NCBI GenBank assembly: GCA_005809105.1
Contig: SYLI01000008.1
Span: 1-39,709 of the forward strand
Length of the DNA stretch: 39,709 bases
From: Verrucomicrobiales bacterium
GTDB lineage: Bacteria > Verrucomicrobiota > Verrucomicrobiia > Limisphaerales > UBA1100
Reading direction: 5' to 3'
Position numbers and translations under genes: made by a program. The notes under the pieces are model-generated. The model worked only from the letters and a program-made list of their open reading frames with translations, had not been told where the DNA came from and did not search any database. Positions 1 through 39,709 of the stretch are shown here, one piece after another. Within the stretch, counting starts at the first letter, position 1. Every line of letters starts with the position of its first letter.

Positions 1-1
1 G

Positions 2-160
2 GGGCTGGACGCCAACCAGGGTCAGATTGCCTTCTCGGATGGCTCCACGGGGATTATCAACGACACCGGATTGGCCTCGGCCCTGCGCGAGCATACGCTG
101 CAGAAGGGCTCACATTACCTGCAGACGGAAGTTTACAGCCGGCCCAACCGGCGCAGATAA
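2..160 (+). CDS. Pseudopilin-like secreted protein, C-terminal fragment (5' truncated by window edge)
   Basis: This open frame enters from the left edge and stops with TAA at 158-160, giving the last 52 residues of a protein. The fragment begins GLDANQGQIAFSDGS, almost the same as the C-terminal motif of the two complete pseudopilin-like proteins downstream (MNANQGQVGLADGS and LRANEGQIAFCDGS). I infer a third tandem member of that family, normally an N-terminally processed prepilin-like protein with a C-terminal DG motif. It ends just before a strong terminator. The N-terminal cleavage region lies outside the window, so processing cannot be confirmed. Assignment rests on paralogy with its neighbours. 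Confidence 0.75.
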   Translation, partial: GLDANQGQIAFSDGSTGIINDTGLASALREHTLQKGSHYLQTEVYSRPNRRR

Positions 161-184
161 AGAAGCCCAACTTTAGCAAGACCG

Positions 185-218
185 AAACGCCCCGAGACAT
201 CGGGGCGTTTCTCTTTTT
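185..218 (+). terminator. Intrinsic terminator after first pseudopilin-like gene
   Basis: A perfect 11-bp inverted repeat (185-195 with 200-210, 4-base loop GACA) is followed by CTCTTTTT. It lies 24 bases after the stop of the partial gene, so that gene is transcribed separately from the next. The rest of the gap to 357 holds no gene. A weak promoter candidate there is TTGGAC at 261-266 and GATAGT at 285-290 (18-base spacer). Confidence 0.9.
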
Positions 219-356
219 CCACAGTGGAAGAAGGTTGCAGTGATTCCCATGGTTTCGGGCTTGGACTAGAGTAGCCATTCGTGCGATAGTCGTGAGGGTA
301 GCAACGCAGGTTTTGCACGAAACTTGCTAGACAATAAATCGAAGAAGGACTGGGAA

Positions 357-1274
357 ATGCCAAGCGTACGACTGCAAAAATGCCGTGCTGAAGGGCTGAC
401 ATTGACAGAAATCCTGGTGGTGATTGTTGTCATCGGATTGCTCGCGGGCGTCCTGATGCCGGCACTGGCCAAGTCGCGGCGCAACGCCAACCGGACTCGC
501 GATGTCGCGAACATGAAGGAACTGGTGCGGGCGTTCGGCAGCTTCTCACAGAATAACGAGGGCCGATACCCGTGGACCATGGGTGCGGCGAAGGGCGCCA
601 TCCTGGCGCGGTACTATTCGCCCGGCGGCGGCGGTGCCTACCAATACGACTGGGACAGCCTGCTGGATCTCGGCCGGTTGTATCAATTGCAGGACTTGAT
701 GGACTTGCTCAAGTCTTGCGACAAGCTGGTTTCACCGGCGGATCCGGCTTCGTTCAAAGCCAATGAGGACGAATCATCCGCTGCGCGAAAGTTCTGGGGA
801 TGGGAAGGCTCGATGGATATCAACACTCCCGCCGGGAAGGCCAATCATGGTTTCAAATTCAAGGAAATCAGCGAAGAAGCACAGAGCTACGCGGTCTGCT
901 TTGGGGCGGACTTTGGAAAAGGCGAAAAAGGCATCATGCTGCTGTCGCGGAATATCGCTGGCGCGGGCGACAAGGGTTACAAATACACCTATCCTGGCGG
1001 TGATTTGGTTTATGGCGGTCGTGATGCCGTTCGCACGAGTATGATTGACTTGCGCCAAACTGCTTCGCAGCGATGGCTCGACCCTTCAAATGCGACCAAA
1101 CCGCGAGACGTCATGGCTGGATTGAGAGCCAATGAAGGACAGATTGCGTTCTGCGATGGCAGCGCAAGGAAAGCCGACGACCTGAAATTAAGGGAAGCCG
1201 TTGCCGAGCACAACAAGACCGGGGCCGGCGTTCTAAAGATTCCCAACTTCAACGTTTCCAGACCGCGTCACTAA
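357..1274 (+). CDS. Pseudopilin-like secreted protein (prepilin-type N-terminus, DG-motif C-terminus)
   Basis: This encodes 305 residues. The N-terminus has the type IV prepilin/type II pseudopilin cleavage site: a short charged leader, then G|LTLTEILVVIVVIGLLAG, with Glu at position 5 after the predicted cut and a hydrophobic helix. Prepilin peptidase would be expected to cut after the Gly. The C-terminus (LRANEGQIAFCDGS) resembles the H-X9-DG domain common in Verrucomicrobia, Lentisphaerae and Planctomycetes, but the His position is Arg. I chose the ATG at 357 because AAGGA (345-349) lies 7 bases upstream; an upstream in-frame TTG at 324 is less likely. It is paralogous to the gene at 1669 (shared FGxF...N..RYPW and SRNI/TRNI blocks). 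Its role, possibly a secretion or surface-fibre component, is unknown. Confidence 0.85.
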   Translation: MPSVRLQKCRAEGLTLTEILVVIVVIGLLAGVLMPALAKSRRNANRTRDVANMKELVRAFGSFSQNNEGRYPWTMGAAKGAILARYYSPGGGGAYQYDWDSLLDLGRLYQLQDLMDLLKSCDKLVSPADPASFKANEDESSAARKFWGWEGSMDINTPAGKANHGFKFKEISEEAQSYAVCFGADFGKGEKGIMLLSRNIAGAGDKGYKYTYPGGDLVYGGRDAVRTSMIDLRQTASQRWLDPSNATKPRDVMAGLRANEGQIAFCDGSARKADDLKLREAVAEHNKTGAGVLKIPNFNVSRPRH

Positions 1275-1668
1275 CGCACGCGGGAGACTACCAAGCCCCT
1301 GGTGAATCAATCAGATGGTTGGCATCCACACCCTATCGTGGATCTGTCCAACCCATTCCAACTCCGTTGCTTTGGGAATGGGAATCCTGCGGATGGCAAG
1401 CCAGCAGGCGACTTGATTCGCCAGACAGGATGCCTACCACGCTGAAAAGCAGCGAGTTCTGCAAGCAGGCGCGTGGAATCAACGCCTGCTGCGTGAAGTC
1501 CACACGCAGAAATACGCAAAAACCGCACAATTATTGCTGTAACTCGACCAAAGCCCATCAAAACAGGTTGGCATATCGATTGCTTAAAGGAGTCAGTTGA
1601 TTAACCGCGCTGGCAGGTTACATGGCATCCATCATGGATCGGCGGCGCACAACCAAGTACGGAGAGAA
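1275..1668 (+). other. Long intergenic region between two pseudopilin-like genes
   Basis: About 394 bases without a convincing gene. A 93-codon open frame (1319-1600) has no recognisable motif, an unusual Cys/Arg/Asn-rich composition and no good ribosome site, so I do not call it. An 8-bp hairpin (1464-1471 with 1483-1490, 11-base loop) has no T-tract. A weak promoter candidate for the next gene is TTGATT (about 1595) and TACATG (16-base spacer). The length is unusual for this compact window and may be an untranslated leader or a decayed gene copy. Confidence 0.5.
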
Positions 1669-2460
1669 ATGATGAAAGCAAAGACTCAAAAGGGGTTCAC
1701 CCTCATCGAGCTGTTGGTCGTGATCGCCATTATCGGTATCCTGGCCAGCATGCTGTTGCCTTCCTTGGCGAAGGCGAAGATTCGTGCGCAGCGCGTCAAG
1801 TGCTCGGCGAACGTGAAGCAAATCGGCTCGGCGTTTGGCGCATTTGCCGATGACAACAACCAGCGCTATCCGTGGCTCTTGGAGGTCAAGGATCAGACCG
1901 CGCAGGGTTTGGTGGGCAACGCGGCCTACAGCACCGACACGCTGTTGGGCGCTGCTGGCGTGAAGTCCACGCTGGGCACGGCGAAGATCCTCGTTTCGCC
2001 CCTGGATCCTGACCTGCAGGGCAACAACGACGGCGTTGATCTGGCTCGCGTAAACGTGGTTCCGAACAACTCCCACAGCTACGGCTTGGTTTGCGGCGTG
2101 GTTGGCACCAAGGGTTCGGACGTGCTCAAGGCCAACTCGATCCTCATCGTGACGCGCAATATCTCCGGCCCGGCCGCCGCGGCGACGGGTGAAGATTCGC
2201 TGAGTGACTCGGCCCCCGGCAATCCGGCGCAGTCAACCCAGGCTGCCTACGCATTCTGGAAAGGCGCGGATCTGCACGCGGTGGACGCTCGTAGCATGGC
2301 CGGCATGAACGCCAACCAGGGTCAGGTCGGATTGGCTGATGGTTCCTCGAAGGCCATCAACGATGCCGAGCTGCGCGACATGGTGGGCAAGCACCACAAC
2401 GACTTGGGCGGAAACTACAAGGGTTCCCCCGGCGCTGCGCTCGACACGCCCAACGACTAG
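1669..2460 (+). CDS. Pseudopilin-like secreted protein (prepilin-type N-terminus, DG-motif C-terminus)
   Basis: This encodes 263 residues and begins MMKAKTQKG|FTLIELLVVIAIIGILAS, a textbook prepilin cleavage and methylation signature (cut after Gly, Phe +1, Glu +5). The hydrophobic helix is followed by LLPSLAKAKIRAQRVKC, typical of this Verrucomicrobial family. The C-terminal block NANQGQVGLADGS matches the DG motif of the two neighbours, with Asn where the H-X9-DG family has His. GGAGAG at 1661-1666 sits 2 bases before the first ATG and 5 bases before a second ATG at 1672, so the second may be used. A strong terminator follows 23 bases after the stop. The three tandem copies suggest local duplication. 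Substrate and partners are unknown. Confidence 0.88.
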   Translation: MMKAKTQKGFTLIELLVVIAIIGILASMLLPSLAKAKIRAQRVKCSANVKQIGSAFGAFADDNNQRYPWLLEVKDQTAQGLVGNAAYSTDTLLGAAGVKSTLGTAKILVSPLDPDLQGNNDGVDLARVNVVPNNSHSYGLVCGVVGTKGSDVLKANSILIVTRNISGPAAAATGEDSLSDSAPGNPAQSTQAAYAFWKGADLHAVDARSMAGMNANQGQVGLADGSSKAINDAELRDMVGKHHNDLGGNYKGSPGAALDTPND

Positions 2461-2483
2461 TTCTTAGCCAAGACTTAAATCAT

Positions 2484-2513
2484 GGCGCCCCGCAAGGGGC
2501 GCCTTTTTTGTTT
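2484..2513 (+). terminator. Intrinsic terminator after third pseudopilin-like gene
   Basis: A perfect 8-bp GC-rich stem (2484-2491 with 2496-2503) with a GCAA tetraloop is followed by six T residues (2504-2509). It lies 23 bases after the stop codon, a classic rho-independent terminator. Confidence 0.95.
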
Positions 2514-2588
2514 CCCACACCAAGATTGGATGAGCGTGTGCAGCGAGAAAGCAGCGAGGCGATGGCAGGACGAAACATGGAAAACCGC

Positions 2589-2617
2589 TTGAAAGGCGCT
2601 TCATGCTGCGCTAGATT
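2589..2617 (+). promoter_or_regulatory. Candidate sigma70-like promoter for the 2650-5972 gene pair
   Basis: TTGAAA (2589-2594), a 17-base spacer and TAGATT (2612-2617, preceded by GC). The -10 ends 32 bases before the ATG at 2650. It matches the GCTA(G/C)NNT -10 pattern seen before several other genes here. Confidence 0.55.
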
Positions 2618-2649
2618 TTCCGCAACAAACCCCGGAGCACCGACTGAAC

Positions 2650-2679
2650 ATGAGCCAACCAAACATGAGCCAACCAAAT
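2650..2679 (+). repeat. 15-bp tandem duplication of the start-codon region
   Basis: ATGAGCCAACCAAAC (2650-2664) is directly followed by ATGAGCCAACCAAAT (2665-2679), differing only in the last base. Each copy carries an in-frame ATG, so the protein begins MSQPNMSQPN. Either ATG could be the start. Confidence 0.95.
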
Positions 2680-3435
2680 TCTGAGGGTGGGAGCGTGGGG
2701 GCAGGCAAAGCTGGAGGGGCCCGATTCCAAGTGGCGGTTCTGGTGGGTTCCTTCGCGGTGGCGGTGGGGCTGGTTGCAACGGCCAAGCCCGCCGCAGCAC
2801 CGGGCGAAAACGCTTCCGCGTTGCAGCCCAACGCCCCAAAGCCCTTTGACATGCTTGCTTTCGCGCAGGAGCGCATCAGTACGCAGGAGGACAAGAAGGA
2901 TGTGCGCTGCTGGAGTTCGTTCAACAAACTTCAGATGTTCCTCACGCAATGCGAGTTTACCGAGGATGTGAAGGCCGTGCGCGTGGAGGAACACCTGCGC
3001 CTCTTGCAATCCATCTGGCAGGAAGCACAGCAGCGCGCGCCCGCCGGCGGGTACATTCCTGCGGAGGCGGTCGAGGCAGTGCTGAACCGGCGTTTCCCAC
3101 AAGTGTCGCGCGATGACACCGTGCAGTTCGGCCTCAAGTCGGGCGGGAGTGCGCTCTCGCGTCTCACCGGCGATGACTTGCGCGACTATGGCGACACCAT
3201 CGAACCCTGGCGGCTCATTCAGGCTTGGGCCATGCGCTCGCTCGATCCCAAGGGAAAACTGGGAATCACGCCTCAATTCGACGAGAAGGCCTTGCACGTG
3301 CTCTACCGCTTTCTGCGCGCCTACGACCTAGTTGTTCTGCAAGCGGCCCGCGACATCGCGCATGAGAAGCGGCTCTCGGTCATCGACGCCACATCGATTT
3401 CGGCAGCGTTTCGTTCCGGAGGGGTGCGCCCGTGA
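2650..3435 (+). CDS. Membrane-anchored protein related to the N-terminal region of the downstream FG-GAP protein
   Basis: This encodes 261 residues: a cytoplasmic tail of about 25 residues, one hydrophobic segment (residues 26-44), then a soluble, mostly helical region. No known family was recognised. By eye the soluble part aligns with residues 70-260 of the next protein: both have AQ(E/Q)(R/K)IS, then I..(I/L)W..AQ(Q/E)R near residue 120 with a following FPQ, and a block of the form L..Y.......AAR.IAH / VAVIDWAH before the end. I infer a stand-alone paralogue of that domain. Its stop overlaps the next start (GTGA, 3432-3435), so translation is probably coupled. No Shine-Dalgarno sequence at good spacing is visible; GGAG at 2633-2636 is 13 bases away. 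Confidence 0.75.
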   Translation: MSQPNMSQPNSEGGSVGAGKAGGARFQVAVLVGSFAVAVGLVATAKPAAAPGENASALQPNAPKPFDMLAFAQERISTQEDKKDVRCWSSFNKLQMFLTQCEFTEDVKAVRVEEHLRLLQSIWQEAQQRAPAGGYIPAEAVEAVLNRRFPQVSRDDTVQFGLKSGGSALSRLTGDDLRDYGDTIEPWRLIQAWAMRSLDPKGKLGITPQFDEKALHVLYRFLRAYDLVVLQAARDIAHEKRLSVIDATSISAAFRSGGVRP

Positions 3436-5972
3436 GGGTGTCCCCTCCGATCTCACCCAAAGCGCGATCCGCGCGGCGACAGGGAGGCGAAGCTCTTGTC
3501 AGCTGGGTGTTCACACTGGCGATCAGCGCCGGATTGATTGCAGGCGCGTGGCAGTGGCGCCAGCATCGGCAGGGAACGCCACGCGCAATCTCCCCGCCTG
3601 ACCAGCAGAAGCCATCGACCGCAGCCCAGCCGTTGGCGCTTACGGTTGAATTGGCGCAACAGAAAATCAGCGCGCTTGAAGCCTACAACAAGAAGATGAC
3701 AAGGCAGGAGCTGCTGGACATGTTCCAGCGCACCGTCGAGGGCCGACCGGTGTTGGCCTCGGCGTTGGACGAGTTGGACGCGCGCCTGACCCGCCAGGTC
3801 ATCCCGAAACTCTGGCGGCTGGCGCAGGAGCGCAGCGAAGGTTCGGGTTTGATCACGCTCAAGGCCCTGTCGGACGCCATCCGCGAATATTTCCCGCAGC
3901 AGACCATGCCCAATGCCGACGTGCTGTTGTTTCCTGACGACCCGAAGTGGCGCAATCCCATTGCCGAGGCGCCGAGGGATTATGTCAACGATACGGCGTG
4001 GCACTGGCGCTGGATCGAGCGGACGATTGAACAGGCCACGCCCGAGGAGCGGCGGCGCATGCGCGATCTGGATGTGTACGCGGCCGAGGAACTGAGCGAG
4101 TTTAATTCGCTGCTGGCCGTGGCCGTGATTGATTGGGCGCACCGATTCCATCTCGACTCCGACTCATCCTTCGGCACACGCCCCATTGACGCCCGACTTG
4201 TGGGCCGCGTGTTTGACCAATTGGAAGAACGCCCTCCCACCGTGGCACCGCACGCTCCGGAGCAGCGGCCGGTGATCTTCTCCTCGCTGGTTCGGCAGCG
4301 GGTGCTCGATAGCATCCCCAAGCCGATGTTTGTGGATGCCACGAAGGCCCTGGGCTTGGACTTCATACACCGGCCCAACCCGGAATTGAACCTCAAGCGC
4401 GCAATGCTGGAGGTGCCTACCGGGGTCGAGGGTGGCGGCGCGGCGGCAGGCGACTTTGATGGGGACGGCTTTGTGGACGTGTATCTGGCCGGCGACGGTG
4501 GCGGGCGCTTGTACCGCAATGAGGGCGGCAAGAAGCTGCAGGACGTCAGCGCCTCGGCTGGCCTCTTGGCCGAGGGCGAAACCCGCGCGGGCTACTTCGT
4601 GGATTTCGACAACGACGGCGACTTGGATCTGTTCACCACCTGCGTCTGGCTGCCGCTGCGGCTCTACCGCAACGAGGGAAAGGGCAAGTTTGTGGAAGTC
4701 GGTGCGCAGACGGGTTTGGCGACGGGCAAGGCCATACGCCACGAGGCGGTGTGGATGGACTACGACAATGACGGCTTGCTTGACGTGTACGTGGCCAACT
4801 TTGGGACGTGGCCCGAGGGCTCGTCTCCCACGCTGGGGCGGCACAACGATTCGGCGCCGCCCAACCAGCTTTTTCACCACCGTGTCGAGAACGGTCGCCA
4901 CACGTTTGTGGACGTGGCGGCGGCCGTGGGCGTGGCCGACCGCGGCTGGACGCACTGCGTCGGCGCCTGGGACTACGATCAGGACGGCTTCATGGATTTG
5001 TTTTCGCTCAACGACTTCGGCACGAGCAAGGTGTTTCACAATCAGGGCGGCCGCCGTTTCGAGGAGGTGTCGCGCCAGCTCCATCTGGACGTGACTTACA
5101 ATGCGATGAACTTCCACCTGCTGGATCTGGACAAGAGCGGGCATCCATCCATCTACGTGACGCAGATTCACAAGCTGACGCACCGCGAGCGCTACCGCAA
5201 ACCCGAGGAGAACACCAGGGTCCGGTTTGAAAACCTGGGCAACCTTCGCGCGCTGGTGGCCAACACGCTTTATCAGCGCCAGCCCGGTGGTGCCTACGCC
5301 AACGTGCATGACATTTACATCGAGCCCGCCGATCTGGGATGGGCATGGGACGCCAGCACGTTTGACTACGAGAATGACGGGGACGACGAGCTCCTGGTGC
5401 TCAACGGCACCGAAAGCAAGGCTCAGATTCCCACCTTCCCCGACGAACAGCGCCCCGCGTTCAAGGGGGGGCGCGACTTCCTGAGCAAGTACGACAACCA
5501 GACCAATGTGTGTTTCATTTCCGAGCAGCGCTATTTCTACGACGTCTCCCGCGATTGCGAGCTGTGCTTCCCCAGCAACGCGCGCGGCTCGGCGATGTTC
5601 GACTTCGACAACGACGGCGACACCGACGTGGTGATCACCCAATACCACGGGCCGGCGCGCATTTTTGAAAACAAGCAGGCCAGCGGCAATCAGTGGATCA
5701 AGCTCAAGCTGGAGGGCACGCGCTCCAACCGCGACGCCGTGGGGGCGCGTGTGGAACTGCGCGCCGGCGGCCAGAAGTCCTTCTCCCAGGTGGTTTCGCG
5801 CAAGGGGTTTCTCTCACAGAATCCGCACATGCTGCATTGGGGACTGGGGAGCGCCCGGCAGGCCGACCAGGTGATCATCACGTGGCCTTCGGGCGAGCGT
5901 CAGACCGTGGGGCCCCTCCCGGCGGGACAGGTGCATCTGCTGCGCGAACCCGCTGCCCCGGCGCCGCGGTAA
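3432..5972 (+). CDS. CRTAC1-type exported FG-GAP/VCBS repeat protein with C-terminal ASPIC/UnbV domain
   Basis: This encodes 846 residues. An N-terminal membrane segment (about 20-40) is followed by a helical region (70-260) similar to the upstream protein. From about residue 340 come FG-GAP/VCBS blades with Ca-binding DxDxDG loops (DFDGDGFVDVY, DFDNDGDLDLF, DYDNDGLLDVY, DYDQDGFMDLF, DFDNDGDTDVV), each followed by an RLYRNEG-like strand. The C-terminus (about 760-830) carries the ASPIC/UnbV pattern: GNQWIKLKLEG, then NRDAVGARVEL, then VSRKGFLSQ. The family is exported and built as a beta-propeller, often linked to adhesion or carbohydrate binding; no enzyme activity is established. The start is GTG at 3432, supported by the 4-base overlap with the preceding gene. 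No terminator is clear in the 12-base gap to the convergent gene at 5985. Confidence 0.9.
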   Translation: MRVSPPISPKARSARRQGGEALVSWVFTLAISAGLIAGAWQWRQHRQGTPRAISPPDQQKPSTAAQPLALTVELAQQKISALEAYNKKMTRQELLDMFQRTVEGRPVLASALDELDARLTRQVIPKLWRLAQERSEGSGLITLKALSDAIREYFPQQTMPNADVLLFPDDPKWRNPIAEAPRDYVNDTAWHWRWIERTIEQATPEERRRMRDLDVYAAEELSEFNSLLAVAVIDWAHRFHLDSDSSFGTRPIDARLVGRVFDQLEERPPTVAPHAPEQRPVIFSSLVRQRVLDSIPKPMFVDATKALGLDFIHRPNPELNLKRAMLEVPTGVEGGGAAAGDFDGDGFVDVYLAGDGGGRLYRNEGGKKLQDVSASAGLLAEGETRAGYFVDFDNDGDLDLFTTCVWLPLRLYRNEGKGKFVEVGAQTGLATGKAIRHEAVWMDYDNDGLLDVYVANFGTWPEGSSPTLGRHNDSAPPNQLFHHRVENGRHTFVDVAAAVGVADRGWTHCVGAWDYDQDGFMDLFSLNDFGTSKVFHNQGGRRFEEVSRQLHLDVTYNAMNFHLLDLDKSGHPSIYVTQIHKLTHRERYRKPEENTRVRFENLGNLRALVANTLYQRQPGGAYANVHDIYIEPADLGWAWDASTFDYENDGDDELLVLNGTESKAQIPTFPDEQRPAFKGGRDFLSKYDNQTNVCFISEQRYFYDVSRDCELCFPSNARGSAMFDFDNDGDTDVVITQYHGPARIFENKQASGNQWIKLKLEGTRSNRDAVGARVELRAGGQKSFSQVVSRKGFLSQNPHMLHWGLGSARQADQVIITWPSGERQTVGPLPAGQVHLLREPAAPAPR

Positions 5973-5984
5973 TGCTGCGGGGAG

Positions 5985-6956
5985 TTACTCCGCCTGCTGC
6001 CGCGTGCGGCGCGCTGCGGCATAGCGTTTGACCAACTCATCCACCGTGACTCCCGCGAGGATGACCGCGCCAATGATCGCGTACTCTAAGTGGGTGGAAA
6101 TCCCCAGCATGTTGATGGAGTTGTAGAGCAGGCGGATGACCGCCGCCGCGATGATGACCCCCAGCACCGATCCTTCGCCGCCGCGCAGGCTGCACCCGCC
6201 CAGCACGGCCGCGGCGATGGTGTAGAGCTCGTAAAACTCCCCCGTGGACGCCGGCTGCACCGAGTTGAGCTCGAAGGCAAAGAGCACGCCGGCCAGTCCC
6301 GTCAACAGCGAGCACGCCACGTAAGCGAGGATTTTCAGGCTGTCCGTGTCGATGCCGCTGTATCGCGCCGCCGTCTCGTTATTTCCCAGCGCGAAGAGGT
6401 AGCGCCCCCACACGGTGCGATTGAGGAAGAGGGCTGCCACCACCGCCACCACGACGAGATAAAAGAAGGGCGCGGGCAGCGCGAATTGGGAGCTCACCGC
6501 CACCTTGCCGCTGAAGATTGAGTCGAGGGTATCGTGTCCGGAGAAACCCATGCTCTGGTTGTCGGTGATGTAGCGCGCAATGCCGCGATAGAAAAGCAGG
6601 CCGCAGAGCGTCACCACAAAGGGCTGCAGCTTGACCTTGGTGATGAGCAGCCCGTGCATGAGCCCGATGCCCGCCGAGAGTGCGAGCACCAGTGCGATGC
6701 ACGTGGAGGGGTCTCGCCCCTTGGAGAGCAGTAACGCCAGCAGCGAGGCGACGAGTCCAATGACCGACCCGATGGAAAGGTCGATGCCGCCGGTGATGAT
6801 CACGAAGGAAACACCCAGCCCGATCAGTCCGTAAAGGCACGACCACTTGATGAGGTTCTGCAGGTTGTAGGCGTTGAGGAACGAGTCGTTCTTGAGCGCT
6901 GTAAAAAGGAACACGACGGCGAAGAGCGCCATGATGCCGAGGATGTTCTTTTTCAT
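5985..6956 (-). CDS. Sugar-type ABC transporter permease (RbsC/BPD_transp_2 family)
   Basis: This encodes 323 residues of an inner-membrane permease with about eight to ten hydrophobic segments. The conserved family segment GLGVSFVIITGGIDLSIGSV lies near residues 47-66, and a second one, AAVLGGCSLRGGEGSVLG, near residues 250-270; both are typical of ribose/xylose/galactose-type permeases. It is the last gene of a minus-strand operon after the binding protein and ATPase, and its ATG overlaps the ATPase stop by 4 bases (6953-6956). It should form the channel for a monosaccharide or related polyol, probably as a dimer. The substrate cannot be told from sequence. Confidence 0.92.
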   Translation of the reverse strand: MKKNILGIMALFAVVFLFTALKNDSFLNAYNLQNLIKWSCLYGLIGLGVSFVIITGGIDLSIGSVIGLVASLLALLLSKGRDPSTCIALVLALSAGIGLMHGLLITKVKLQPFVVTLCGLLFYRGIARYITDNQSMGFSGHDTLDSIFSGKVAVSSQFALPAPFFYLVVVAVVAALFLNRTVWGRYLFALGNNETAARYSGIDTDSLKILAYVACSLLTGLAGVLFAFELNSVQPASTGEFYELYTIAAAVLGGCSLRGGEGSVLGVIIAAAVIRLLYNSINMLGISTHLEYAIIGAVILAGVTVDELVKRYAAARRTRQQAE

Positions 6957-8476
6957 GCCGTGAATCCGGAGTCGGACGCGCCGCCGGTGGCCAGTTGCAT
7001 CAGGGCTTCTTCGGTGAGGCGCGCGCGGGGCAGTTCCCCCGCCAGCCGGCCCTCGTGCATCACCAGCACGCGGTCGGCCATGCCCAGCACCTCCTCCATC
7101 TCGCTGGAGGCAAAGAGCACCGCCACGCCCCGCGCGGCCAGCCCGTCCATCAGCCGGTAGATTTCGCGCTTGGCACCGACATCGATGCCGCGTGTGGGTT
7201 CATCGAGCAGCAGCAGGTGCGGGTCGAGTGCCAGCCACTTGCCCAGCACGATCTTCTGTTGGTTGCCGCCGGAGAGGTTTTGAACCGCCTGATCCAGTCC
7301 CGGAGTTTTGACACCCAACTGATCAACCGTCCGCCGCGCCACAAGTTCCTCCGCTGCGCGGTTGAGCAGCCCCCGGCGCTGGTCGCGGCGCAGGCTGGGA
7401 AGGCTGGCGTTTTCACGCACCGACATCGGCAGCACCAATCCGTGCTGCTTGCGGTCCTCGGGGGCGAGGGCCATGCCTGCGCCGATGGCGTCGGACGCAT
7501 TCCGAAGCCTCTGGACACGCCCGCGCACGCGCACCTGGCCTCCGAGTGCGGGGGTGATACCAAAGAGCGTCTGCAGCAACTCGGTGCGCCCGGCGCCCAC
7601 CAGTCCCGCCAGGGCCACCACCTCGCCGGCGCGGACTTGGAAGGACAACTCGCGCCCCGGATGGGCCGGGGTGCGCAGGCGGTCCACCTCCAGCACGACG
7701 TCGCCGGGCTGTTGGGGCTGCCGCACATAAAACTGCGAGAGGTCGCGCCCCACCATGAGCCGCACCATCGCCTCAGGCACGATGGCGGCGCGGTCCATCT
7801 CGCCGGCGTTTTCGCCGTCGCGCAACACCACCACGCGGTCGGCCAGCGCCTTCACTTCGCCCAGCCGGTGGGAGATGTAGATGACGCCCAAGCCCTGCGA
7901 GCGCAAGTCGCGCACCACGTGGAAGAGCGTGTCGGTTTCGTGCCGAGAAAGACTGCTCGTGGGCTCATCCATGATGAGAATCCGCGCCTGGCTGCTGAGG
8001 GCCTTGGCAATTTCCACCAGTTGCTGGCGGCCGATGGGCAGCGTCCCCACCAGCGTGTCGGGCGACTCCTTGAGCCCCACGCGGTCAAGCTGCTCGCGCG
8101 CCCCGGCCCGGATGCTCGCGTGGTCGATCCACCCGCCGCGGCCCGGTTCGCGCCCCAGAAAGAGGTTGGCGCCAATGTCCAGATTGTCGGCGAGGTTGAG
8201 CTCTTGATGGATGAGTGCAATGCCCAGCCGCTGCGCGGCACGGACGCTAGGCAACCGGACGGGCTTTCCCCCCACGAGGATTTCGCCGCTGTCGGGCGAC
8301 TGCACGCCGGCGAGGATTTTCATGAGCGTGCTCTTGCCCGCGCCAGTCTCGCCGATGACCGCGAGGACTTCGCCGCGGTGCAACGTCAGGCTGACGCCCC
8401 GCAGGGCGCGAACACCGGGGAACTGCTTGGTCAGTTGCCGAGCCTGGAGAAGCGCGGTGGGGGCAACGTCGGCCAT
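6953..8476 (-). CDS. Sugar ABC transporter ATP-binding protein with two ABC domains (RbsA/MglA/XylG type)
   Basis: This encodes 507 residues with two tandem ABC domains. The first has Walker A GETGAGKST (42-50; most relatives have GENGAGKS), a signature of form LPIGRQQLVEIAKAL and Walker B ILIMDEPTSSLS. The second has a degenerate Walker A (GLVGAGRTEL), a canonical NLSGGNQQKIVLGKWL signature and LLLLDEPTRGID. This asymmetry is normal for the monosaccharide importer family. The start is the ATG at 8476, 5 bases after the binding-protein stop; a longer open frame reaching 8656 would run into that gene and has no family similarity. It powers the permease encoded at 5985-6956. Confidence 0.93.
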   Translation of the reverse strand: MADVAPTALLQARQLTKQFPGVRALRGVSLTLHRGEVLAVIGETGAGKSTLMKILAGVQSPDSGEILVGGKPVRLPSVRAAQRLGIALIHQELNLADNLDIGANLFLGREPGRGGWIDHASIRAGAREQLDRVGLKESPDTLVGTLPIGRQQLVEIAKALSSQARILIMDEPTSSLSRHETDTLFHVVRDLRSQGLGVIYISHRLGEVKALADRVVVLRDGENAGEMDRAAIVPEAMVRLMVGRDLSQFYVRQPQQPGDVVLEVDRLRTPAHPGRELSFQVRAGEVVALAGLVGAGRTELLQTLFGITPALGGQVRVRGRVQRLRNASDAIGAGMALAPEDRKQHGLVLPMSVRENASLPSLRRDQRRGLLNRAAEELVARRTVDQLGVKTPGLDQAVQNLSGGNQQKIVLGKWLALDPHLLLLDEPTRGIDVGAKREIYRLMDGLAARGVAVLFASSEMEEVLGMADRVLVMHEGRLAGELPRARLTEEALMQLATGGASDSGFTA

Positions 8477-8481
8477 GGGCT

Positions 8482-9522
8482 TTAGGGCTGCTTGCCCAGG
8501 GCCTCCATCCGCCGCTTCTCGGCCCAGAACTCGTCGATGTTCGCCTTCGTCACCACAAGGAAGGGAATCTCCAAGAACCGATTCTCTGGCACGGCCTGCT
8601 TGTCGCCATCGAGGATTTGCTTGAGCACACGCACCGACTCGTATCCGTACTTCCACGGCTGCTGGCTAATCGTGCCGTGCACGGTGCCCTCCTTGATGCC
8701 AGCCAGCGCCGCGTCCTGTTCGTCAAAGCCGCAGATCTTGATCTTGCCCGTCTTGCCGGCTTCCTTGACGGCGTCCAGACACGCCGGCGGGTTGTACGCG
8801 AAGAGGCCCACCATGCAGGCCAGATTTTCGTGCTTGGTCATCGCATCCTCCGCGTTGGACTTGGCGCGCGCCTTGTCAAAGTCGTCGGTGCGCGTGTCCA
8901 GCACGGTGAAGCGCTCGCCCTTGATGGCGCCGGCGACGGGGTCGAACTTCACGTCCGTGGCACTTTGAGAGGGCCGGTCGAGCAGTTCATCAATCACGCC
9001 CTGCCGGCGCTGGCGTGCGTTGAGCTGCTCCAGGCGCCCGACAAAGATCATCACCTCGCCACCCCCGGGCAGGGCTTCCTTCACCAGCTTGCCCAGCGCG
9101 CGCCCCGCCTTGTAATTGTCGGTGCCGATGTAGCACAGGCGCGCGCTCTTGGGGGCGTCGGCGTCCTGCGTGATGAGCTTGGTCTGCTTGGCGGCGTCGT
9201 TGAGAAAGGCCGTCTGGTTGTCGGCGTCGATGGGGCTCACCGCGATGCCGGAAATTCCCTTGGCCAGCAGGGTTTCCAAAATGCGCTGCTGATCCACCAG
9301 CCCCTTGTTGGGCATGTGCACCTCGCACTCGATGCCCAGCGCCTTCTCGGCATGGCGCACGCCGCCCGCGCAGAGATCCCAGAAGGGGTCCACGCCGTTG
9401 GTGACATACGCAATCTTGGGCTTCTTTGCGCCGCCGGTCTTGGGGTCGTCACCAGAGGGATTGCAGCTGGAGAGCAGCAGCAGCGATGCGGCGAGGGACG
9501 CAGAAACGAGGAACGACTTCAT
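8482..9522 (-). CDS. Sugar-type ABC transporter substrate-binding lipoprotein (periplasmic-binding protein 4 family)
   Basis: This encodes 346 residues with a lipoprotein signal, MKSFLVSASLAASLLLLSSC, in which Cys20 is the expected lipidation site. The mature part starts near KPKIAYVTNGVDPFWDLCAGG and continues with features of the ribose/galactose-type binding fold (QQRILETLLAKGISGIAVSP, then CYIGTDNYKAGRALGKLV). It would capture a sugar or related ligand in the periplasm for the ATPase and permease that follow. No Shine-Dalgarno sequence precedes the ATG; a promoter-like element ends only 9 bases upstream. The ligand is unknown. The related autoinducer-2 and polyol binders of the same fold are alternatives. 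Confidence 0.92.
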   Translation of the reverse strand: MKSFLVSASLAASLLLLSSCNPSGDDPKTGGAKKPKIAYVTNGVDPFWDLCAGGVRHAEKALGIECEVHMPNKGLVDQQRILETLLAKGISGIAVSPIDADNQTAFLNDAAKQTKLITQDADAPKSARLCYIGTDNYKAGRALGKLVKEALPGGGEVMIFVGRLEQLNARQRRQGVIDELLDRPSQSATDVKFDPVAGAIKGERFTVLDTRTDDFDKARAKSNAEDAMTKHENLACMVGLFAYNPPACLDAVKEAGKTGKIKICGFDEQDAALAGIKEGTVHGTISQQPWKYGYESVRVLKQILDGDKQAVPENRFLEIPFLVVTKANIDEFWAEKRRMEALGKQP

Positions 9523-9531
9523 TGGTGGGTT

Positions 9532-9560
9532 TTTCTAGCGGAGAAGGCGACGGGCGTCAA
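9532..9560 (-). promoter_or_regulatory. Candidate promoter for the sugar ABC operon
   Basis: On the minus strand, TTGACG (9560-9555), a 17-base spacer and TAGAAA (9537-9532, preceded by GC). Only 9 bases separate the -10 from the ATG at 9522, so the transcript would have almost no leader. It implies the ABC genes can be transcribed apart from the upstream beta-propeller gene. Confidence 0.55.
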
Positions 9561-9570
9561 TCGCCGCACC

Positions 9571-10500
9571 CTAGCGCAGGGGCACTCCGCCCAGCGGCAG
9601 ACCGCGCTCGTTGAGGATCTGGAAATGGTGGATTCCCATGGGCGAGGTGTCGGTGTAGGTCCAGACCACTTTCTTGTTGCGCGTCACCTCGATGAGCCTC
9701 GGTTTGCCGGCGGGCGCGCGATAGTTGGTCAGCACCGTGTTGCCGTTGGGAAGCCTCTGCACGCCGCACACGTCGTGGAGCGGCTTGCCTGCCAGGTCGT
9801 CGTTGGAGAGCTGCCAGACAATTTTGCCCGCAGGGTCCACCTCGATGAGCATGTTGGCGGTGGTGCAGCCAATGAGCGTGGAGCCGTTGTCCAGCCGGAT
9901 GGCGGTGAAGGGCATGCCGGGGGTCTTGGCCTCCCACACCACCTTGCCTTCGGCCGTGTATTCGCGCACCACGGCGTCGAGAAGCTGCGGCACCAGATAG
10001 TTCCCGTTGGCCAGCTTGCGCGCCATCCGGCTTTGCAGGTGGACGTTGTTGGTCTGGCATTGCAGGCGCACCAACACATGAACGCGCCCGGCGCGGTCGA
10101 TCTCCTTAAGGCAGGGGGCCGGCCCGGCCTCGGTGATGAACAGGCGGCCATTGGGCAGGGGCTGCACGGTGTTGACCTCCTCCTGTTCGCCCTTGTATTC
10201 AAACACACGCTGGCCGGCGCGCGTGACCTCCACCACCCCGCCGCCATACTTGGGCCCCTTGGACAAGGCCAGCAGGAGGTTGCCGCTGGGGAGCACCCAG
10301 CCGTCGCGCGTGGGCCTGTCAAAGCGCCAGATGACCACGTCGCGGTGCGACACCAACATGGTCTCCTGCCCGGTGGCGAGAAAGGCGTGCGTGATGCCCG
10401 TGGCCGATTGCTGCACGGCACCGGCATTGGGCGCCCAAGCAACGAGCGCCGCGAGCAGTCCGCCGAGGCCGGGAAGCGCTGTTGGGTGCGCGGTCAGCAT
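9571..10500 (-). CDS. Secreted beta-propeller protein (PQQ/NHL-like repeats)
   Basis: This encodes 309 residues with a probable signal peptide ending near residue 28 (LLAALVAWAPNAGA|V). The body consists of repeats pairing an LPNGN/LDNGS turn with a following V(V/I)W strand: GWVLPSGNLLLAL, KLANGNYLVPQ, AIRLDNGSTLIG, GKIVWQLS, QRLPNGNTVLT, KKVVWTYTD. This is the pattern of PQQ-binding-like or arylsulfotransferase-like six- or seven-bladed propellers. No catalytic residues were identified, so it may be a binding or scaffold protein. It sits 48 bases upstream of the ABC binding-protein gene on the same strand, which suggests a link to uptake of the same compound. Function unknown. Confidence 0.8.
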   Translation of the reverse strand: MLTAHPTALPGLGGLLAALVAWAPNAGAVQQSATGITHAFLATGQETMLVSHRDVVIWRFDRPTRDGWVLPSGNLLLALSKGPKYGGGVVEVTRAGQRVFEYKGEQEEVNTVQPLPNGRLFITEAGPAPCLKEIDRAGRVHVLVRLQCQTNNVHLQSRMARKLANGNYLVPQLLDAVVREYTAEGKVVWEAKTPGMPFTAIRLDNGSTLIGCTTANMLIEVDPAGKIVWQLSNDDLAGKPLHDVCGVQRLPNGNTVLTNYRAPAGKPRLIEVTRNKKVVWTYTDTSPMGIHHFQILNERGLPLGGVPLR

Positions 10501-10586
10501 GAGTGGGCAGGTAGGCAGGCAAACGTAGAATCATGGAAAACGCCTGTCCATCCCAAAAAACTCGATCAGGGTGCGCTCTCCCCGGC

Positions 10587-10614
10587 TTGCCTGACAGGGC
10601 TGGCGGGCTACGGT
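10587..10614 (+). promoter_or_regulatory. Candidate promoter for the zinc-ribbon/LRR gene
   Basis: TTGCCT (10587-10592), a 16-base spacer and TACGGT (10609-10614, preceded by GC). Only 6 bases separate the -10 from the ATG at 10621, predicting a leaderless start. The -35 matches the consensus only in TTG. Confidence 0.4.
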
Positions 10615-10620
10615 AAGGGC

Positions 10621-11121
10621 ATGGCATTGCAGCCCTGTGCAGAGTGCGGCGGCATGGTGAGCACCAGCGCGGTGATGTGCCCGCACTGCGGCGCGCCCCC
10701 CGCCGTGGCTTTGCGCGCGGCGCCCGTGCCGGCATGGGATGAACCCGTTGCGCTGGCCATCCGTGCCACGTTGCGTCTGCCCAACGACGCGGCACTTGAT
10801 TTGGCGGCGCTGGCAAAGGTGGAATCGCTCAAGCTTGACGAGGTTTTCGAGGGCGACCTTGCCGGGTTGGCGGACGCATTGGCGCGGCTGCCTGCGCTAA
10901 AAATGCTGGGGCTTTCGCGCTGCGGACTGGTGGACGTGGAGCCGCTGGCGCGTCTCAAGGGGCTTCGCTACCTGTACCTCGAAGGCAATCGGATTAGCGA
11001 CGTGTCGCCCTTGTGCGCCATGAAGTCGTTGCGGCAGTTGTGGCTCTACGGCAATCCGCTCTCGAAGGAGGAGGCGGCCCGCGCGGAGCAGGCCCTGCCC
11101 GGATGCGAGGTCTTTTACTAG
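10621..11121 (+). CDS. Zinc-ribbon plus leucine-rich-repeat protein
   Basis: This encodes 166 residues. The N-terminus has four Cys in two pairs (C6-x2-C9 and C20-x2-C23), a small zinc ribbon. After a short linker, three to four SDS22/internalin-like LRR units follow (LKMLGLSRCGLVDVEPLARL, LRYLYLEGNRISDVSPL, LRQLWLYGNPLS). No signal peptide is seen, so it is probably cytoplasmic, acting in protein binding. I chose the ATG at 10621. The same frame stays open far upstream to 8617, but that stretch is antisense to two well-supported genes and shows no LRR or zinc pattern. The gene is followed after 70 bases by a GYF-domain protein. Function unknown. Confidence 0.82.
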   Translation: MALQPCAECGGMVSTSAVMCPHCGAPPAVALRAAPVPAWDEPVALAIRATLRLPNDAALDLAALAKVESLKLDEVFEGDLAGLADALARLPALKMLGLSRCGLVDVEPLARLKGLRYLYLEGNRISDVSPLCAMKSLRQLWLYGNPLSKEEAARAEQALPGCEVFY

Positions 11122-11137
11122 GCTGGACAATTGCCAC

Positions 11138-11165
11138 TTGCAACCAAGGCCCTGCCCGGTAGCGT
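11138..11165 (+). promoter_or_regulatory. Candidate promoter for the GYF/DUF4389 gene
   Basis: TTGCAA (11138-11143), a 16-base spacer and TAGCGT (11160-11165), 26 bases before the ATG at 11192. Weaker than the other candidates. Confidence 0.3.
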
Positions 11166-11191
11166 CCTGCGGGGATCAGCACGCGGGACTT

Positions 11192-11998
11192 ATGCAGGTG
11201 TTTATTTTTCAAGGCGGCGCACAGGAAGGGCCCTACACGATGGACCGCCTTCAGGCGCTGCAGAGTGCCCACCAGGTGGCACCCGATGCGTTGGCTTGGC
11301 ACGAGGGATTGGCCGGGTGGGTTCCGGTGGCGCAGGTGCTGAAGTCCGAAGGGGGAGCGGTGCGCGCGCCCGGTGGATTCGTGTCGGTCGCTCCCAAAGA
11401 AAGCGAAAGCGAACGCGGCCTTTTCGTCGAGCATCAGCCAGGTTACTCGCGCCTCCAGCTCTTGATGCGCGGCTTTCTGGGCTGGATTTACATCGGCATT
11501 CCGCACGGGGTGCCGTTGTGTTTCATGGGGCTGGCCAGCACGTTCTGCACGTTCATCGCGTTCTTTGCCATCCTTTTCACCGGGCGCTATCCCGTGGGGC
11601 TGCGTGGATTTGTGATTGGCGTCATGCAATGGCAGTCGCGTGTGGCGGCGTCGCTGGGCCACCTGGTGGATGGCTACCCGGAGTTTGGGCTGGGCAATCG
11701 CGGCACGCTCGTCCGGTCGGTGACGGTGCCGCCGGAAACCTACAGCCGGCTCAACATCCTCCTGCGGGTGTTTTTTGGCTGGCTCTTCGTGCTCATCCCA
11801 CACGGGTTTTGTTTGATCTTCCGGGGGATGGCGACGGGCGTGGTGACGCTGGTGGCCTTCTTCATCGTGCTGTTCACGGGGCAATTCCCACCGGGGATGC
11901 ACGAGTTCATCGTGGGCACCATGCGCTGGGGCACGCGATTGGGCGAATACCTGCTCTTCCTGAGCAACGACTATCCGCCCTTCTCCGGCAAGCCTTAA
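11192..11998 (+). CDS. GYF-domain membrane protein with two DUF4389 repeats
   Basis: This encodes 268 residues. Residues 1-50 (FIFQGGAQEGPYTMDRLQAL, later LAWHEGLAGWVPV) fit the bacterial GYF_2 domain, a small proline-peptide-binding fold. Two repeats of about 85 residues follow (about 84-165 and 183-268). Each has YSRL..L.R.F.GW, IPHG, a hydrophobic stretch ending AFF..LFTG, then P.G...F..G.M.W..R and L..YP.F. This matches DUF4389, a family of small membrane proteins. Each repeat has one to two membrane-spanning segments, so the GYF domain probably lies in the cytoplasm. I chose the ATG at 11192 because the GYF domain starts there; an upstream TTG at 11138 is less likely. Its stop overlaps the convergent metzincin stop. 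Confidence 0.85.
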   Translation: MQVFIFQGGAQEGPYTMDRLQALQSAHQVAPDALAWHEGLAGWVPVAQVLKSEGGAVRAPGGFVSVAPKESESERGLFVEHQPGYSRLQLLMRGFLGWIYIGIPHGVPLCFMGLASTFCTFIAFFAILFTGRYPVGLRGFVIGVMQWQSRVAASLGHLVDGYPEFGLGNRGTLVRSVTVPPETYSRLNILLRVFFGWLFVLIPHGFCLIFRGMATGVVTLVAFFIVLFTGQFPPGMHEFIVGTMRWGTRLGEYLLFLSNDYPPFSGKP

Positions 11999-12771
11999 GG
12001 CGGCGTGGGGGCCGTACCATTGCCGGATCGGTCGCGGGCACGGCGCACTTCGGGGCAGTCCAAGGGCAAGTGGCGTAATTGACGGTAGAGCGCGTCGGCT
12101 TCGGCGCGCTTGCCTGCGCCAAAGAGCGCGTCGGCTTCCTTCATGAGGGTGGAAGCAGGCTGCGCCCACGGCCATTGTGCGGCGGTGGCGCGGGCGGTCT
12201 CAATCTCCTTGGCTTCGAGGGACCATCCCGTGGTGCCGCTGGCCATCAGGTTGGTCACGGCTTGCCGATGGGGAAGGCCCAGGGCGTGGCCCAATTCATG
12301 GGAGGTCACCCGCGGCAGGGGCTCATCGAGGCCGCCTTCCACGGCCCGCAATCGCGCCGTGTCTTTCACCACCATGGATTGCTGGCGCAAGAACACGCCG
12401 TTCACGGCAAATTGCTTGATGTAGTACACGTGCAGGCAATCGGCGCGGCGTGATTTGGCGGGGAAGCACTTTAAGAGCCAGTCCAACTGGCGTGCGTCCC
12501 TGTTCACTGCGGCCAGCTCGGGCATCAGGGCGGCTTCGGTGACAAGGCTCTCGAGGGTGAAGTGCAGCCCGGCTTGGGCCCACACGCGGTTGACCTTGGA
12601 GAGGATCCTCTCGATGTCCGCAGGCGAAAGGGTGGTGCGCAGCGACGGCTCGGTTGGGGATTGCAGCCGGTGGACGCGCAAGGGCAGGATCCGAAAATCG
12701 GCAAAAGCAAAGGGAGGCGGGGCATCGGCGCCGCCAAGCGACAGTGTGCCAAGCAAGGCCAGGAGTCTCAT
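11995..12771 (-). CDS. Secreted metzincin-like zinc metalloprotease
   Basis: This encodes 258 residues. The catalytic motif HELGHALGLPH (158-168) is a full metzincin HExxHxxGxxH, with His158, His162 and His168 as zinc ligands and Glu159 as general base. A Met-turn follows at the expected distance (NLMASG, Met176). A short hydrophobic N-terminus (MRLLALLGTLSLGGADA) suggests export. The ATG at 12771 was chosen because the signal-like sequence starts there; the frame is open further to 12933 without similarity. The C-terminal 70 residues include a TPR-like helix pair (ADALFGAGKRAEADALYRQL). It resembles matrixin-like or other small bacterial metzincins. The substrate is unknown. Its stop shares four bases with the convergent GYF gene. 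Confidence 0.85.
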   Translation of the reverse strand: MRLLALLGTLSLGGADAPPPFAFADFRILPLRVHRLQSPTEPSLRTTLSPADIERILSKVNRVWAQAGLHFTLESLVTEAALMPELAAVNRDARQLDWLLKCFPAKSRRADCLHVYYIKQFAVNGVFLRQQSMVVKDTARLRAVEGGLDEPLPRVTSHELGHALGLPHRQAVTNLMASGTTGWSLEAKEIETARATAAQWPWAQPASTLMKEADALFGAGKRAEADALYRQLRHLPLDCPEVRRARDRSGNGTAPTPP

Positions 12772-12780
12772 CTGCGGGGG

Positions 12781-12809
12781 ATTGTAGCGTCCGGACGCCG
12801 CCCGGGCAA
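12781..12809 (-). promoter_or_regulatory. Candidate promoter for the metzincin gene
   Basis: On the minus strand, TTGCCC (12809-12804), a 17-base spacer and TACAAT (12786-12781, preceded by GC). The -10 is 9 bases from the ATG, and no Shine-Dalgarno sequence is present. The rest of the divergent gap up to 12925 gave no clear promoter for the DUF1501 gene. Confidence 0.5.
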
Positions 12810-12925
12810 AAGCGTTTTGGGCTGACCCTGATCTCCTGCACATCAGGATTGATTTTGGATGAATAGGCTGCCAGTCTCTCACATCGAACGAGGCGACAAA
12901 TAACCGGAAGGTCGAGCCAATTTGT

Positions 12926-14275
12926 ATGAACAAACACAGTGCGTTTCAGTGGTGTGGCGGTGCGGATCATGCGGGAAATCCCAACCGGCGCGATTTCCTC
13001 TATGTGGGTGCGCTGGGCGGTCTCGGGTTGACGCTGGGTGATCTCTTCAAGCATCAGGCGCGGGCTGCGGGCGAGGACTGGAAGGACGTCGCCAAGGCCT
13101 CCAAGGAAGGCAAGGCCAAGAGCGTCATCCAGATCTTCATGCCGGGCGGTTCGGCCCATCAGGAGTCGTGGGATCCCAAGCATCTGGCGCCGCAGGAATA
13201 CCGTGGCCCGCTGGGCACGGTGGCCACCACCATCCCGGGGGAATACTTCTCCGAGAACATGAAGCTGACGGCCAAGGTGGCCAACAAGATCACCGTCATC
13301 CGGTCCATGACCCATGGCGAGGCTGCGCACGAGCGCGGCACGCACAACATGATGACGGGCGTGCGGCCCAGCCCGGCGGTGGTGTTTCCCGGCATGGGCA
13401 GCATCGTCAGCCACGAATTTGGACCGCGCAAGAACCTGCCCCCGTACGTGGCCATCCCCTCGATGCTCGGCTACGGCGGCACGGGCTACTTGGGAAGTGC
13501 GTTCGGTCCGTTCAGCCTCGGGGCCGATCCGGGCAACGGCGGCTTCAAGGTGCGCGATCTGGCGCTGCCCAGCGGCATCACCGACAAACGCTTTGACACC
13601 CGCAAGAACATGCGGGCCGTGGTGGACTCGCACTTCAGCGCGCTGGAAAAGGCCGACACGCTGGTGGGCATGGACACGTTTTATGAGCGCGCCTACTCGC
13701 TCGTCAGCTCTGATGCGGCGCGGGCGGCGTTTGACATTGAACAGGAACCGGCCGCCCTGCGCGACGAATACGGGCGCAACACCGCCGGCGGGCGCTTCCT
13801 TCTGGCCCGGCGCCTTGTGGAGGCCGGAGTGCGGTTTGTGTCCACCAGCTACGGCGGCTGGGATCACCACAGCAACATCGCCGGTGCCAACGGCGGCCAG
13901 ATGCCCGCGTTTGACCAGGCGTTTGCCGCGCTGATCAATGACCTGGATCGCCGCGGGCTGCTGGAGAGCACGCTGGTGATTGTGAACAGCGAATTTGGCC
14001 GCACTCCGAAGATCAACCGCGACGCAGGCCGCGACCACTGGCCCAAGGTGTTCAGTGTGGCGATGGCCGGTGGCGGCATGAAGCGCGGTTACATTCATGG
14101 AGCTTCCGATCCGACGGGTGCGGAGCCTGACGAAGATCCCGTGAGCGTCGAGGATTGGGCGTCTACGGTGTATTCGCTGATTGGCATCGACCCGATGCGG
14201 CGCCTGCTCGGACCAGGCAACCGGCCCATGCCGATCAACTACGACGGCCAGGTGCTCAAGGACGCGCTGGCGTAG
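12926..14275 (+). CDS. Tat-exported DUF1501 protein (alkaline-phosphatase/sulfatase-like fold)
   Basis: This encodes 449 residues. The N-terminus carries a twin-arginine signal (NRRDFLYVGALGGLGLTLGDL, residues about 20-40), then the DUF1501 hallmarks: KSVIQIFMPGGSAHQESWDPK, MTHGEAAHERGTHNMMTG, YGGWDHHSN and VIVNSEFGRTPKIN. The family belongs to the alkaline-phosphatase-like superfamily and is very abundant in Planctomycetes and Verrucomicrobia, usually next to DUF1549/DUF1553 genes; its biochemical role is not settled. Here it leads a four-gene plus-strand cluster, but a strong hairpin separates it from the next gene. The sequence GGAAGG (about 12904) is 16 bases before ATG, too far to be a firm ribosome site. 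Confidence 0.93.
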   Translation: MNKHSAFQWCGGADHAGNPNRRDFLYVGALGGLGLTLGDLFKHQARAAGEDWKDVAKASKEGKAKSVIQIFMPGGSAHQESWDPKHLAPQEYRGPLGTVATTIPGEYFSENMKLTAKVANKITVIRSMTHGEAAHERGTHNMMTGVRPSPAVVFPGMGSIVSHEFGPRKNLPPYVAIPSMLGYGGTGYLGSAFGPFSLGADPGNGGFKVRDLALPSGITDKRFDTRKNMRAVVDSHFSALEKADTLVGMDTFYERAYSLVSSDAARAAFDIEQEPAALRDEYGRNTAGGRFLLARRLVEAGVRFVSTSYGGWDHHSNIAGANGGQMPAFDQAFAALINDLDRRGLLESTLVIVNSEFGRTPKINRDAGRDHWPKVFSVAMAGGGMKRGYIHGASDPTGAEPDEDPVSVEDWASTVYSLIGIDPMRRLLGPGNRPMPINYDGQVLKDALA

Positions 14276-14315
14276 TGGCCAAAGGTCATCGAAGCGCAGC
14301 AGGGGATTCATCTTC

Positions 14316-14355
14316 GCCGGGGCAATGTCGTGAAGATATTGCCCCGGCTTATTTG
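14316..14355 (+). terminator. Strong hairpin between DUF1501 and PPC genes (terminator or attenuator)
   Basis: A perfect 11-bp inverted repeat (14316-14326 with 14338-14348) can be extended by GTC/GAT (one G-T pair) to a 14-bp stem with a 5-base loop. It is followed by TTATTT, a weak T-tract. It lies inside a co-directional gene cluster, so partial termination or mRNA stabilisation is as likely as full termination. Confidence 0.75.
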
Positions 14356-14372
14356 GGACTGTTGGGACTGAT

Positions 14373-16775
14373 ATGAAGAGGCTAATTGCAGGGGTTGCCG
14401 TGCTGGCAGGCGCAGGACTGGCGTGGGCGGTGGATCCGCGGCTGGGTGCCATCACCCCCAAAGGAGTCCAGGCCGGAACCGAGGTGGTGCTGACGTTTAG
14501 TGGTCAGCGTCTGGACGACGCCAAGGGGCTGATTTTCTACCGGCCCGGATTCCAGGTGGTCGCGCTGGAGGAAGTGAAGGAGAACTTCGTGCGCGCGAAG
14601 GTTCAAATCGCCGCCAACTGCCCGCTGGGAGAGCACCATGTGCGAGTGCGAACCGCCGGCGGGGTGACGGAACTTCGCACGTTTTTCGTCGGCCCCTTCC
14701 CCATCGTGGCGAAGGTGGCCCCCAAACCCGGCGAGGGCCTGCAGGTGCTGCCCATCAACTGTACCGTGATGGGCTCGGTGCCGGGCGAGTCGGTGGACCG
14801 CTATATCATCAAGGCAAAGAAAGACCAGCGCGTGTCGGCCGAGGTCGAATGCATGCGTCTGGGACAGGGTTTTTACGATCCGCACGTTGCCATCATCACT
14901 CCGAAGGGATTCGTGCTGGCGCGGTCGGATGACACGCCGCTGTTCGTTCAGGATTGTTTCGCCTCCGCCAAAATTCCCGAGGACGGTGATTACACGGTGG
15001 AGGTGCGCGAAACCAGCTATGGGCCGCTGGGGATGTACCGGCTGCATGTGGGTGCGTTCGCGCGCCCGACGGCCGTGTATCCGGCGGGCGGCCCCTCGGG
15101 CCAGGATTTGACGGTGCGGTTCATCGACAAGGCCACGGGCGACTTTCAGGAGACCTTGAAGCTCCTCGCGCCAGACTCCTGCCAGCTCACCGACGGCCGC
15201 ATGGAGCAGCCGGGCTTGAACGACTCCGGAGCCTTCGCGGCGCGCGATGGCGTCATTGCCCCATCTTGGAACCGGCTGCGGATTTCCAACTTTCCCAATG
15301 CCCTGGAGGTGGAGCCCAACGACGCCGTGGGCAACGCCACCGTGGTGGCCGGCGATTTGCCCATGGCGTTTAACGGCATCATCGAGAAGCCCGGCGACGT
15401 TGATTGGTTCACCTTCAAGGGCAAGGCCGGTCAGCAGTACGACGTGCATGTCTACGCACGGCGGCTGAGGTCGGGCTTGGACTCGGTGCTCAACATCGGC
15501 AACGCCGCCGGCGGCGGCATCACCGGCAACGACGACTCCGGCGGGCCCGACAGCTACGTGCGCTTTGGCGTGCCGGCCGATGGCAACTACACCCTTCGCA
15601 TCACCGACCATCTGGGCGCCGGCGGCCCGGACTTTGTGTACCGCGTGGAATTCCAGCCCGTGGCGCCCAGCCTCTCGGTTTACGTGCCGGATGTCTCGCT
15701 GTATGACACGCAGACGCGCAAGTCGGTCGTGGTGGCGCGTGGCAACCGGTTCCCGCTGGTTCTCAATGCGCGCCGCGGCAACTTCGGCGGCGAACTCAAA
15801 CTGGCTGCCAAAGACTTCCCCCCGGGCGTCACCCTCAGCGCCGCTCCCATGGCGGCCAACCAGAGCACGCTCACGATGGTGTTTGAGGCCGCGGCCGACG
15901 CGCCAGTGGGTGGCGGGCTGGGCAACCTGGTGGCCTCGCTGGTGCCTCCCACCAATGCACCGCCCACCACCTCCATCCTCACGGGAAGCATCTGGCAGAA
16001 CTTCGACCTCGTGCAGCGAGGCAATCAGGGCGTGGACTACCGCACCTGGGCCGACCGCATCGCCGTGGCGGTGGTGGATGAGTTGCCCTTCAAGATTCGC
16101 GTGGAGCCCATTCGCGCGCCGCTCGTGCGCAATGGGACGCTGCCCGTCAGGATCATCGCCGAGCGCACGGGCGACTTCAAGGGGGCCATCAACGTCCAGA
16201 TGCTCACCCGCCCGCCGGGCCTCAACTGTCCTTCGTCCATTGACATTCCCGCCGACCAGACCTCGGGCAGCTACAACTTCAGCGCCGAGGCCGGCGCCGA
16301 GGTGAAGCTGCATCAGATCGCGATGCTGGGATCCAGCGGCGTGAAGGGCGGCAACGCCTACGTGTCCACCCAGCTCGCGGACTTGAACATCCAGGATCAG
16401 TTTGTCACCGGCAACATGCCCATCGCCACGACGATCCAGGGCTATCCGACGCTGGTGAAATGCGAGCTCGCCCAGAAGGTGGAATTCGCCGGCAAGGCCA
16501 GGGTGGAACTCCTGGGACTGCCCGCCGGCGCCACCACGCAGCCGGTGGAGATGACCAAGGACACCAAGGAGCTCATCTTTTCCATCGTCACCACGCCCGA
16601 CGCGCGCGTGGGTCTGCACCGCACGCTGCTCTGCCAGATGACCGTGACCTTCAACGACACCCAGCTTACTCAGACGTTCGGAGAACGCGGCACGCTGCGC
16701 ATCGATCCGCCGCCGCCGCCGCCGCAACCCCGCAAGCCGGTGGACACCGGCGTTGCGCCCAAGCCCGCAGAATAG
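14373..16775 (+). CDS. Large secreted protein with pre-peptidase C-terminal (PPC) domains
   Basis: This encodes 800 residues with a signal peptide ending near residue 19 (GAGLAWA|VDP). An IPT/Ig-like region follows (about 20-110: ITPKGVQAGTEVVLTFSGQRLDD). A first PPC-like domain spans about 125-228 (VDRYIIKAKKDQRVSAEVEC, then EDGDYTVEVRE). A clear second one lies at about 309-430 (ALEVEPNDAVGNAT, GDVDWFTFKGKAGQQYDVHV, DGNYTLRITDH). Two or three further Ig-like beta regions follow, and the C-terminus is a PPPPPPQPRKP tail. No protease motif is visible. PPC domains are secreted beta-sandwiches. Proteins of this type commonly sit with DUF1549/DUF1553 genes in Planctomycetes and Verrucomicrobia, as here (30 bases upstream of one). 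I infer a binding or scaffold role. Confidence 0.87.
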   Translation: MKRLIAGVAVLAGAGLAWAVDPRLGAITPKGVQAGTEVVLTFSGQRLDDAKGLIFYRPGFQVVALEEVKENFVRAKVQIAANCPLGEHHVRVRTAGGVTELRTFFVGPFPIVAKVAPKPGEGLQVLPINCTVMGSVPGESVDRYIIKAKKDQRVSAEVECMRLGQGFYDPHVAIITPKGFVLARSDDTPLFVQDCFASAKIPEDGDYTVEVRETSYGPLGMYRLHVGAFARPTAVYPAGGPSGQDLTVRFIDKATGDFQETLKLLAPDSCQLTDGRMEQPGLNDSGAFAARDGVIAPSWNRLRISNFPNALEVEPNDAVGNATVVAGDLPMAFNGIIEKPGDVDWFTFKGKAGQQYDVHVYARRLRSGLDSVLNIGNAAGGGITGNDDSGGPDSYVRFGVPADGNYTLRITDHLGAGGPDFVYRVEFQPVAPSLSVYVPDVSLYDTQTRKSVVVARGNRFPLVLNARRGNFGGELKLAAKDFPPGVTLSAAPMAANQSTLTMVFEAAADAPVGGGLGNLVASLVPPTNAPPTTSILTGSIWQNFDLVQRGNQGVDYRTWADRIAVAVVDELPFKIRVEPIRAPLVRNGTLPVRIIAERTGDFKGAINVQMLTRPPGLNCPSSIDIPADQTSGSYNFSAEAGAEVKLHQIAMLGSSGVKGGNAYVSTQLADLNIQDQFVTGNMPIATTIQGYPTLVKCELAQKVEFAGKARVELLGLPAGATTQPVEMTKDTKELIFSIVTTPDARVGLHRTLLCQMTVTFNDTQLTQTFGERGTLRIDPPPPPPQPRKPVDTGVAPKPAE

Positions 16776-16805
16776 CCTGTAAATCCCCCGCCAAGACACC
16801 GCCGT

Positions 16806-19229
16806 ATGAAACTGCAATGGATGATCCTCTGGGCCGCCGCGCCATTATGCGCGCTGGCCGCACCGCAGACGCTGGTGGACGTGCAGGTGTACCCGCCCAA
16901 GGCGCACCTGACGACCAGCCGCGACTTTCAGGCGCTCATTGTTCAGGCCAAGTATTCGGACAGCACCACGCGAGATGTCACCCTCCAGACCAAGTTCACG
17001 CTGGCCAGCCCCGCGACGGCAAAGTTGGAGGGCAACGTCGTGCGGCCCCTGGCCGATGGCGAGACGTCCATCAAGCTGGAGTTTGAGGGGCGCGCACTCA
17101 CGGTTCCCGTGAAGGTGGAGAAGGCTGCGGTGGATCGCCCCGTCAGCTTTCTTCAGGATGTGATGCCCGTGTTCACCAAGGCCGGATGCAATGCCGGAAG
17201 CTGCCACGGCTCGACGCGCGGCAAGGATGGATTCAAGCTCTCGCTCTTTGGCTTTAATCCCCCGAGCGACTACTTCCAGCTCACCCGCGAGAACGTCGGC
17301 CGGCGCATCAATCTTGCGCTGCCCCATGATAGTTTGATCCTCGAGAAGGCCACGGGCCGCGTGACGCACACGGGCGGCAAACTCTTTGATGCAGAGAGCG
17401 GGCTCTACAAGACGATCCTGCGCTGGCTGGAGGCAGGTGCCCCCAACGATCCGGCGGACATCCCCAAGGTGGTGGATGTCGAGGTGCGACCGCTTCAGGC
17501 GGTGATGGAGGGGGCCGGCGCGCAGCAGCAGTTGGTGGTGCGCGCCATCTATTCCGACGGCACCGATCGCGATGTCACGGCCGAGACCCAGTTTATTTCC
17601 AACAACAACATGGCCGCCAAGGCGACGGGCACGGGAATGGTGACTTCAGGCGAGCGCGGCGAGGCCTTCATCCTCGCGCGGTACGACCAGTTCACCGTGG
17701 GCACGCAAATCCTCTCCATACCCAAGGACCCGACGTACGCTTTCCCCGCCGAGCCGGAGGCCAACTACATCGATGGCTTGGTGTACAACAAGCACAAGAA
17801 GATCCGCATCACGCCCAGCGGGATTTGCGATGACGGCACGTTCATACGCCGCATCCACCTCGACATCATTGGCAAGCTGCCCGATCAGGCCACGGTGGAG
17901 CAATTTGCGGCCGACAAGTCCCCCGACAAGCGTGCCCGGCTCATCGAAGAACTTCTGGCGCGGCCGGAGTTCGTGCGCATCTGGGTGATGAAATGGGCGG
18001 AGCTGCTGCAGATCCGGACCGACAACAACCAGTTCCAGTACAAGAATGCGGTGCTCTACTTTGAATGGCTGCGCGGCCAGTTTGAAGCCAACCGGCCGAT
18101 GAACGAGATCGTGCAGGAGCTGCTCGGGGCGCGCGGCGGCACCTTCTCCAACCCCGCCGGCAACTTTTACCAGATTGAGCGCGACACGCTCAAGCTCACC
18201 GAGAACGCCGTCCAGATCTTCATGGGAATGCGCATTCAGTGCGCGCAGTGCCACAACCACCCGTTCGACCGGTGGACGATGGACGACTACTACTCGTTCG
18301 CCAATTTCTTCTCGCAGGTCGGCCGCAAGGGCGGCGAAGATAACCGCGAAATCATCATCTACAACTCGGGTGGCGGCGCGGTCACTCATCCCGTGGGAAA
18401 CCGTGTCCTGCCCCCCAAGTTTCTGGGTGGGGCCGTGCCCGATGTTCAGGGCAAGGACCGCCGCGAATTGCTGGCCAAGTGGCTGGCCTCGCCGGAGAAC
18501 CCGTTCTTTGCCAGGAACCTGGCAAACATTGTCTGGGCGCATTTCCTGGGCAAGGGCATCGTCGAGCCGGTGGATGATGTGCGCATCAGCAACCCGCCAT
18601 CCAACCCCGAGCTGCTGGACGAACTGGGCAAGCGCTTTCAGCAATCCAACTACAATTTCAAGCAGCTCGTGCGGGAGATCTGCAATTCCCGCACCTATCA
18701 GCGCACGGTGCAGTCCAATCCCTCCAACATCGAGGACGGCAGCAATTTCTCGAAGGCGTCTGTGCGGCGCATGCGGGCCGAGGTGCTTCTGGATGTCATC
18801 ACGCAGGTGACGGACACAAAGAACAAATTCCCCGGACTGCCGCTGGGTTCCAGCGCGGCCGAGATCGTGGACGGTCGCACGAGCACGTTCTTCCTCACGA
18901 CCTTCGGCCGGGCGACCCGGGACACGGTCTGTTCGTGCGAGGTGGCGCTGGAGCCCAACCTCTCGCAGGCCTTGCACCTGCTCAACGGCGACATTGTCAA
19001 CGACCGGTGCGTGGAGGGCGGCGTGGTGGCCAAGTTGCTGCAAGCCAAGAAGACGCCCGAGGAGATCCTCGACACCCTCTATGTACGCTGCCTGGCGCGC
19101 AAGCCCAACGAGGGGGAGAAGGCGCGGCTTCTGGAGTTTCTCAAGGAACCCGGCCGCACCCCGCAGGAAGTGTTGAACGACGTTTTTTGGGCGGTGTTGA
19201 ATTCCAAGGAATTCATCTTCAATCACTAG
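16806..19229 (+). CDS. Secreted DUF1549/DUF1553 protein with heme-type CxxCH motifs (PSCyt2/PSD1)
   Basis: This encodes 807 residues with a signal peptide (MKLQWMILWAAAPLCALA|APQ). An Ig-like region (20-110) precedes CNAGSCH (about 128-134), a CX4CH motif that could bind heme c. A second Ig-like stretch follows. The DUF1549 region (about 318-530) begins YIDGLVYNKHKK and has FIRRIHLDIIGKLPD; it contains CAQCHNHPFDRW (about residue 478), a CxxCH motif conserved in the family. The DUF1553 region (about 550-795) has RRELLAKWLASPENPFFARN, PSNPELLDELG, REICNSRTYQRT and LFLLNGDIV-type blocks (LHLLNGDIVNDR). The family is exported and of uncertain function, and is proposed to act in oxidative or polymer-degrading systems. 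The gene sits between the PPC and PSCyt1-WD40 genes on the same strand. Confidence 0.92.
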   Translation: MKLQWMILWAAAPLCALAAPQTLVDVQVYPPKAHLTTSRDFQALIVQAKYSDSTTRDVTLQTKFTLASPATAKLEGNVVRPLADGETSIKLEFEGRALTVPVKVEKAAVDRPVSFLQDVMPVFTKAGCNAGSCHGSTRGKDGFKLSLFGFNPPSDYFQLTRENVGRRINLALPHDSLILEKATGRVTHTGGKLFDAESGLYKTILRWLEAGAPNDPADIPKVVDVEVRPLQAVMEGAGAQQQLVVRAIYSDGTDRDVTAETQFISNNNMAAKATGTGMVTSGERGEAFILARYDQFTVGTQILSIPKDPTYAFPAEPEANYIDGLVYNKHKKIRITPSGICDDGTFIRRIHLDIIGKLPDQATVEQFAADKSPDKRARLIEELLARPEFVRIWVMKWAELLQIRTDNNQFQYKNAVLYFEWLRGQFEANRPMNEIVQELLGARGGTFSNPAGNFYQIERDTLKLTENAVQIFMGMRIQCAQCHNHPFDRWTMDDYYSFANFFSQVGRKGGEDNREIIIYNSGGGAVTHPVGNRVLPPKFLGGAVPDVQGKDRRELLAKWLASPENPFFARNLANIVWAHFLGKGIVEPVDDVRISNPPSNPELLDELGKRFQQSNYNFKQLVREICNSRTYQRTVQSNPSNIEDGSNFSKASVRRMRAEVLLDVITQVTDTKNKFPGLPLGSSAAEIVDGRTSTFFLTTFGRATRDTVCSCEVALEPNLSQALHLLNGDIVNDRCVEGGVVAKLLQAKKTPEEILDTLYVRCLARKPNEGEKARLLEFLKEPGRTPQEVLNDVFWAVLNSKEFIFNH

Positions 19230-19293
19230 AAACCAGAATGCCCGGGGGACTGCGCGGGTTGGCGTGGGTGGCGCCGGAGGGAGAACCAAGTTT

Positions 19294-22200
19294 ATGAGAC
19301 CAATCGCACACTTGTGGGGGATGGCGCTGGCAGCGCTTGGAGTCATGGCGTTGCCTGCGGCCGACAAGACGACGTTTGACGACCAGGTGTTGCCCATTTT
19401 CCGCAACAAGTGTCTCAAGTGCCACAATCCGGACCGGATGAGGGCCGATCTGGATCTCTCCACATTCGATGCGGCCTTGAAGGGCAGCGGCAATGGAGCG
19501 GTGTTGGCCAGTGGCGATCCCAATGGCAGCAAGCTGCTCAAGGTGGTGACCCACGAGGAGAAGCCCACCATGCCGCCGGATGACAAGCTGCCGGCAGCCG
19601 AGATCGAGGTCATCCGCCAGTGGATTGCCGGGGGGCTGCTGCAAAATTCCGGCAGCAAAGCCATCTCGGCCAGCAAGCCCAAGGTCAACCTGGTGGTGGA
19701 TGCCAATGCCACGGGCCGCCCCGCAGGGCCGCCGCCCATGCCCGACCACGTGCTGGCACTCGATCCCTACGTGCGCACCGTCCGTACCAGCGTGGCCACG
19801 GCCATGGCGCACAACCCGTGGTCGCCGATCGTGGCCATCGGCGGCCAGCGTCAGGTGCTTCTGTTTAACACCGACACCCTGCGCGTGGCGGGCATCATCC
19901 CCTTTCCCGACGGCTATCCCAACTGCGTGCGGTTCAGCGCGAATGGGCGGCTGCTCATCATTGGGGGCGGGCGCGGCGCCAACAAAGGCATCTCCACCGT
20001 CTGGGACATCACCACCGGAGTGCAGGTGCTGACGGTCGGCGACGACCTCGACGCCGTGCTCTCCACCGACATCTCCCCCAATCAGCGGTTCATCGCCCAC
20101 GGTGGGCCCGACCGGCTGGTCCGGATTTTTTCGACGGAGACCGGCGAGCTGGTTCACAAGATCAAGAAGCACACCGACTGGATCACGTCGGTCCGCTTCA
20201 GCGTGGACAGCAAGCACGTGGCCACGGGCGACCGCGGCGGCGGCCTGCATGTGTGGGAGGTCGAGCCCGGGCAGATTGTCGGCACCCTTCCCGGCCACAC
20301 CGACCGCATCACCGGCCTGGAATGGGCCACCACCAACATCGTGGCCTCCGCCAGCATGGATTCCACGGCGCGCCTTTGGAACACCGACACGATTTCGCAG
20401 GTGGGCAACTGGGGCGCACACGGCGCCGGCGCCATGTCACTGGCGCGCGCGCCCTCGGGCCAGCTCGTCACCTCAGGCGGCAACAACCGCGCGACGCTCT
20501 GGAATCCGGGTGGTGCCCGCGTCATGGACTTTGTGTTCCCCGGTGAGATGCCCGCGCAGGCCGCCCTTTCCCACGACAGCAGGCGCGTCGTCGGAAGTGA
20601 CTGGTCGGGTCTTGTGTATGTGTGGAATGCGGCCGACGGCAAGGAAGTCGGGCGCCTGACCACCAATCCTGAGACGCAGGCTGAACAACTGGTTCTGGTG
20701 ATCAAGGCCCGGGAGGACAAGCAAGCGGCGGCCACGGCCGCACAGGCCGCCCTCAAGGCCGCCCAGGATCAGGTTGCGGCAGCGCAGGCGCGAATGGCGG
20801 CGCTCGATGCCGCCGTTGCGGCGCAGCAGAAATCCGTGGCCGATGCCAAGGCCAACATCGACAAGGCCGTCACGGGCAAACAAAAGCCCGCGCAGGACAA
20901 TGCGGCCGCCGCAACCAAGGCGCTCACCGACGGCCAAACCGCAAAAACGGCCGCTGACCAGGCCTTGACGACTGCGAACGCGGTGGTGACCACCGCGGCG
21001 CAAGCTCATCAGGTTGCGGCACAGGCCGCGGCCACCAGCGCCAAACTCGCGACGGACGCCCAGAATGACGCGGCCAAGCCCCCGGCTGAAAAACAAAAAC
21101 TCGCCGCAGACGCCGCCGCGAAGAAGGAGGCTGAAGTGGCCGCCAAAGCCGCTTGGGACAAGCTCAAGACCGATCAGCAGGTGCCTGCCCAAAACAAGGC
21201 GGCCGCCGCCGCAAAGGCGCTCGCCGACGCGCTGGCAGCCAAGACCGAAATGGACAAGCTGCTCGTGGCTGCCAACACCGAAGTGCAGGCTGCCGATGTG
21301 GTTTTCAAGGCGGCCCAAAAGAGCCTTGCAGATGCGCAGCAAGCCGCCCAGACGGGCAAGCCGGTGGCTTTGCAACAGGTGGATGCGCTCACCAAACAAA
21401 TGCCCGACTTGCAGAACAAGTCAGCAGGCGCTGCCGCTGAACTCGTGTCGGCGCAGGAGGCCGTGGTCATGACCGAGCTGGGGAAGGGCTTCAGCCAGTT
21501 TTACAACTTGCGGCGCGAGACCGAAGATCAAAAGGCCCGGGCCGATCAGTCCCAAGCCGCCAGCCAGGCCGCGCAAGCAGCCTTGCAGTCGGCGCGTTTG
21601 GCTCTCGCGACGGCGAAGGGATTGAATGTGGACGCCCTCAAGGCCCAGCGCGCCGAGGGCATCAAGAAGGCGCAGACAGAGCAGGCTACGGCCGGCCAGG
21701 ATCTTGCGGTGGTTTCCGTGGAGGTGGCCAAGGCAAACACGGCCATCGCCGAAGCCACCAAGTCGGCGTCGGATGCAGAAGCGACCCTCAAGACCGCCGC
21801 CGCCAACATGGAGAGCGCCAAGGCGTCGATGCAGAAGGCCGCTGCCGCAGCGAAGGCCGCCCGCGACAAGGCAACGGCTGAGAAGGCGGTGCAGGACAAG
21901 TTCGCGGCCGAGAAACACGCACCTGCAATGGCCGCGTTGGATGGTGCAACCAAAGCCATGATCAAGGTTGCCGCAGACAAGGCGGCGGGGGACAAAGTGT
22001 TGGCCGGCGCCACGGCTGAAGCCGCGGGAGCCGCGGTCGCATTCCAGTTTGCAGACAAGGCCGCCCAGGCTTCGGAGGCGGCTGTTGCCGCGGGAAAGGC
22101 CGAAGCGCAGGCGGTCTTGGCCGAACTAAACAAGCTGCTCAACGAAGCGAAGGCGGAGCACGCGCGCCAGGTGGCCGCAAAGGCCGACAATGCAACCTTG

Positions 22201-22920
22201 GAAACACTGGCCAACGAAACCATCAAGCCCGTCGAGGCAGCGTTGGTGAAGCTCACCGCGGGATGGGCGGCCCAGCAGGGCCTTGCGGCCAGTCAACGTG
22301 ACGCCGCGGTTGCCGCCAAGGTGTTAAACGAAAAAAAGACCGCCGGAAAAACCGCGGCGACGACCGCGGCGAACGCCGCGGCGGCAACGCTGGCCACGGC
22401 GACCGCCGCCCGGGAAGCCGCGGCAAAGTCGGCAGCCCAGATGACCGCCGAGTTGGGCGAGTTTTCAAAACGTCATCAAGCGGCTGACCAATCAGCCAAG
22501 ACAGCCGAAGCGGCGGTGCCTCCGGCCGAGGCCGAGCTTGCCCGGATGGTGGCCGCGGCCGGTGTGTCCAAATCAGCGGCAGACGCATCGAACCTGAAGC
22601 TTGCGACGGCGAAGGCGGCGATGGCCAAGGTGGTTTCCGAAAAGCAGCAGCCTGCGGAATCGCGGGTGGCCGCGGCAAAGCAGGCTCTCGCCGACGCGCA
22701 GCTTTCCCACCAGAACACCGAGGCAGATCATGCAGCGAATCTGGTGTCACTGGCCAAAGCCGAACAGGCGGGGGCGACAGTGGCCTCGGAGAAGGCCGCG
22801 CAGGCTGCCCAGCTGGCCCGTGATCTTGCGGCAATCCAAGCGCGCTTGGCCGAAGTGAAGGCAGCGTACGACAAGCTCAAGTCCGCGATCAGTGCGCCGA
22901 AGTCGGCTGCAACCAAGTGA
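19294..22920 (+). CDS. PSCyt1 cytochrome c plus WD40 repeats plus giant Ala-rich helical tail
   Basis: This encodes 1208 residues. A signal peptide (MRPIAHLWGMALAALGVMALPAA) is followed by a planctomycete cytochrome c domain: VLPIFRNKCLKCHNPDRMR, with CLKCH heme motif at about residue 40, and EEKPTMPPDD near residue 90. WD40-type blades follow (about 160-455; for example ITSVRFSVDSKHVATGDRGG, GLHVWEVEPGQ, ASASMDSTARLWNTD). From about 460 to the end, roughly 745 residues are extremely Ala/Lys/Gln/Asp-rich and nearly all helix-favouring, with quasi-repeats such as KQKPAQDNAAAATKAL (527), QVPAQNKAAAAAKAL (627) and KQQPAESRVAAAKQAL (1116). The ATG at 19294 starts the signal peptide; GGAGG at 19276-19280 is 13 bases away. 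The tail may be a long coiled coil or a periplasm-spanning rod (inference). Confidence 0.9.
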   Translation: MRPIAHLWGMALAALGVMALPAADKTTFDDQVLPIFRNKCLKCHNPDRMRADLDLSTFDAALKGSGNGAVLASGDPNGSKLLKVVTHEEKPTMPPDDKLPAAEIEVIRQWIAGGLLQNSGSKAISASKPKVNLVVDANATGRPAGPPPMPDHVLALDPYVRTVRTSVATAMAHNPWSPIVAIGGQRQVLLFNTDTLRVAGIIPFPDGYPNCVRFSANGRLLIIGGGRGANKGISTVWDITTGVQVLTVGDDLDAVLSTDISPNQRFIAHGGPDRLVRIFSTETGELVHKIKKHTDWITSVRFSVDSKHVATGDRGGGLHVWEVEPGQIVGTLPGHTDRITGLEWATTNIVASASMDSTARLWNTDTISQVGNWGAHGAGAMSLARAPSGQLVTSGGNNRATLWNPGGARVMDFVFPGEMPAQAALSHDSRRVVGSDWSGLVYVWNAADGKEVGRLTTNPETQAEQLVLVIKAREDKQAAATAAQAALKAAQDQVAAAQARMAALDAAVAAQQKSVADAKANIDKAVTGKQKPAQDNAAAATKALTDGQTAKTAADQALTTANAVVTTAAQAHQVAAQAAATSAKLATDAQNDAAKPPAEKQKLAADAAAKKEAEVAAKAAWDKLKTDQQVPAQNKAAAAAKALADALAAKTEMDKLLVAANTEVQAADVVFKAAQKSLADAQQAAQTGKPVALQQVDALTKQMPDLQNKSAGAAAELVSAQEAVVMTELGKGFSQFYNLRRETEDQKARADQSQAASQAAQAALQSARLALATAKGLNVDALKAQRAEGIKKAQTEQATAGQDLAVVSVEVAKANTAIAEATKSASDAEATLKTAAANMESAKASMQKAAAAAKAARDKATAEKAVQDKFAAEKHAPAMAALDGATKAMIKVAADKAAGDKVLAGATAEAAGAAVAFQFADKAAQASEAAVAAGKAEAQAVLAELNKLLNEAKAEHARQVAAKADNATLETLANETIKPVEAALVKLTAGWAAQQGLAASQRDAAVAAKVLNEKKTAGKTAATTAANAAAATLATATAAREAAAKSAAQMTAELGEFSKRHQAADQSAKTAEAAVPPAEAELARMVAAAGVSKSAADASNLKLATAKAAMAKVVSEKQQPAESRVAAAKQALADAQLSHQNTEADHAANLVSLAKAEQAGATVASEKAAQAAQLARDLAAIQARLAEVKAAYDKLKSAISAPKSAATK

Positions 22921-22938
22921 TTGGATCCTGAAGGAAAG

Positions 22939-22952
22939 GGGGAGTCTTCCCC
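22939..22952. terminator. Weak hairpin between convergent genes
   Basis: A 5-bp stem GGGGA/TCCCC with 4-base loop lies in the 34-base gap between the convergent PSCyt1-WD40 gene and lysA. No T-tract follows in either direction, so termination is only a guess. Confidence 0.2.
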
Positions 22953-22954
22953 GC

Positions 22955-24259
22955 TTAGGATGACTGAAGCCAGGGCGGCACGCATTCTCCGGCCCAAATG
23001 GACTCGACGGGCTGGCGGCGCCTCACCAACGCTGCGCGTTTGCCTTTGACCAGCACCTCCGCGGCGAGCGCACGGGAGTTGTAGTTCGAGGCCATGACGA
23101 ATCCGTAGGCGCCAGCGCTCAAGAGCGCGAGATGTTCGCCCTCTCCCACCTTCGGCAAGGGACGATCCTTGCAAAAGAAGTCGCCCGATTCGCACACCGG
23201 CCCCACCACATCGGTGGTAATGCGTGCTCCGGCCTTCCTGCGTACGGGCACAATCTCATGGTACGAGTCGTAGAACGCCGGCCGGATGAGGTCATTCATC
23301 GCGGCGTCCACGATGACAAAGGTCTTCTTGCCCGTGCGCTTCACGTGTTCGACGCGGGTGACGAGGATGCCCGCATTGCCGACGATGAACCGGCCCGGCT
23401 CGATGACGATGCGCAGGTTGAGCGGCTGCAGGAGCGGCACGAGCGTCGCGGCATAGGTTGCAGGCGTCAGAATGCCCCGGGCCGCACTCGATTTCCACCA
23501 CGCGGCACCCGCACTGGCCAGCGCTTCACGGTAGATGATGCCCAGGCCGCCGCCGATGCTGAAGAATTCAAAACCATGCCGCTGCGCCAGCCGGCTTGTC
23601 AGCGGAAGCATTTTTCGCACGGCGCGCTCGAAGGGCTCCACCGTCGTCAACTGGCTGCCGATGTGCATCTGGATGCCTCGCAGTCGCAGGTTGGGCATCC
23701 GTGCCGCCCGTGCATACACCGCCTCCACCTCCTCAAAGGCGATGCCAAATTTGTTCTCGTAAGTGCCCGTCGTGATTTTGGCGTGCGTGCCGGCATCCAC
23801 GTTGGGATTGACCCGCACCGCCACGGGGGCTCGCTTGCCCAGTCGCGCGGCCACGCGCTGAATGCGTTCCAACTCCGGCTCGCTTTCCACATTAAACGCG
23901 TAGAGGCCCCGGCGCAGAGCAAAGGCAATCTCGTCCTCGGTTTTGCCCACGCCGGCAAACACGCACTTGCGTGGGTCGCCACCGGCGGCGATCACCCGGC
24001 GGATTTCCCCTTCGCTCACGGTGTCAAATCCGCCACCGCAGCGGGCCAGCGTGCGGATCACCGCACGATTGGAGTTCGCCTTGACGGCGAAGCAGATGAG
24101 ATGGTCCAGCGGCGCCAGCGCGCGGTCGAGTTTTTGGTAATGATCCTCCAGCGTGGACTGCGAGTAGACGTAGAGAGGCGTTCCATGGTCCCTGACGAGG
24201 CGTTCAATGGCGACACCTTCGCAGTGCAGGCCCGGGCCGATGTAGCGGAACTCGTGCAT
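22955..24259 (-). CDS. lysA: Diaminopimelate decarboxylase
   Basis: This encodes 434 residues, the usual length. It is a fold-type III PLP enzyme that converts meso-diaminopimelate to lysine in the last step of lysine synthesis, in the cytoplasm. The PLP lysine is Lys60 in CFAVKAN; other hallmarks are MHIGSQ (His199), the glycine-rich GGGLG (236-240), EPGR (287-290) and CESGD with Cys356 at the dimer-interface active site. It is the last gene of the minus-strand group from 28.2 kb. The 80-base upstream gap has no clear lysine riboswitch. The ATG at 24259 is in the expected place (MHEFRYIGPGLHCEG). Related arginine or ornithine decarboxylases of the same fold are less likely given CESGD. Confidence 0.95.
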   Translation of the reverse strand: MHEFRYIGPGLHCEGVAIERLVRDHGTPLYVYSQSTLEDHYQKLDRALAPLDHLICFAVKANSNRAVIRTLARCGGGFDTVSEGEIRRVIAAGGDPRKCVFAGVGKTEDEIAFALRRGLYAFNVESEPELERIQRVAARLGKRAPVAVRVNPNVDAGTHAKITTGTYENKFGIAFEEVEAVYARAARMPNLRLRGIQMHIGSQLTTVEPFERAVRKMLPLTSRLAQRHGFEFFSIGGGLGIIYREALASAGAAWWKSSAARGILTPATYAATLVPLLQPLNLRIVIEPGRFIVGNAGILVTRVEHVKRTGKKTFVIVDAAMNDLIRPAFYDSYHEIVPVRRKAGARITTDVVGPVCESGDFFCKDRPLPKVGEGEHLALLSAGAYGFVMASNYNSRALAAEVLVKGKRAALVRRRQPVESIWAGECVPPWLQSS

Positions 24260-24315
24260 CGGCCTTGGTTATGTCAAATGGGCTGCCCTGGGTCCAAGTT
24301 AAATCCCGGCTGATT

Positions 24316-24338
24316 GCCCGGAAAAGGAATGCCCGGGC
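24316..24338 (-). terminator. Possible hairpin after the 24340-25122 gene
   Basis: GCCCGG/CCGGGC form a 6-bp stem with an 11-base loop (24316-24321 with 24333-24338), directly after the stop of the upstream minus-strand gene. No T-tract follows, so it may only slow transcription before lysA. Confidence 0.25.
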
Positions 24339-24339
24339 G

Positions 24340-25122
24340 CTAGGGTTCGGAGAGGATCTGCTGCCGCTTCTGGTAGTAATCGCGCGCCGTGATTTTGTCG
24401 GCAAGGTACTCATTCACCAGATCGGCGAGCCGCTGCTCGCGGGTCTTCACCGTCGTGTCAGGCTGCCGAGCGCGCACGGCATTGGAGAAATCCACAACCT
24501 TTCGCAGCGCCAGCTGCTTGCTCACCTCCCGATCCGCCAGTTGTGCTGCGCTCAGCGCCGGCGCGTCCAAATTCACCGGGGCGGCGATCTTGGCAAGAAG
24601 TAGATCCGTGTCGGGGGCCATGTGCTGCGCGTACGTCATGGGTTGGCCGTCCTTGAGAGCCGGCAGGCCAATCCAATCGTCCACGGGCTGGCCGGCTTCA
24701 CCCAACGCCTTCTGCCTTGCGGCGCGCAATGACTGTTCTCGAAATTGCGGCAACTCGACGCCAAGCTCCTTGAGGGCCGCCGCGACCATGCGGTTCTCGG
24801 CATCGCGTTGCTGCTGCAACAGGGCCGCGATGGCCTTGGTTTCCACCAGGGTCCTCGCCTTCTCGCGCTCTGAATCGACACGCGCCGCGGTGGCACGGGC
24901 TTCAAGGCGTTGGACGATCTGCCGCTTTTGGGAAGCGGTGGCCACCGCTTCTGCCAGTGCGTCGCGCTGGGCATCGTAGCGCCCCGCCAAGTTCTCAAAG
25001 CTCTGCAGGGGTGCCGGTGCCGGGCCTTGGAGAGGTGTGGTGGGAGCTTCGCCCGCAAGCATGATCTGGCCGAGGGCCCAACTCATGCAGAGAGACGCGT
25101 TAATGAAACGACAGACAACCAA
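24340..25122 (-). CDS. Secreted helical protein of unknown function
   Basis: This encodes 260 residues. The N-terminus (VVCRFINASLCMSWALGQIMLAGEA) resembles a signal peptide. The rest is charged and mostly helical, with a probable coiled coil at residues 43-115 (SFENLAGRYDAQRDALAEAV, then QKRQIVQRLEARATAARVDS) and a C-terminal helical segment (TREQRLADLVNEYLADKITA). No known domain was recognised. The start is TTG at 25122: a perfect AAGGAGG (25138-25132) lies 9 bases upstream, which outweighs a later ATG at 25086. It lies between squalene synthase (57 bases upstream) and lysA on the minus strand, and has its own promoter candidate. Relation to either pathway is not evident. Confidence 0.65.
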   Translation of the reverse strand: MVVCRFINASLCMSWALGQIMLAGEAPTTPLQGPAPAPLQSFENLAGRYDAQRDALAEAVATASQKRQIVQRLEARATAARVDSEREKARTLVETKAIAALLQQQRDAENRMVAAALKELGVELPQFREQSLRAARQKALGEAGQPVDDWIGLPALKDGQPMTYAQHMAPDTDLLLAKIAAPVNLDAPALSAAQLADREVSKQLALRKVVDFSNAVRARQPDTTVKTREQRLADLVNEYLADKITARDYYQKRQQILSEP

Positions 25123-25131
25123 AGCCTTGCT

Positions 25132-25138
25132 CCTCCTT
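25132..25138 (-). promoter_or_regulatory. Consensus Shine-Dalgarno that selects a TTG start
   Basis: The minus strand reads AAGGAGG, complementary to the anti-Shine-Dalgarno, 9 bases before TTG at 25122. It is one of the strongest ribosome sites in the window and argues for the TTG over the ATG at 25086. Confidence 0.7.
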
Positions 25139-25144
25139 CGCCTG

Positions 25145-25173
25145 AACCTACGCGGAGCCCATCACGGTTTCAA
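25145..25173 (-). promoter_or_regulatory. Candidate promoter for the 24340-25122 gene
   Basis: On the minus strand, TTGAAA (25173-25168), a 17-base spacer and TAGGTT (25150-25145). The predicted start of transcription falls just at the AAGGAGG site. The same TAGGTT -10 with a 17-base spacer precedes the Gfo/Idh/MocA gene. Confidence 0.5.
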
Positions 25174-25179
25174 TTCCAT

Positions 25180-26175
25180 TCAAGGCCTTGTGAATAACTT
25201 GCCCCACGCCGTTCGAAAGGGCAGCCGCCACGTCGTGTCCGCCAGGATGCGCCGCACACGGGCGCGGGAAATCTTGAGGCGCGGCTCGGGCTGGAGCGGG
25301 TTGGCGTTGCGCAGCAGGTCTAGCGTCGCCCATCCCATAAGTAGCGGCAGCGCGCAAGCCAGCCGCAGCCGGTACTGGCCGAAGGGGATGGCGAGGACAT
25401 ACTGCGAACCCATGCGTAGATGGTCGTCGGCCTTGGCGCGCCAAGCGTCGAACACGGGGCGCACGCGCGGCCAGTGGGCGGGGTCGCGCAGAGCTTCTGG
25501 ATTCAGGCCGGCGCGCTCCAGTTCGTCCTGCGGCAGATAACAGCGGCCGTTGCGAAGGTCGGCGGGGATGTCCCGCAACACGTTGACGAGTTGCAATCCC
25601 TTGCCAAATCGAATGCCCTGCTCAATGAACCCTTCCGGGCAGTCGCGGCGGCTCATGCAGTGAAGGAGCGTCAACTCCGTCCAGAATTCTCCCACACAGC
25701 CGGCGACGGCATGGGTGTAGGCGTCCAACTCCGCCGCCGTGGACAGCGCTCGAAGCCCGCCCTGCAAATCAAAGCGCCGCACGTCATCCATCTGGCCGCA
25801 GACGATGGTGTTCAACACCCGGCGCATTAGCTGCAAATCCTCTGACGACACGGCTCGCAGCAGGCCCAAGGATTCATTGGCCCGAAGCAGCAGCGCCTGC
25901 TCGGCGGGCGAGGTTTGGCTCGATGCCAGTAGCGTGAAATCCACCCGCTGCGAACCGCCGCTGGCAACCGCGTCTCGAAATTGGTGCAGCGCCGAAAGCC
26001 GCTGCGCGCAGGTCGCGTGCCCGGTGTCGGCAATGGTATCGCTGGTGCGCGCCAAGAGATACGCCAGCCCGATCTGGAAGCGGACGGCCGTGGGCAATAC
26101 CCGCAACGTGAGCGAAAAGGATCGGGAGACTTCCGAGAGCAATCGACCGGGCAGGACTGGAACCGCGGCCGGCAT
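25180..26175 (-). CDS. Squalene/phytoene synthase family protein (probable farnesyl-diphosphate farnesyltransferase)
   Basis: This encodes 331 residues. It is a trans-isoprenyl diphosphate synthase head-to-head type, joining two farnesyl (or geranylgeranyl) diphosphates. The substrate-binding SRSFSLTLR lies at residues 18-25, the first Asp-rich motif DTIAD at 46-50 and the second DIPAD at 202-206 (in NVLRDIPADLRNGRCYLP). Length and the SRSF...TSDTIAD layout resemble the single-protein squalene synthase type more than the short HpnC/HpnD proteins, but phytoene synthase cannot be excluded. The ATG at 26175 overlaps the argH stop (TGATG), so translation is coupled. Upstream reading in this frame is antisense or shadow. 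A triterpene-cyclase-like gene at 31709-33535 makes squalene the likely product. Confidence 0.85.
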   Translation of the reverse strand: MPAAVPVLPGRLLSEVSRSFSLTLRVLPTAVRFQIGLAYLLARTSDTIADTGHATCAQRLSALHQFRDAVASGGSQRVDFTLLASSQTSPAEQALLLRANESLGLLRAVSSEDLQLMRRVLNTIVCGQMDDVRRFDLQGGLRALSTAAELDAYTHAVAGCVGEFWTELTLLHCMSRRDCPEGFIEQGIRFGKGLQLVNVLRDIPADLRNGRCYLPQDELERAGLNPEALRDPAHWPRVRPVFDAWRAKADDHLRMGSQYVLAIPFGQYRLRLACALPLLMGWATLDLLRNANPLQPEPRLKISRARVRRILADTTWRLPFRTAWGKLFTRP

Positions 26176-27593
26176 CAAGACTCGTGACTCAGAAACTTGT
26201 GCCAGCGATCCAGCTGGCGTCGTACTTCCTTGACGCCGGGCGATCCCACCGCGTGCCGCCGCTTCATCGCATGGGAAAGATCGAACACGCGCAGCGCAGC
26301 GCCGGTCAGCGCCTTGTCCACCTTGCGCAGTTCGGCGGGGGTCAGCCGGTTGATGGGCTTGCCCTTCGATTCCGCCACGGAGACGAGCCGGCCCACCACG
26401 TGATGGGCCTCGCGGAAGGGCATGCCGCGCTCCACCAGCCAGTCGGCGAGGTCGGTCGCCAGCAGGCCTGGGTCGCTGGCGGCGCGGGCGCAGGCGTCTT
26501 CCTGCACGGCGACATGGCCCAGCATTGCGGTGAGGATGCGCACGCTCGCGCGGCACGTGTCCACGGTGTCAAAGAGCCGCTCCTTGTCCTCCTGCATGTC
26601 GCTGTTGTACGTGAGCGGCAGGCCCTTGAGCATCGTGAGCACGGCCACGAGGTTGCCGATGACGCGCCCCGTCTTGCCGCGCGTGAGCTCGGCGATGTCG
26701 GGGTTTTTCTTCTGCGGCATCAAGGACGAGCCGGTGGTGTAGGCGTCGCCAATACGGATGAAGCCAAACTCGGATGTGGACCACAGCGCCAGGTCTTCGC
26801 AGAGGCGTGATTCATGCACCGCCAGAAGCGCGGCGACGGCGCAAAATTCCACGACGAAGTCGCGGTCGGCCACGGCGTCCATGGAATTCTGCGTGAGCAT
26901 CGGCCGATGCCGCGCGTCCACGAAGCCGAGCTCAATTGCCACCGACGCCCGATCCAGCGGCAGCGTGGTGCCCGCGATGGCGCCGCTTCCCAACGGGCAG
27001 ACATTGACGCGCACCAGACAGTCCAGCAGCCGCTCGTAGTCGCGCTCCAGCATCTCCACGTAGGCCAGGAGATGGTGCGCCAAGAGGACGGGCTGCGCCC
27101 GCTGCAGATGCGTGTAGCCGGGAATCACCACATGAAAGTACTTTCGGCCCAACTCCACCAAAGCCCGTTGCAGCCGGTGCAGCTCGTTCGCCAGAGCGCA
27201 CATCTCGTCGCGCAGCCACAGCCGGGTGTCGAGCGTCACCTGCTCGTTGCGCGAGCGCCCTGTGTGGAGCTTTGCGCCAGCGGGCACGCGCCGTGTCAGC
27301 ACCGCCTCGATGTTCATGTGGACATCCTCCAGCTCGGGCCGCCAGCGAAAGGTGCCCGCCTGAATTTCCCGCGCGATGCGGTTTAGCCCGCGCTCAATGG
27401 CGCCGCATTCTGCCTTCGTCAACAGTCCCGCGCGGTGCAGCATCCGGGCATGGGCGATGGAACCGGCGATATCCTGTGCGGCCAGACGATGGTCGAAGCC
27501 AACCGATGCCGTGTAAGCATTGGCCTCGGCAGCGGCGCCAGTGGCAAAGCGCCCACTGCGCGCGGGGGGGGCGGGTTTTTGGGGCTTGTTCAT
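26175..27593 (-). CDS. argH: Argininosuccinate lyase
   Basis: This encodes 472 residues, slightly longer than the usual 455-465 because of a Pro/Ala-rich N-terminus. It cleaves argininosuccinate to arginine and fumarate, the last arginine synthesis step, in the cytoplasm as a tetramer. Hallmarks are HTGRSRNEQVTLDTRL, GYTHLQRAQPVLLAHH (catalytic His near 163), the fumarase-superfamily signature GSSLMPQKKNPD (about 285-296, with the mobile catalytic Ser) and TYNSDMQEDKERLFD. The ATG at 27593 was chosen because GGAGAAG lies 4 bases upstream and an earlier extension to 27758 has no similarity. The stop overlaps the squalene synthase start by one base (TGATG). Confidence 0.96.
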   Translation of the reverse strand: MNKPQKPAPPARSGRFATGAAAEANAYTASVGFDHRLAAQDIAGSIAHARMLHRAGLLTKAECGAIERGLNRIAREIQAGTFRWRPELEDVHMNIEAVLTRRVPAGAKLHTGRSRNEQVTLDTRLWLRDEMCALANELHRLQRALVELGRKYFHVVIPGYTHLQRAQPVLLAHHLLAYVEMLERDYERLLDCLVRVNVCPLGSGAIAGTTLPLDRASVAIELGFVDARHRPMLTQNSMDAVADRDFVVEFCAVAALLAVHESRLCEDLALWSTSEFGFIRIGDAYTTGSSLMPQKKNPDIAELTRGKTGRVIGNLVAVLTMLKGLPLTYNSDMQEDKERLFDTVDTCRASVRILTAMLGHVAVQEDACARAASDPGLLATDLADWLVERGMPFREAHHVVGRLVSVAESKGKPINRLTPAELRKVDKALTGAALRVFDLSHAMKRRHAVGSPGVKEVRRQLDRWHKFLSHES

Positions 27594-27630
27594 GAAGCTT
27601 CTCCGAGCGTGCCGGGGGCAAACCGTGAAG

Positions 27631-28167
27631 TCACGCCGACAATTCGCCAGCACGGCCCTGGCAGGATGGCACCGCAGGCGGCAGATCGAGTTCCATCGCC
27701 CGGTCGGCGCGCGGAGTCGCCGGTGCATGGGTGCTGGGCCGGAATCCAAAGCGGGCATAAAGCCGGTTGGCGTTCTCTAGTGCCGCGGCCGTTTCCAAGA
27801 CAACCCGCCTCGCGCCCCTCGCATGGGCCTGTGCTAATGCGTGTTCAATCAAAAACTTGCCCAAGCCGCGCCCGCGCCATGGTTCCGCCAGATACAGTTT
27901 GCGAAGTTCCATCGTGCCCGCATCGTGCGGGAGCAGAGCTGCCGAACCAATGACCACACCGCCGGCCTCAAGCACATTCATGCAGCCCTTTGCATAGGCA
28001 GCTTCAAGGTTGCCCAGATCCGCGTCGGTGCCGCAGGGGTCCGGCTGCAGGCCATGTTCCTCGAGCACGCCAAAGACCAGCTTGCGGAGGGCGTCGCCAT
28101 CGGCATTGGTGGCGTTGCGCACAAACACGCCTTCGTGCCCCGGGACGGGTTTGGATTTGTGCGACAC
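27631..28167 (-). CDS. GNAT family N-acetyltransferase
   Basis: This encodes about 178 residues with one GNAT domain: the beginning FVRNATNADGDALRKLVF, the acetyl-CoA loop PWRGRGLGKFLIEHAL (Q/RxxGxG/A motif A) and the C-terminal NANRLYARFGFRP, where Tyr is the usual general acid. Specificity is unknown; its place before argH hints at an amino-acid or arginine-linked acceptor, only as a guess. The start is uncertain: GTG at 28167 is taken because a promoter -10 lies 8 bases before it and no Shine-Dalgarno is present; GTG at 28128 or 28122 would still give a full GNAT domain. It is divergent from the pseudouridine synthase gene. Confidence 0.8.
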   Translation of the reverse strand: MSHKSKPVPGHEGVFVRNATNADGDALRKLVFGVLEEHGLQPDPCGTDADLGNLEAAYAKGCMNVLEAGGVVIGSAALLPHDAGTMELRKLYLAEPWRGRGLGKFLIEHALAQAHARGARRVVLETAAALENANRLYARFGFRPSTHAPATPRADRAMELDLPPAVPSCQGRAGELSA

Positions 28168-28185
28168 CAAGCCGGATGGTAAGGC
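28157..28185 (+). promoter_or_regulatory. Candidate promoter for the pseudouridine synthase gene
   Basis: TTGTGC (28157-28162), a 17-base spacer and TAAGGC (28180-28185), 20 bases before the ATG. It is weak and overlaps the opposing GNAT promoter. Confidence 0.3.
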
Positions 28186-28203
28186 TCGCACGGGCCCGAG
28201 CAA
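28176..28203 (-). promoter_or_regulatory. Candidate promoter for the GNAT gene
   Basis: On the minus strand, TTGCTC (28203-28198), a 16-base spacer and TACCAT (28181-28176). It overlaps the opposing promoter, so the two divergent genes would compete for polymerase. Confidence 0.35.
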
Positions 28204-28205
28204 CC

Positions 28206-28949
28206 ATGGATCCGCTGTTGGCCATCTTGCATGAGGACGAGGGCATCCTTGTCGTGAACAAACCCGCCGGCTTGGTGTGCCATCCCACGAAGGGGGACGA
28301 GCGCTCGAGCCTTGCGGGCCGCGTGCGCCTGCATTTGCAGGTGGGCGGGCCGGTGCATCTCATCAACCGGTTGGACCGCGAAACGAGCGGCGTCGTGGTG
28401 CTGGCCAAGTCCGACCACGCGGCGCGGGAGCTTCGCCGGCAGTGGGAAAGCCGCACCGTGGAAAAGACGTACTGGTCCATTGTTCACGGGCACGTCCAGC
28501 CCGAAGCCGGTGTCATCGACGCGCCCCTGGGGAAGGATGAGCGCAGTGCGGTCGTGGTGAAGGACTGCGTGCGTGCCGATGGCGCGAAAGCTCAGACGGC
28601 ATTCCGCATCCGCCGGCGCTTCGAGCGCGAAGGCATTCCCTACACGTGGCTCTGCGTGTCGCCCGTCACGGGGCGCAAACACCAGATCCGGATCCACCTG
28701 TCGCATTTGGGCCATCCGATCGTCGGAGACAAGCTCTACGGGCTGGATGAGTCCTGGTATCTGAAACTGGTGCAAGGCGAGTTGTCGCCACAGGATTGGC
28801 GGCGACTGGTGCTGCCCTGGCAGGCGCTGCACGCACACCAGGTGGTGTTGATCTGGAGGGGGCAGCCGTGGGTGTTTAAGGCGATGCCCGAATCCTGGTT
28901 TGAAGACTTCATCGGGGCCCCCGTCGATGCGGAATCCGAGGACAGCTAA
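28206..28949 (+). CDS. RluA-family pseudouridine synthase
   Basis: This encodes 247 residues. It isomerises uridine to pseudouridine in RNA, probably rRNA or tRNA. The catalytic motif is HLINRLDRETSGVVVLAKS with Asp57 as nucleophile (the family has HRLDxxTSG; here Asn replaces the usual His before RLD). GRKHQIRIHLSHLGHPIVGD (about 157-176) corresponds to the conserved GRTHQIRVH block. It lacks an N-terminal S4 RNA-binding domain, as in RluA/TruC-like short members. The ATG at 28206 begins the catalytic domain; an earlier open frame to 27990 is antisense to the GNAT gene. The exact target site cannot be assigned. Confidence 0.9.
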   Translation: MDPLLAILHEDEGILVVNKPAGLVCHPTKGDERSSLAGRVRLHLQVGGPVHLINRLDRETSGVVVLAKSDHAARELRRQWESRTVEKTYWSIVHGHVQPEAGVIDAPLGKDERSAVVVKDCVRADGAKAQTAFRIRRRFEREGIPYTWLCVSPVTGRKHQIRIHLSHLGHPIVGDKLYGLDESWYLKLVQGELSPQDWRRLVLPWQALHAHQVVLIWRGQPWVFKAMPESWFEDFIGAPVDAESEDS

Positions 28950-28954
28950 AATGG

Positions 28955-28970
28955 CGCCTCTTGCGAGGCG
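28955..28970 (+). terminator. Small hairpin after the pseudouridine synthase gene
   Basis: CGCCTC/GAGGCG form a perfect 6-bp stem with a TTGC loop, 6 bases after the stop. There is no T-tract, so it is a weak terminator candidate before the tRNA. Confidence 0.3.
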
Positions 28971-29027
28971 AGCCGGACAGTGAGGGTTTGACAGGGCAAA
29001 TGGGAGTCCTATGATTCCCGCCCTGCT

Positions 29028-29102
29028 GGCCTGTTCGTCTATCGGCTAGGACGCGGCCCTCTCAAGGCTGAAAGACGGGTTCGATTCCCGTACGGGCCGC
29101 CA
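29028..29102 (+). tRNA. tRNA-Glu (anticodon CTC)
   Basis: This is a 75-base tRNA with encoded CCA end (29100-29102). The acceptor stem GGCCTGT pairs with ACGGGCC with one T-G wobble, and the discriminator is G. The anticodon stem CGGCC/GGCTG encloses the loop CTCTCAA, with anticodon CTC at 29061-29063, reading GAG. The T arm is CGGGTTCGATTCCCG. The D-arm TCGTCTATCGGCTAGGA resembles other bacterial tRNA-Glu. CTC is normally the second Glu isoacceptor next to TTC. Confidence 0.95.
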
Positions 29103-29121
29103 GAGTTGCACAGGAGGGATC

Positions 29122-29511
29122 ATGGAGCGCATGAGCGGCAGTCAGGATTACTTTCAAATCATTTTCAATCCGACCAGCGCGTCGGAGTTAGCGGCGATGC
29201 CCCGCGAATTGCAGTTGGAGATCCTGGGTCAATTCAAGGGAGTCGGCGAGGATGCTTCAGGCGGGTTTGGCACGCTGGAAAAGGGCCGGCAGACGCTGCA
29301 CCGGTATCGCGTGGGAAACTACCGCATTTACTTTGAGCGGCATGTGCTGGGGGTGGTGGTGCATCGAATTCTCTCCAGGAACACGCTGCGGGACTTCCTT
29401 TTCCGAAACGTGCGCATGAACAAGGACGAGGACGAGGCGCTGGCTGAAAACCCACGGTTCTGGAAGATGATCGACGAGGCCGCGCACGCGTCGCGCCCCG
29501 CCGGAAGCTAG
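29122..29511 (+). CDS. RelE/ParE-like protein with C-terminal extension (no antitoxin seen)
   Basis: This encodes 129 residues. The core has a RelE/ParE-like layout: FQIIFNPTSASELAAMP (first strand and helix), LEILGQFKG, then LHRYRVGNYRIYFER and VVVHRILSRNTLRDFLFR, the central strands of a small ribonuclease-toxin fold. About 35 charged residues follow at the C-terminus (MNKDEDEALAENPRFWKMID). There is no small antitoxin gene on either side: tRNA-Glu is 19 bases upstream and a convergent HNH gene downstream. AGGAGG (29112-29117) lies 4 bases before the ATG, slightly close; a second ATG at 29131 is possible. It may be a domesticated or non-toxic family member. Function unknown. Confidence 0.65.
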   Translation: MERMSGSQDYFQIIFNPTSASELAAMPRELQLEILGQFKGVGEDASGGFGTLEKGRQTLHRYRVGNYRIYFERHVLGVVVHRILSRNTLRDFLFRNVRMNKDEDEALAENPRFWKMIDEAAHASRPAGS

Positions 29512-30131
29512 GACTTGTCCTCGCCCAGCTCGACGTTCCAGTAGGCCACGTCGATGAAATGCCGCCAGCTTTCGTGGGCGCGCAGACCGAAGCTGATCTG
29601 CACAAACGGTCGCCACTTGGGACGGCGCGGTTTGCGCACCAGCCGCATGCCCGCCTCCTGCGGGGTATGGTGACCCTTGCGCGTGTTGCAAGGAACGCAC
29701 GAGCACACAATGTTCTCCCACGTGGTTGGGCCGCCCTGATTCTTCGGGATGACGTGATCCAGATTGAGGTCGCTGCGTTCGAACGAACGCCCGCAGTACT
29801 GGCACGTGTTGTGGTCGCGCTCGAAAATGTTGTGCCGGGTGAACTTCACCTCCTTGCGCGGCTGCCGGTCGTAGGCAAGAAGCAGAATGACCCGCGGCAG
29901 CCGGAGGCGGAACGAGATGCTAGCGATGGATTCGGGATGCGGCTCCTGCTCGGAGAAATCGCGCCATTCGCCAAAGCTGTAGGTGCGAAACGCCCCCGGC
30001 CCCTCGCCGCCCAGCACCACTTGTGCGTGCCCTTGGAAAAGGAGGCTCAGCGCCCGCCGCACCGTGCAAACATTCACGGCCTGCCAAAGGCGGTTTAGCA
30101 CCAGCACAGATTGTTCCAACCCGGCGCTCAT
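29508..30131 (-). CDS. HNH endonuclease-domain protein
   Basis: This encodes 207 residues. The C-terminal half has the HNH core with a zinc knuckle: C110-x2-C113 (CQYCG), LNLDHVIPKNQGG (catalytic His126), then WENIVCSCVPCNTRKG with Asn140 and C145-x2-C148. The N-terminal half (LVLNRLWQAVNVCTVRRALSL) is a conserved domain of chromosomal HNH proteins found in many bacteria and is not phage-specific. It may act on damaged or foreign DNA, but the role is not established. It has a good promoter candidate 21 bases before the ATG. Its stop overlaps the RelE-like gene's stop by four bases (CTAG). Nothing suggests a mobile element. Confidence 0.88.
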   Translation of the reverse strand: MSAGLEQSVLVLNRLWQAVNVCTVRRALSLLFQGHAQVVLGGEGPGAFRTYSFGEWRDFSEQEPHPESIASISFRLRLPRVILLLAYDRQPRKEVKFTRHNIFERDHNTCQYCGRSFERSDLNLDHVIPKNQGGPTTWENIVCSCVPCNTRKGHHTPQEAGMRLVRKPRRPKWRPFVQISFGLRAHESWRHFIDVAYWNVELGEDKS

Positions 30132-30152
30132 GTTTAAGCAGCTTGCACGCAG

Positions 30153-30182
30153 AGGCTAGCACGGGCCCTTGCGAGGTGTCAA
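30153..30182 (-). promoter_or_regulatory. Candidate promoter for the HNH gene
   Basis: On the minus strand, a perfect TTGACA (30182-30177), an 18-base spacer and TAGCCT (30158-30153, preceded by GC). It is the best -35 in the window and supports TAG-starting -10 elements. Confidence 0.6.
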
Positions 30183-30218
30183 CGCAGCCACGGGTTATTC
30201 ACAGGCACCACTTGAGGT

Positions 30219-30248
30219 TTGAATTGGCGGGATCAAGGTTGCTAGGAT
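30219..30248 (+). promoter_or_regulatory. Candidate promoter for the coiled-coil gene and rsmD
   Basis: TTGAAT (30219-30224), an 18-base spacer and TAGGAT (30243-30248, preceded by GC). The -10 ends 8 bases before the ATG at 30257, and no Shine-Dalgarno is present, predicting a leaderless or near-leaderless mRNA. Confidence 0.5.
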
Positions 30249-30256
30249 GCGCCCGC

Positions 30257-31114
30257 ATGAGGAGGTTCTGGGGCGCTCTCGCCGCCCTGTGGTTGATTGG
30301 GTCAGGCGTCTTGTTCGCTGCGGCAAAGCCCGGCGAATCCTTCATCCTTGTCTACCAACTCATCGAGCAGGGGGACAAGCTGGACGGCACGCAGCCCGTG
30401 GCGGCGCTTGAAAAGTACCTGCAGGCACAGGCGGCACTGAAAGCCTTGCAGAAGGAATTTCCAAACTGGAACAACGACGTCGTCGAATCGCGCCTGCAAT
30501 ATCTTCAGCGCAAGATTCCACCGTTGATGTCGCACCTCAAAATTCCCCAGCCGCCCGAGGGCGCGCCTGCGCCCGCCGAGGCCAGCCCGGCGATGGTGGC
30601 CGAGCTCAACGGGCGCATCGACCGGCTTCGGGCCGAGAACGAGCAATTGGTGGCCGTCATGGAGCGGCAGGAGAACGAATGGCGCGAGAAGCTCAAGGAG
30701 GCCCTCGCCGCCCGCCCCCGTGCGCTGGAGCCGGGCGAGCTGGCGCGCGTCGAGGAGCAGAACCAGGCGCTGCGCGGCAAGATTGTGTATCTGGAGTCGC
30801 AATTCAAGCGGGGCACGGAAGGGACCGAGGGCGTTCGTGCGTCGCTCGTCGAGGCGCAGCGCGAGGCCGAATCCTTGCGCAAACAATTGGCCGACCTCAG
30901 CGAAGAGGGGCCGATGCGCAAGTTGCGCGATGAAAACATCCTGCTGCGCAAACGCATCGTGGAGATGAACCGCTCGTTGATCTCGGGTGGGGGGGCGCCG
31001 GCGTTGCAGGCGCAGCTCGAGGCCGTGCAGCGCATGCTCGATGAAGAGCGGCGGCAGGCGCAGCGGCTCAAGGCCGAGAACGACAAGCTGCGCGAACTGG
31101 TGCAGAAGCCCTGA
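30257..31114 (+). CDS. Secreted coiled-coil protein of unknown function
   Basis: This encodes 285 residues. A signal peptide (MRRFWGALAALWLIGSGVLFAAA) is followed by a TPR-like helical segment (ILVYQLIEQGDKLDGTQPVA, then LEKYLQAQAALKALQKEFPN), a Pro-rich linker (IPQPPEGAPAPAEASPA) and a coiled coil from about residue 115 to the end (LNGRIDRLRAENEQLVAVME; QNQALRGKIVYLESQFKRG; AEKDKL-like heptads). The ATG at 30257 was chosen because the signal peptide starts there; the frame is open to 30023 without similarity. It is 12 bases upstream of rsmD and probably co-transcribed. Similar TPR plus coiled-coil lipid-anchored or periplasmic proteins occur in this phylum, but no function was recognised. 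Confidence 0.75.
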   Translation: MRRFWGALAALWLIGSGVLFAAAKPGESFILVYQLIEQGDKLDGTQPVAALEKYLQAQAALKALQKEFPNWNNDVVESRLQYLQRKIPPLMSHLKIPQPPEGAPAPAEASPAMVAELNGRIDRLRAENEQLVAVMERQENEWREKLKEALAARPRALEPGELARVEEQNQALRGKIVYLESQFKRGTEGTEGVRASLVEAQREAESLRKQLADLSEEGPMRKLRDENILLRKRIVEMNRSLISGGGAPALQAQLEAVQRMLDEERRQAQRLKAENDKLRELVQKP

Positions 31115-31126
31115 AGGGCGTGGCGC

Positions 31127-31690
31127 ATGCGCATCACCGGCGGCCAGTGGAGGAGCAGGCCCATTGCCGTGCCGCCGGGACTGGAAGTAAGGCCGATGCC
31201 CGAAAAGGTGCGCCAGGCGTTATTTAACAGTCTGGGCTCCTGGGTCGCCGACCAGCGTGTGCTGGAGCTCTTCGCGGGGACGGGCTGTCTTAGCCTGGAA
31301 TGTCTGAGCCGCGGCGCGGCATCGGCCGTGTGCGTGGAACTAAGCGCGCGCCACGCGAAATTTCTGGAGCGCAATGCGGCCGCCCTGGGCGCGCATGTGG
31401 AGTTGCATGTGCAGGACGCGCTGGCGGCTATCGAAGCCATGGCGCGCGCGAGCCGATCCTTCGACTTCATCGTGGCCGATCCGCCTTATGGCGAGAAAAA
31501 CATTGGCCGCCGGTCCCGTTCATGGGCCCAGCAATTGCTCGACGCGCCAGCCCTTCCCTCGTTGCTCGTGTCGGGCGGGCGGCTGATGCTGGGCCACGCC
31601 AAGCGCGATCAAGTCGAAGTGCCCGGCCCGTGGCGCGAAGTCAAAGTTCTCAAACACGGCGACACGTGGCTGCGACTGCTGGGCCTGTGA
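31127..31690 (+). CDS. rsmD: 16S rRNA (guanine(966)-N(2))-methyltransferase RsmD
   Basis: This encodes 187 residues, the usual size. It methylates G966 of 16S rRNA during 30S assembly, using S-adenosylmethionine. Visible are the N-terminal MRITGG, RPMPEKVRQALFNSL (conserved R..T..VREALFN block), SAM-binding LELFAGTG (46-53), VELSARHAKFLERNA and the catalytic DPPY (118-121). The ATG at 31127 opens the conserved MRI(T/I)GG start. It follows the coiled-coil gene after 12 bases and converges on the terpene-cyclase gene, leaving an 18-base gap. Confidence 0.95.
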   Translation: MRITGGQWRSRPIAVPPGLEVRPMPEKVRQALFNSLGSWVADQRVLELFAGTGCLSLECLSRGAASAVCVELSARHAKFLERNAAALGAHVELHVQDALAAIEAMARASRSFDFIVADPPYGEKNIGRRSRSWAQQLLDAPALPSLLVSGGRLMLGHAKRDQVEVPGPWREVKVLKHGDTWLRLLGL

Positions 31691-31708
31691 GCGCCCCCCT
31701 CTGATCGA

Positions 31709-33535
31709 TCACGCCTGGCGATGCACCAGACGGGTCAGTGCGGCCGTGGTGAAAATGAGCGGGTAGAGTTCTTCAAAATACCAGAGCTTGGCGAAATAGA
31801 ATCCGATGGGCGTGGGCGTGTGGAGTGCGTCGGCTTCCACCCGATCCATCAGCCAGTTCGCACCTCGAGCGATGGCGGCATCCACGGCCGGCGCGTCCGG
31901 GGATTCCCGGTCGTCAATGAGTGCCAGCGCCTCCAACGCCAGCGCCGTCTCCTCGGGCGAAGGCGTGCCGCCGGCATGACCGCCCCACCCGCCGTCGGTG
32001 GATTGCAGATGCAGCAGGCCGTTGCGCGCGGCGCGCTGCCTTAATGCTCCGCCGGGCAGTTCCAACTGCTGCGGCTCTGCCAGCGCCAGCGCAACCCGCG
32101 ATGTGCCGTAGGTCCAATTGACTTCCTGTGGATCGGATTCGCTGCCAAACCACAGCGGTTTCCAGCCATGGGCGTCGTCGGTATCCGCCAGATAACGCGC
32201 GGCGGCCGTCAGCGCCGCATCCATGCGCCGTTGCTTTTCCGGAAACTGCGGCCGCCACGCCAGCCATGCGCGGATAGCGTGCGCTGTCAGATCGGGGCTG
32301 CTCCGGTCAAAGGGCAGATTGGTCCAGCCTCTGCAAAAAGTGGGGATGCCGCCGTCGCGGTTCTGCAGGTTGAGCAGCCAATCGATTCCAGCGCCAGCGG
32401 CATCGCGTGAGAGGGCGTCGACGCCCAGTCGATGTAGGGCCAGCAACGCGCCCGCCGTGTCATCGGCATCGGGCACGCCGCCGGCAAGCGGCGTCCACGC
32501 CCAGCCTCCCGGAGGAGCCTGCGTGTAGGGATGCACGGCGCGGTATTGCTGGGAGAGCAGCCAGTCGCGCAACGTCGCGCGCTCGTTTGCGCCGAGGCTC
32601 GTCAGGGCGGCGTCTCCCAGCGCGTTGATGGACAAGGTCGTGAGCCACGTCGCCAGATTGGTGTCGATGGGCCAGCTGCCATCGCTGCGCACCGATTGCG
32701 CGAGAAACCGCGCGCCCAATTGCGCCACCGGATGGCGCGCATGGCCGCTGCCCGCCAGACTCATAATGACAAACGCAGTCAGCGGTGTTGCCTCCAGAAA
32801 ACCGCCGTTGGGCGGTTGGATGCCGGAAAGCACCGAGAGCGTTCGCGGACGGGCTGCGGTGCGAAGCAGGCGCAGCAGTGGATTGCGCGAGGGCCGGTGG
32901 TGATGGGCTGCCTGACCGATGGCGATGAGCGCGGGCAGGGCATAGCTCACCACGGGCAGGCGCAGCGTGGCGAACCACGACTGGGGCAACGCCGCCAGTT
33001 CAAAGGGAAGCGCGCGAACGTGTCGCCAAGCGTCGGTTCCATCGCCCAAGCACCCCGCCAGTGCGCAGTGCGTCAGGATGGGGACTGAGAATGTCCGATC
33101 CTTGCCGTATCGCTCCAGTATGGCTTGGGCGAGCGCATCGGGTGCGAGGCTTCCCGCAGCGCGGATGAGCCATTGTTCAGCTCGCGCCACCACCGGGCGG
33201 TACGGCTCCGAGTGACCGCAGAGCGCCCGCAGCGTGGCCCAGCAAAGGGTGGTGGTGGAGATGTTGGATCGGCTCCGGACGGTGTCGCCCCATCCGCCAT
33301 CGGCATGGATGTGGTCGGCAAGCCAGCGAAGGCCCCCCTCAATGAGGGGCGCGTGTGAGCCGCCACCTTCGCGTTGCACGAGGTGCAGCGCGAGCGTTGC
33401 CGTGGCGGTGGAGAGGGCGCTGCTGGAGAGTTGGCCGGTCCAATGGCCCTGGGGATTTCGCGCCGCCAGCAGGGATGTGCGCGCTGCATCGAGCGCAGAG
33501 CGCAGCCTTTTGGAATCGGTACGGACAGGATTCAC
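31709..33535 (-). CDS. Squalene-hopene cyclase family protein (class II triterpene cyclase)
   Basis: This encodes 608 residues of an alpha/alpha-barrel cyclase. The catalytic acid motif is DADD (356-359, in GGVPDADDTAGALLAL), the class II DxDD that protonates squalene. Several QW-like repeats occur (LADHIHADGGWGDT; LAQSVRSDGSWPID; LLNLQNRDGGIPTF; HLQSTDGGWGGHAG). The family makes hopene or related polycycles from squalene in the membrane. The motif context GGWAWTPLAGGVPDADD differs from the classical YPDVDDT type, so the product is uncertain. It starts with GTG at 33535, overlapping the tadA stop by four bases (GTGA), so translation is coupled. The partner squalene synthase gene is at 25180-26175. 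No other hpn genes are present in the window. Confidence 0.8.
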   Translation of the reverse strand: MNPVRTDSKRLRSALDAARTSLLAARNPQGHWTGQLSSSALSTATATLALHLVQREGGGSHAPLIEGGLRWLADHIHADGGWGDTVRSRSNISTTTLCWATLRALCGHSEPYRPVVARAEQWLIRAAGSLAPDALAQAILERYGKDRTFSVPILTHCALAGCLGDGTDAWRHVRALPFELAALPQSWFATLRLPVVSYALPALIAIGQAAHHHRPSRNPLLRLLRTAARPRTLSVLSGIQPPNGGFLEATPLTAFVIMSLAGSGHARHPVAQLGARFLAQSVRSDGSWPIDTNLATWLTTLSINALGDAALTSLGANERATLRDWLLSQQYRAVHPYTQAPPGGWAWTPLAGGVPDADDTAGALLALHRLGVDALSRDAAGAGIDWLLNLQNRDGGIPTFCRGWTNLPFDRSSPDLTAHAIRAWLAWRPQFPEKQRRMDAALTAAARYLADTDDAHGWKPLWFGSESDPQEVNWTYGTSRVALALAEPQQLELPGGALRQRAARNGLLHLQSTDGGWGGHAGGTPSPEETALALEALALIDDRESPDAPAVDAAIARGANWLMDRVEADALHTPTPIGFYFAKLWYFEELYPLIFTTAALTRLVHRQA

Positions 33536-34026
33536 GGCGTGCCGGCCGTCCCGGCGCGTTTCTCCTGGAAAAAACTGCGCAGCAACGCGCGGCACTCGGC
33601 TTCGGCCACGCCGGCGGTGATGTCGCAGCGGTGATTGAGCGTGGGAAACTGCAGCAGGTTTAACGCGCTGCCGGCCGCGCCGCCCTTGGGGTCGGCCGCG
33701 CCGAAGACCACCCGCGCCACCCGGCAATGCACGATGGCCCCGGCGCACATGGGGCAGGGCTCCTTGGTGACAAAGAGCGTGCAGCCTTCCAGGCGCCAGT
33801 CTCCCAAGGCGTTCTCAGCGGCCGTCAAGGCCAGCATCTCCGCGTGCGCCGTGGCATCCTTCAGCGTCTCCACCTGATTATGGGCGCTGGCCACCACGCG
33901 GCCCTCGCGGACGATGACGGCGCCCACGGGCACCTCGTCGGCCTCATAGGCGCGCGCCGCCTGCCGGAGCGCCTGCGCCATGAAGTGCGCGTCGCTTGAA
34001 AGGTCAATGGACACAGGATCCGTCAT
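33532..34026 (-). CDS. tadA: tRNA-specific adenosine deaminase TadA
   Basis: This encodes 164 residues. It deaminates A34 to inosine in tRNA-Arg(ACG). Catalytic features are HAE (His61, Glu63) and PCPMC (Cys91 and Cys94 as zinc ligands), with the following block CRVARVVFGAADPKGGAAGS typical of bacterial TadA rather than other cytidine-deaminase-fold enzymes. The ATG at 34026 overlaps the end of the Nudix gene by 23 bases; the track of open frame further upstream has no similarity. It is followed by the triterpene cyclase with a GTGA overlap, so both may be made from one transcript. Confidence 0.92.
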   Translation of the reverse strand: MTDPVSIDLSSDAHFMAQALRQAARAYEADEVPVGAVIVREGRVVASAHNQVETLKDATAHAEMLALTAAENALGDWRLEGCTLFVTKEPCPMCAGAIVHCRVARVVFGAADPKGGAAGSALNLLQFPTLNHRCDITAGVAEAECRALLRSFFQEKRAGTAGTP

Positions 34027-34534
34027 GGCGTGATTCTTCCAGTGTCCACTGCTGGGAGCCATCCTCGAGGCACTCGCAGCGCGCCGCGAAGTAGCCGCCC
34101 CGATGAGACCAGAAGAGCGGCCAGATGTGCTCGCGGTCGGACGAAGGCGTGGGCAGCGCGTCCAGTTCGTCCTTCGTGGCGAAATGAAACGCGCCTTCTT
34201 CGTGCGGCGGCGGCAGCGACTTGAGCCGCGGGCGAACTTCAAACAGGAACATCAGCCAGTGGGCCTGCCCCTCGTAGGCCCTCTCGCTGACGATACCGGC
34301 AAGGCGGCAGTCGTCTGGTGAGAGGCGCAGGCCCAATTCTTCCCCGGCCTCGCGGCAGGCGCAGGCGTGCGGCGATTCACCCTCGTGCGTCTTGAGTTTG
34401 CCGCCGGGCGGGCTGAAGAGGCCGCGATTGGGTTCCCTGCTGCGCCGCATCAGCAGCACCCGGTCCGTCTCGTCAAAACAATAGAGCAACGTGGCGATGT
34501 GATGGGGCAATCCCACTGCGGGCCAGTCAAACAA
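34004..34534 (-). CDS. Nudix hydrolase (8-oxo-dGTP diphosphatase-like)
   Basis: This encodes 176 residues. The Nudix box is GGKLKTHEGESPHACACREAGEELGL-type (key residues GG, E, REAGEE; about 44-68). It contains the conserved RE..EE core, but two extra residues lie between the GG and the first Glu compared with the GX5EX7REUXEEXGU pattern; this variant exists in some members. Substrate is unknown; the family hydrolyses nucleoside diphosphates linked to other moieties. The start is TTG at 34534 (no ATG before the domain); a GTG at 34516 is a possible alternative. It overlaps tadA by 23 bases, so the two are probably co-transcribed. Confidence 0.85.
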   Translation of the reverse strand: MFDWPAVGLPHHIATLLYCFDETDRVLLMRRSREPNRGLFSPPGGKLKTHEGESPHACACREAGEELGLRLSPDDCRLAGIVSERAYEGQAHWLMFLFEVRPRLKSLPPPHEEGAFHFATKDELDALPTPSSDREHIWPLFWSHRGGYFAARCECLEDGSQQWTLEESRHDGSCVH

Positions 34535-34576
34535 CCCGCCCCGCGCAGTTCGAGAAAAATCGCGCGCGGGCGCGCC

Positions 34577-34996
34577 TCATGCGCCGGGCGACAAAAGCGC
34601 GCGGCGTTCCTGCAACACGCCCAATGCCATGCAGAGGATGTTGACGAGCAGACACGCCACCAACATCAGCACCAGCCACGCCAGCAAAGGCGCGGGCCCA
34701 AAGGGCAGTCTGCGAAGGGAGAGGACGGCGCCAGCCAGCAGGGCGGCCGAAGAAACGGCGCCGCACACCACCCATCGCGAGGAGGCGAGGTGCGATGCCA
34801 CGACGGTCACCACCACCAGAGTCACACACGTTAACAGGGCGACGCCGACCATCAGCCAGGCAAGCGCAGCGTGTTCACGAGTGAGTTGCAATTCGGCAAT
34901 CCTGCGAGGTGCCATCAGCAGCAGGACGATGGCGAGAGTCACTGGCAGAGCCAGTGCAGCAATGAGCCTTGCCTTGATTTCTTCGTGTGAGCGCAT
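34577..34996 (-). CDS. Small integral membrane protein, four predicted helices
   Basis: This encodes 139 residues with four hydrophobic segments at about 10-30, 43-68, 74-94 and 101-124, and a short charged N-terminus (MRSHEEIKARL). No family was recognised. The ATG at 34996 fits the start of the first helix. It sits 42 bases before the Nudix gene on the same strand, after an 82-base gap from the DUF1080 gene, so it could be the first gene of the Nudix/tadA/cyclase transcript. No catalytic motif or charged intramembrane cluster is visible. Confidence 0.7.
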   Translation of the reverse strand: MRSHEEIKARLIAALALPVTLAIVLLLMAPRRIAELQLTREHAALAWLMVGVALLTCVTLVVVTVVASHLASSRWVVCGAVSSAALLAGAVLSLRRLPFGPAPLLAWLVLMLVACLLVNILCMALGVLQERRALLSPGA

Positions 34997-35078
34997 GTTT
35001 GAGGAGGGTGGTTGCAGCAGACGCAGAAGAGGAGGTGATGGCTCGCTGGCCTGCGCCCCCAGTGGCGAGGGGAGGAGC

Positions 35079-35771
35079 CTATTTCAGCGGCAGGAGCTTG
35101 ATATTCTTAAACCAGCAATCCCGGCCGTGGTCCTGCAATCCAATGTGGCCTTTGCGCGGGTGGCTTTTGTAGGCGACATCGAATTTGTGCGCCGTGCCGT
35201 CAGCGCGCTTGTTCTTCTCGGGCCAGTCGTCGAGATTCATTTGGGCGACGGCTTCGCCGTTAAGTTCCACCGTGAGTTGGCTGCCGCTACTGGTGATGAG
35301 GGCGTGGTTCCATTCGCCGGCCGGCTTCATGGCATTTCTGGCGGGCTTGACGAGGTCGTAAAACGCGCCGGAGTCGTGGAAGCCCGCGGTCTTCGTGTCA
35401 TCAATGGCAACCTCGATGCCATTAAAACCCACGTCGCGCCCGGGCCGCGGCGTAAGCGGAAACGTGCGGATGAAAATCCCGCTGTTGCACTTGGGGCTGA
35501 GCTTGAAATCAAGCGCGAGCTTGTAGTTGCCCCAAGGTTTTTCGGAGGTGAGCATGTAATTGCAGGGATGCGGATTGAGGCTGCCGTCCTGAACGTGTGA
35601 GTTGGGCAGCGGCTTGCCTTGGATGCTCATCCAGCCCTGCGTCGTGGCACCATCAAAGAGCAGCAGCCAGCCGTCCTTCTTTTCCTGCGAGGTGAGTGTG
35701 TTGTCGGCCGCGGGCAACCGGGCCGCCGCAAAACAGACCAGCAACGCGACAATCAGCAGACCATGTCTCAT
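35079..35771 (-). CDS. Secreted DUF1080 protein (3-keto-disaccharide hydrolase-like)
   Basis: This encodes 230 residues. A signal peptide (MRHGLLIVALLVCFAAARLPAADN) precedes a concanavalin-like beta-sandwich: GWLLLFDGATTQGWMS, YKLALDFKLSPKCNSGIFIR, FNGIEVAIDD and HIGLQDHGRDCWFKNIKLLP. These are family hallmarks. Recent work on this family describes cleavage of 3-keto-glycosides made by Gfo/Idh/MocA enzymes, in the periplasm. The ATG at 35771 overlaps the stop of the upstream Gfo/Idh/MocA gene by four bases (ATGA), so the two are translationally coupled and probably act in sequence. Substrate not known. Longer open reading upstream is a shadow of that gene. Confidence 0.88.
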   Translation of the reverse strand: MRHGLLIVALLVCFAAARLPAADNTLTSQEKKDGWLLLFDGATTQGWMSIQGKPLPNSHVQDGSLNPHPCNYMLTSEKPWGNYKLALDFKLSPKCNSGIFIRTFPLTPRPGRDVGFNGIEVAIDDTKTAGFHDSGAFYDLVKPARNAMKPAGEWNHALITSSGSQLTVELNGEAVAQMNLDDWPEKNKRADGTAHKFDVAYKSHPRKGHIGLQDHGRDCWFKNIKLLPLK

Positions 35772-37132
35772 AGCGTCCAGCCCTTTCGATATTCGGTGTG
35801 AAGGTATTGATTGAGTTCCGGCGCATTCTTCACTTTGAAATCCACACTGTCCCACTCCAGCCGCTTGCCCGGCGCACGCAGTGCCAGCACACCGAGCAAC
35901 GCCGTTTCGGTCATGGGGCCGGCATAGTCGAAATTGTCCACGGGCGCCTTGCCGCCTTTGCAGGCTTGGTACCATTCCTCGTAATGACCGGGCGACCGGG
36001 CCATGGTTTGGGGCACGGTTTTCGCCTGCACCACCAACGAACCCGGCAAGAGCTGCGGCATGCCGCCATGCGAGCCGTGGTACATCTTCCCCTTGCTGCC
36101 GATGTACAACACCCCATTGCCGGGTAGCCGCTCATGGGCGGGCATCTCGGAGGGGGCCGGCGGCATCAGCCCACCGTCGTACCAAATCATCGTGACGGGC
36201 GGCCGCTTGCCCCGCGCTGGAAAACGGTAGGTGATCATCGCGCCGATGGGGTAGGTCTCGAAATTGATTTTGCCACCGCCCAACTGGGTGCCGTCAATCG
36301 TGCTGCTTGCTTCAATGGAAGTGGGCGCGCCCAGATCCAGCGCCCACACCGGGTGGTCGATGATGTGGCAGCCCATGTCGCCAATGGCGCCCGTGCCGAA
36401 ATCCCACCAGCCGCGCCAGCCCACCGGCGCGTACGCCGGGTGATACGGCCGCGCGGGAATCGGCCCCAGCCACAAATCCCAATCCAATGTCGCGGGCACA
36501 GGCGGCGTGTCCGTCGGCCGGCCAATGCCCTGCTTCCACAATTGGCCGGCGCGGTCTGACCACGTGTGAACCTCGCGCACCTTGCCGATGACACCGGCCT
36601 GAATCCACTCGTTCGTGAGCCTTGACCCCTCGCTGGCGTGGCCTTGATTGCCCATCGAGGTGACCACCTTGGCCGCGCGCGCCGCATTGGTGAGCTCGCG
36701 ACACTCGTGCAGCGTGTGCGTCAGGGGCTTTTGCACGTACACATGCTTGCCCGCCCGGACCGCCGCCATGGCCGCCACGGCGTGGATGTGATCGGGCGTG
36801 CCGACCGTCACCGCGTCGATGTGTCGCGCCTCCTTGTCGAGCATCGTGCGGAAATCCTTGTAGCGCCGCGCCGTCGGATGTGCCTTGAACGTGCCCGCCG
36901 CGCGCGCCTCGTCCACATCGCAGAGCGCGACAAAGTGGGCGCCCAACGAGGTGAGTTTGGCGATGTCACCACCGCCCATCCCGCCGCACCCGATCCCTGC
37001 GATTTGCACACGTTCGCTGGGCGGTGCCTGTCCCGAGCGGGCGATCACATGCCGTGGCAACAGTGTGAATCCAAATGCGGCTGCTGCGCTCTTGGATAGA
37101 AAACTCCGCCGGGAAGCCCTCTGCAGTTTCAT
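35768..37132 (-). CDS. Tat-exported Gfo/Idh/MocA family oxidoreductase
   Basis: This encodes 454 residues. A twin-arginine-type signal (ASRRSFLSKSAAAAFGFTLL) suggests export. The Rossmann GIGCGGMG (46-53) binds NAD(P); the second-domain motif is HVYVQKPLTHT (Lys135-Pro136, where most relatives have EKP), followed by family blocks such as WDLWLGPIPARPYHPAYAPV and GAIGDMGCHIIDHP (with His as catalytic candidate). It belongs to the Verrucomicrobial/Planctomycete group of exported dehydrogenases, whose characterised members oxidise glycosides at C3. It overlaps the DUF1080 gene (ATGA), giving a likely oxidise-then-cleave pair. The cofactor could be tightly bound, since export excludes free NAD. 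It has its own promoter candidate 12 bases from the ATG. Confidence 0.9.
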   Translation of the reverse strand: MKLQRASRRSFLSKSAAAAFGFTLLPRHVIARSGQAPPSERVQIAGIGCGGMGGGDIAKLTSLGAHFVALCDVDEARAAGTFKAHPTARRYKDFRTMLDKEARHIDAVTVGTPDHIHAVAAMAAVRAGKHVYVQKPLTHTLHECRELTNAARAAKVVTSMGNQGHASEGSRLTNEWIQAGVIGKVREVHTWSDRAGQLWKQGIGRPTDTPPVPATLDWDLWLGPIPARPYHPAYAPVGWRGWWDFGTGAIGDMGCHIIDHPVWALDLGAPTSIEASSTIDGTQLGGGKINFETYPIGAMITYRFPARGKRPPVTMIWYDGGLMPPAPSEMPAHERLPGNGVLYIGSKGKMYHGSHGGMPQLLPGSLVVQAKTVPQTMARSPGHYEEWYQACKGGKAPVDNFDYAGPMTETALLGVLALRAPGKRLEWDSVDFKVKNAPELNQYLHTEYRKGWTL

Positions 37133-37144
37133 GGTATGATGAAG

Positions 37145-37173
37145 AACCTATCCCGCCTGCGGGCACCCGTAAA
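37145..37173 (-). promoter_or_regulatory. Candidate promoter for the Gfo/Idh/MocA-DUF1080 pair
   Basis: On the minus strand, TTTACG (37173-37168), a 17-base spacer and TAGGTT (37150-37145). The -10 ends 12 bases before the ATG at 37132, with no Shine-Dalgarno between. Confidence 0.5.
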
Positions 37174-37251
37174 GCCTGCGGTTATCCAGAGAGACAACCG
37201 GCCAAAAATCCATGACGCGTCTCCGGCCTTCTGCGAATTCCTCCCTCGCGA

Positions 37252-38367
37252 TTAGATCTCGGCCGCGATGGCGTCGCCCATCCCATTTGTGCCCGTCCGT
37301 TGCGCGGCAGTGTCCAGAGCGGAAAAGATGTCGCCCGTTCGCAGGCCCTGTGCAATCACGCGGGCCACGGCCGTTTCGATGGCCGTGGCTGCGGTGTCCG
37401 ACCTGAAGGTGTGGCGCAGCATCAGTGCGCAGGAAAGAATCTGCGCGATGGGATTGGCCAGGTCTTTCCCGGCGATGTCGGGTGCGGTGCCGCCGGCCGG
37501 CTCGTAAAACCCGAAGGTGCGCGCGCCCGTGGTGGCGCCAAGACTTGCGCTCGGAAGCATGCCCAGCGAACCGGCCAGTGCGGCCGCCTCGTCGCTCAGG
37601 ATGTCACCAAACAGGTTTTCGCAAAGGATCACGTCAAACTGCGTGGGCCGCAGCATCAGTTGCATCGCGCCGTTGTCCACGAACATGTGCTCCAACGAGA
37701 CGCCGGGATACTGGTGGCCAATCCGCGTCACGACTTCGCGCCACAGCACCCCGTTTTCCAGCACGTTGGCCTTGTCGATGCTGCACACGCGGCTGCGGCG
37801 GAGTTTCGCGGCGCGAAAGGCAACGTGCGCGATGCGCTCAATTTCCGGCGTGGTGTAAACCATGGTGTCGATGGCGCGCTGCGTGCCATCGGCGAGTGTC
37901 TCCGTCAATTTGGGCTGGCCAAAGTAAAGGCCGCCGGTGAGTTCGCGCACCACGAGCACGTCGATGCCGGCCCCCTGGCGGTCCTTCGCCAGCGGGCAGG
38001 CATGGGCCAGCTCGGCATACAGCCGCACGGGGCGCAGATTGGCAAAGAGCCCAAATTCGCGTCGCAGGCGCAACAACGCGGCGCGTTCGGGCCTCTGGTC
38101 TTTGGGAATGGTGGCGTCGCGGGCCGGAAGTCCGACGGAGCCAAAGAGGATGCAGTCGCTTCGTTTGCAGAGCGCGAGAGTGGCTTCGGGCAGCGCGCTG
38201 CCGGCCGCGTCAATGCCGGCCCAGCCCACGGGAGCCTCGGAGATATCGAGTTTAAGCGCGTACTTTGATTCCACCACGCGCAGCACCTTGAGAGCCTCGC
38301 GCATCACTTCGGGGCCGATGCCATCGCCCGCCAGCGCGGCAATCCGGAAGGGTTCGTTGCTGCTCAT
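37252..38367 (-). CDS. leuB: 3-Isopropylmalate dehydrogenase
   Basis: This encodes 371 residues, the usual length. It oxidatively decarboxylates 3-isopropylmalate to 2-oxoisocaproate in leucine synthesis, in the cytoplasm, as a dimer needing NAD and Mg or Mn. Features are GDGIGPEVMREALKVL, LRREFGLFANLRPVRLY, VVRELTGGLYFGQPK, and NLFGDILSDEAAALAGSLGML with the metal-binding Asp residues. The ATG at 38367 opens the typical N-terminus (FRIAALAGDGIGPE). No leader peptide or T-box is visible in the divergent gap; a promoter candidate lies 14 bases upstream. The DUF5069 gene is divergent. No leuC/leuD is present here, so the leucine genes are split elsewhere. Confidence 0.95.
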   Translation of the reverse strand: MSSNEPFRIAALAGDGIGPEVMREALKVLRVVESKYALKLDISEAPVGWAGIDAAGSALPEATLALCKRSDCILFGSVGLPARDATIPKDQRPERAALLRLRREFGLFANLRPVRLYAELAHACPLAKDRQGAGIDVLVVRELTGGLYFGQPKLTETLADGTQRAIDTMVYTTPEIERIAHVAFRAAKLRRSRVCSIDKANVLENGVLWREVVTRIGHQYPGVSLEHMFVDNGAMQLMLRPTQFDVILCENLFGDILSDEAAALAGSLGMLPSASLGATTGARTFGFYEPAGGTAPDIAGKDLANPIAQILSCALMLRHTFRSDTAATAIETAVARVIAQGLRTGDIFSALDTAAQRTGTNGMGDAIAAEI

Positions 38368-38381
38368 TTTTTAGGACGCGC

Positions 38382-38410
38382 AGATTAGTCCCGGCGGCCT
38401 CGCCGGTGAA
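38382..38410 (-). promoter_or_regulatory. Candidate promoter for leuB
   Basis: On the minus strand, TTCACC (38410-38405), a 17-base spacer and TAATCT (38387-38382), 14 bases from the ATG. Both hexamers match four of six consensus bases. Confidence 0.35.
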
Positions 38411-38459
38411 GAACATTTGTCCAAGAGCCTTTGGGCGAAAGCGGGGGTCGAATTGCACG

Positions 38460-38488
38460 TTGACCCGCGGGCATCGGCTCCGTACCCT
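38460..38488 (+). promoter_or_regulatory. Candidate promoter for the DUF5069 gene
   Basis: TTGACC (38460-38465), a 17-base spacer and TACCCT (38483-38488). It leaves about 30 bases of leader before the ATG at 38525. Confidence 0.45.
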
Positions 38489-38524
38489 ACCCGCCGTTTC
38501 AATCAACGACACATCGACATCGCT

Positions 38525-38965
38525 ATGAGTAAACATGTTCCCCTCATCAGTTCCGGCACCAAAGGCCCCATGGGTGTTTTGCACCTGCCGCGTCTCTGGC
38601 AGAAAGTCTCGCTGGAATGCGTCGGCAAGCTCGCTGACGGTTACCCCGGCATCGGCAAGGGCTATGACATGATGGTCATTAATGCGCTGGGCTTGAAGGC
38701 GGAGGAAGTGCACAACTTCATCAAGTCGCACAAGCCCACCTACCCGCAGTTCGAGGCGTGGGTGAAGAAGCACGCGCAGCACCAGACGCGCGGGGACATT
38801 CACAAGCTCAACGTGTCTATCGCCGGCTACATCCACGCCGACGACACGCGGCATGGTATCCTCAAGGCCAACGGTCTGGCTGACGACGGCTCGGTGTTGC
38901 CCGACGCCATCAACCTGAACAACCTGGACGACTGGCACGAGTTCCATCAGGCGGTACTGAAGTAA
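38525..38965 (+). CDS. DUF5069 domain protein
   Basis: This encodes 146 residues, soluble, with no signal peptide. The sequence has the DUF5069 look: GPMGVLHLPRLWQKVSLECVG, LADGYPGIGKGYDMMVINAL, AEEVHNFIKSHKPTYPQFEA and the C-terminal DDWHEFHQAVLK. The family is found mainly in Verrucomicrobia and relatives and has no known function. I took the ATG at 38525 because the domain starts there and a promoter candidate lies upstream of it; the frame is open further to 38417, but that stretch overlaps the promoter. The gene is single, divergent from leuB and followed by a strong terminator. Confidence 0.88.
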   Translation: MSKHVPLISSGTKGPMGVLHLPRLWQKVSLECVGKLADGYPGIGKGYDMMVINALGLKAEEVHNFIKSHKPTYPQFEAWVKKHAQHQTRGDIHKLNVSIAGYIHADDTRHGILKANGLADDGSVLPDAINLNNLDDWHEFHQAVLK

Positions 38966-38992
38966 TCCAAACGCAGGTAATCCATTTACGGC

Positions 38993-39023
38993 GGCGCGGG
39001 ACCACCCCGCGCCGTCTTTTTTT
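38993..39023 (+). terminator. Intrinsic terminator after the DUF5069 gene
   Basis: An 8-bp GC-rich stem (38993-39000 with 39006-39013, 5-base loop) is followed by TC and seven T residues (39017-39023). It lies 27 bases after the stop. The remaining stretch to 39122 holds nothing recognisable. Confidence 0.92.
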
Positions 39024-39122
39024 AGGGAAGCATGGACGGACTGGGTATCCCAACCCCGCTCCACTCTCCACCCCTCTCCTTGGAATCTGCCGAATGGCAG
39101 AAACTTTCTCTAGAATGTTGGC

Positions 39123-39709
39123 CTAGTTCTGAGTGGTAATTGGCGTGCTGTTGCTGTCGGCCGCGATACCCGAGACCGTAGTCAGGATGATCCTCGCATC
39201 GGCGATGCCAATCCAGCCGGCCGGGATGATGGAGTCGTCAATGATGATTCGGGTTCCATCCGCGCTAAAGCTCACCCCGTTGGGCGGGTTCGTTGGATCC
39301 ACGTTCAAGGTTAGTTGCGCCGTGGCGTTGGCGCTGGAATTCAGTTCAATCTTGTTGATCCCGCGGAAGTTGGTTCCGTTGATGTAGAGGTCGCCTTCGC
39401 TCTTGTCATAGGTGTTGGTCCCGCCGGAGTAGCCTCCTCCTGCAAAGGTTGCCTGGGCCGTCGTCAGCAGCTCCGGTCTGCCCGACACCGTGAAGGAGCC
39501 GGTGCCTGACACCGCTGATGAGGTCACCTTGCCAAAGGGTGTTGTGATGCGCACCCGGCGTGATCCCCCCACCACCGAGTCCAAGAGGTGGGTCGTCAGC
39601 GACCAGCCCGTCGCGCTGGCTGCCGCAATTACTTGGGTTGCATTGGACACCGTCAGGCCCGTTCCACCGGTCCCGGTCGGCCCCGTCACCAAGCCCGGTA
39701 GACCCACAA
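39123..39709 (-). CDS. Secreted IPT/TIG-like beta-rich protein, C-terminal part (5' truncated by window edge)
   Basis: The frame is open from the right edge to TAG at 39125-39123, giving about 195 residues of a protein whose beginning lies outside. The sequence is rich in Thr, Ser, Gly and Asn, like extracellular beta-sandwich repeats: VTSSAVSGTGSFTVSG, DLYINGTNFRGINKIELNSS, then FSADGTRIIIDDSIIPAG. The block YINGTNFRGINKIELN resembles IPT/TIG domains, which bear a (I)xGxNF strand. A small collagen-like start, GLPGLVTGPTGTGGTG, precedes it. No sorting signal is visible at the C-terminus (ends SNSTPITTQN). It is probably a surface or secreted protein; the family is not certain. Confidence 0.7.
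   Translation of the reverse strand, partial: VGLPGLVTGPTGTGGTGLTVSNATQVIAAASATGWSLTTHLLDSVVGGSRRVRITTPFGKVTSSAVSGTGSFTVSGRPELLTTAQATFAGGGYSGGTNTYDKSEGDLYINGTNFRGINKIELNSSANATAQLTLNVDPTNPPNGVSFSADGTRIIIDDSIIPAGWIGIADARIILTTVSGIAADSNSTPITTQN

Follow-up and report, generated by a model that had tools for sequence, protein, structure and literature searches.

Do four large exported proteins, encoded in a row on one strand of a Verrucomicrobiales genome, form a single periplasmic machine, and what would such a machine do? The window in which this question arises, 39,709 nucleotides long, spans the entire contig C69 of a draft genome of 3.0 Mb in 106 contigs. Among the named relatives in the collection, a Lake Baikal MAG labelled Pedosphaera is the closest, gene 2 being 81% identical. 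The DUF1501 and PSCyt2/PSD1 families have remained unassigned for about two decades, yet DUF1501 and DUF1549 genes together fill, by open-frame length, about 8% of this 3 Mb genome. Here, we propose, with a probability of about 0.5, that the four genes encode one old periplasmic complex made of a predicted metal-binding subunit of phosphatase fold and a cytochrome c relay.

Four co-directional genes encode exported proteins

A sequence-only reading had placed at this locus four co-directional genes with DUF1501, PPC, DUF1549/DUF1553 and PSCyt1-WD40 domains, and each of these domains was indeed matched by Pfam. The motifs named in it were also at the right positions, i.e., NRRDFL in gene 1, CNAGSCH and CAQCH in gene 3, and CLKCH in gene 4. 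The open frames, all on the + strand, lie at 12926-14275, 14373-16775, 16806-19229 and 19264-22920, flanked by a metzincin-like gene in divergent orientation (11995-12933, -) and by lysA in convergent orientation (22955-24259).

Gene 1 encodes 449 amino acids with a twin-arginine signal (R21R22) and matches the DUF1501 profile PF07394 over positions 1-389 of 390 (E = 1.5e-104, 350.7 bits against a gathering threshold of 27). The product of gene 2 (800 aa) is Sec-exported and combines an N-terminal Ig-like region with a PPC domain at residues 342-411 (PF04151, E = 1.2e-11, 45.7 bits against a gathering threshold of 25.9). Gene 3 encodes 807 aa with a Sec signal, arranged as an Ig-like domain, a putative cytochrome domain with a CX4CH motif, a second Ig-like domain (Big_2), DUF1549 and DUF1553. 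It matches both PSCyt2/DUF1549 (PF07583, E = 9.2e-46) and PSD1/DUF1553 (PF07587, E = 8.3e-43) and has a CxxCH motif in the same protein, which places it among the PSCyt2/PSD1 proteins; a weak DUF1800 match (residues 566-804, E = 0.0035) stayed below the cut-off. Gene 4, the only one of the four whose start was corrected, most likely begins at ATG 19294 and not at GTG 19264, since GGAGGGAG stands 10 nt upstream of it (19276-19283) and a signal peptide begins at the ATG. Read from this ATG (19294-22920, +), it encodes 1208 aa, comprising a PSCyt1 domain (PF07635, E = 4.3e-13), a propeller of WD40 repeats and an Ala/Lys-rich coiled-coil rod; the profile match, a CxxCH and a Met-Pro-Pro motif assign it to the PSCyt1 proteins.

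The order of the four genes is conserved in two phyla

Relatives were collected by scanning a gene 2 alignment against one genome per species, which gave at least 561 of them, and the best 80 loci were examined. Gene order in relatives had been set beforehand as the point on which the proposed cluster could fail. These 80 loci come from Verrucomicrobiota and Planctomycetota; 66 of them have all four genes, with the same order and strand in every case. In tblastn against regions of relatives in the order, every complete orthologous locus read DUF1501, PPC, DUF1549/1553 and PSCyt1-WD40 on a single strand. The remaining 14 loci were mostly cut by contig ends, and the true exceptions were L125 (without gene 4), L151 (gene 2 alone) and L123 (fourth slot replaced). 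The four genes also stood in order in 14 of 18 further whole genomes, including some from outside the class of the window in which gene 2 identity was only 25-29%; two others had genes 1 and 2 only (L205 and L216) and two had gene 2 only (L213 and L217). The existence of such partial sets indicates that parts of the cluster are separable. The cluster occurs in 36 of 146 genomes of the order and in 19 of 288 sampled across the phylum, a patchy distribution, and most genomes possessing it have a single copy. The suggestion that the DUF1501/DUF1549 pair is here unusually split by a PPC gene had to be abandoned, as the PPC gene normally stands second in this lineage.

Two natural variants bear on the relation between the products. 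In L149 (9965-14746, +) genes 2 and 3 are fused in-frame into one frame of 1594 aa. In L123, a 472-aa di-haem protein of the DHOR/MauG type with two CxxCH motifs (15044-16462, +) directly follows the DUF1549/1553 gene and takes the place of PSCyt1-WD40. This fusion and this replacement point to a physical, electron-transferring complex, and the same order across Verrucomicrobiota and Planctomycetota makes it probable that the four genes form one periplasmic electron-handling machine. Three further loci (L206, L208 and L214) have an additional stand-alone PSCyt1 gene between genes 2 and 3.

No fifth conserved gene was found in the flanks of the 80 loci; what recurs there are family-level neighbours (lysA, metzincin and ABC transporter genes), scattered sulfatases and DUF1501 paralogues. 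The divergent metzincin-like gene of the window encodes an exported protease with HELGHALGLPH and a later NLMASG, and it stands upstream of the cluster throughout the family of the window and rarely beyond. A sugar-type ABC ATPase also recurs upstream in this family, and the window itself has a frame for an ABC transporter ATPase, with two stretches of ABC_tran, at 6953-8656 (-). A protein with FG-GAP repeats and a C-terminal ASPIC/UnbV domain is encoded at 3432-5972 (+).

The cluster is one of many DUF1501/DUF1549 clusters in its genome

Family searches of the own genome returned 71 DUF1501, 47 DUF1549 and 40 PSCyt1 matches. A same-strand DUF1501 gene was present within 6 kb of 46 of the 47 DUF1549 genes; 300 random placements gave 6 such genes on average and 13 at most. 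The module of the window is one among many such clusters. The DUF1549 genes split into 31 high-scoring and 16 low-scoring members, gene 3 belonging to the latter. The exact four-gene order is repeated only on contig C34, where the PSCyt1-WD40 protein has 505 aa and is devoid of the long rod; on C31 the same ingredients occur in a permuted order.

Genes 3 and 4 carry conserved haem-type motifs

Gene 3 has a CX4CH haem-type motif (CNAGSCH; C128, C133 and H134; 17187-17207, +), a CxxCHxH motif within DUF1549 (CAQCH; C479, C482, H483 and H485; 18240-18260, +) and a CxC motif in DUF1553 (C709 and C711; 18930-18938, +). In gene 4 the haem motif is CLKCH (C50, C53 and H54; 19411-19425, +), and the Met-Pro-Pro motif offers M103 (19570-19572) as the candidate distal ligand. 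The haem-type residues pointed out by the sequence-only reading are conserved in relatives: CX4CHG was found in 70/70 and CxQCHNH in 69/70 complete gene 3 orthologues, and CxxCH in 59/59 orthologues of gene 4, among which the Met-Pro/Ala motif was kept in 57 and M103 in at least 95%. Across 67 gene 3 sequences, C128, C133, H134, H188, C479, C482, H483, H485, C626 and C711 are invariant, and C709 is present in 66.

An hhalign comparison aligned the CX4CH region of gene 3 and the PSCyt1 domain of gene 4 over their whole length (89 columns, E = 1.6e-5), with H188 (17367-17369) placed on the conserved H97 of gene 4, and with the Met-Pro-Pro motif lost. From these three observations we infer that it is a divergent, PSCyt1-derived cytochrome domain whose haem motif has gained a two-residue insertion. 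H188 is the best candidate for the distal ligand, and the domain is probably bis-His ligated, via H134 and H188. Haem motifs of the CX4CH type are present in tetrahaem cytochromes c3.

When 21 DUF1549 paralogues from the own genome were aligned, CxxCH was present in all of them, and C711 in 9/9 of those with the CX4CH domain and 0/12 of the others; such a co-occurrence would have a chance of 1 in 294,000 if the genes were independent, which related genes are not. Since C711 occurs only in CX4CH-bearing paralogues, the CxC motif belongs with the CX4CH cytochrome domain and not with the DUF1549 site. The idea that CxC completes a CxxCH metal site throughout the family was weakened, as 12 of the 21 paralogues have CxxCH without C711.

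In the AF2 model of gene 3, pLDDT was below 50 at residues 129-140, 479-487 and 690-725, i.e., in the motif loops. A structure search matched the Ig-like domains alone to solved folds, with a likeness to surface and S-layer proteins, and found no solved structural relative of the DUF1549/DUF1553 part. As to maturation, the genes for ResB and for a CcsA-type protein lie about 2 kb from each other on contig C8 of the own genome, which indicates a System II-like route. On the grounds of motif conservation and the presence of ResB/CcsA, the products of genes 3 and 4 are predicted to be c-type cytochromes.

At the upstream end of gene 3 in L084 (about 5500-5760, -) we noted a possible zinc-ribbon-like extension of the N-terminus that would contain a transmembrane helix and two CPxC pairs; it was not found among the 70 complete gene 3 sequences. 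It suggests an inner-membrane-anchored form of the protein in some relatives.

The rod of gene 4 grows by internal duplication

The rod (20671-22917, +) is an Ala-rich helical tail of low conservation with an internal repeat of 99 residues. In orthologues the cytochrome and propeller head is conserved, but the tail is not: it is Ala- and Lys-rich and varies from 161 to 901 residues, with lengths clustering near 217 and 432-453. An ungapped offset scan revealed that the L119 tail is a tandem duplication (offset of 218, 73% identity), and in L128 and L130 the offset was 211; self-BLAST of the gene 4 rod returned no repeat, but the ungapped scan did find repeats. The rod has thus been lengthened by internal duplication, a mode of growth that would suit a spacer.

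Gene 1 is predicted to have an alkaline phosphatase fold

The AF2 model of gene 1 (mean pLDDT of 69, pTM of 0.75) had enzymes of the alkaline phosphatase superfamily as its best-ranked matches (Foldseek, 1.9e-6; VIA Z of 16.8 over 240 aa to ENPP6). Residues 60-449 are therefore predicted to adopt this fold. The core of the superfamily was found in the model, while its canonical metal ligands and Ser/Thr/Cys nucleophile were not. A candidate metal site is present instead. Its first half is H130-x-E132-x2-H135-x4-H140 (HGEAAHERGTH; 13313-13345, +), with H130, E132 and H135 conserved in 70/70 sequences and H140 in 69/70; the second half consists of W312-D313-x-H315, S-E356-F-G-R-T and G-R-D370-H371 (13862-14038, +), conserved in 70/70. 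H135 lies 9 residues before T144-G145, where sulfatases and NPPs have the nucleophile, a placement made by eye on spacing only. SEFGRT aligned with the SDNG metal motif of sulfatases in a profile comparison (E = 0.005, low probability, both alignments being shallow) in which the sulfatase profile was built from sulfatases of neighbouring genes. Without the canonical ligands the protein may act as a binder that has no enzymatic activity; export of a folded protein by the Tat route would fit a metal-containing subunit.

A stem-loop lies between genes 1 and 2

The gap between genes 1 and 2 contains a stem-loop with a 14 bp stem and a 5 nt loop (14316-14348, +). It is conserved in Verrucomicrobiota orthologues (GGGGCAAT...ATTGCCCC), and many Planctomycetota have other stems instead. 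Stems of at least 9 bp were found in 46 of 74 gene 1-2 gaps, with 9.2 expected from base-shuffled sequence, and in 12/46 and 16/48 of the later gaps of the cluster (3.0 and 6.7 expected). In an alignment of 18 Verrucomicrobiota sequences 97.3% of cells were paired, a figure inflated by the choice of rows for having a stem; five pairs change on both sides, and the covariation score was reached by 0/500 shuffles. Within the window the stem-loop occurs nowhere else; the C34 paralogue cluster does not have it, and it matched no Rfam family. In the simplest reading it is a weak (leaky) terminator or a processing hairpin, which would set the amount of gene 1 product relative to those of genes 2-4.

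A putative electron-handling complex and its alternatives

On this view the four genes would make up one transcription unit, a DUF1501 module that has been inherited vertically and encodes a periplasmic complex. In such a complex the Tat-exported, folded and predicted metal-binding gene 1 protein would hold or convert a substrate, and the Ig/PPC protein of gene 2 would be the scaffold between it and gene 3. The latter would bind at most two c-type haems, one in the CX4CH domain and one at the DUF1549 CxxCHxH; it also has the CxC pair linked with CX4CH, and it would take electrons from chemistry at the DUF1501/DUF1549 interface. Electrons would leave through gene 4, where a His/Met cytochrome would sit on a WD40 propeller used for docking and a coiled-coil rod of adjustable length may serve as a tether towards the respiratory chain. 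An exported redox assembly, as originally suggested, is the leading reading on account of the conserved unit, the invariant Cys and His residues, the ResB/CcsA pair and the c-type di-haem protein in slot 4. The surface position suggested along with it fares less well: genes 1 and 3 have plain Tat and Sec signals and no lipobox or outer-membrane anchor was seen in them, which fits the periplasm better.

Several observations would also suit a carbohydrate-binding or cell-envelope scaffold built of Ig-like, PPC, WD40 and rod domains, in which the haem-type motifs now play a structural part, forming disulphides or a site for zinc or iron. Gene 3 has Ig-like domains reminiscent of surface and S-layer proteins, the rod of gene 4 is long and variable in length, gene 1 is devoid of canonical alkaline phosphatase ligands, and related PSCyt genes contain carbohydrate-binding modules (PMC5615132). 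However, the proximal His and both Cys of the three motifs never or almost never vary, whereas a disulphide needs neither H134 nor H483; moreover, the Met-Pro/Ala motif is maintained in nearly all gene 4 orthologues, and it is another c-type cytochrome that takes the place of gene 4 in L123. We consider such a scaffold unlikely. A narrower alternative, which we also hold to be unlikely, leaves cytochrome function to the CX4CH and PSCyt1 domains alone and has the DUF1549 CxxCHxH bind a non-haem metal, perhaps together with the DUF1553 CxC. The conserved extra His (H485) speaks for it, as do the invariant or nearly invariant C709/C711 in orthologues and the DUF1549/1553 part that matched no solved relative; but in the paralogues CxxCH is universal and C711 is confined to the nine with CX4CH, so CxC is no standing partner of this site.

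A link of the module to the intracellular membranes of PVC bacteria, after Kamneva et al. 2012 as cited in PMC4452313 and PMC4960237, seems very unlikely to us. These two papers report its preferential presence in compartmentalised PVC species, but dozens of copies per genome and the association with sulfatases (PMC5615132) would better fit substrate-specific enzymes. The periplasmic complex remains our preferred reading, and it has a bolder form, namely that the complex represents a novel class of oxidoreductases in the periplasm, where a subunit of alkaline phosphatase fold with a rebuilt His/Glu/Asp metal centre works with a DUF1549/DUF1553 cytochrome, the dozens of copies per genome acting on different substrates. 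This form seems unlikely; if true, the substrate side of a haem-linked redox enzyme would have arisen from a hydrolase fold. Of the forms found, the one with four genes is the easiest to study, being mostly present in one copy, with fixed order and clear haem motifs in two phyla, and as a defined protein set it could open up the function of the whole DUF1501/PSCyt2 family.

Comparison with known systems

PMC4452313, PMC4960237 and PMC5122149 credit Kamneva et al. 2012 with a DUF1501 genomic module of PVC bacteria; as presented there, it is likewise a cluster conserved around DUF1501 that encodes exported proteins and has no assigned function. The linkage of DUF1501 to exported PSCyt2/PSD1 proteins was found here in 66/66 loci and for 46/47 own-genome DUF1549 genes. 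PSCyt and PSD domains are abundant in freshwater Verrucomicrobia, where they accompany a fixed set of uncharacterised genes and have no assigned function (PMC5615132), and Planctomycetes WD40 genes often adjoin DUF1501 (PMC5587647). We therefore read the cluster as a conserved variant of a known but uncharacterised kind. New here are its fixed four-gene form in two phyla, the likeness of the CX4CH domain to PSCyt1 and its coupling to CxC, the gene 2-3 fusion, the slot-4 replacement, the predicted alkaline phosphatase fold of DUF1501 with its rebuilt site, the stem-loop and the growth of the rod, although Kamneva et al. 2012 may contain part of this.

With the alkaline phosphatase superfamily (NPP/ENPP, sulfatases, LtaS) gene 1 shares the predicted fold, but it has SEFG in place of SD(H/N)G and, as placed by eye, a His at the nucleophile position. 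DUF1501-DUF1800 pairs (PMC5122149) likewise have a Tat-type DUF1501 beside a DUF1800 protein, the family to which gene 3 has its weak match; unlike in the window, no cytochrome domains and no PPC or WD40 gene are reported for them in that source. The "planctomycete-specific" PSCyt1/PSCyt2/PSD1 cytochrome genes (PMC5615132; R. baltica RB10051, PMC2754498) have the same domains, with PSCyt2 genes usually adjoining a fixed family of unknown genes and with Big_2 and WD40 architectures noted. Compared with these, the cluster described here is an orthologous subtype of four fixed genes, mostly single copy and common to two phyla.

Follow-up and report, generated by a model that had tools for sequence, protein, structure and literature searches.

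Repeats that move in frame between bacterial genes are mostly short palindromic elements. Rickettsia palindromic elements, for instance, are short palindromes that are inserted in frame into protein genes and are tolerated at exposed sites. PARCEL (Palindromic Amphipathic Repeat Coding ELements), as outlined in PMC2996958, have a 25-residue unit, DNA dyad symmetry and a wide taxonomic spread. PSCyt proteins have WD40 among their associated domains, and their function is called entirely uncharacterised in the text of PMC5615132.

We analyzed a PSCyt1-WD40 protein with a long Ala-rich tail, encoded in a 39,709-nucleotide stretch of a Verrucomicrobiales genome (contig SYLI01000008.1; hereafter, the window). 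In our main reading, to which we assign a probability of roughly two in three (0.68), the tail consists of tandem copies of a portable Ala-rich helical module of ~99 residues, which would form hairpin arms and would have spread in frame through a verrucomicrobial family. In the literature library searched, no account of a tail or module of this kind was found.

Protein architecture and the repeat array of the tail

The reading frame at 19294–22920 on the forward strand, located correctly by an earlier sequence-only reading, encodes 1208 amino acids from the likely start ATG 19294; the mechanical start is GTG 19264, upstream of it. Behind a probable signal peptide come a PSCyt1 heme motif, the WD40 propeller and a tail of 748 residues (Table 1). 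Pfam agrees with that reading on PSCyt1 and WD40. The PF07635 match lies above the gathering score and includes the heme c motif CLKCH (CxxCH type) at residues 40–44, which makes the domain a PSCyt1 member. The propeller is recognized from its PF00400 repeats and from a seven-bladed fold match found by Foldseek (7bie_A; TM by target, 0.90), and its blocks mostly have predicted pLDDT values of 82–95 in AlphaFold2 (AF2). The gene cluster to which the protein belongs is conserved (counts in Table 1), and the same genome also encodes a PSCyt1-WD40-PSCyt2-PSD1 fusion.

Table 1. Features of the cluster, the protein and its tail (positions in the window)
Feature	Position	Strand	Basis and remarks
DUF1501 cluster gene	12926..14275	+	Pfam PF07394; 18/31 loci with room
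PPC-domain cluster gene	14373..16775	+	Pfam PF04151; 35/39 loci with room
Upstream neighbour PSCyt2-PSD1 (DUF1549/DUF1553)	16806..19229	+	Pfam; upstream in 41/46 loci with room
Probable Sec signal peptide, residues 1-21	19294..19356	+	Read from sequence M-R-P...ALGVMALPAA
PSCyt1, residues 40-97	19411..19584	+	Pfam PF07635, E 4.3e-13, 50.1 bits, cut-off 22
WD40 beta-propeller, about residues 171-456	19804..20661	+	PF00400 69.5 bits, cut-off 27
Ala-rich, predicted helical tail, residues 461-1208 (748 aa)	20674..22917	+	Composition; AF2
Repeat unit 1, residues 508-603, KQKPA at 529-533	20815..21102	+	Repeat HMM 57.1 bits
Hairpin-tip-like motif NDAAKPPAEK, residues 591-600	21064..21093	+	Helix break in both AF2 models
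Repeat unit 2, residues 607-702, QQVPA at 628-632	21112..21399	+	Repeat HMM 57.1 bits
Landmark ELGKGFSQFYNLRRE, about residues 726-745	21469..21528	+	By eye; like LKxGQFYxxxYxARE of shorter tails elsewhere
Repeat unit 3, residues 746-849	21529..21840	+	Repeat HMM 33.7 bits
Repeat unit 4, residues 853-948	21850..22137	+	Repeat HMM 50.4 bits
Partial repeat, residues 956-996	22159..22281	+	Repeat HMM 15.7 bits
Repeat unit, residues 998-1091	22285..22566	+	Repeat HMM 30.5 bits
Repeat unit, residues 1096-1195, KQQPA at 1117-1121	22579..22878	+	Repeat HMM 44.8 bits

The tail, earlier put at about 745 residues from about residue 460, is 748 residues long. It is composed of 33.7% Ala, 10.0% Lys, 8.4% Gln, 7.0% Leu, 6.3% Thr, 6.0% Val, 5.6% Glu, 5.1% Asp, 2.7% Gly and 1.6% Pro (12 residues). 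The description as almost entirely Ala, Lys, Gln, Asp and Glu is loose, since Leu, Thr and Val exceed Asp or Glu. Only two Pfam models matched the tail, both at E 0.1 and under their cut-offs, and no PDB sequence matched it below E 1.6.

The KQxPA motifs, with Pro at 532, 631 and 1120 (close to the 527, 627 and 1116 reported previously), belong to a larger array. The repeat HMM finds tandem units of ~99 residues in seven stretches of the window tail and in eight of its nearest relative (L050). When the longest of the orthologous tails was aligned with itself as a profile (hhalign), the off-diagonal score was 215, against 11.2–16.4 for 20 column-shuffled versions. The array thus lies well outside chance expectation, with leading lags of 99 and 246 rather than the 25 residues of a PARCEL unit. 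Repeat unit 1 scores 80.9 bits in the genome search. The NDAAKPPAEK motif should be noted, since it resembles KKPAEK motifs found in the middle of some inserts in PPC proteins, as described later. Between relatives, tail length changes in jumps of ~150 residues, and the partial repeat at residues 956–996 sits at a 150-residue gap relative to L050. The landmark HMM matched 23 of 40 tails, 13 of these being its seeds, and none of the 13 family tails, whose landmark is assigned by eye.

Predicted shape of the tail

Two AF2 runs gave about six long predicted helices in the tail with a mean pLDDT of about 75 (pTM, 0.48 and 0.32). Hydrophobic residues recur with a period of 3.5 residues (z 5.0; 1.9 at 3.67 residues), and a heptad register runs over the six predicted helices with z values of 1.6–4.2, weak for two of them (1.6 and 1.8). 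Both runs and the 3.5-residue period point to helix rather than disorder, as had been anticipated, though Ala-rich sequence is readily modelled as helix by AF2. Helix breaks common to both models lie near residues 592–596, 776–778, 963–965 and 1074, two of them at Pro-Pro, while two further breaks disagree between the runs. The predicted helices (108–184 residues) do not map simply onto a 49-residue half-unit.

Known types of long helix were compared. Single alpha-helix (SAH) domains have very high charge and regular E-to-K pairs at i+4; the tail has 23% charged residues, and its pairs from Asp/Glu to Lys/Arg at i+4 are not enriched (z 0.7), though those from Lys/Arg to Asp/Glu are (z 8.7). 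It is thus not an SAH domain by these measures. LEA group 3 proteins have an 11-residue repeat with a 3.67 period, which is the weaker period here, and no LEA model is among the Pfam matches of the tail; by these measures it is not LEA-like either. No TolA model appeared in the Pfam scan to E 10, in which HMMER filters drop weak matches. Foldseek matches to the tail were weak, with no E value of 0.001 or lower. What Foldseek and VIA list for the tail are long coiled coils in general, with arms of SMC, Rad50 and MukB abundant; absence from these lists does not count against a family. In those proteins the long coiled-coil arms are folded back.

In the rival picture suggested by the sequence-only reading, the tail is rigid, a rod or a parallel coiled coil of ~100 nm that serves as a spacer or fibre. 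The length is attainable, since 748 helical residues at 0.15 nm each extend to about 112 nm, and both AF2 models are nearly all helix. However, the four breaks are reproduced in both models, and the charge is low for a stable single helix. Moreover, the chain of the unit must return to its start, because the unit also occurs inserted within folded domains. The breaks and these inserts together make a single 100-nm helix the less likely interpretation, and we regard the rod as quite improbable.

The unit in other exported proteins

In the same verrucomicrobial family, further exported-type proteins carry in-frame copies of the ~99-residue unit: a WD40 paralogue, where module stretches lie between WD40 repeats (that is, between blades), proteins of the PPC, PSD1 and PA14 types, and an unrelated small protein. 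This finding is new and was not visible to the earlier reader. All ten chosen carriers scored 16.3–57.1 bits with the tail-derived HMM, and 210 local-shuffle or reversed controls scored 3.3 bits or less. The unit was found at E ≤ 1e-6 in 18 of 20 family genomes. Unrelated reading frames of the window's own genome share the repeat (the tail, the WD40 paralogue on contig C20 and the PA14 protein on contig C14), and genome G008 has it in the tail, PPC, the WD40 paralogue, PSD1 and the small protein. At the DNA level, two PPC units are 87.7% identical over 236 nt, and a PPC unit and the insert of the small protein are 82% identical over 141 nt. The small protein of G006 has the insert and its relative in G007 does not, with flanks 80% and 90% identical; five PSD1 orthologues are without the 72–73 extra residues present in three genomes. 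Such a distribution of present and absent copies suggests insertion rather than loss.

In wider searches, the unit was found in 2 of 288 genomes of a phylum sample, one being the window's own; a whole-tail search of a class sample gave 3 of 286, all from this family. Genomes of Planctomycetota, Akkermansiaceae and Kiritimatiellota loci gave 0 of 21 in a search without a positive control. In plasmids, tblastn gave none, which is weak evidence with the low-complexity filter on, and none of 31 pattern-matching stretches in viral contigs was confirmed. The combination of PSCyt1, WD40 and tail, for which the sequence-only reading knew no named family, is not a singleton; it characterizes one verrucomicrobial family. 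An assembly artefact is rejected, because many different MAGs contain an orthologous tail.

The similarity could be compositional, if tails had drifted independently to Ala-rich helix of low complexity. Ala-rich tails without a clear unit are indeed common elsewhere in the order, and the long-tail class needs at least six changes on the head tree. Against this, locally shuffled carriers of equal composition reach at most 3.3–4.4 bits, compared with 16–89 for the carriers, the KQKPA-type motif recurs at corresponding places, some copies retain the high DNA identity given above, and the non-family tails tested reach 23.3 bits at most (L102, which belongs to another genus within the same family). 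Convergence is disfavoured for the strong carriers and stays possible for the low-scoring PA14 protein (20.7 bits) and PSD1 insert (16.3 bits); as an account of the whole, we consider it very improbable.

The inserts in PPC proteins bear on the shape of the module. The ten inserts have lengths of 76 (three), 90 (two), 188 (two), 189, 207 and 386 residues, of which 207 is off the 99-residue step series. A tip-like motif, by patterns defined only after inspection of the insert sequences, lies near the middle in seven (starting at 34/76, 34/76, 43/90, 42/90, 89/188, 89/188 and 90/189) and is absent from three; the KPAEK-type tip occurs only in the three inserts of 188–189 residues. The stepped lengths and mid-insert tips suggest that the module probably folds as an antiparallel helical hairpin and gains length unit by unit. 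In the window's own genome, the 90-residue PPC insert does not match the tail-derived HMM at all; this and the low score of the PSD1 insert suggest that the hairpins of some PPC proteins may be older than the unit.

How the copies arose can be read in two further ways. One is ordinary domain duplication within a single cluster, with later gene conversion between neighbours and no further mobility; it fits the second cluster of G008 (L196), where the PSD1, PPC and WD40 carriers adjoin. Units on other contigs, however (the window tail; the PA14 protein, on contig C14; the small protein, on contigs G006 C296 and G008 C26), already weaken this account, which we hold to be unlikely. The other is an in-frame repeat that is selfish or neutral and would spread because exposed loops tolerate it, without having its own function. 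This would explain the unrelated hosts, including the small protein, the variable length, and the Planctomycetota relatives, whose versions of the protein manage without a tail. At seven Planctomycetota and Kiritimatiellota loci none of the nearest long reading frames downstream (the first one to three) is Ala-rich, which gives no sign of a separate coil gene in place of the tail there. Contrarily, nine of the 13 family members have a tail of 823–896 residues, and the tail dN/dS is about 0.22 (head, 0.16), a rough value because the tail dS is 1.5. A repeat without function is thus doubtful.

Proposed explanation and comparison with known systems

In our preferred reading of a portable module, the unit carries the KQKPA motif, to which some copies add an (N/D)xxKKPAEK tip, and would build antiparallel coiled-coil hairpin arms ~20–30 nm long. 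The arms may lengthen and shorten in steps of one unit or half a unit (about 49 residues, seven heptads), and copies may move within a genome when coding DNA recombines or is copied, spreading in frame into several extracytoplasmic-type proteins, mostly from PSCyt gene clusters. Our guess as to function is that, in the periplasm, the arms link the products of one gene cluster (the exported cytochrome-propeller and its partners) or set the spacing between them. We propose tentatively, as a possibility below an even chance, that the unit represents a new class of in-frame coding element of ~297 bp. Such an element would be copied into unrelated genes of a single bacterial family, enter almost any loop of exported proteins as a self-closing hairpin without damage to their folds and grow by whole units, and matching arms would bring PSCyt-cluster proteins together. 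If true, this would show how a folded 99-residue module with a mid-insert tip and unit-wise growth spreads through a proteome with its hosts unharmed, and would provide a natural kit for placing coiled-coil arms in loops. It might also offer a handle on how the large, uncharacterised PSCyt/DUF1549/DUF1553 cluster proteins are held together.

The protein shares its cytochrome domain with the PSCyt1-WD40 proteins of the PVC group, but such a tail is not described in the main text of PMC5615132, where "coiled" occurs 0 times. Unlike SMC, Rad50 and MukB, the tail protein is without an ATPase head, and the tail has no Pfam sequence match to them. Enterococcal PrgA (PDB 6z9l), which leads the VIA matches of the tail model at Z 19.2 with 458 aligned, is also a long coiled coil; however, it is a Gram-positive protein, the rmsd is large (12.6), and no sequence kinship was found. 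With Rickettsia palindromic elements the unit has in-frame insertion in common, whereas the modules here are long, predicted helical and tandem. DNA dyad symmetry is inconsistent between two units (fold z −0.35 for an L196 unit and −2.97 for window unit 1). As in PARCEL, as outlined in PMC2996958, tandem amphipathic coding repeats of variable copy number lie in assorted reading frames with membrane-targeting sequences and are shuffled within genomes, but the unit here has ~99 residues and occurs mostly in one family, as against 25 residues and a wide spread.

The window protein and its gene cluster

The window protein probably starts with a signal peptide and is presumably exported. Its PSCyt1 domain is followed by a WD40 propeller (Pfam), for which Foldseek gives seven blades, and this head leads into an Ala-rich tail. 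On the tail, Pfam gives two matches, each with an E value of 0.1 and each under its cut-off, and a PDB sequence search finds no match below E 1.6.

Upstream and in the same orientation are genes for DUF1501, PPC and PSCyt2-PSD1 proteins, an arrangement widely conserved in Verrucomicrobiota and Planctomycetota: among loci with enough upstream DNA, PSD1 is found in 41/46, PPC in 35/39 and DUF1501 in 18/31. The PSCyt1-WD40 and PSCyt2-PSD1 parts, separate neighboring genes in the window, are fused in a single ORF elsewhere in the same genome (L104), a further hint that the cytochrome-propeller and the PSD1 protein of the window cooperate. In this 3.0-Mb draft genome the query has 42 matches (E ≤ 0.001), mostly to its PSCyt1 part, which makes for a large PSCyt repertoire. 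Relatives (25–60% identity) of the helical-looking downstream protein occupy the matching place in most loci of the family (UBA1100) that reach there.

Coordinates of the window features and of the proteins carrying the tail unit
Feature	Location	Remarks
Window ORF	19294-22920 (+)	1208 residues
PSCyt1	residues 40-97	CLKCH heme motif (Pfam)
Tail	residues 461-1208; window 20674-22917	748 residues, Ala 33.7%
NDAAKPPAEK	residues 591-600	similar to PPC-insert tip
ELGKGFSQFYNLRRE	about residues 726-745	likened to tail landmark by eye only
Downstream protein	window 24340-25122 (-)	helical-looking, family unassigned
Fused ORF	L104:4404-9470 (+), contig C93	1689 aa; PSCyt1, WD40, PSCyt2, PSD1
Carrier: WD40 paralogue (same genome)	L103:5686-9627 (-)	second PSCyt1-WD40 protein
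Carriers: PPC proteins	L196, L210	
Carrier: end of PSD1 protein	L196:1-1026	
Carrier: G079 protein	L197	PSCyt2-PSD1-like sequence, assigned by eye
Carriers: PA14 proteins	L206 (same genome), L208	L208 similar by eye
Carrier: small protein	L207	no Pfam family above cut-off
Carrier: G670 protein	L209, contig C26	2025-aa open frame, very Ala-rich
G008 small-protein gene	L211:1770-2051 (-), contig C26	module copy frame-broken relative to G006

Shape and repeats of the tail

AlphaFold2 predicts helix almost throughout the tail, both in a run with 24 sequences (pLDDT 75.4, pTM 0.48) and for the tail alone with 12 sequences (pLDDT 75.7, pTM 0.32). Breaks at about 592–596, 776–778, 963–965 and 1074 are common to both runs, and those near 720–731 and 822–838 each appear in one run only. 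The hydrophobic period is 3.5 (z 5.0), not 3.67 (z 1.9), and a structure search gives weak matches only, chiefly to long coiled-coil structures, PrgA and SMC arms among them; we infer the packing of the helices. Lys/Arg residues four positions ahead of Asp/Glu are strongly over-represented (33 pairs, z 8.7), and the reverse order is not (12 pairs, z 0.7).

Self-alignment of the profile built on the longest family tail gives an off-diagonal score of 215, and 20 versions with shuffled columns give 11.2–16.4. Lags of 99 and 246 stand out most, and further high ones (296, 345, 394 and 443) lie near multiples of 49. An HMM of this unit, an Ala-rich helical repeat of about 99 residues with a KQKPA motif, matches seven stretches in the window protein and eight in its nearest relative, L050, partly by construction, as it was trained on the tails themselves. 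The tails of these two sisters differ by a gap of about 150 residues, or 1.5 units. A gap of like size separates the L096 and L057 tails from L054-type relatives, and these gaps fall in different lineages on the head tree.

Matches to the window protein at E ≤ 1e-50 are found in 18/20 family genomes. Complete tails span 673–896 residues in 13 members, and 524 in the more distant member G001. Across the order, the head is detected at E ≤ 1e-70 in 59/293 genomes, in open frames from about 470 to 1383 residues. A tree of 68 heads shows every one of its 26 Planctomycetota rows, and a single Kiritimatiellota row, to be tailless; on it, tails classed as long (at least 400 residues) require six changes or more. 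The helical tail is thus a mostly verrucomicrobial trait that has varied in length repeatedly. Several tails outside the main family clade are likewise Ala-rich; the unit is not clear in any of them (top 23.3 bits in G001, next 17.6). A landmark near LKxGQFYxxxYxARE recurs in many tails (HMM matches in 23/40, 13 of those being HMM seeds).

The unit in other proteins

Searches with unit alignments find the unit in 18/20 family genomes, in 7/146 genomes of the order (six of the window's family and G079 of another) and in 2/288 of the phylum (the window genome and G670). In the WD40 paralogue, it lies in Ala-rich stretches between WD40 repeats, and all nine proteins comprising this paralogue and its family relatives carry it (best stretch 12.6–55.1 bits). 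A tail-only HMM scores 16.3–57.1 bits in 10 hand-chosen carriers versus at most 3.3 in 210 controls, which are sequences reversed or shuffled inside 15-residue blocks. At the DNA level, copies inside one PPC gene are 87.7% identical over 236 nt, and that gene shares 82% identity over 141 nt with a small-protein gene on another contig. The G670 protein, from another family of the phylum, has several unit-like stretches (best 50.6 bits, tail-only HMM); it is possibly the source of the unit or a parallel array.

Sites with and without the insert should be noted. Between two conserved motifs, PSD1 of the second PSCyt cluster has 121 residues in G008, G003 and G002, the extra residues including a KQKPAQ-type motif, and 48–49 in G000, G009, G018, G014 and G016. 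The G006 small protein carries the module in frame, and its G007 relative lacks it with flanks 80% and 90% identical. The broken G008 copy reflects decay or an assembly error.

Between one pair of conserved motifs, PPC inserts in 10 genomes measure 76, 76, 76, 90, 90, 188, 188, 189, 207 and 386 residues. Patterns composed after the sequences had been viewed detect a tip-like motif in seven of them. It starts at residue 34 in two of the 76-residue inserts, at 43 and 42 in the two of 90, at 89 in both of 188 and at 90 in that of 189; the remaining 76-residue insert and those of 207 and 386 residues give no such match. The KPAEK type occurs only in the three inserts of 188–189 residues. Where the chain exits and re-enters the folded domain with the tip midway, the insert would most simply be a hairpin. 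The step from 90 to 189 residues equals one unit, about 49 residues per leg, and that from 188 to 386 two units; the 207-residue insert is off these steps. As the 90-residue insert of the window genome gives no match to the unit HMM, short hairpins may have come first, the unit lengthening them later. In the window tail, NDAAKPPAEK coincides with a break in both AlphaFold2 models, and the legs flanking it would measure about 130 and 123 residues (tail-only model).

Possible role and relation to PARCEL repeats

Excerpts of the published account give no function for PSCyt proteins (PMC5615132). The helical arms would space or join the proteins of the PSCyt cluster. Arm-to-arm pairing of the partners is attractive because PSD1, PPC and WD40 proteins of one G008 cluster bear a matching arm, and we give it a probability of roughly 0.35. 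Its main rival, that the unit is a tolerated selfish repeat, seems rather unlikely. The tail has been maintained: its dN/dS ratio is about 0.22 and that of the head 0.16 (NG86), a rough comparison at a tail dS of 1.5.

The nearest known kind is the PARCEL repeat, described as tandem, amphipathic and shuffled between ORFs (PMC2996958). The unit resembles PARCEL in its spread but differs in repeat length and in lacking consistent dyad symmetry, and for these two reasons we do not class it as PARCEL.
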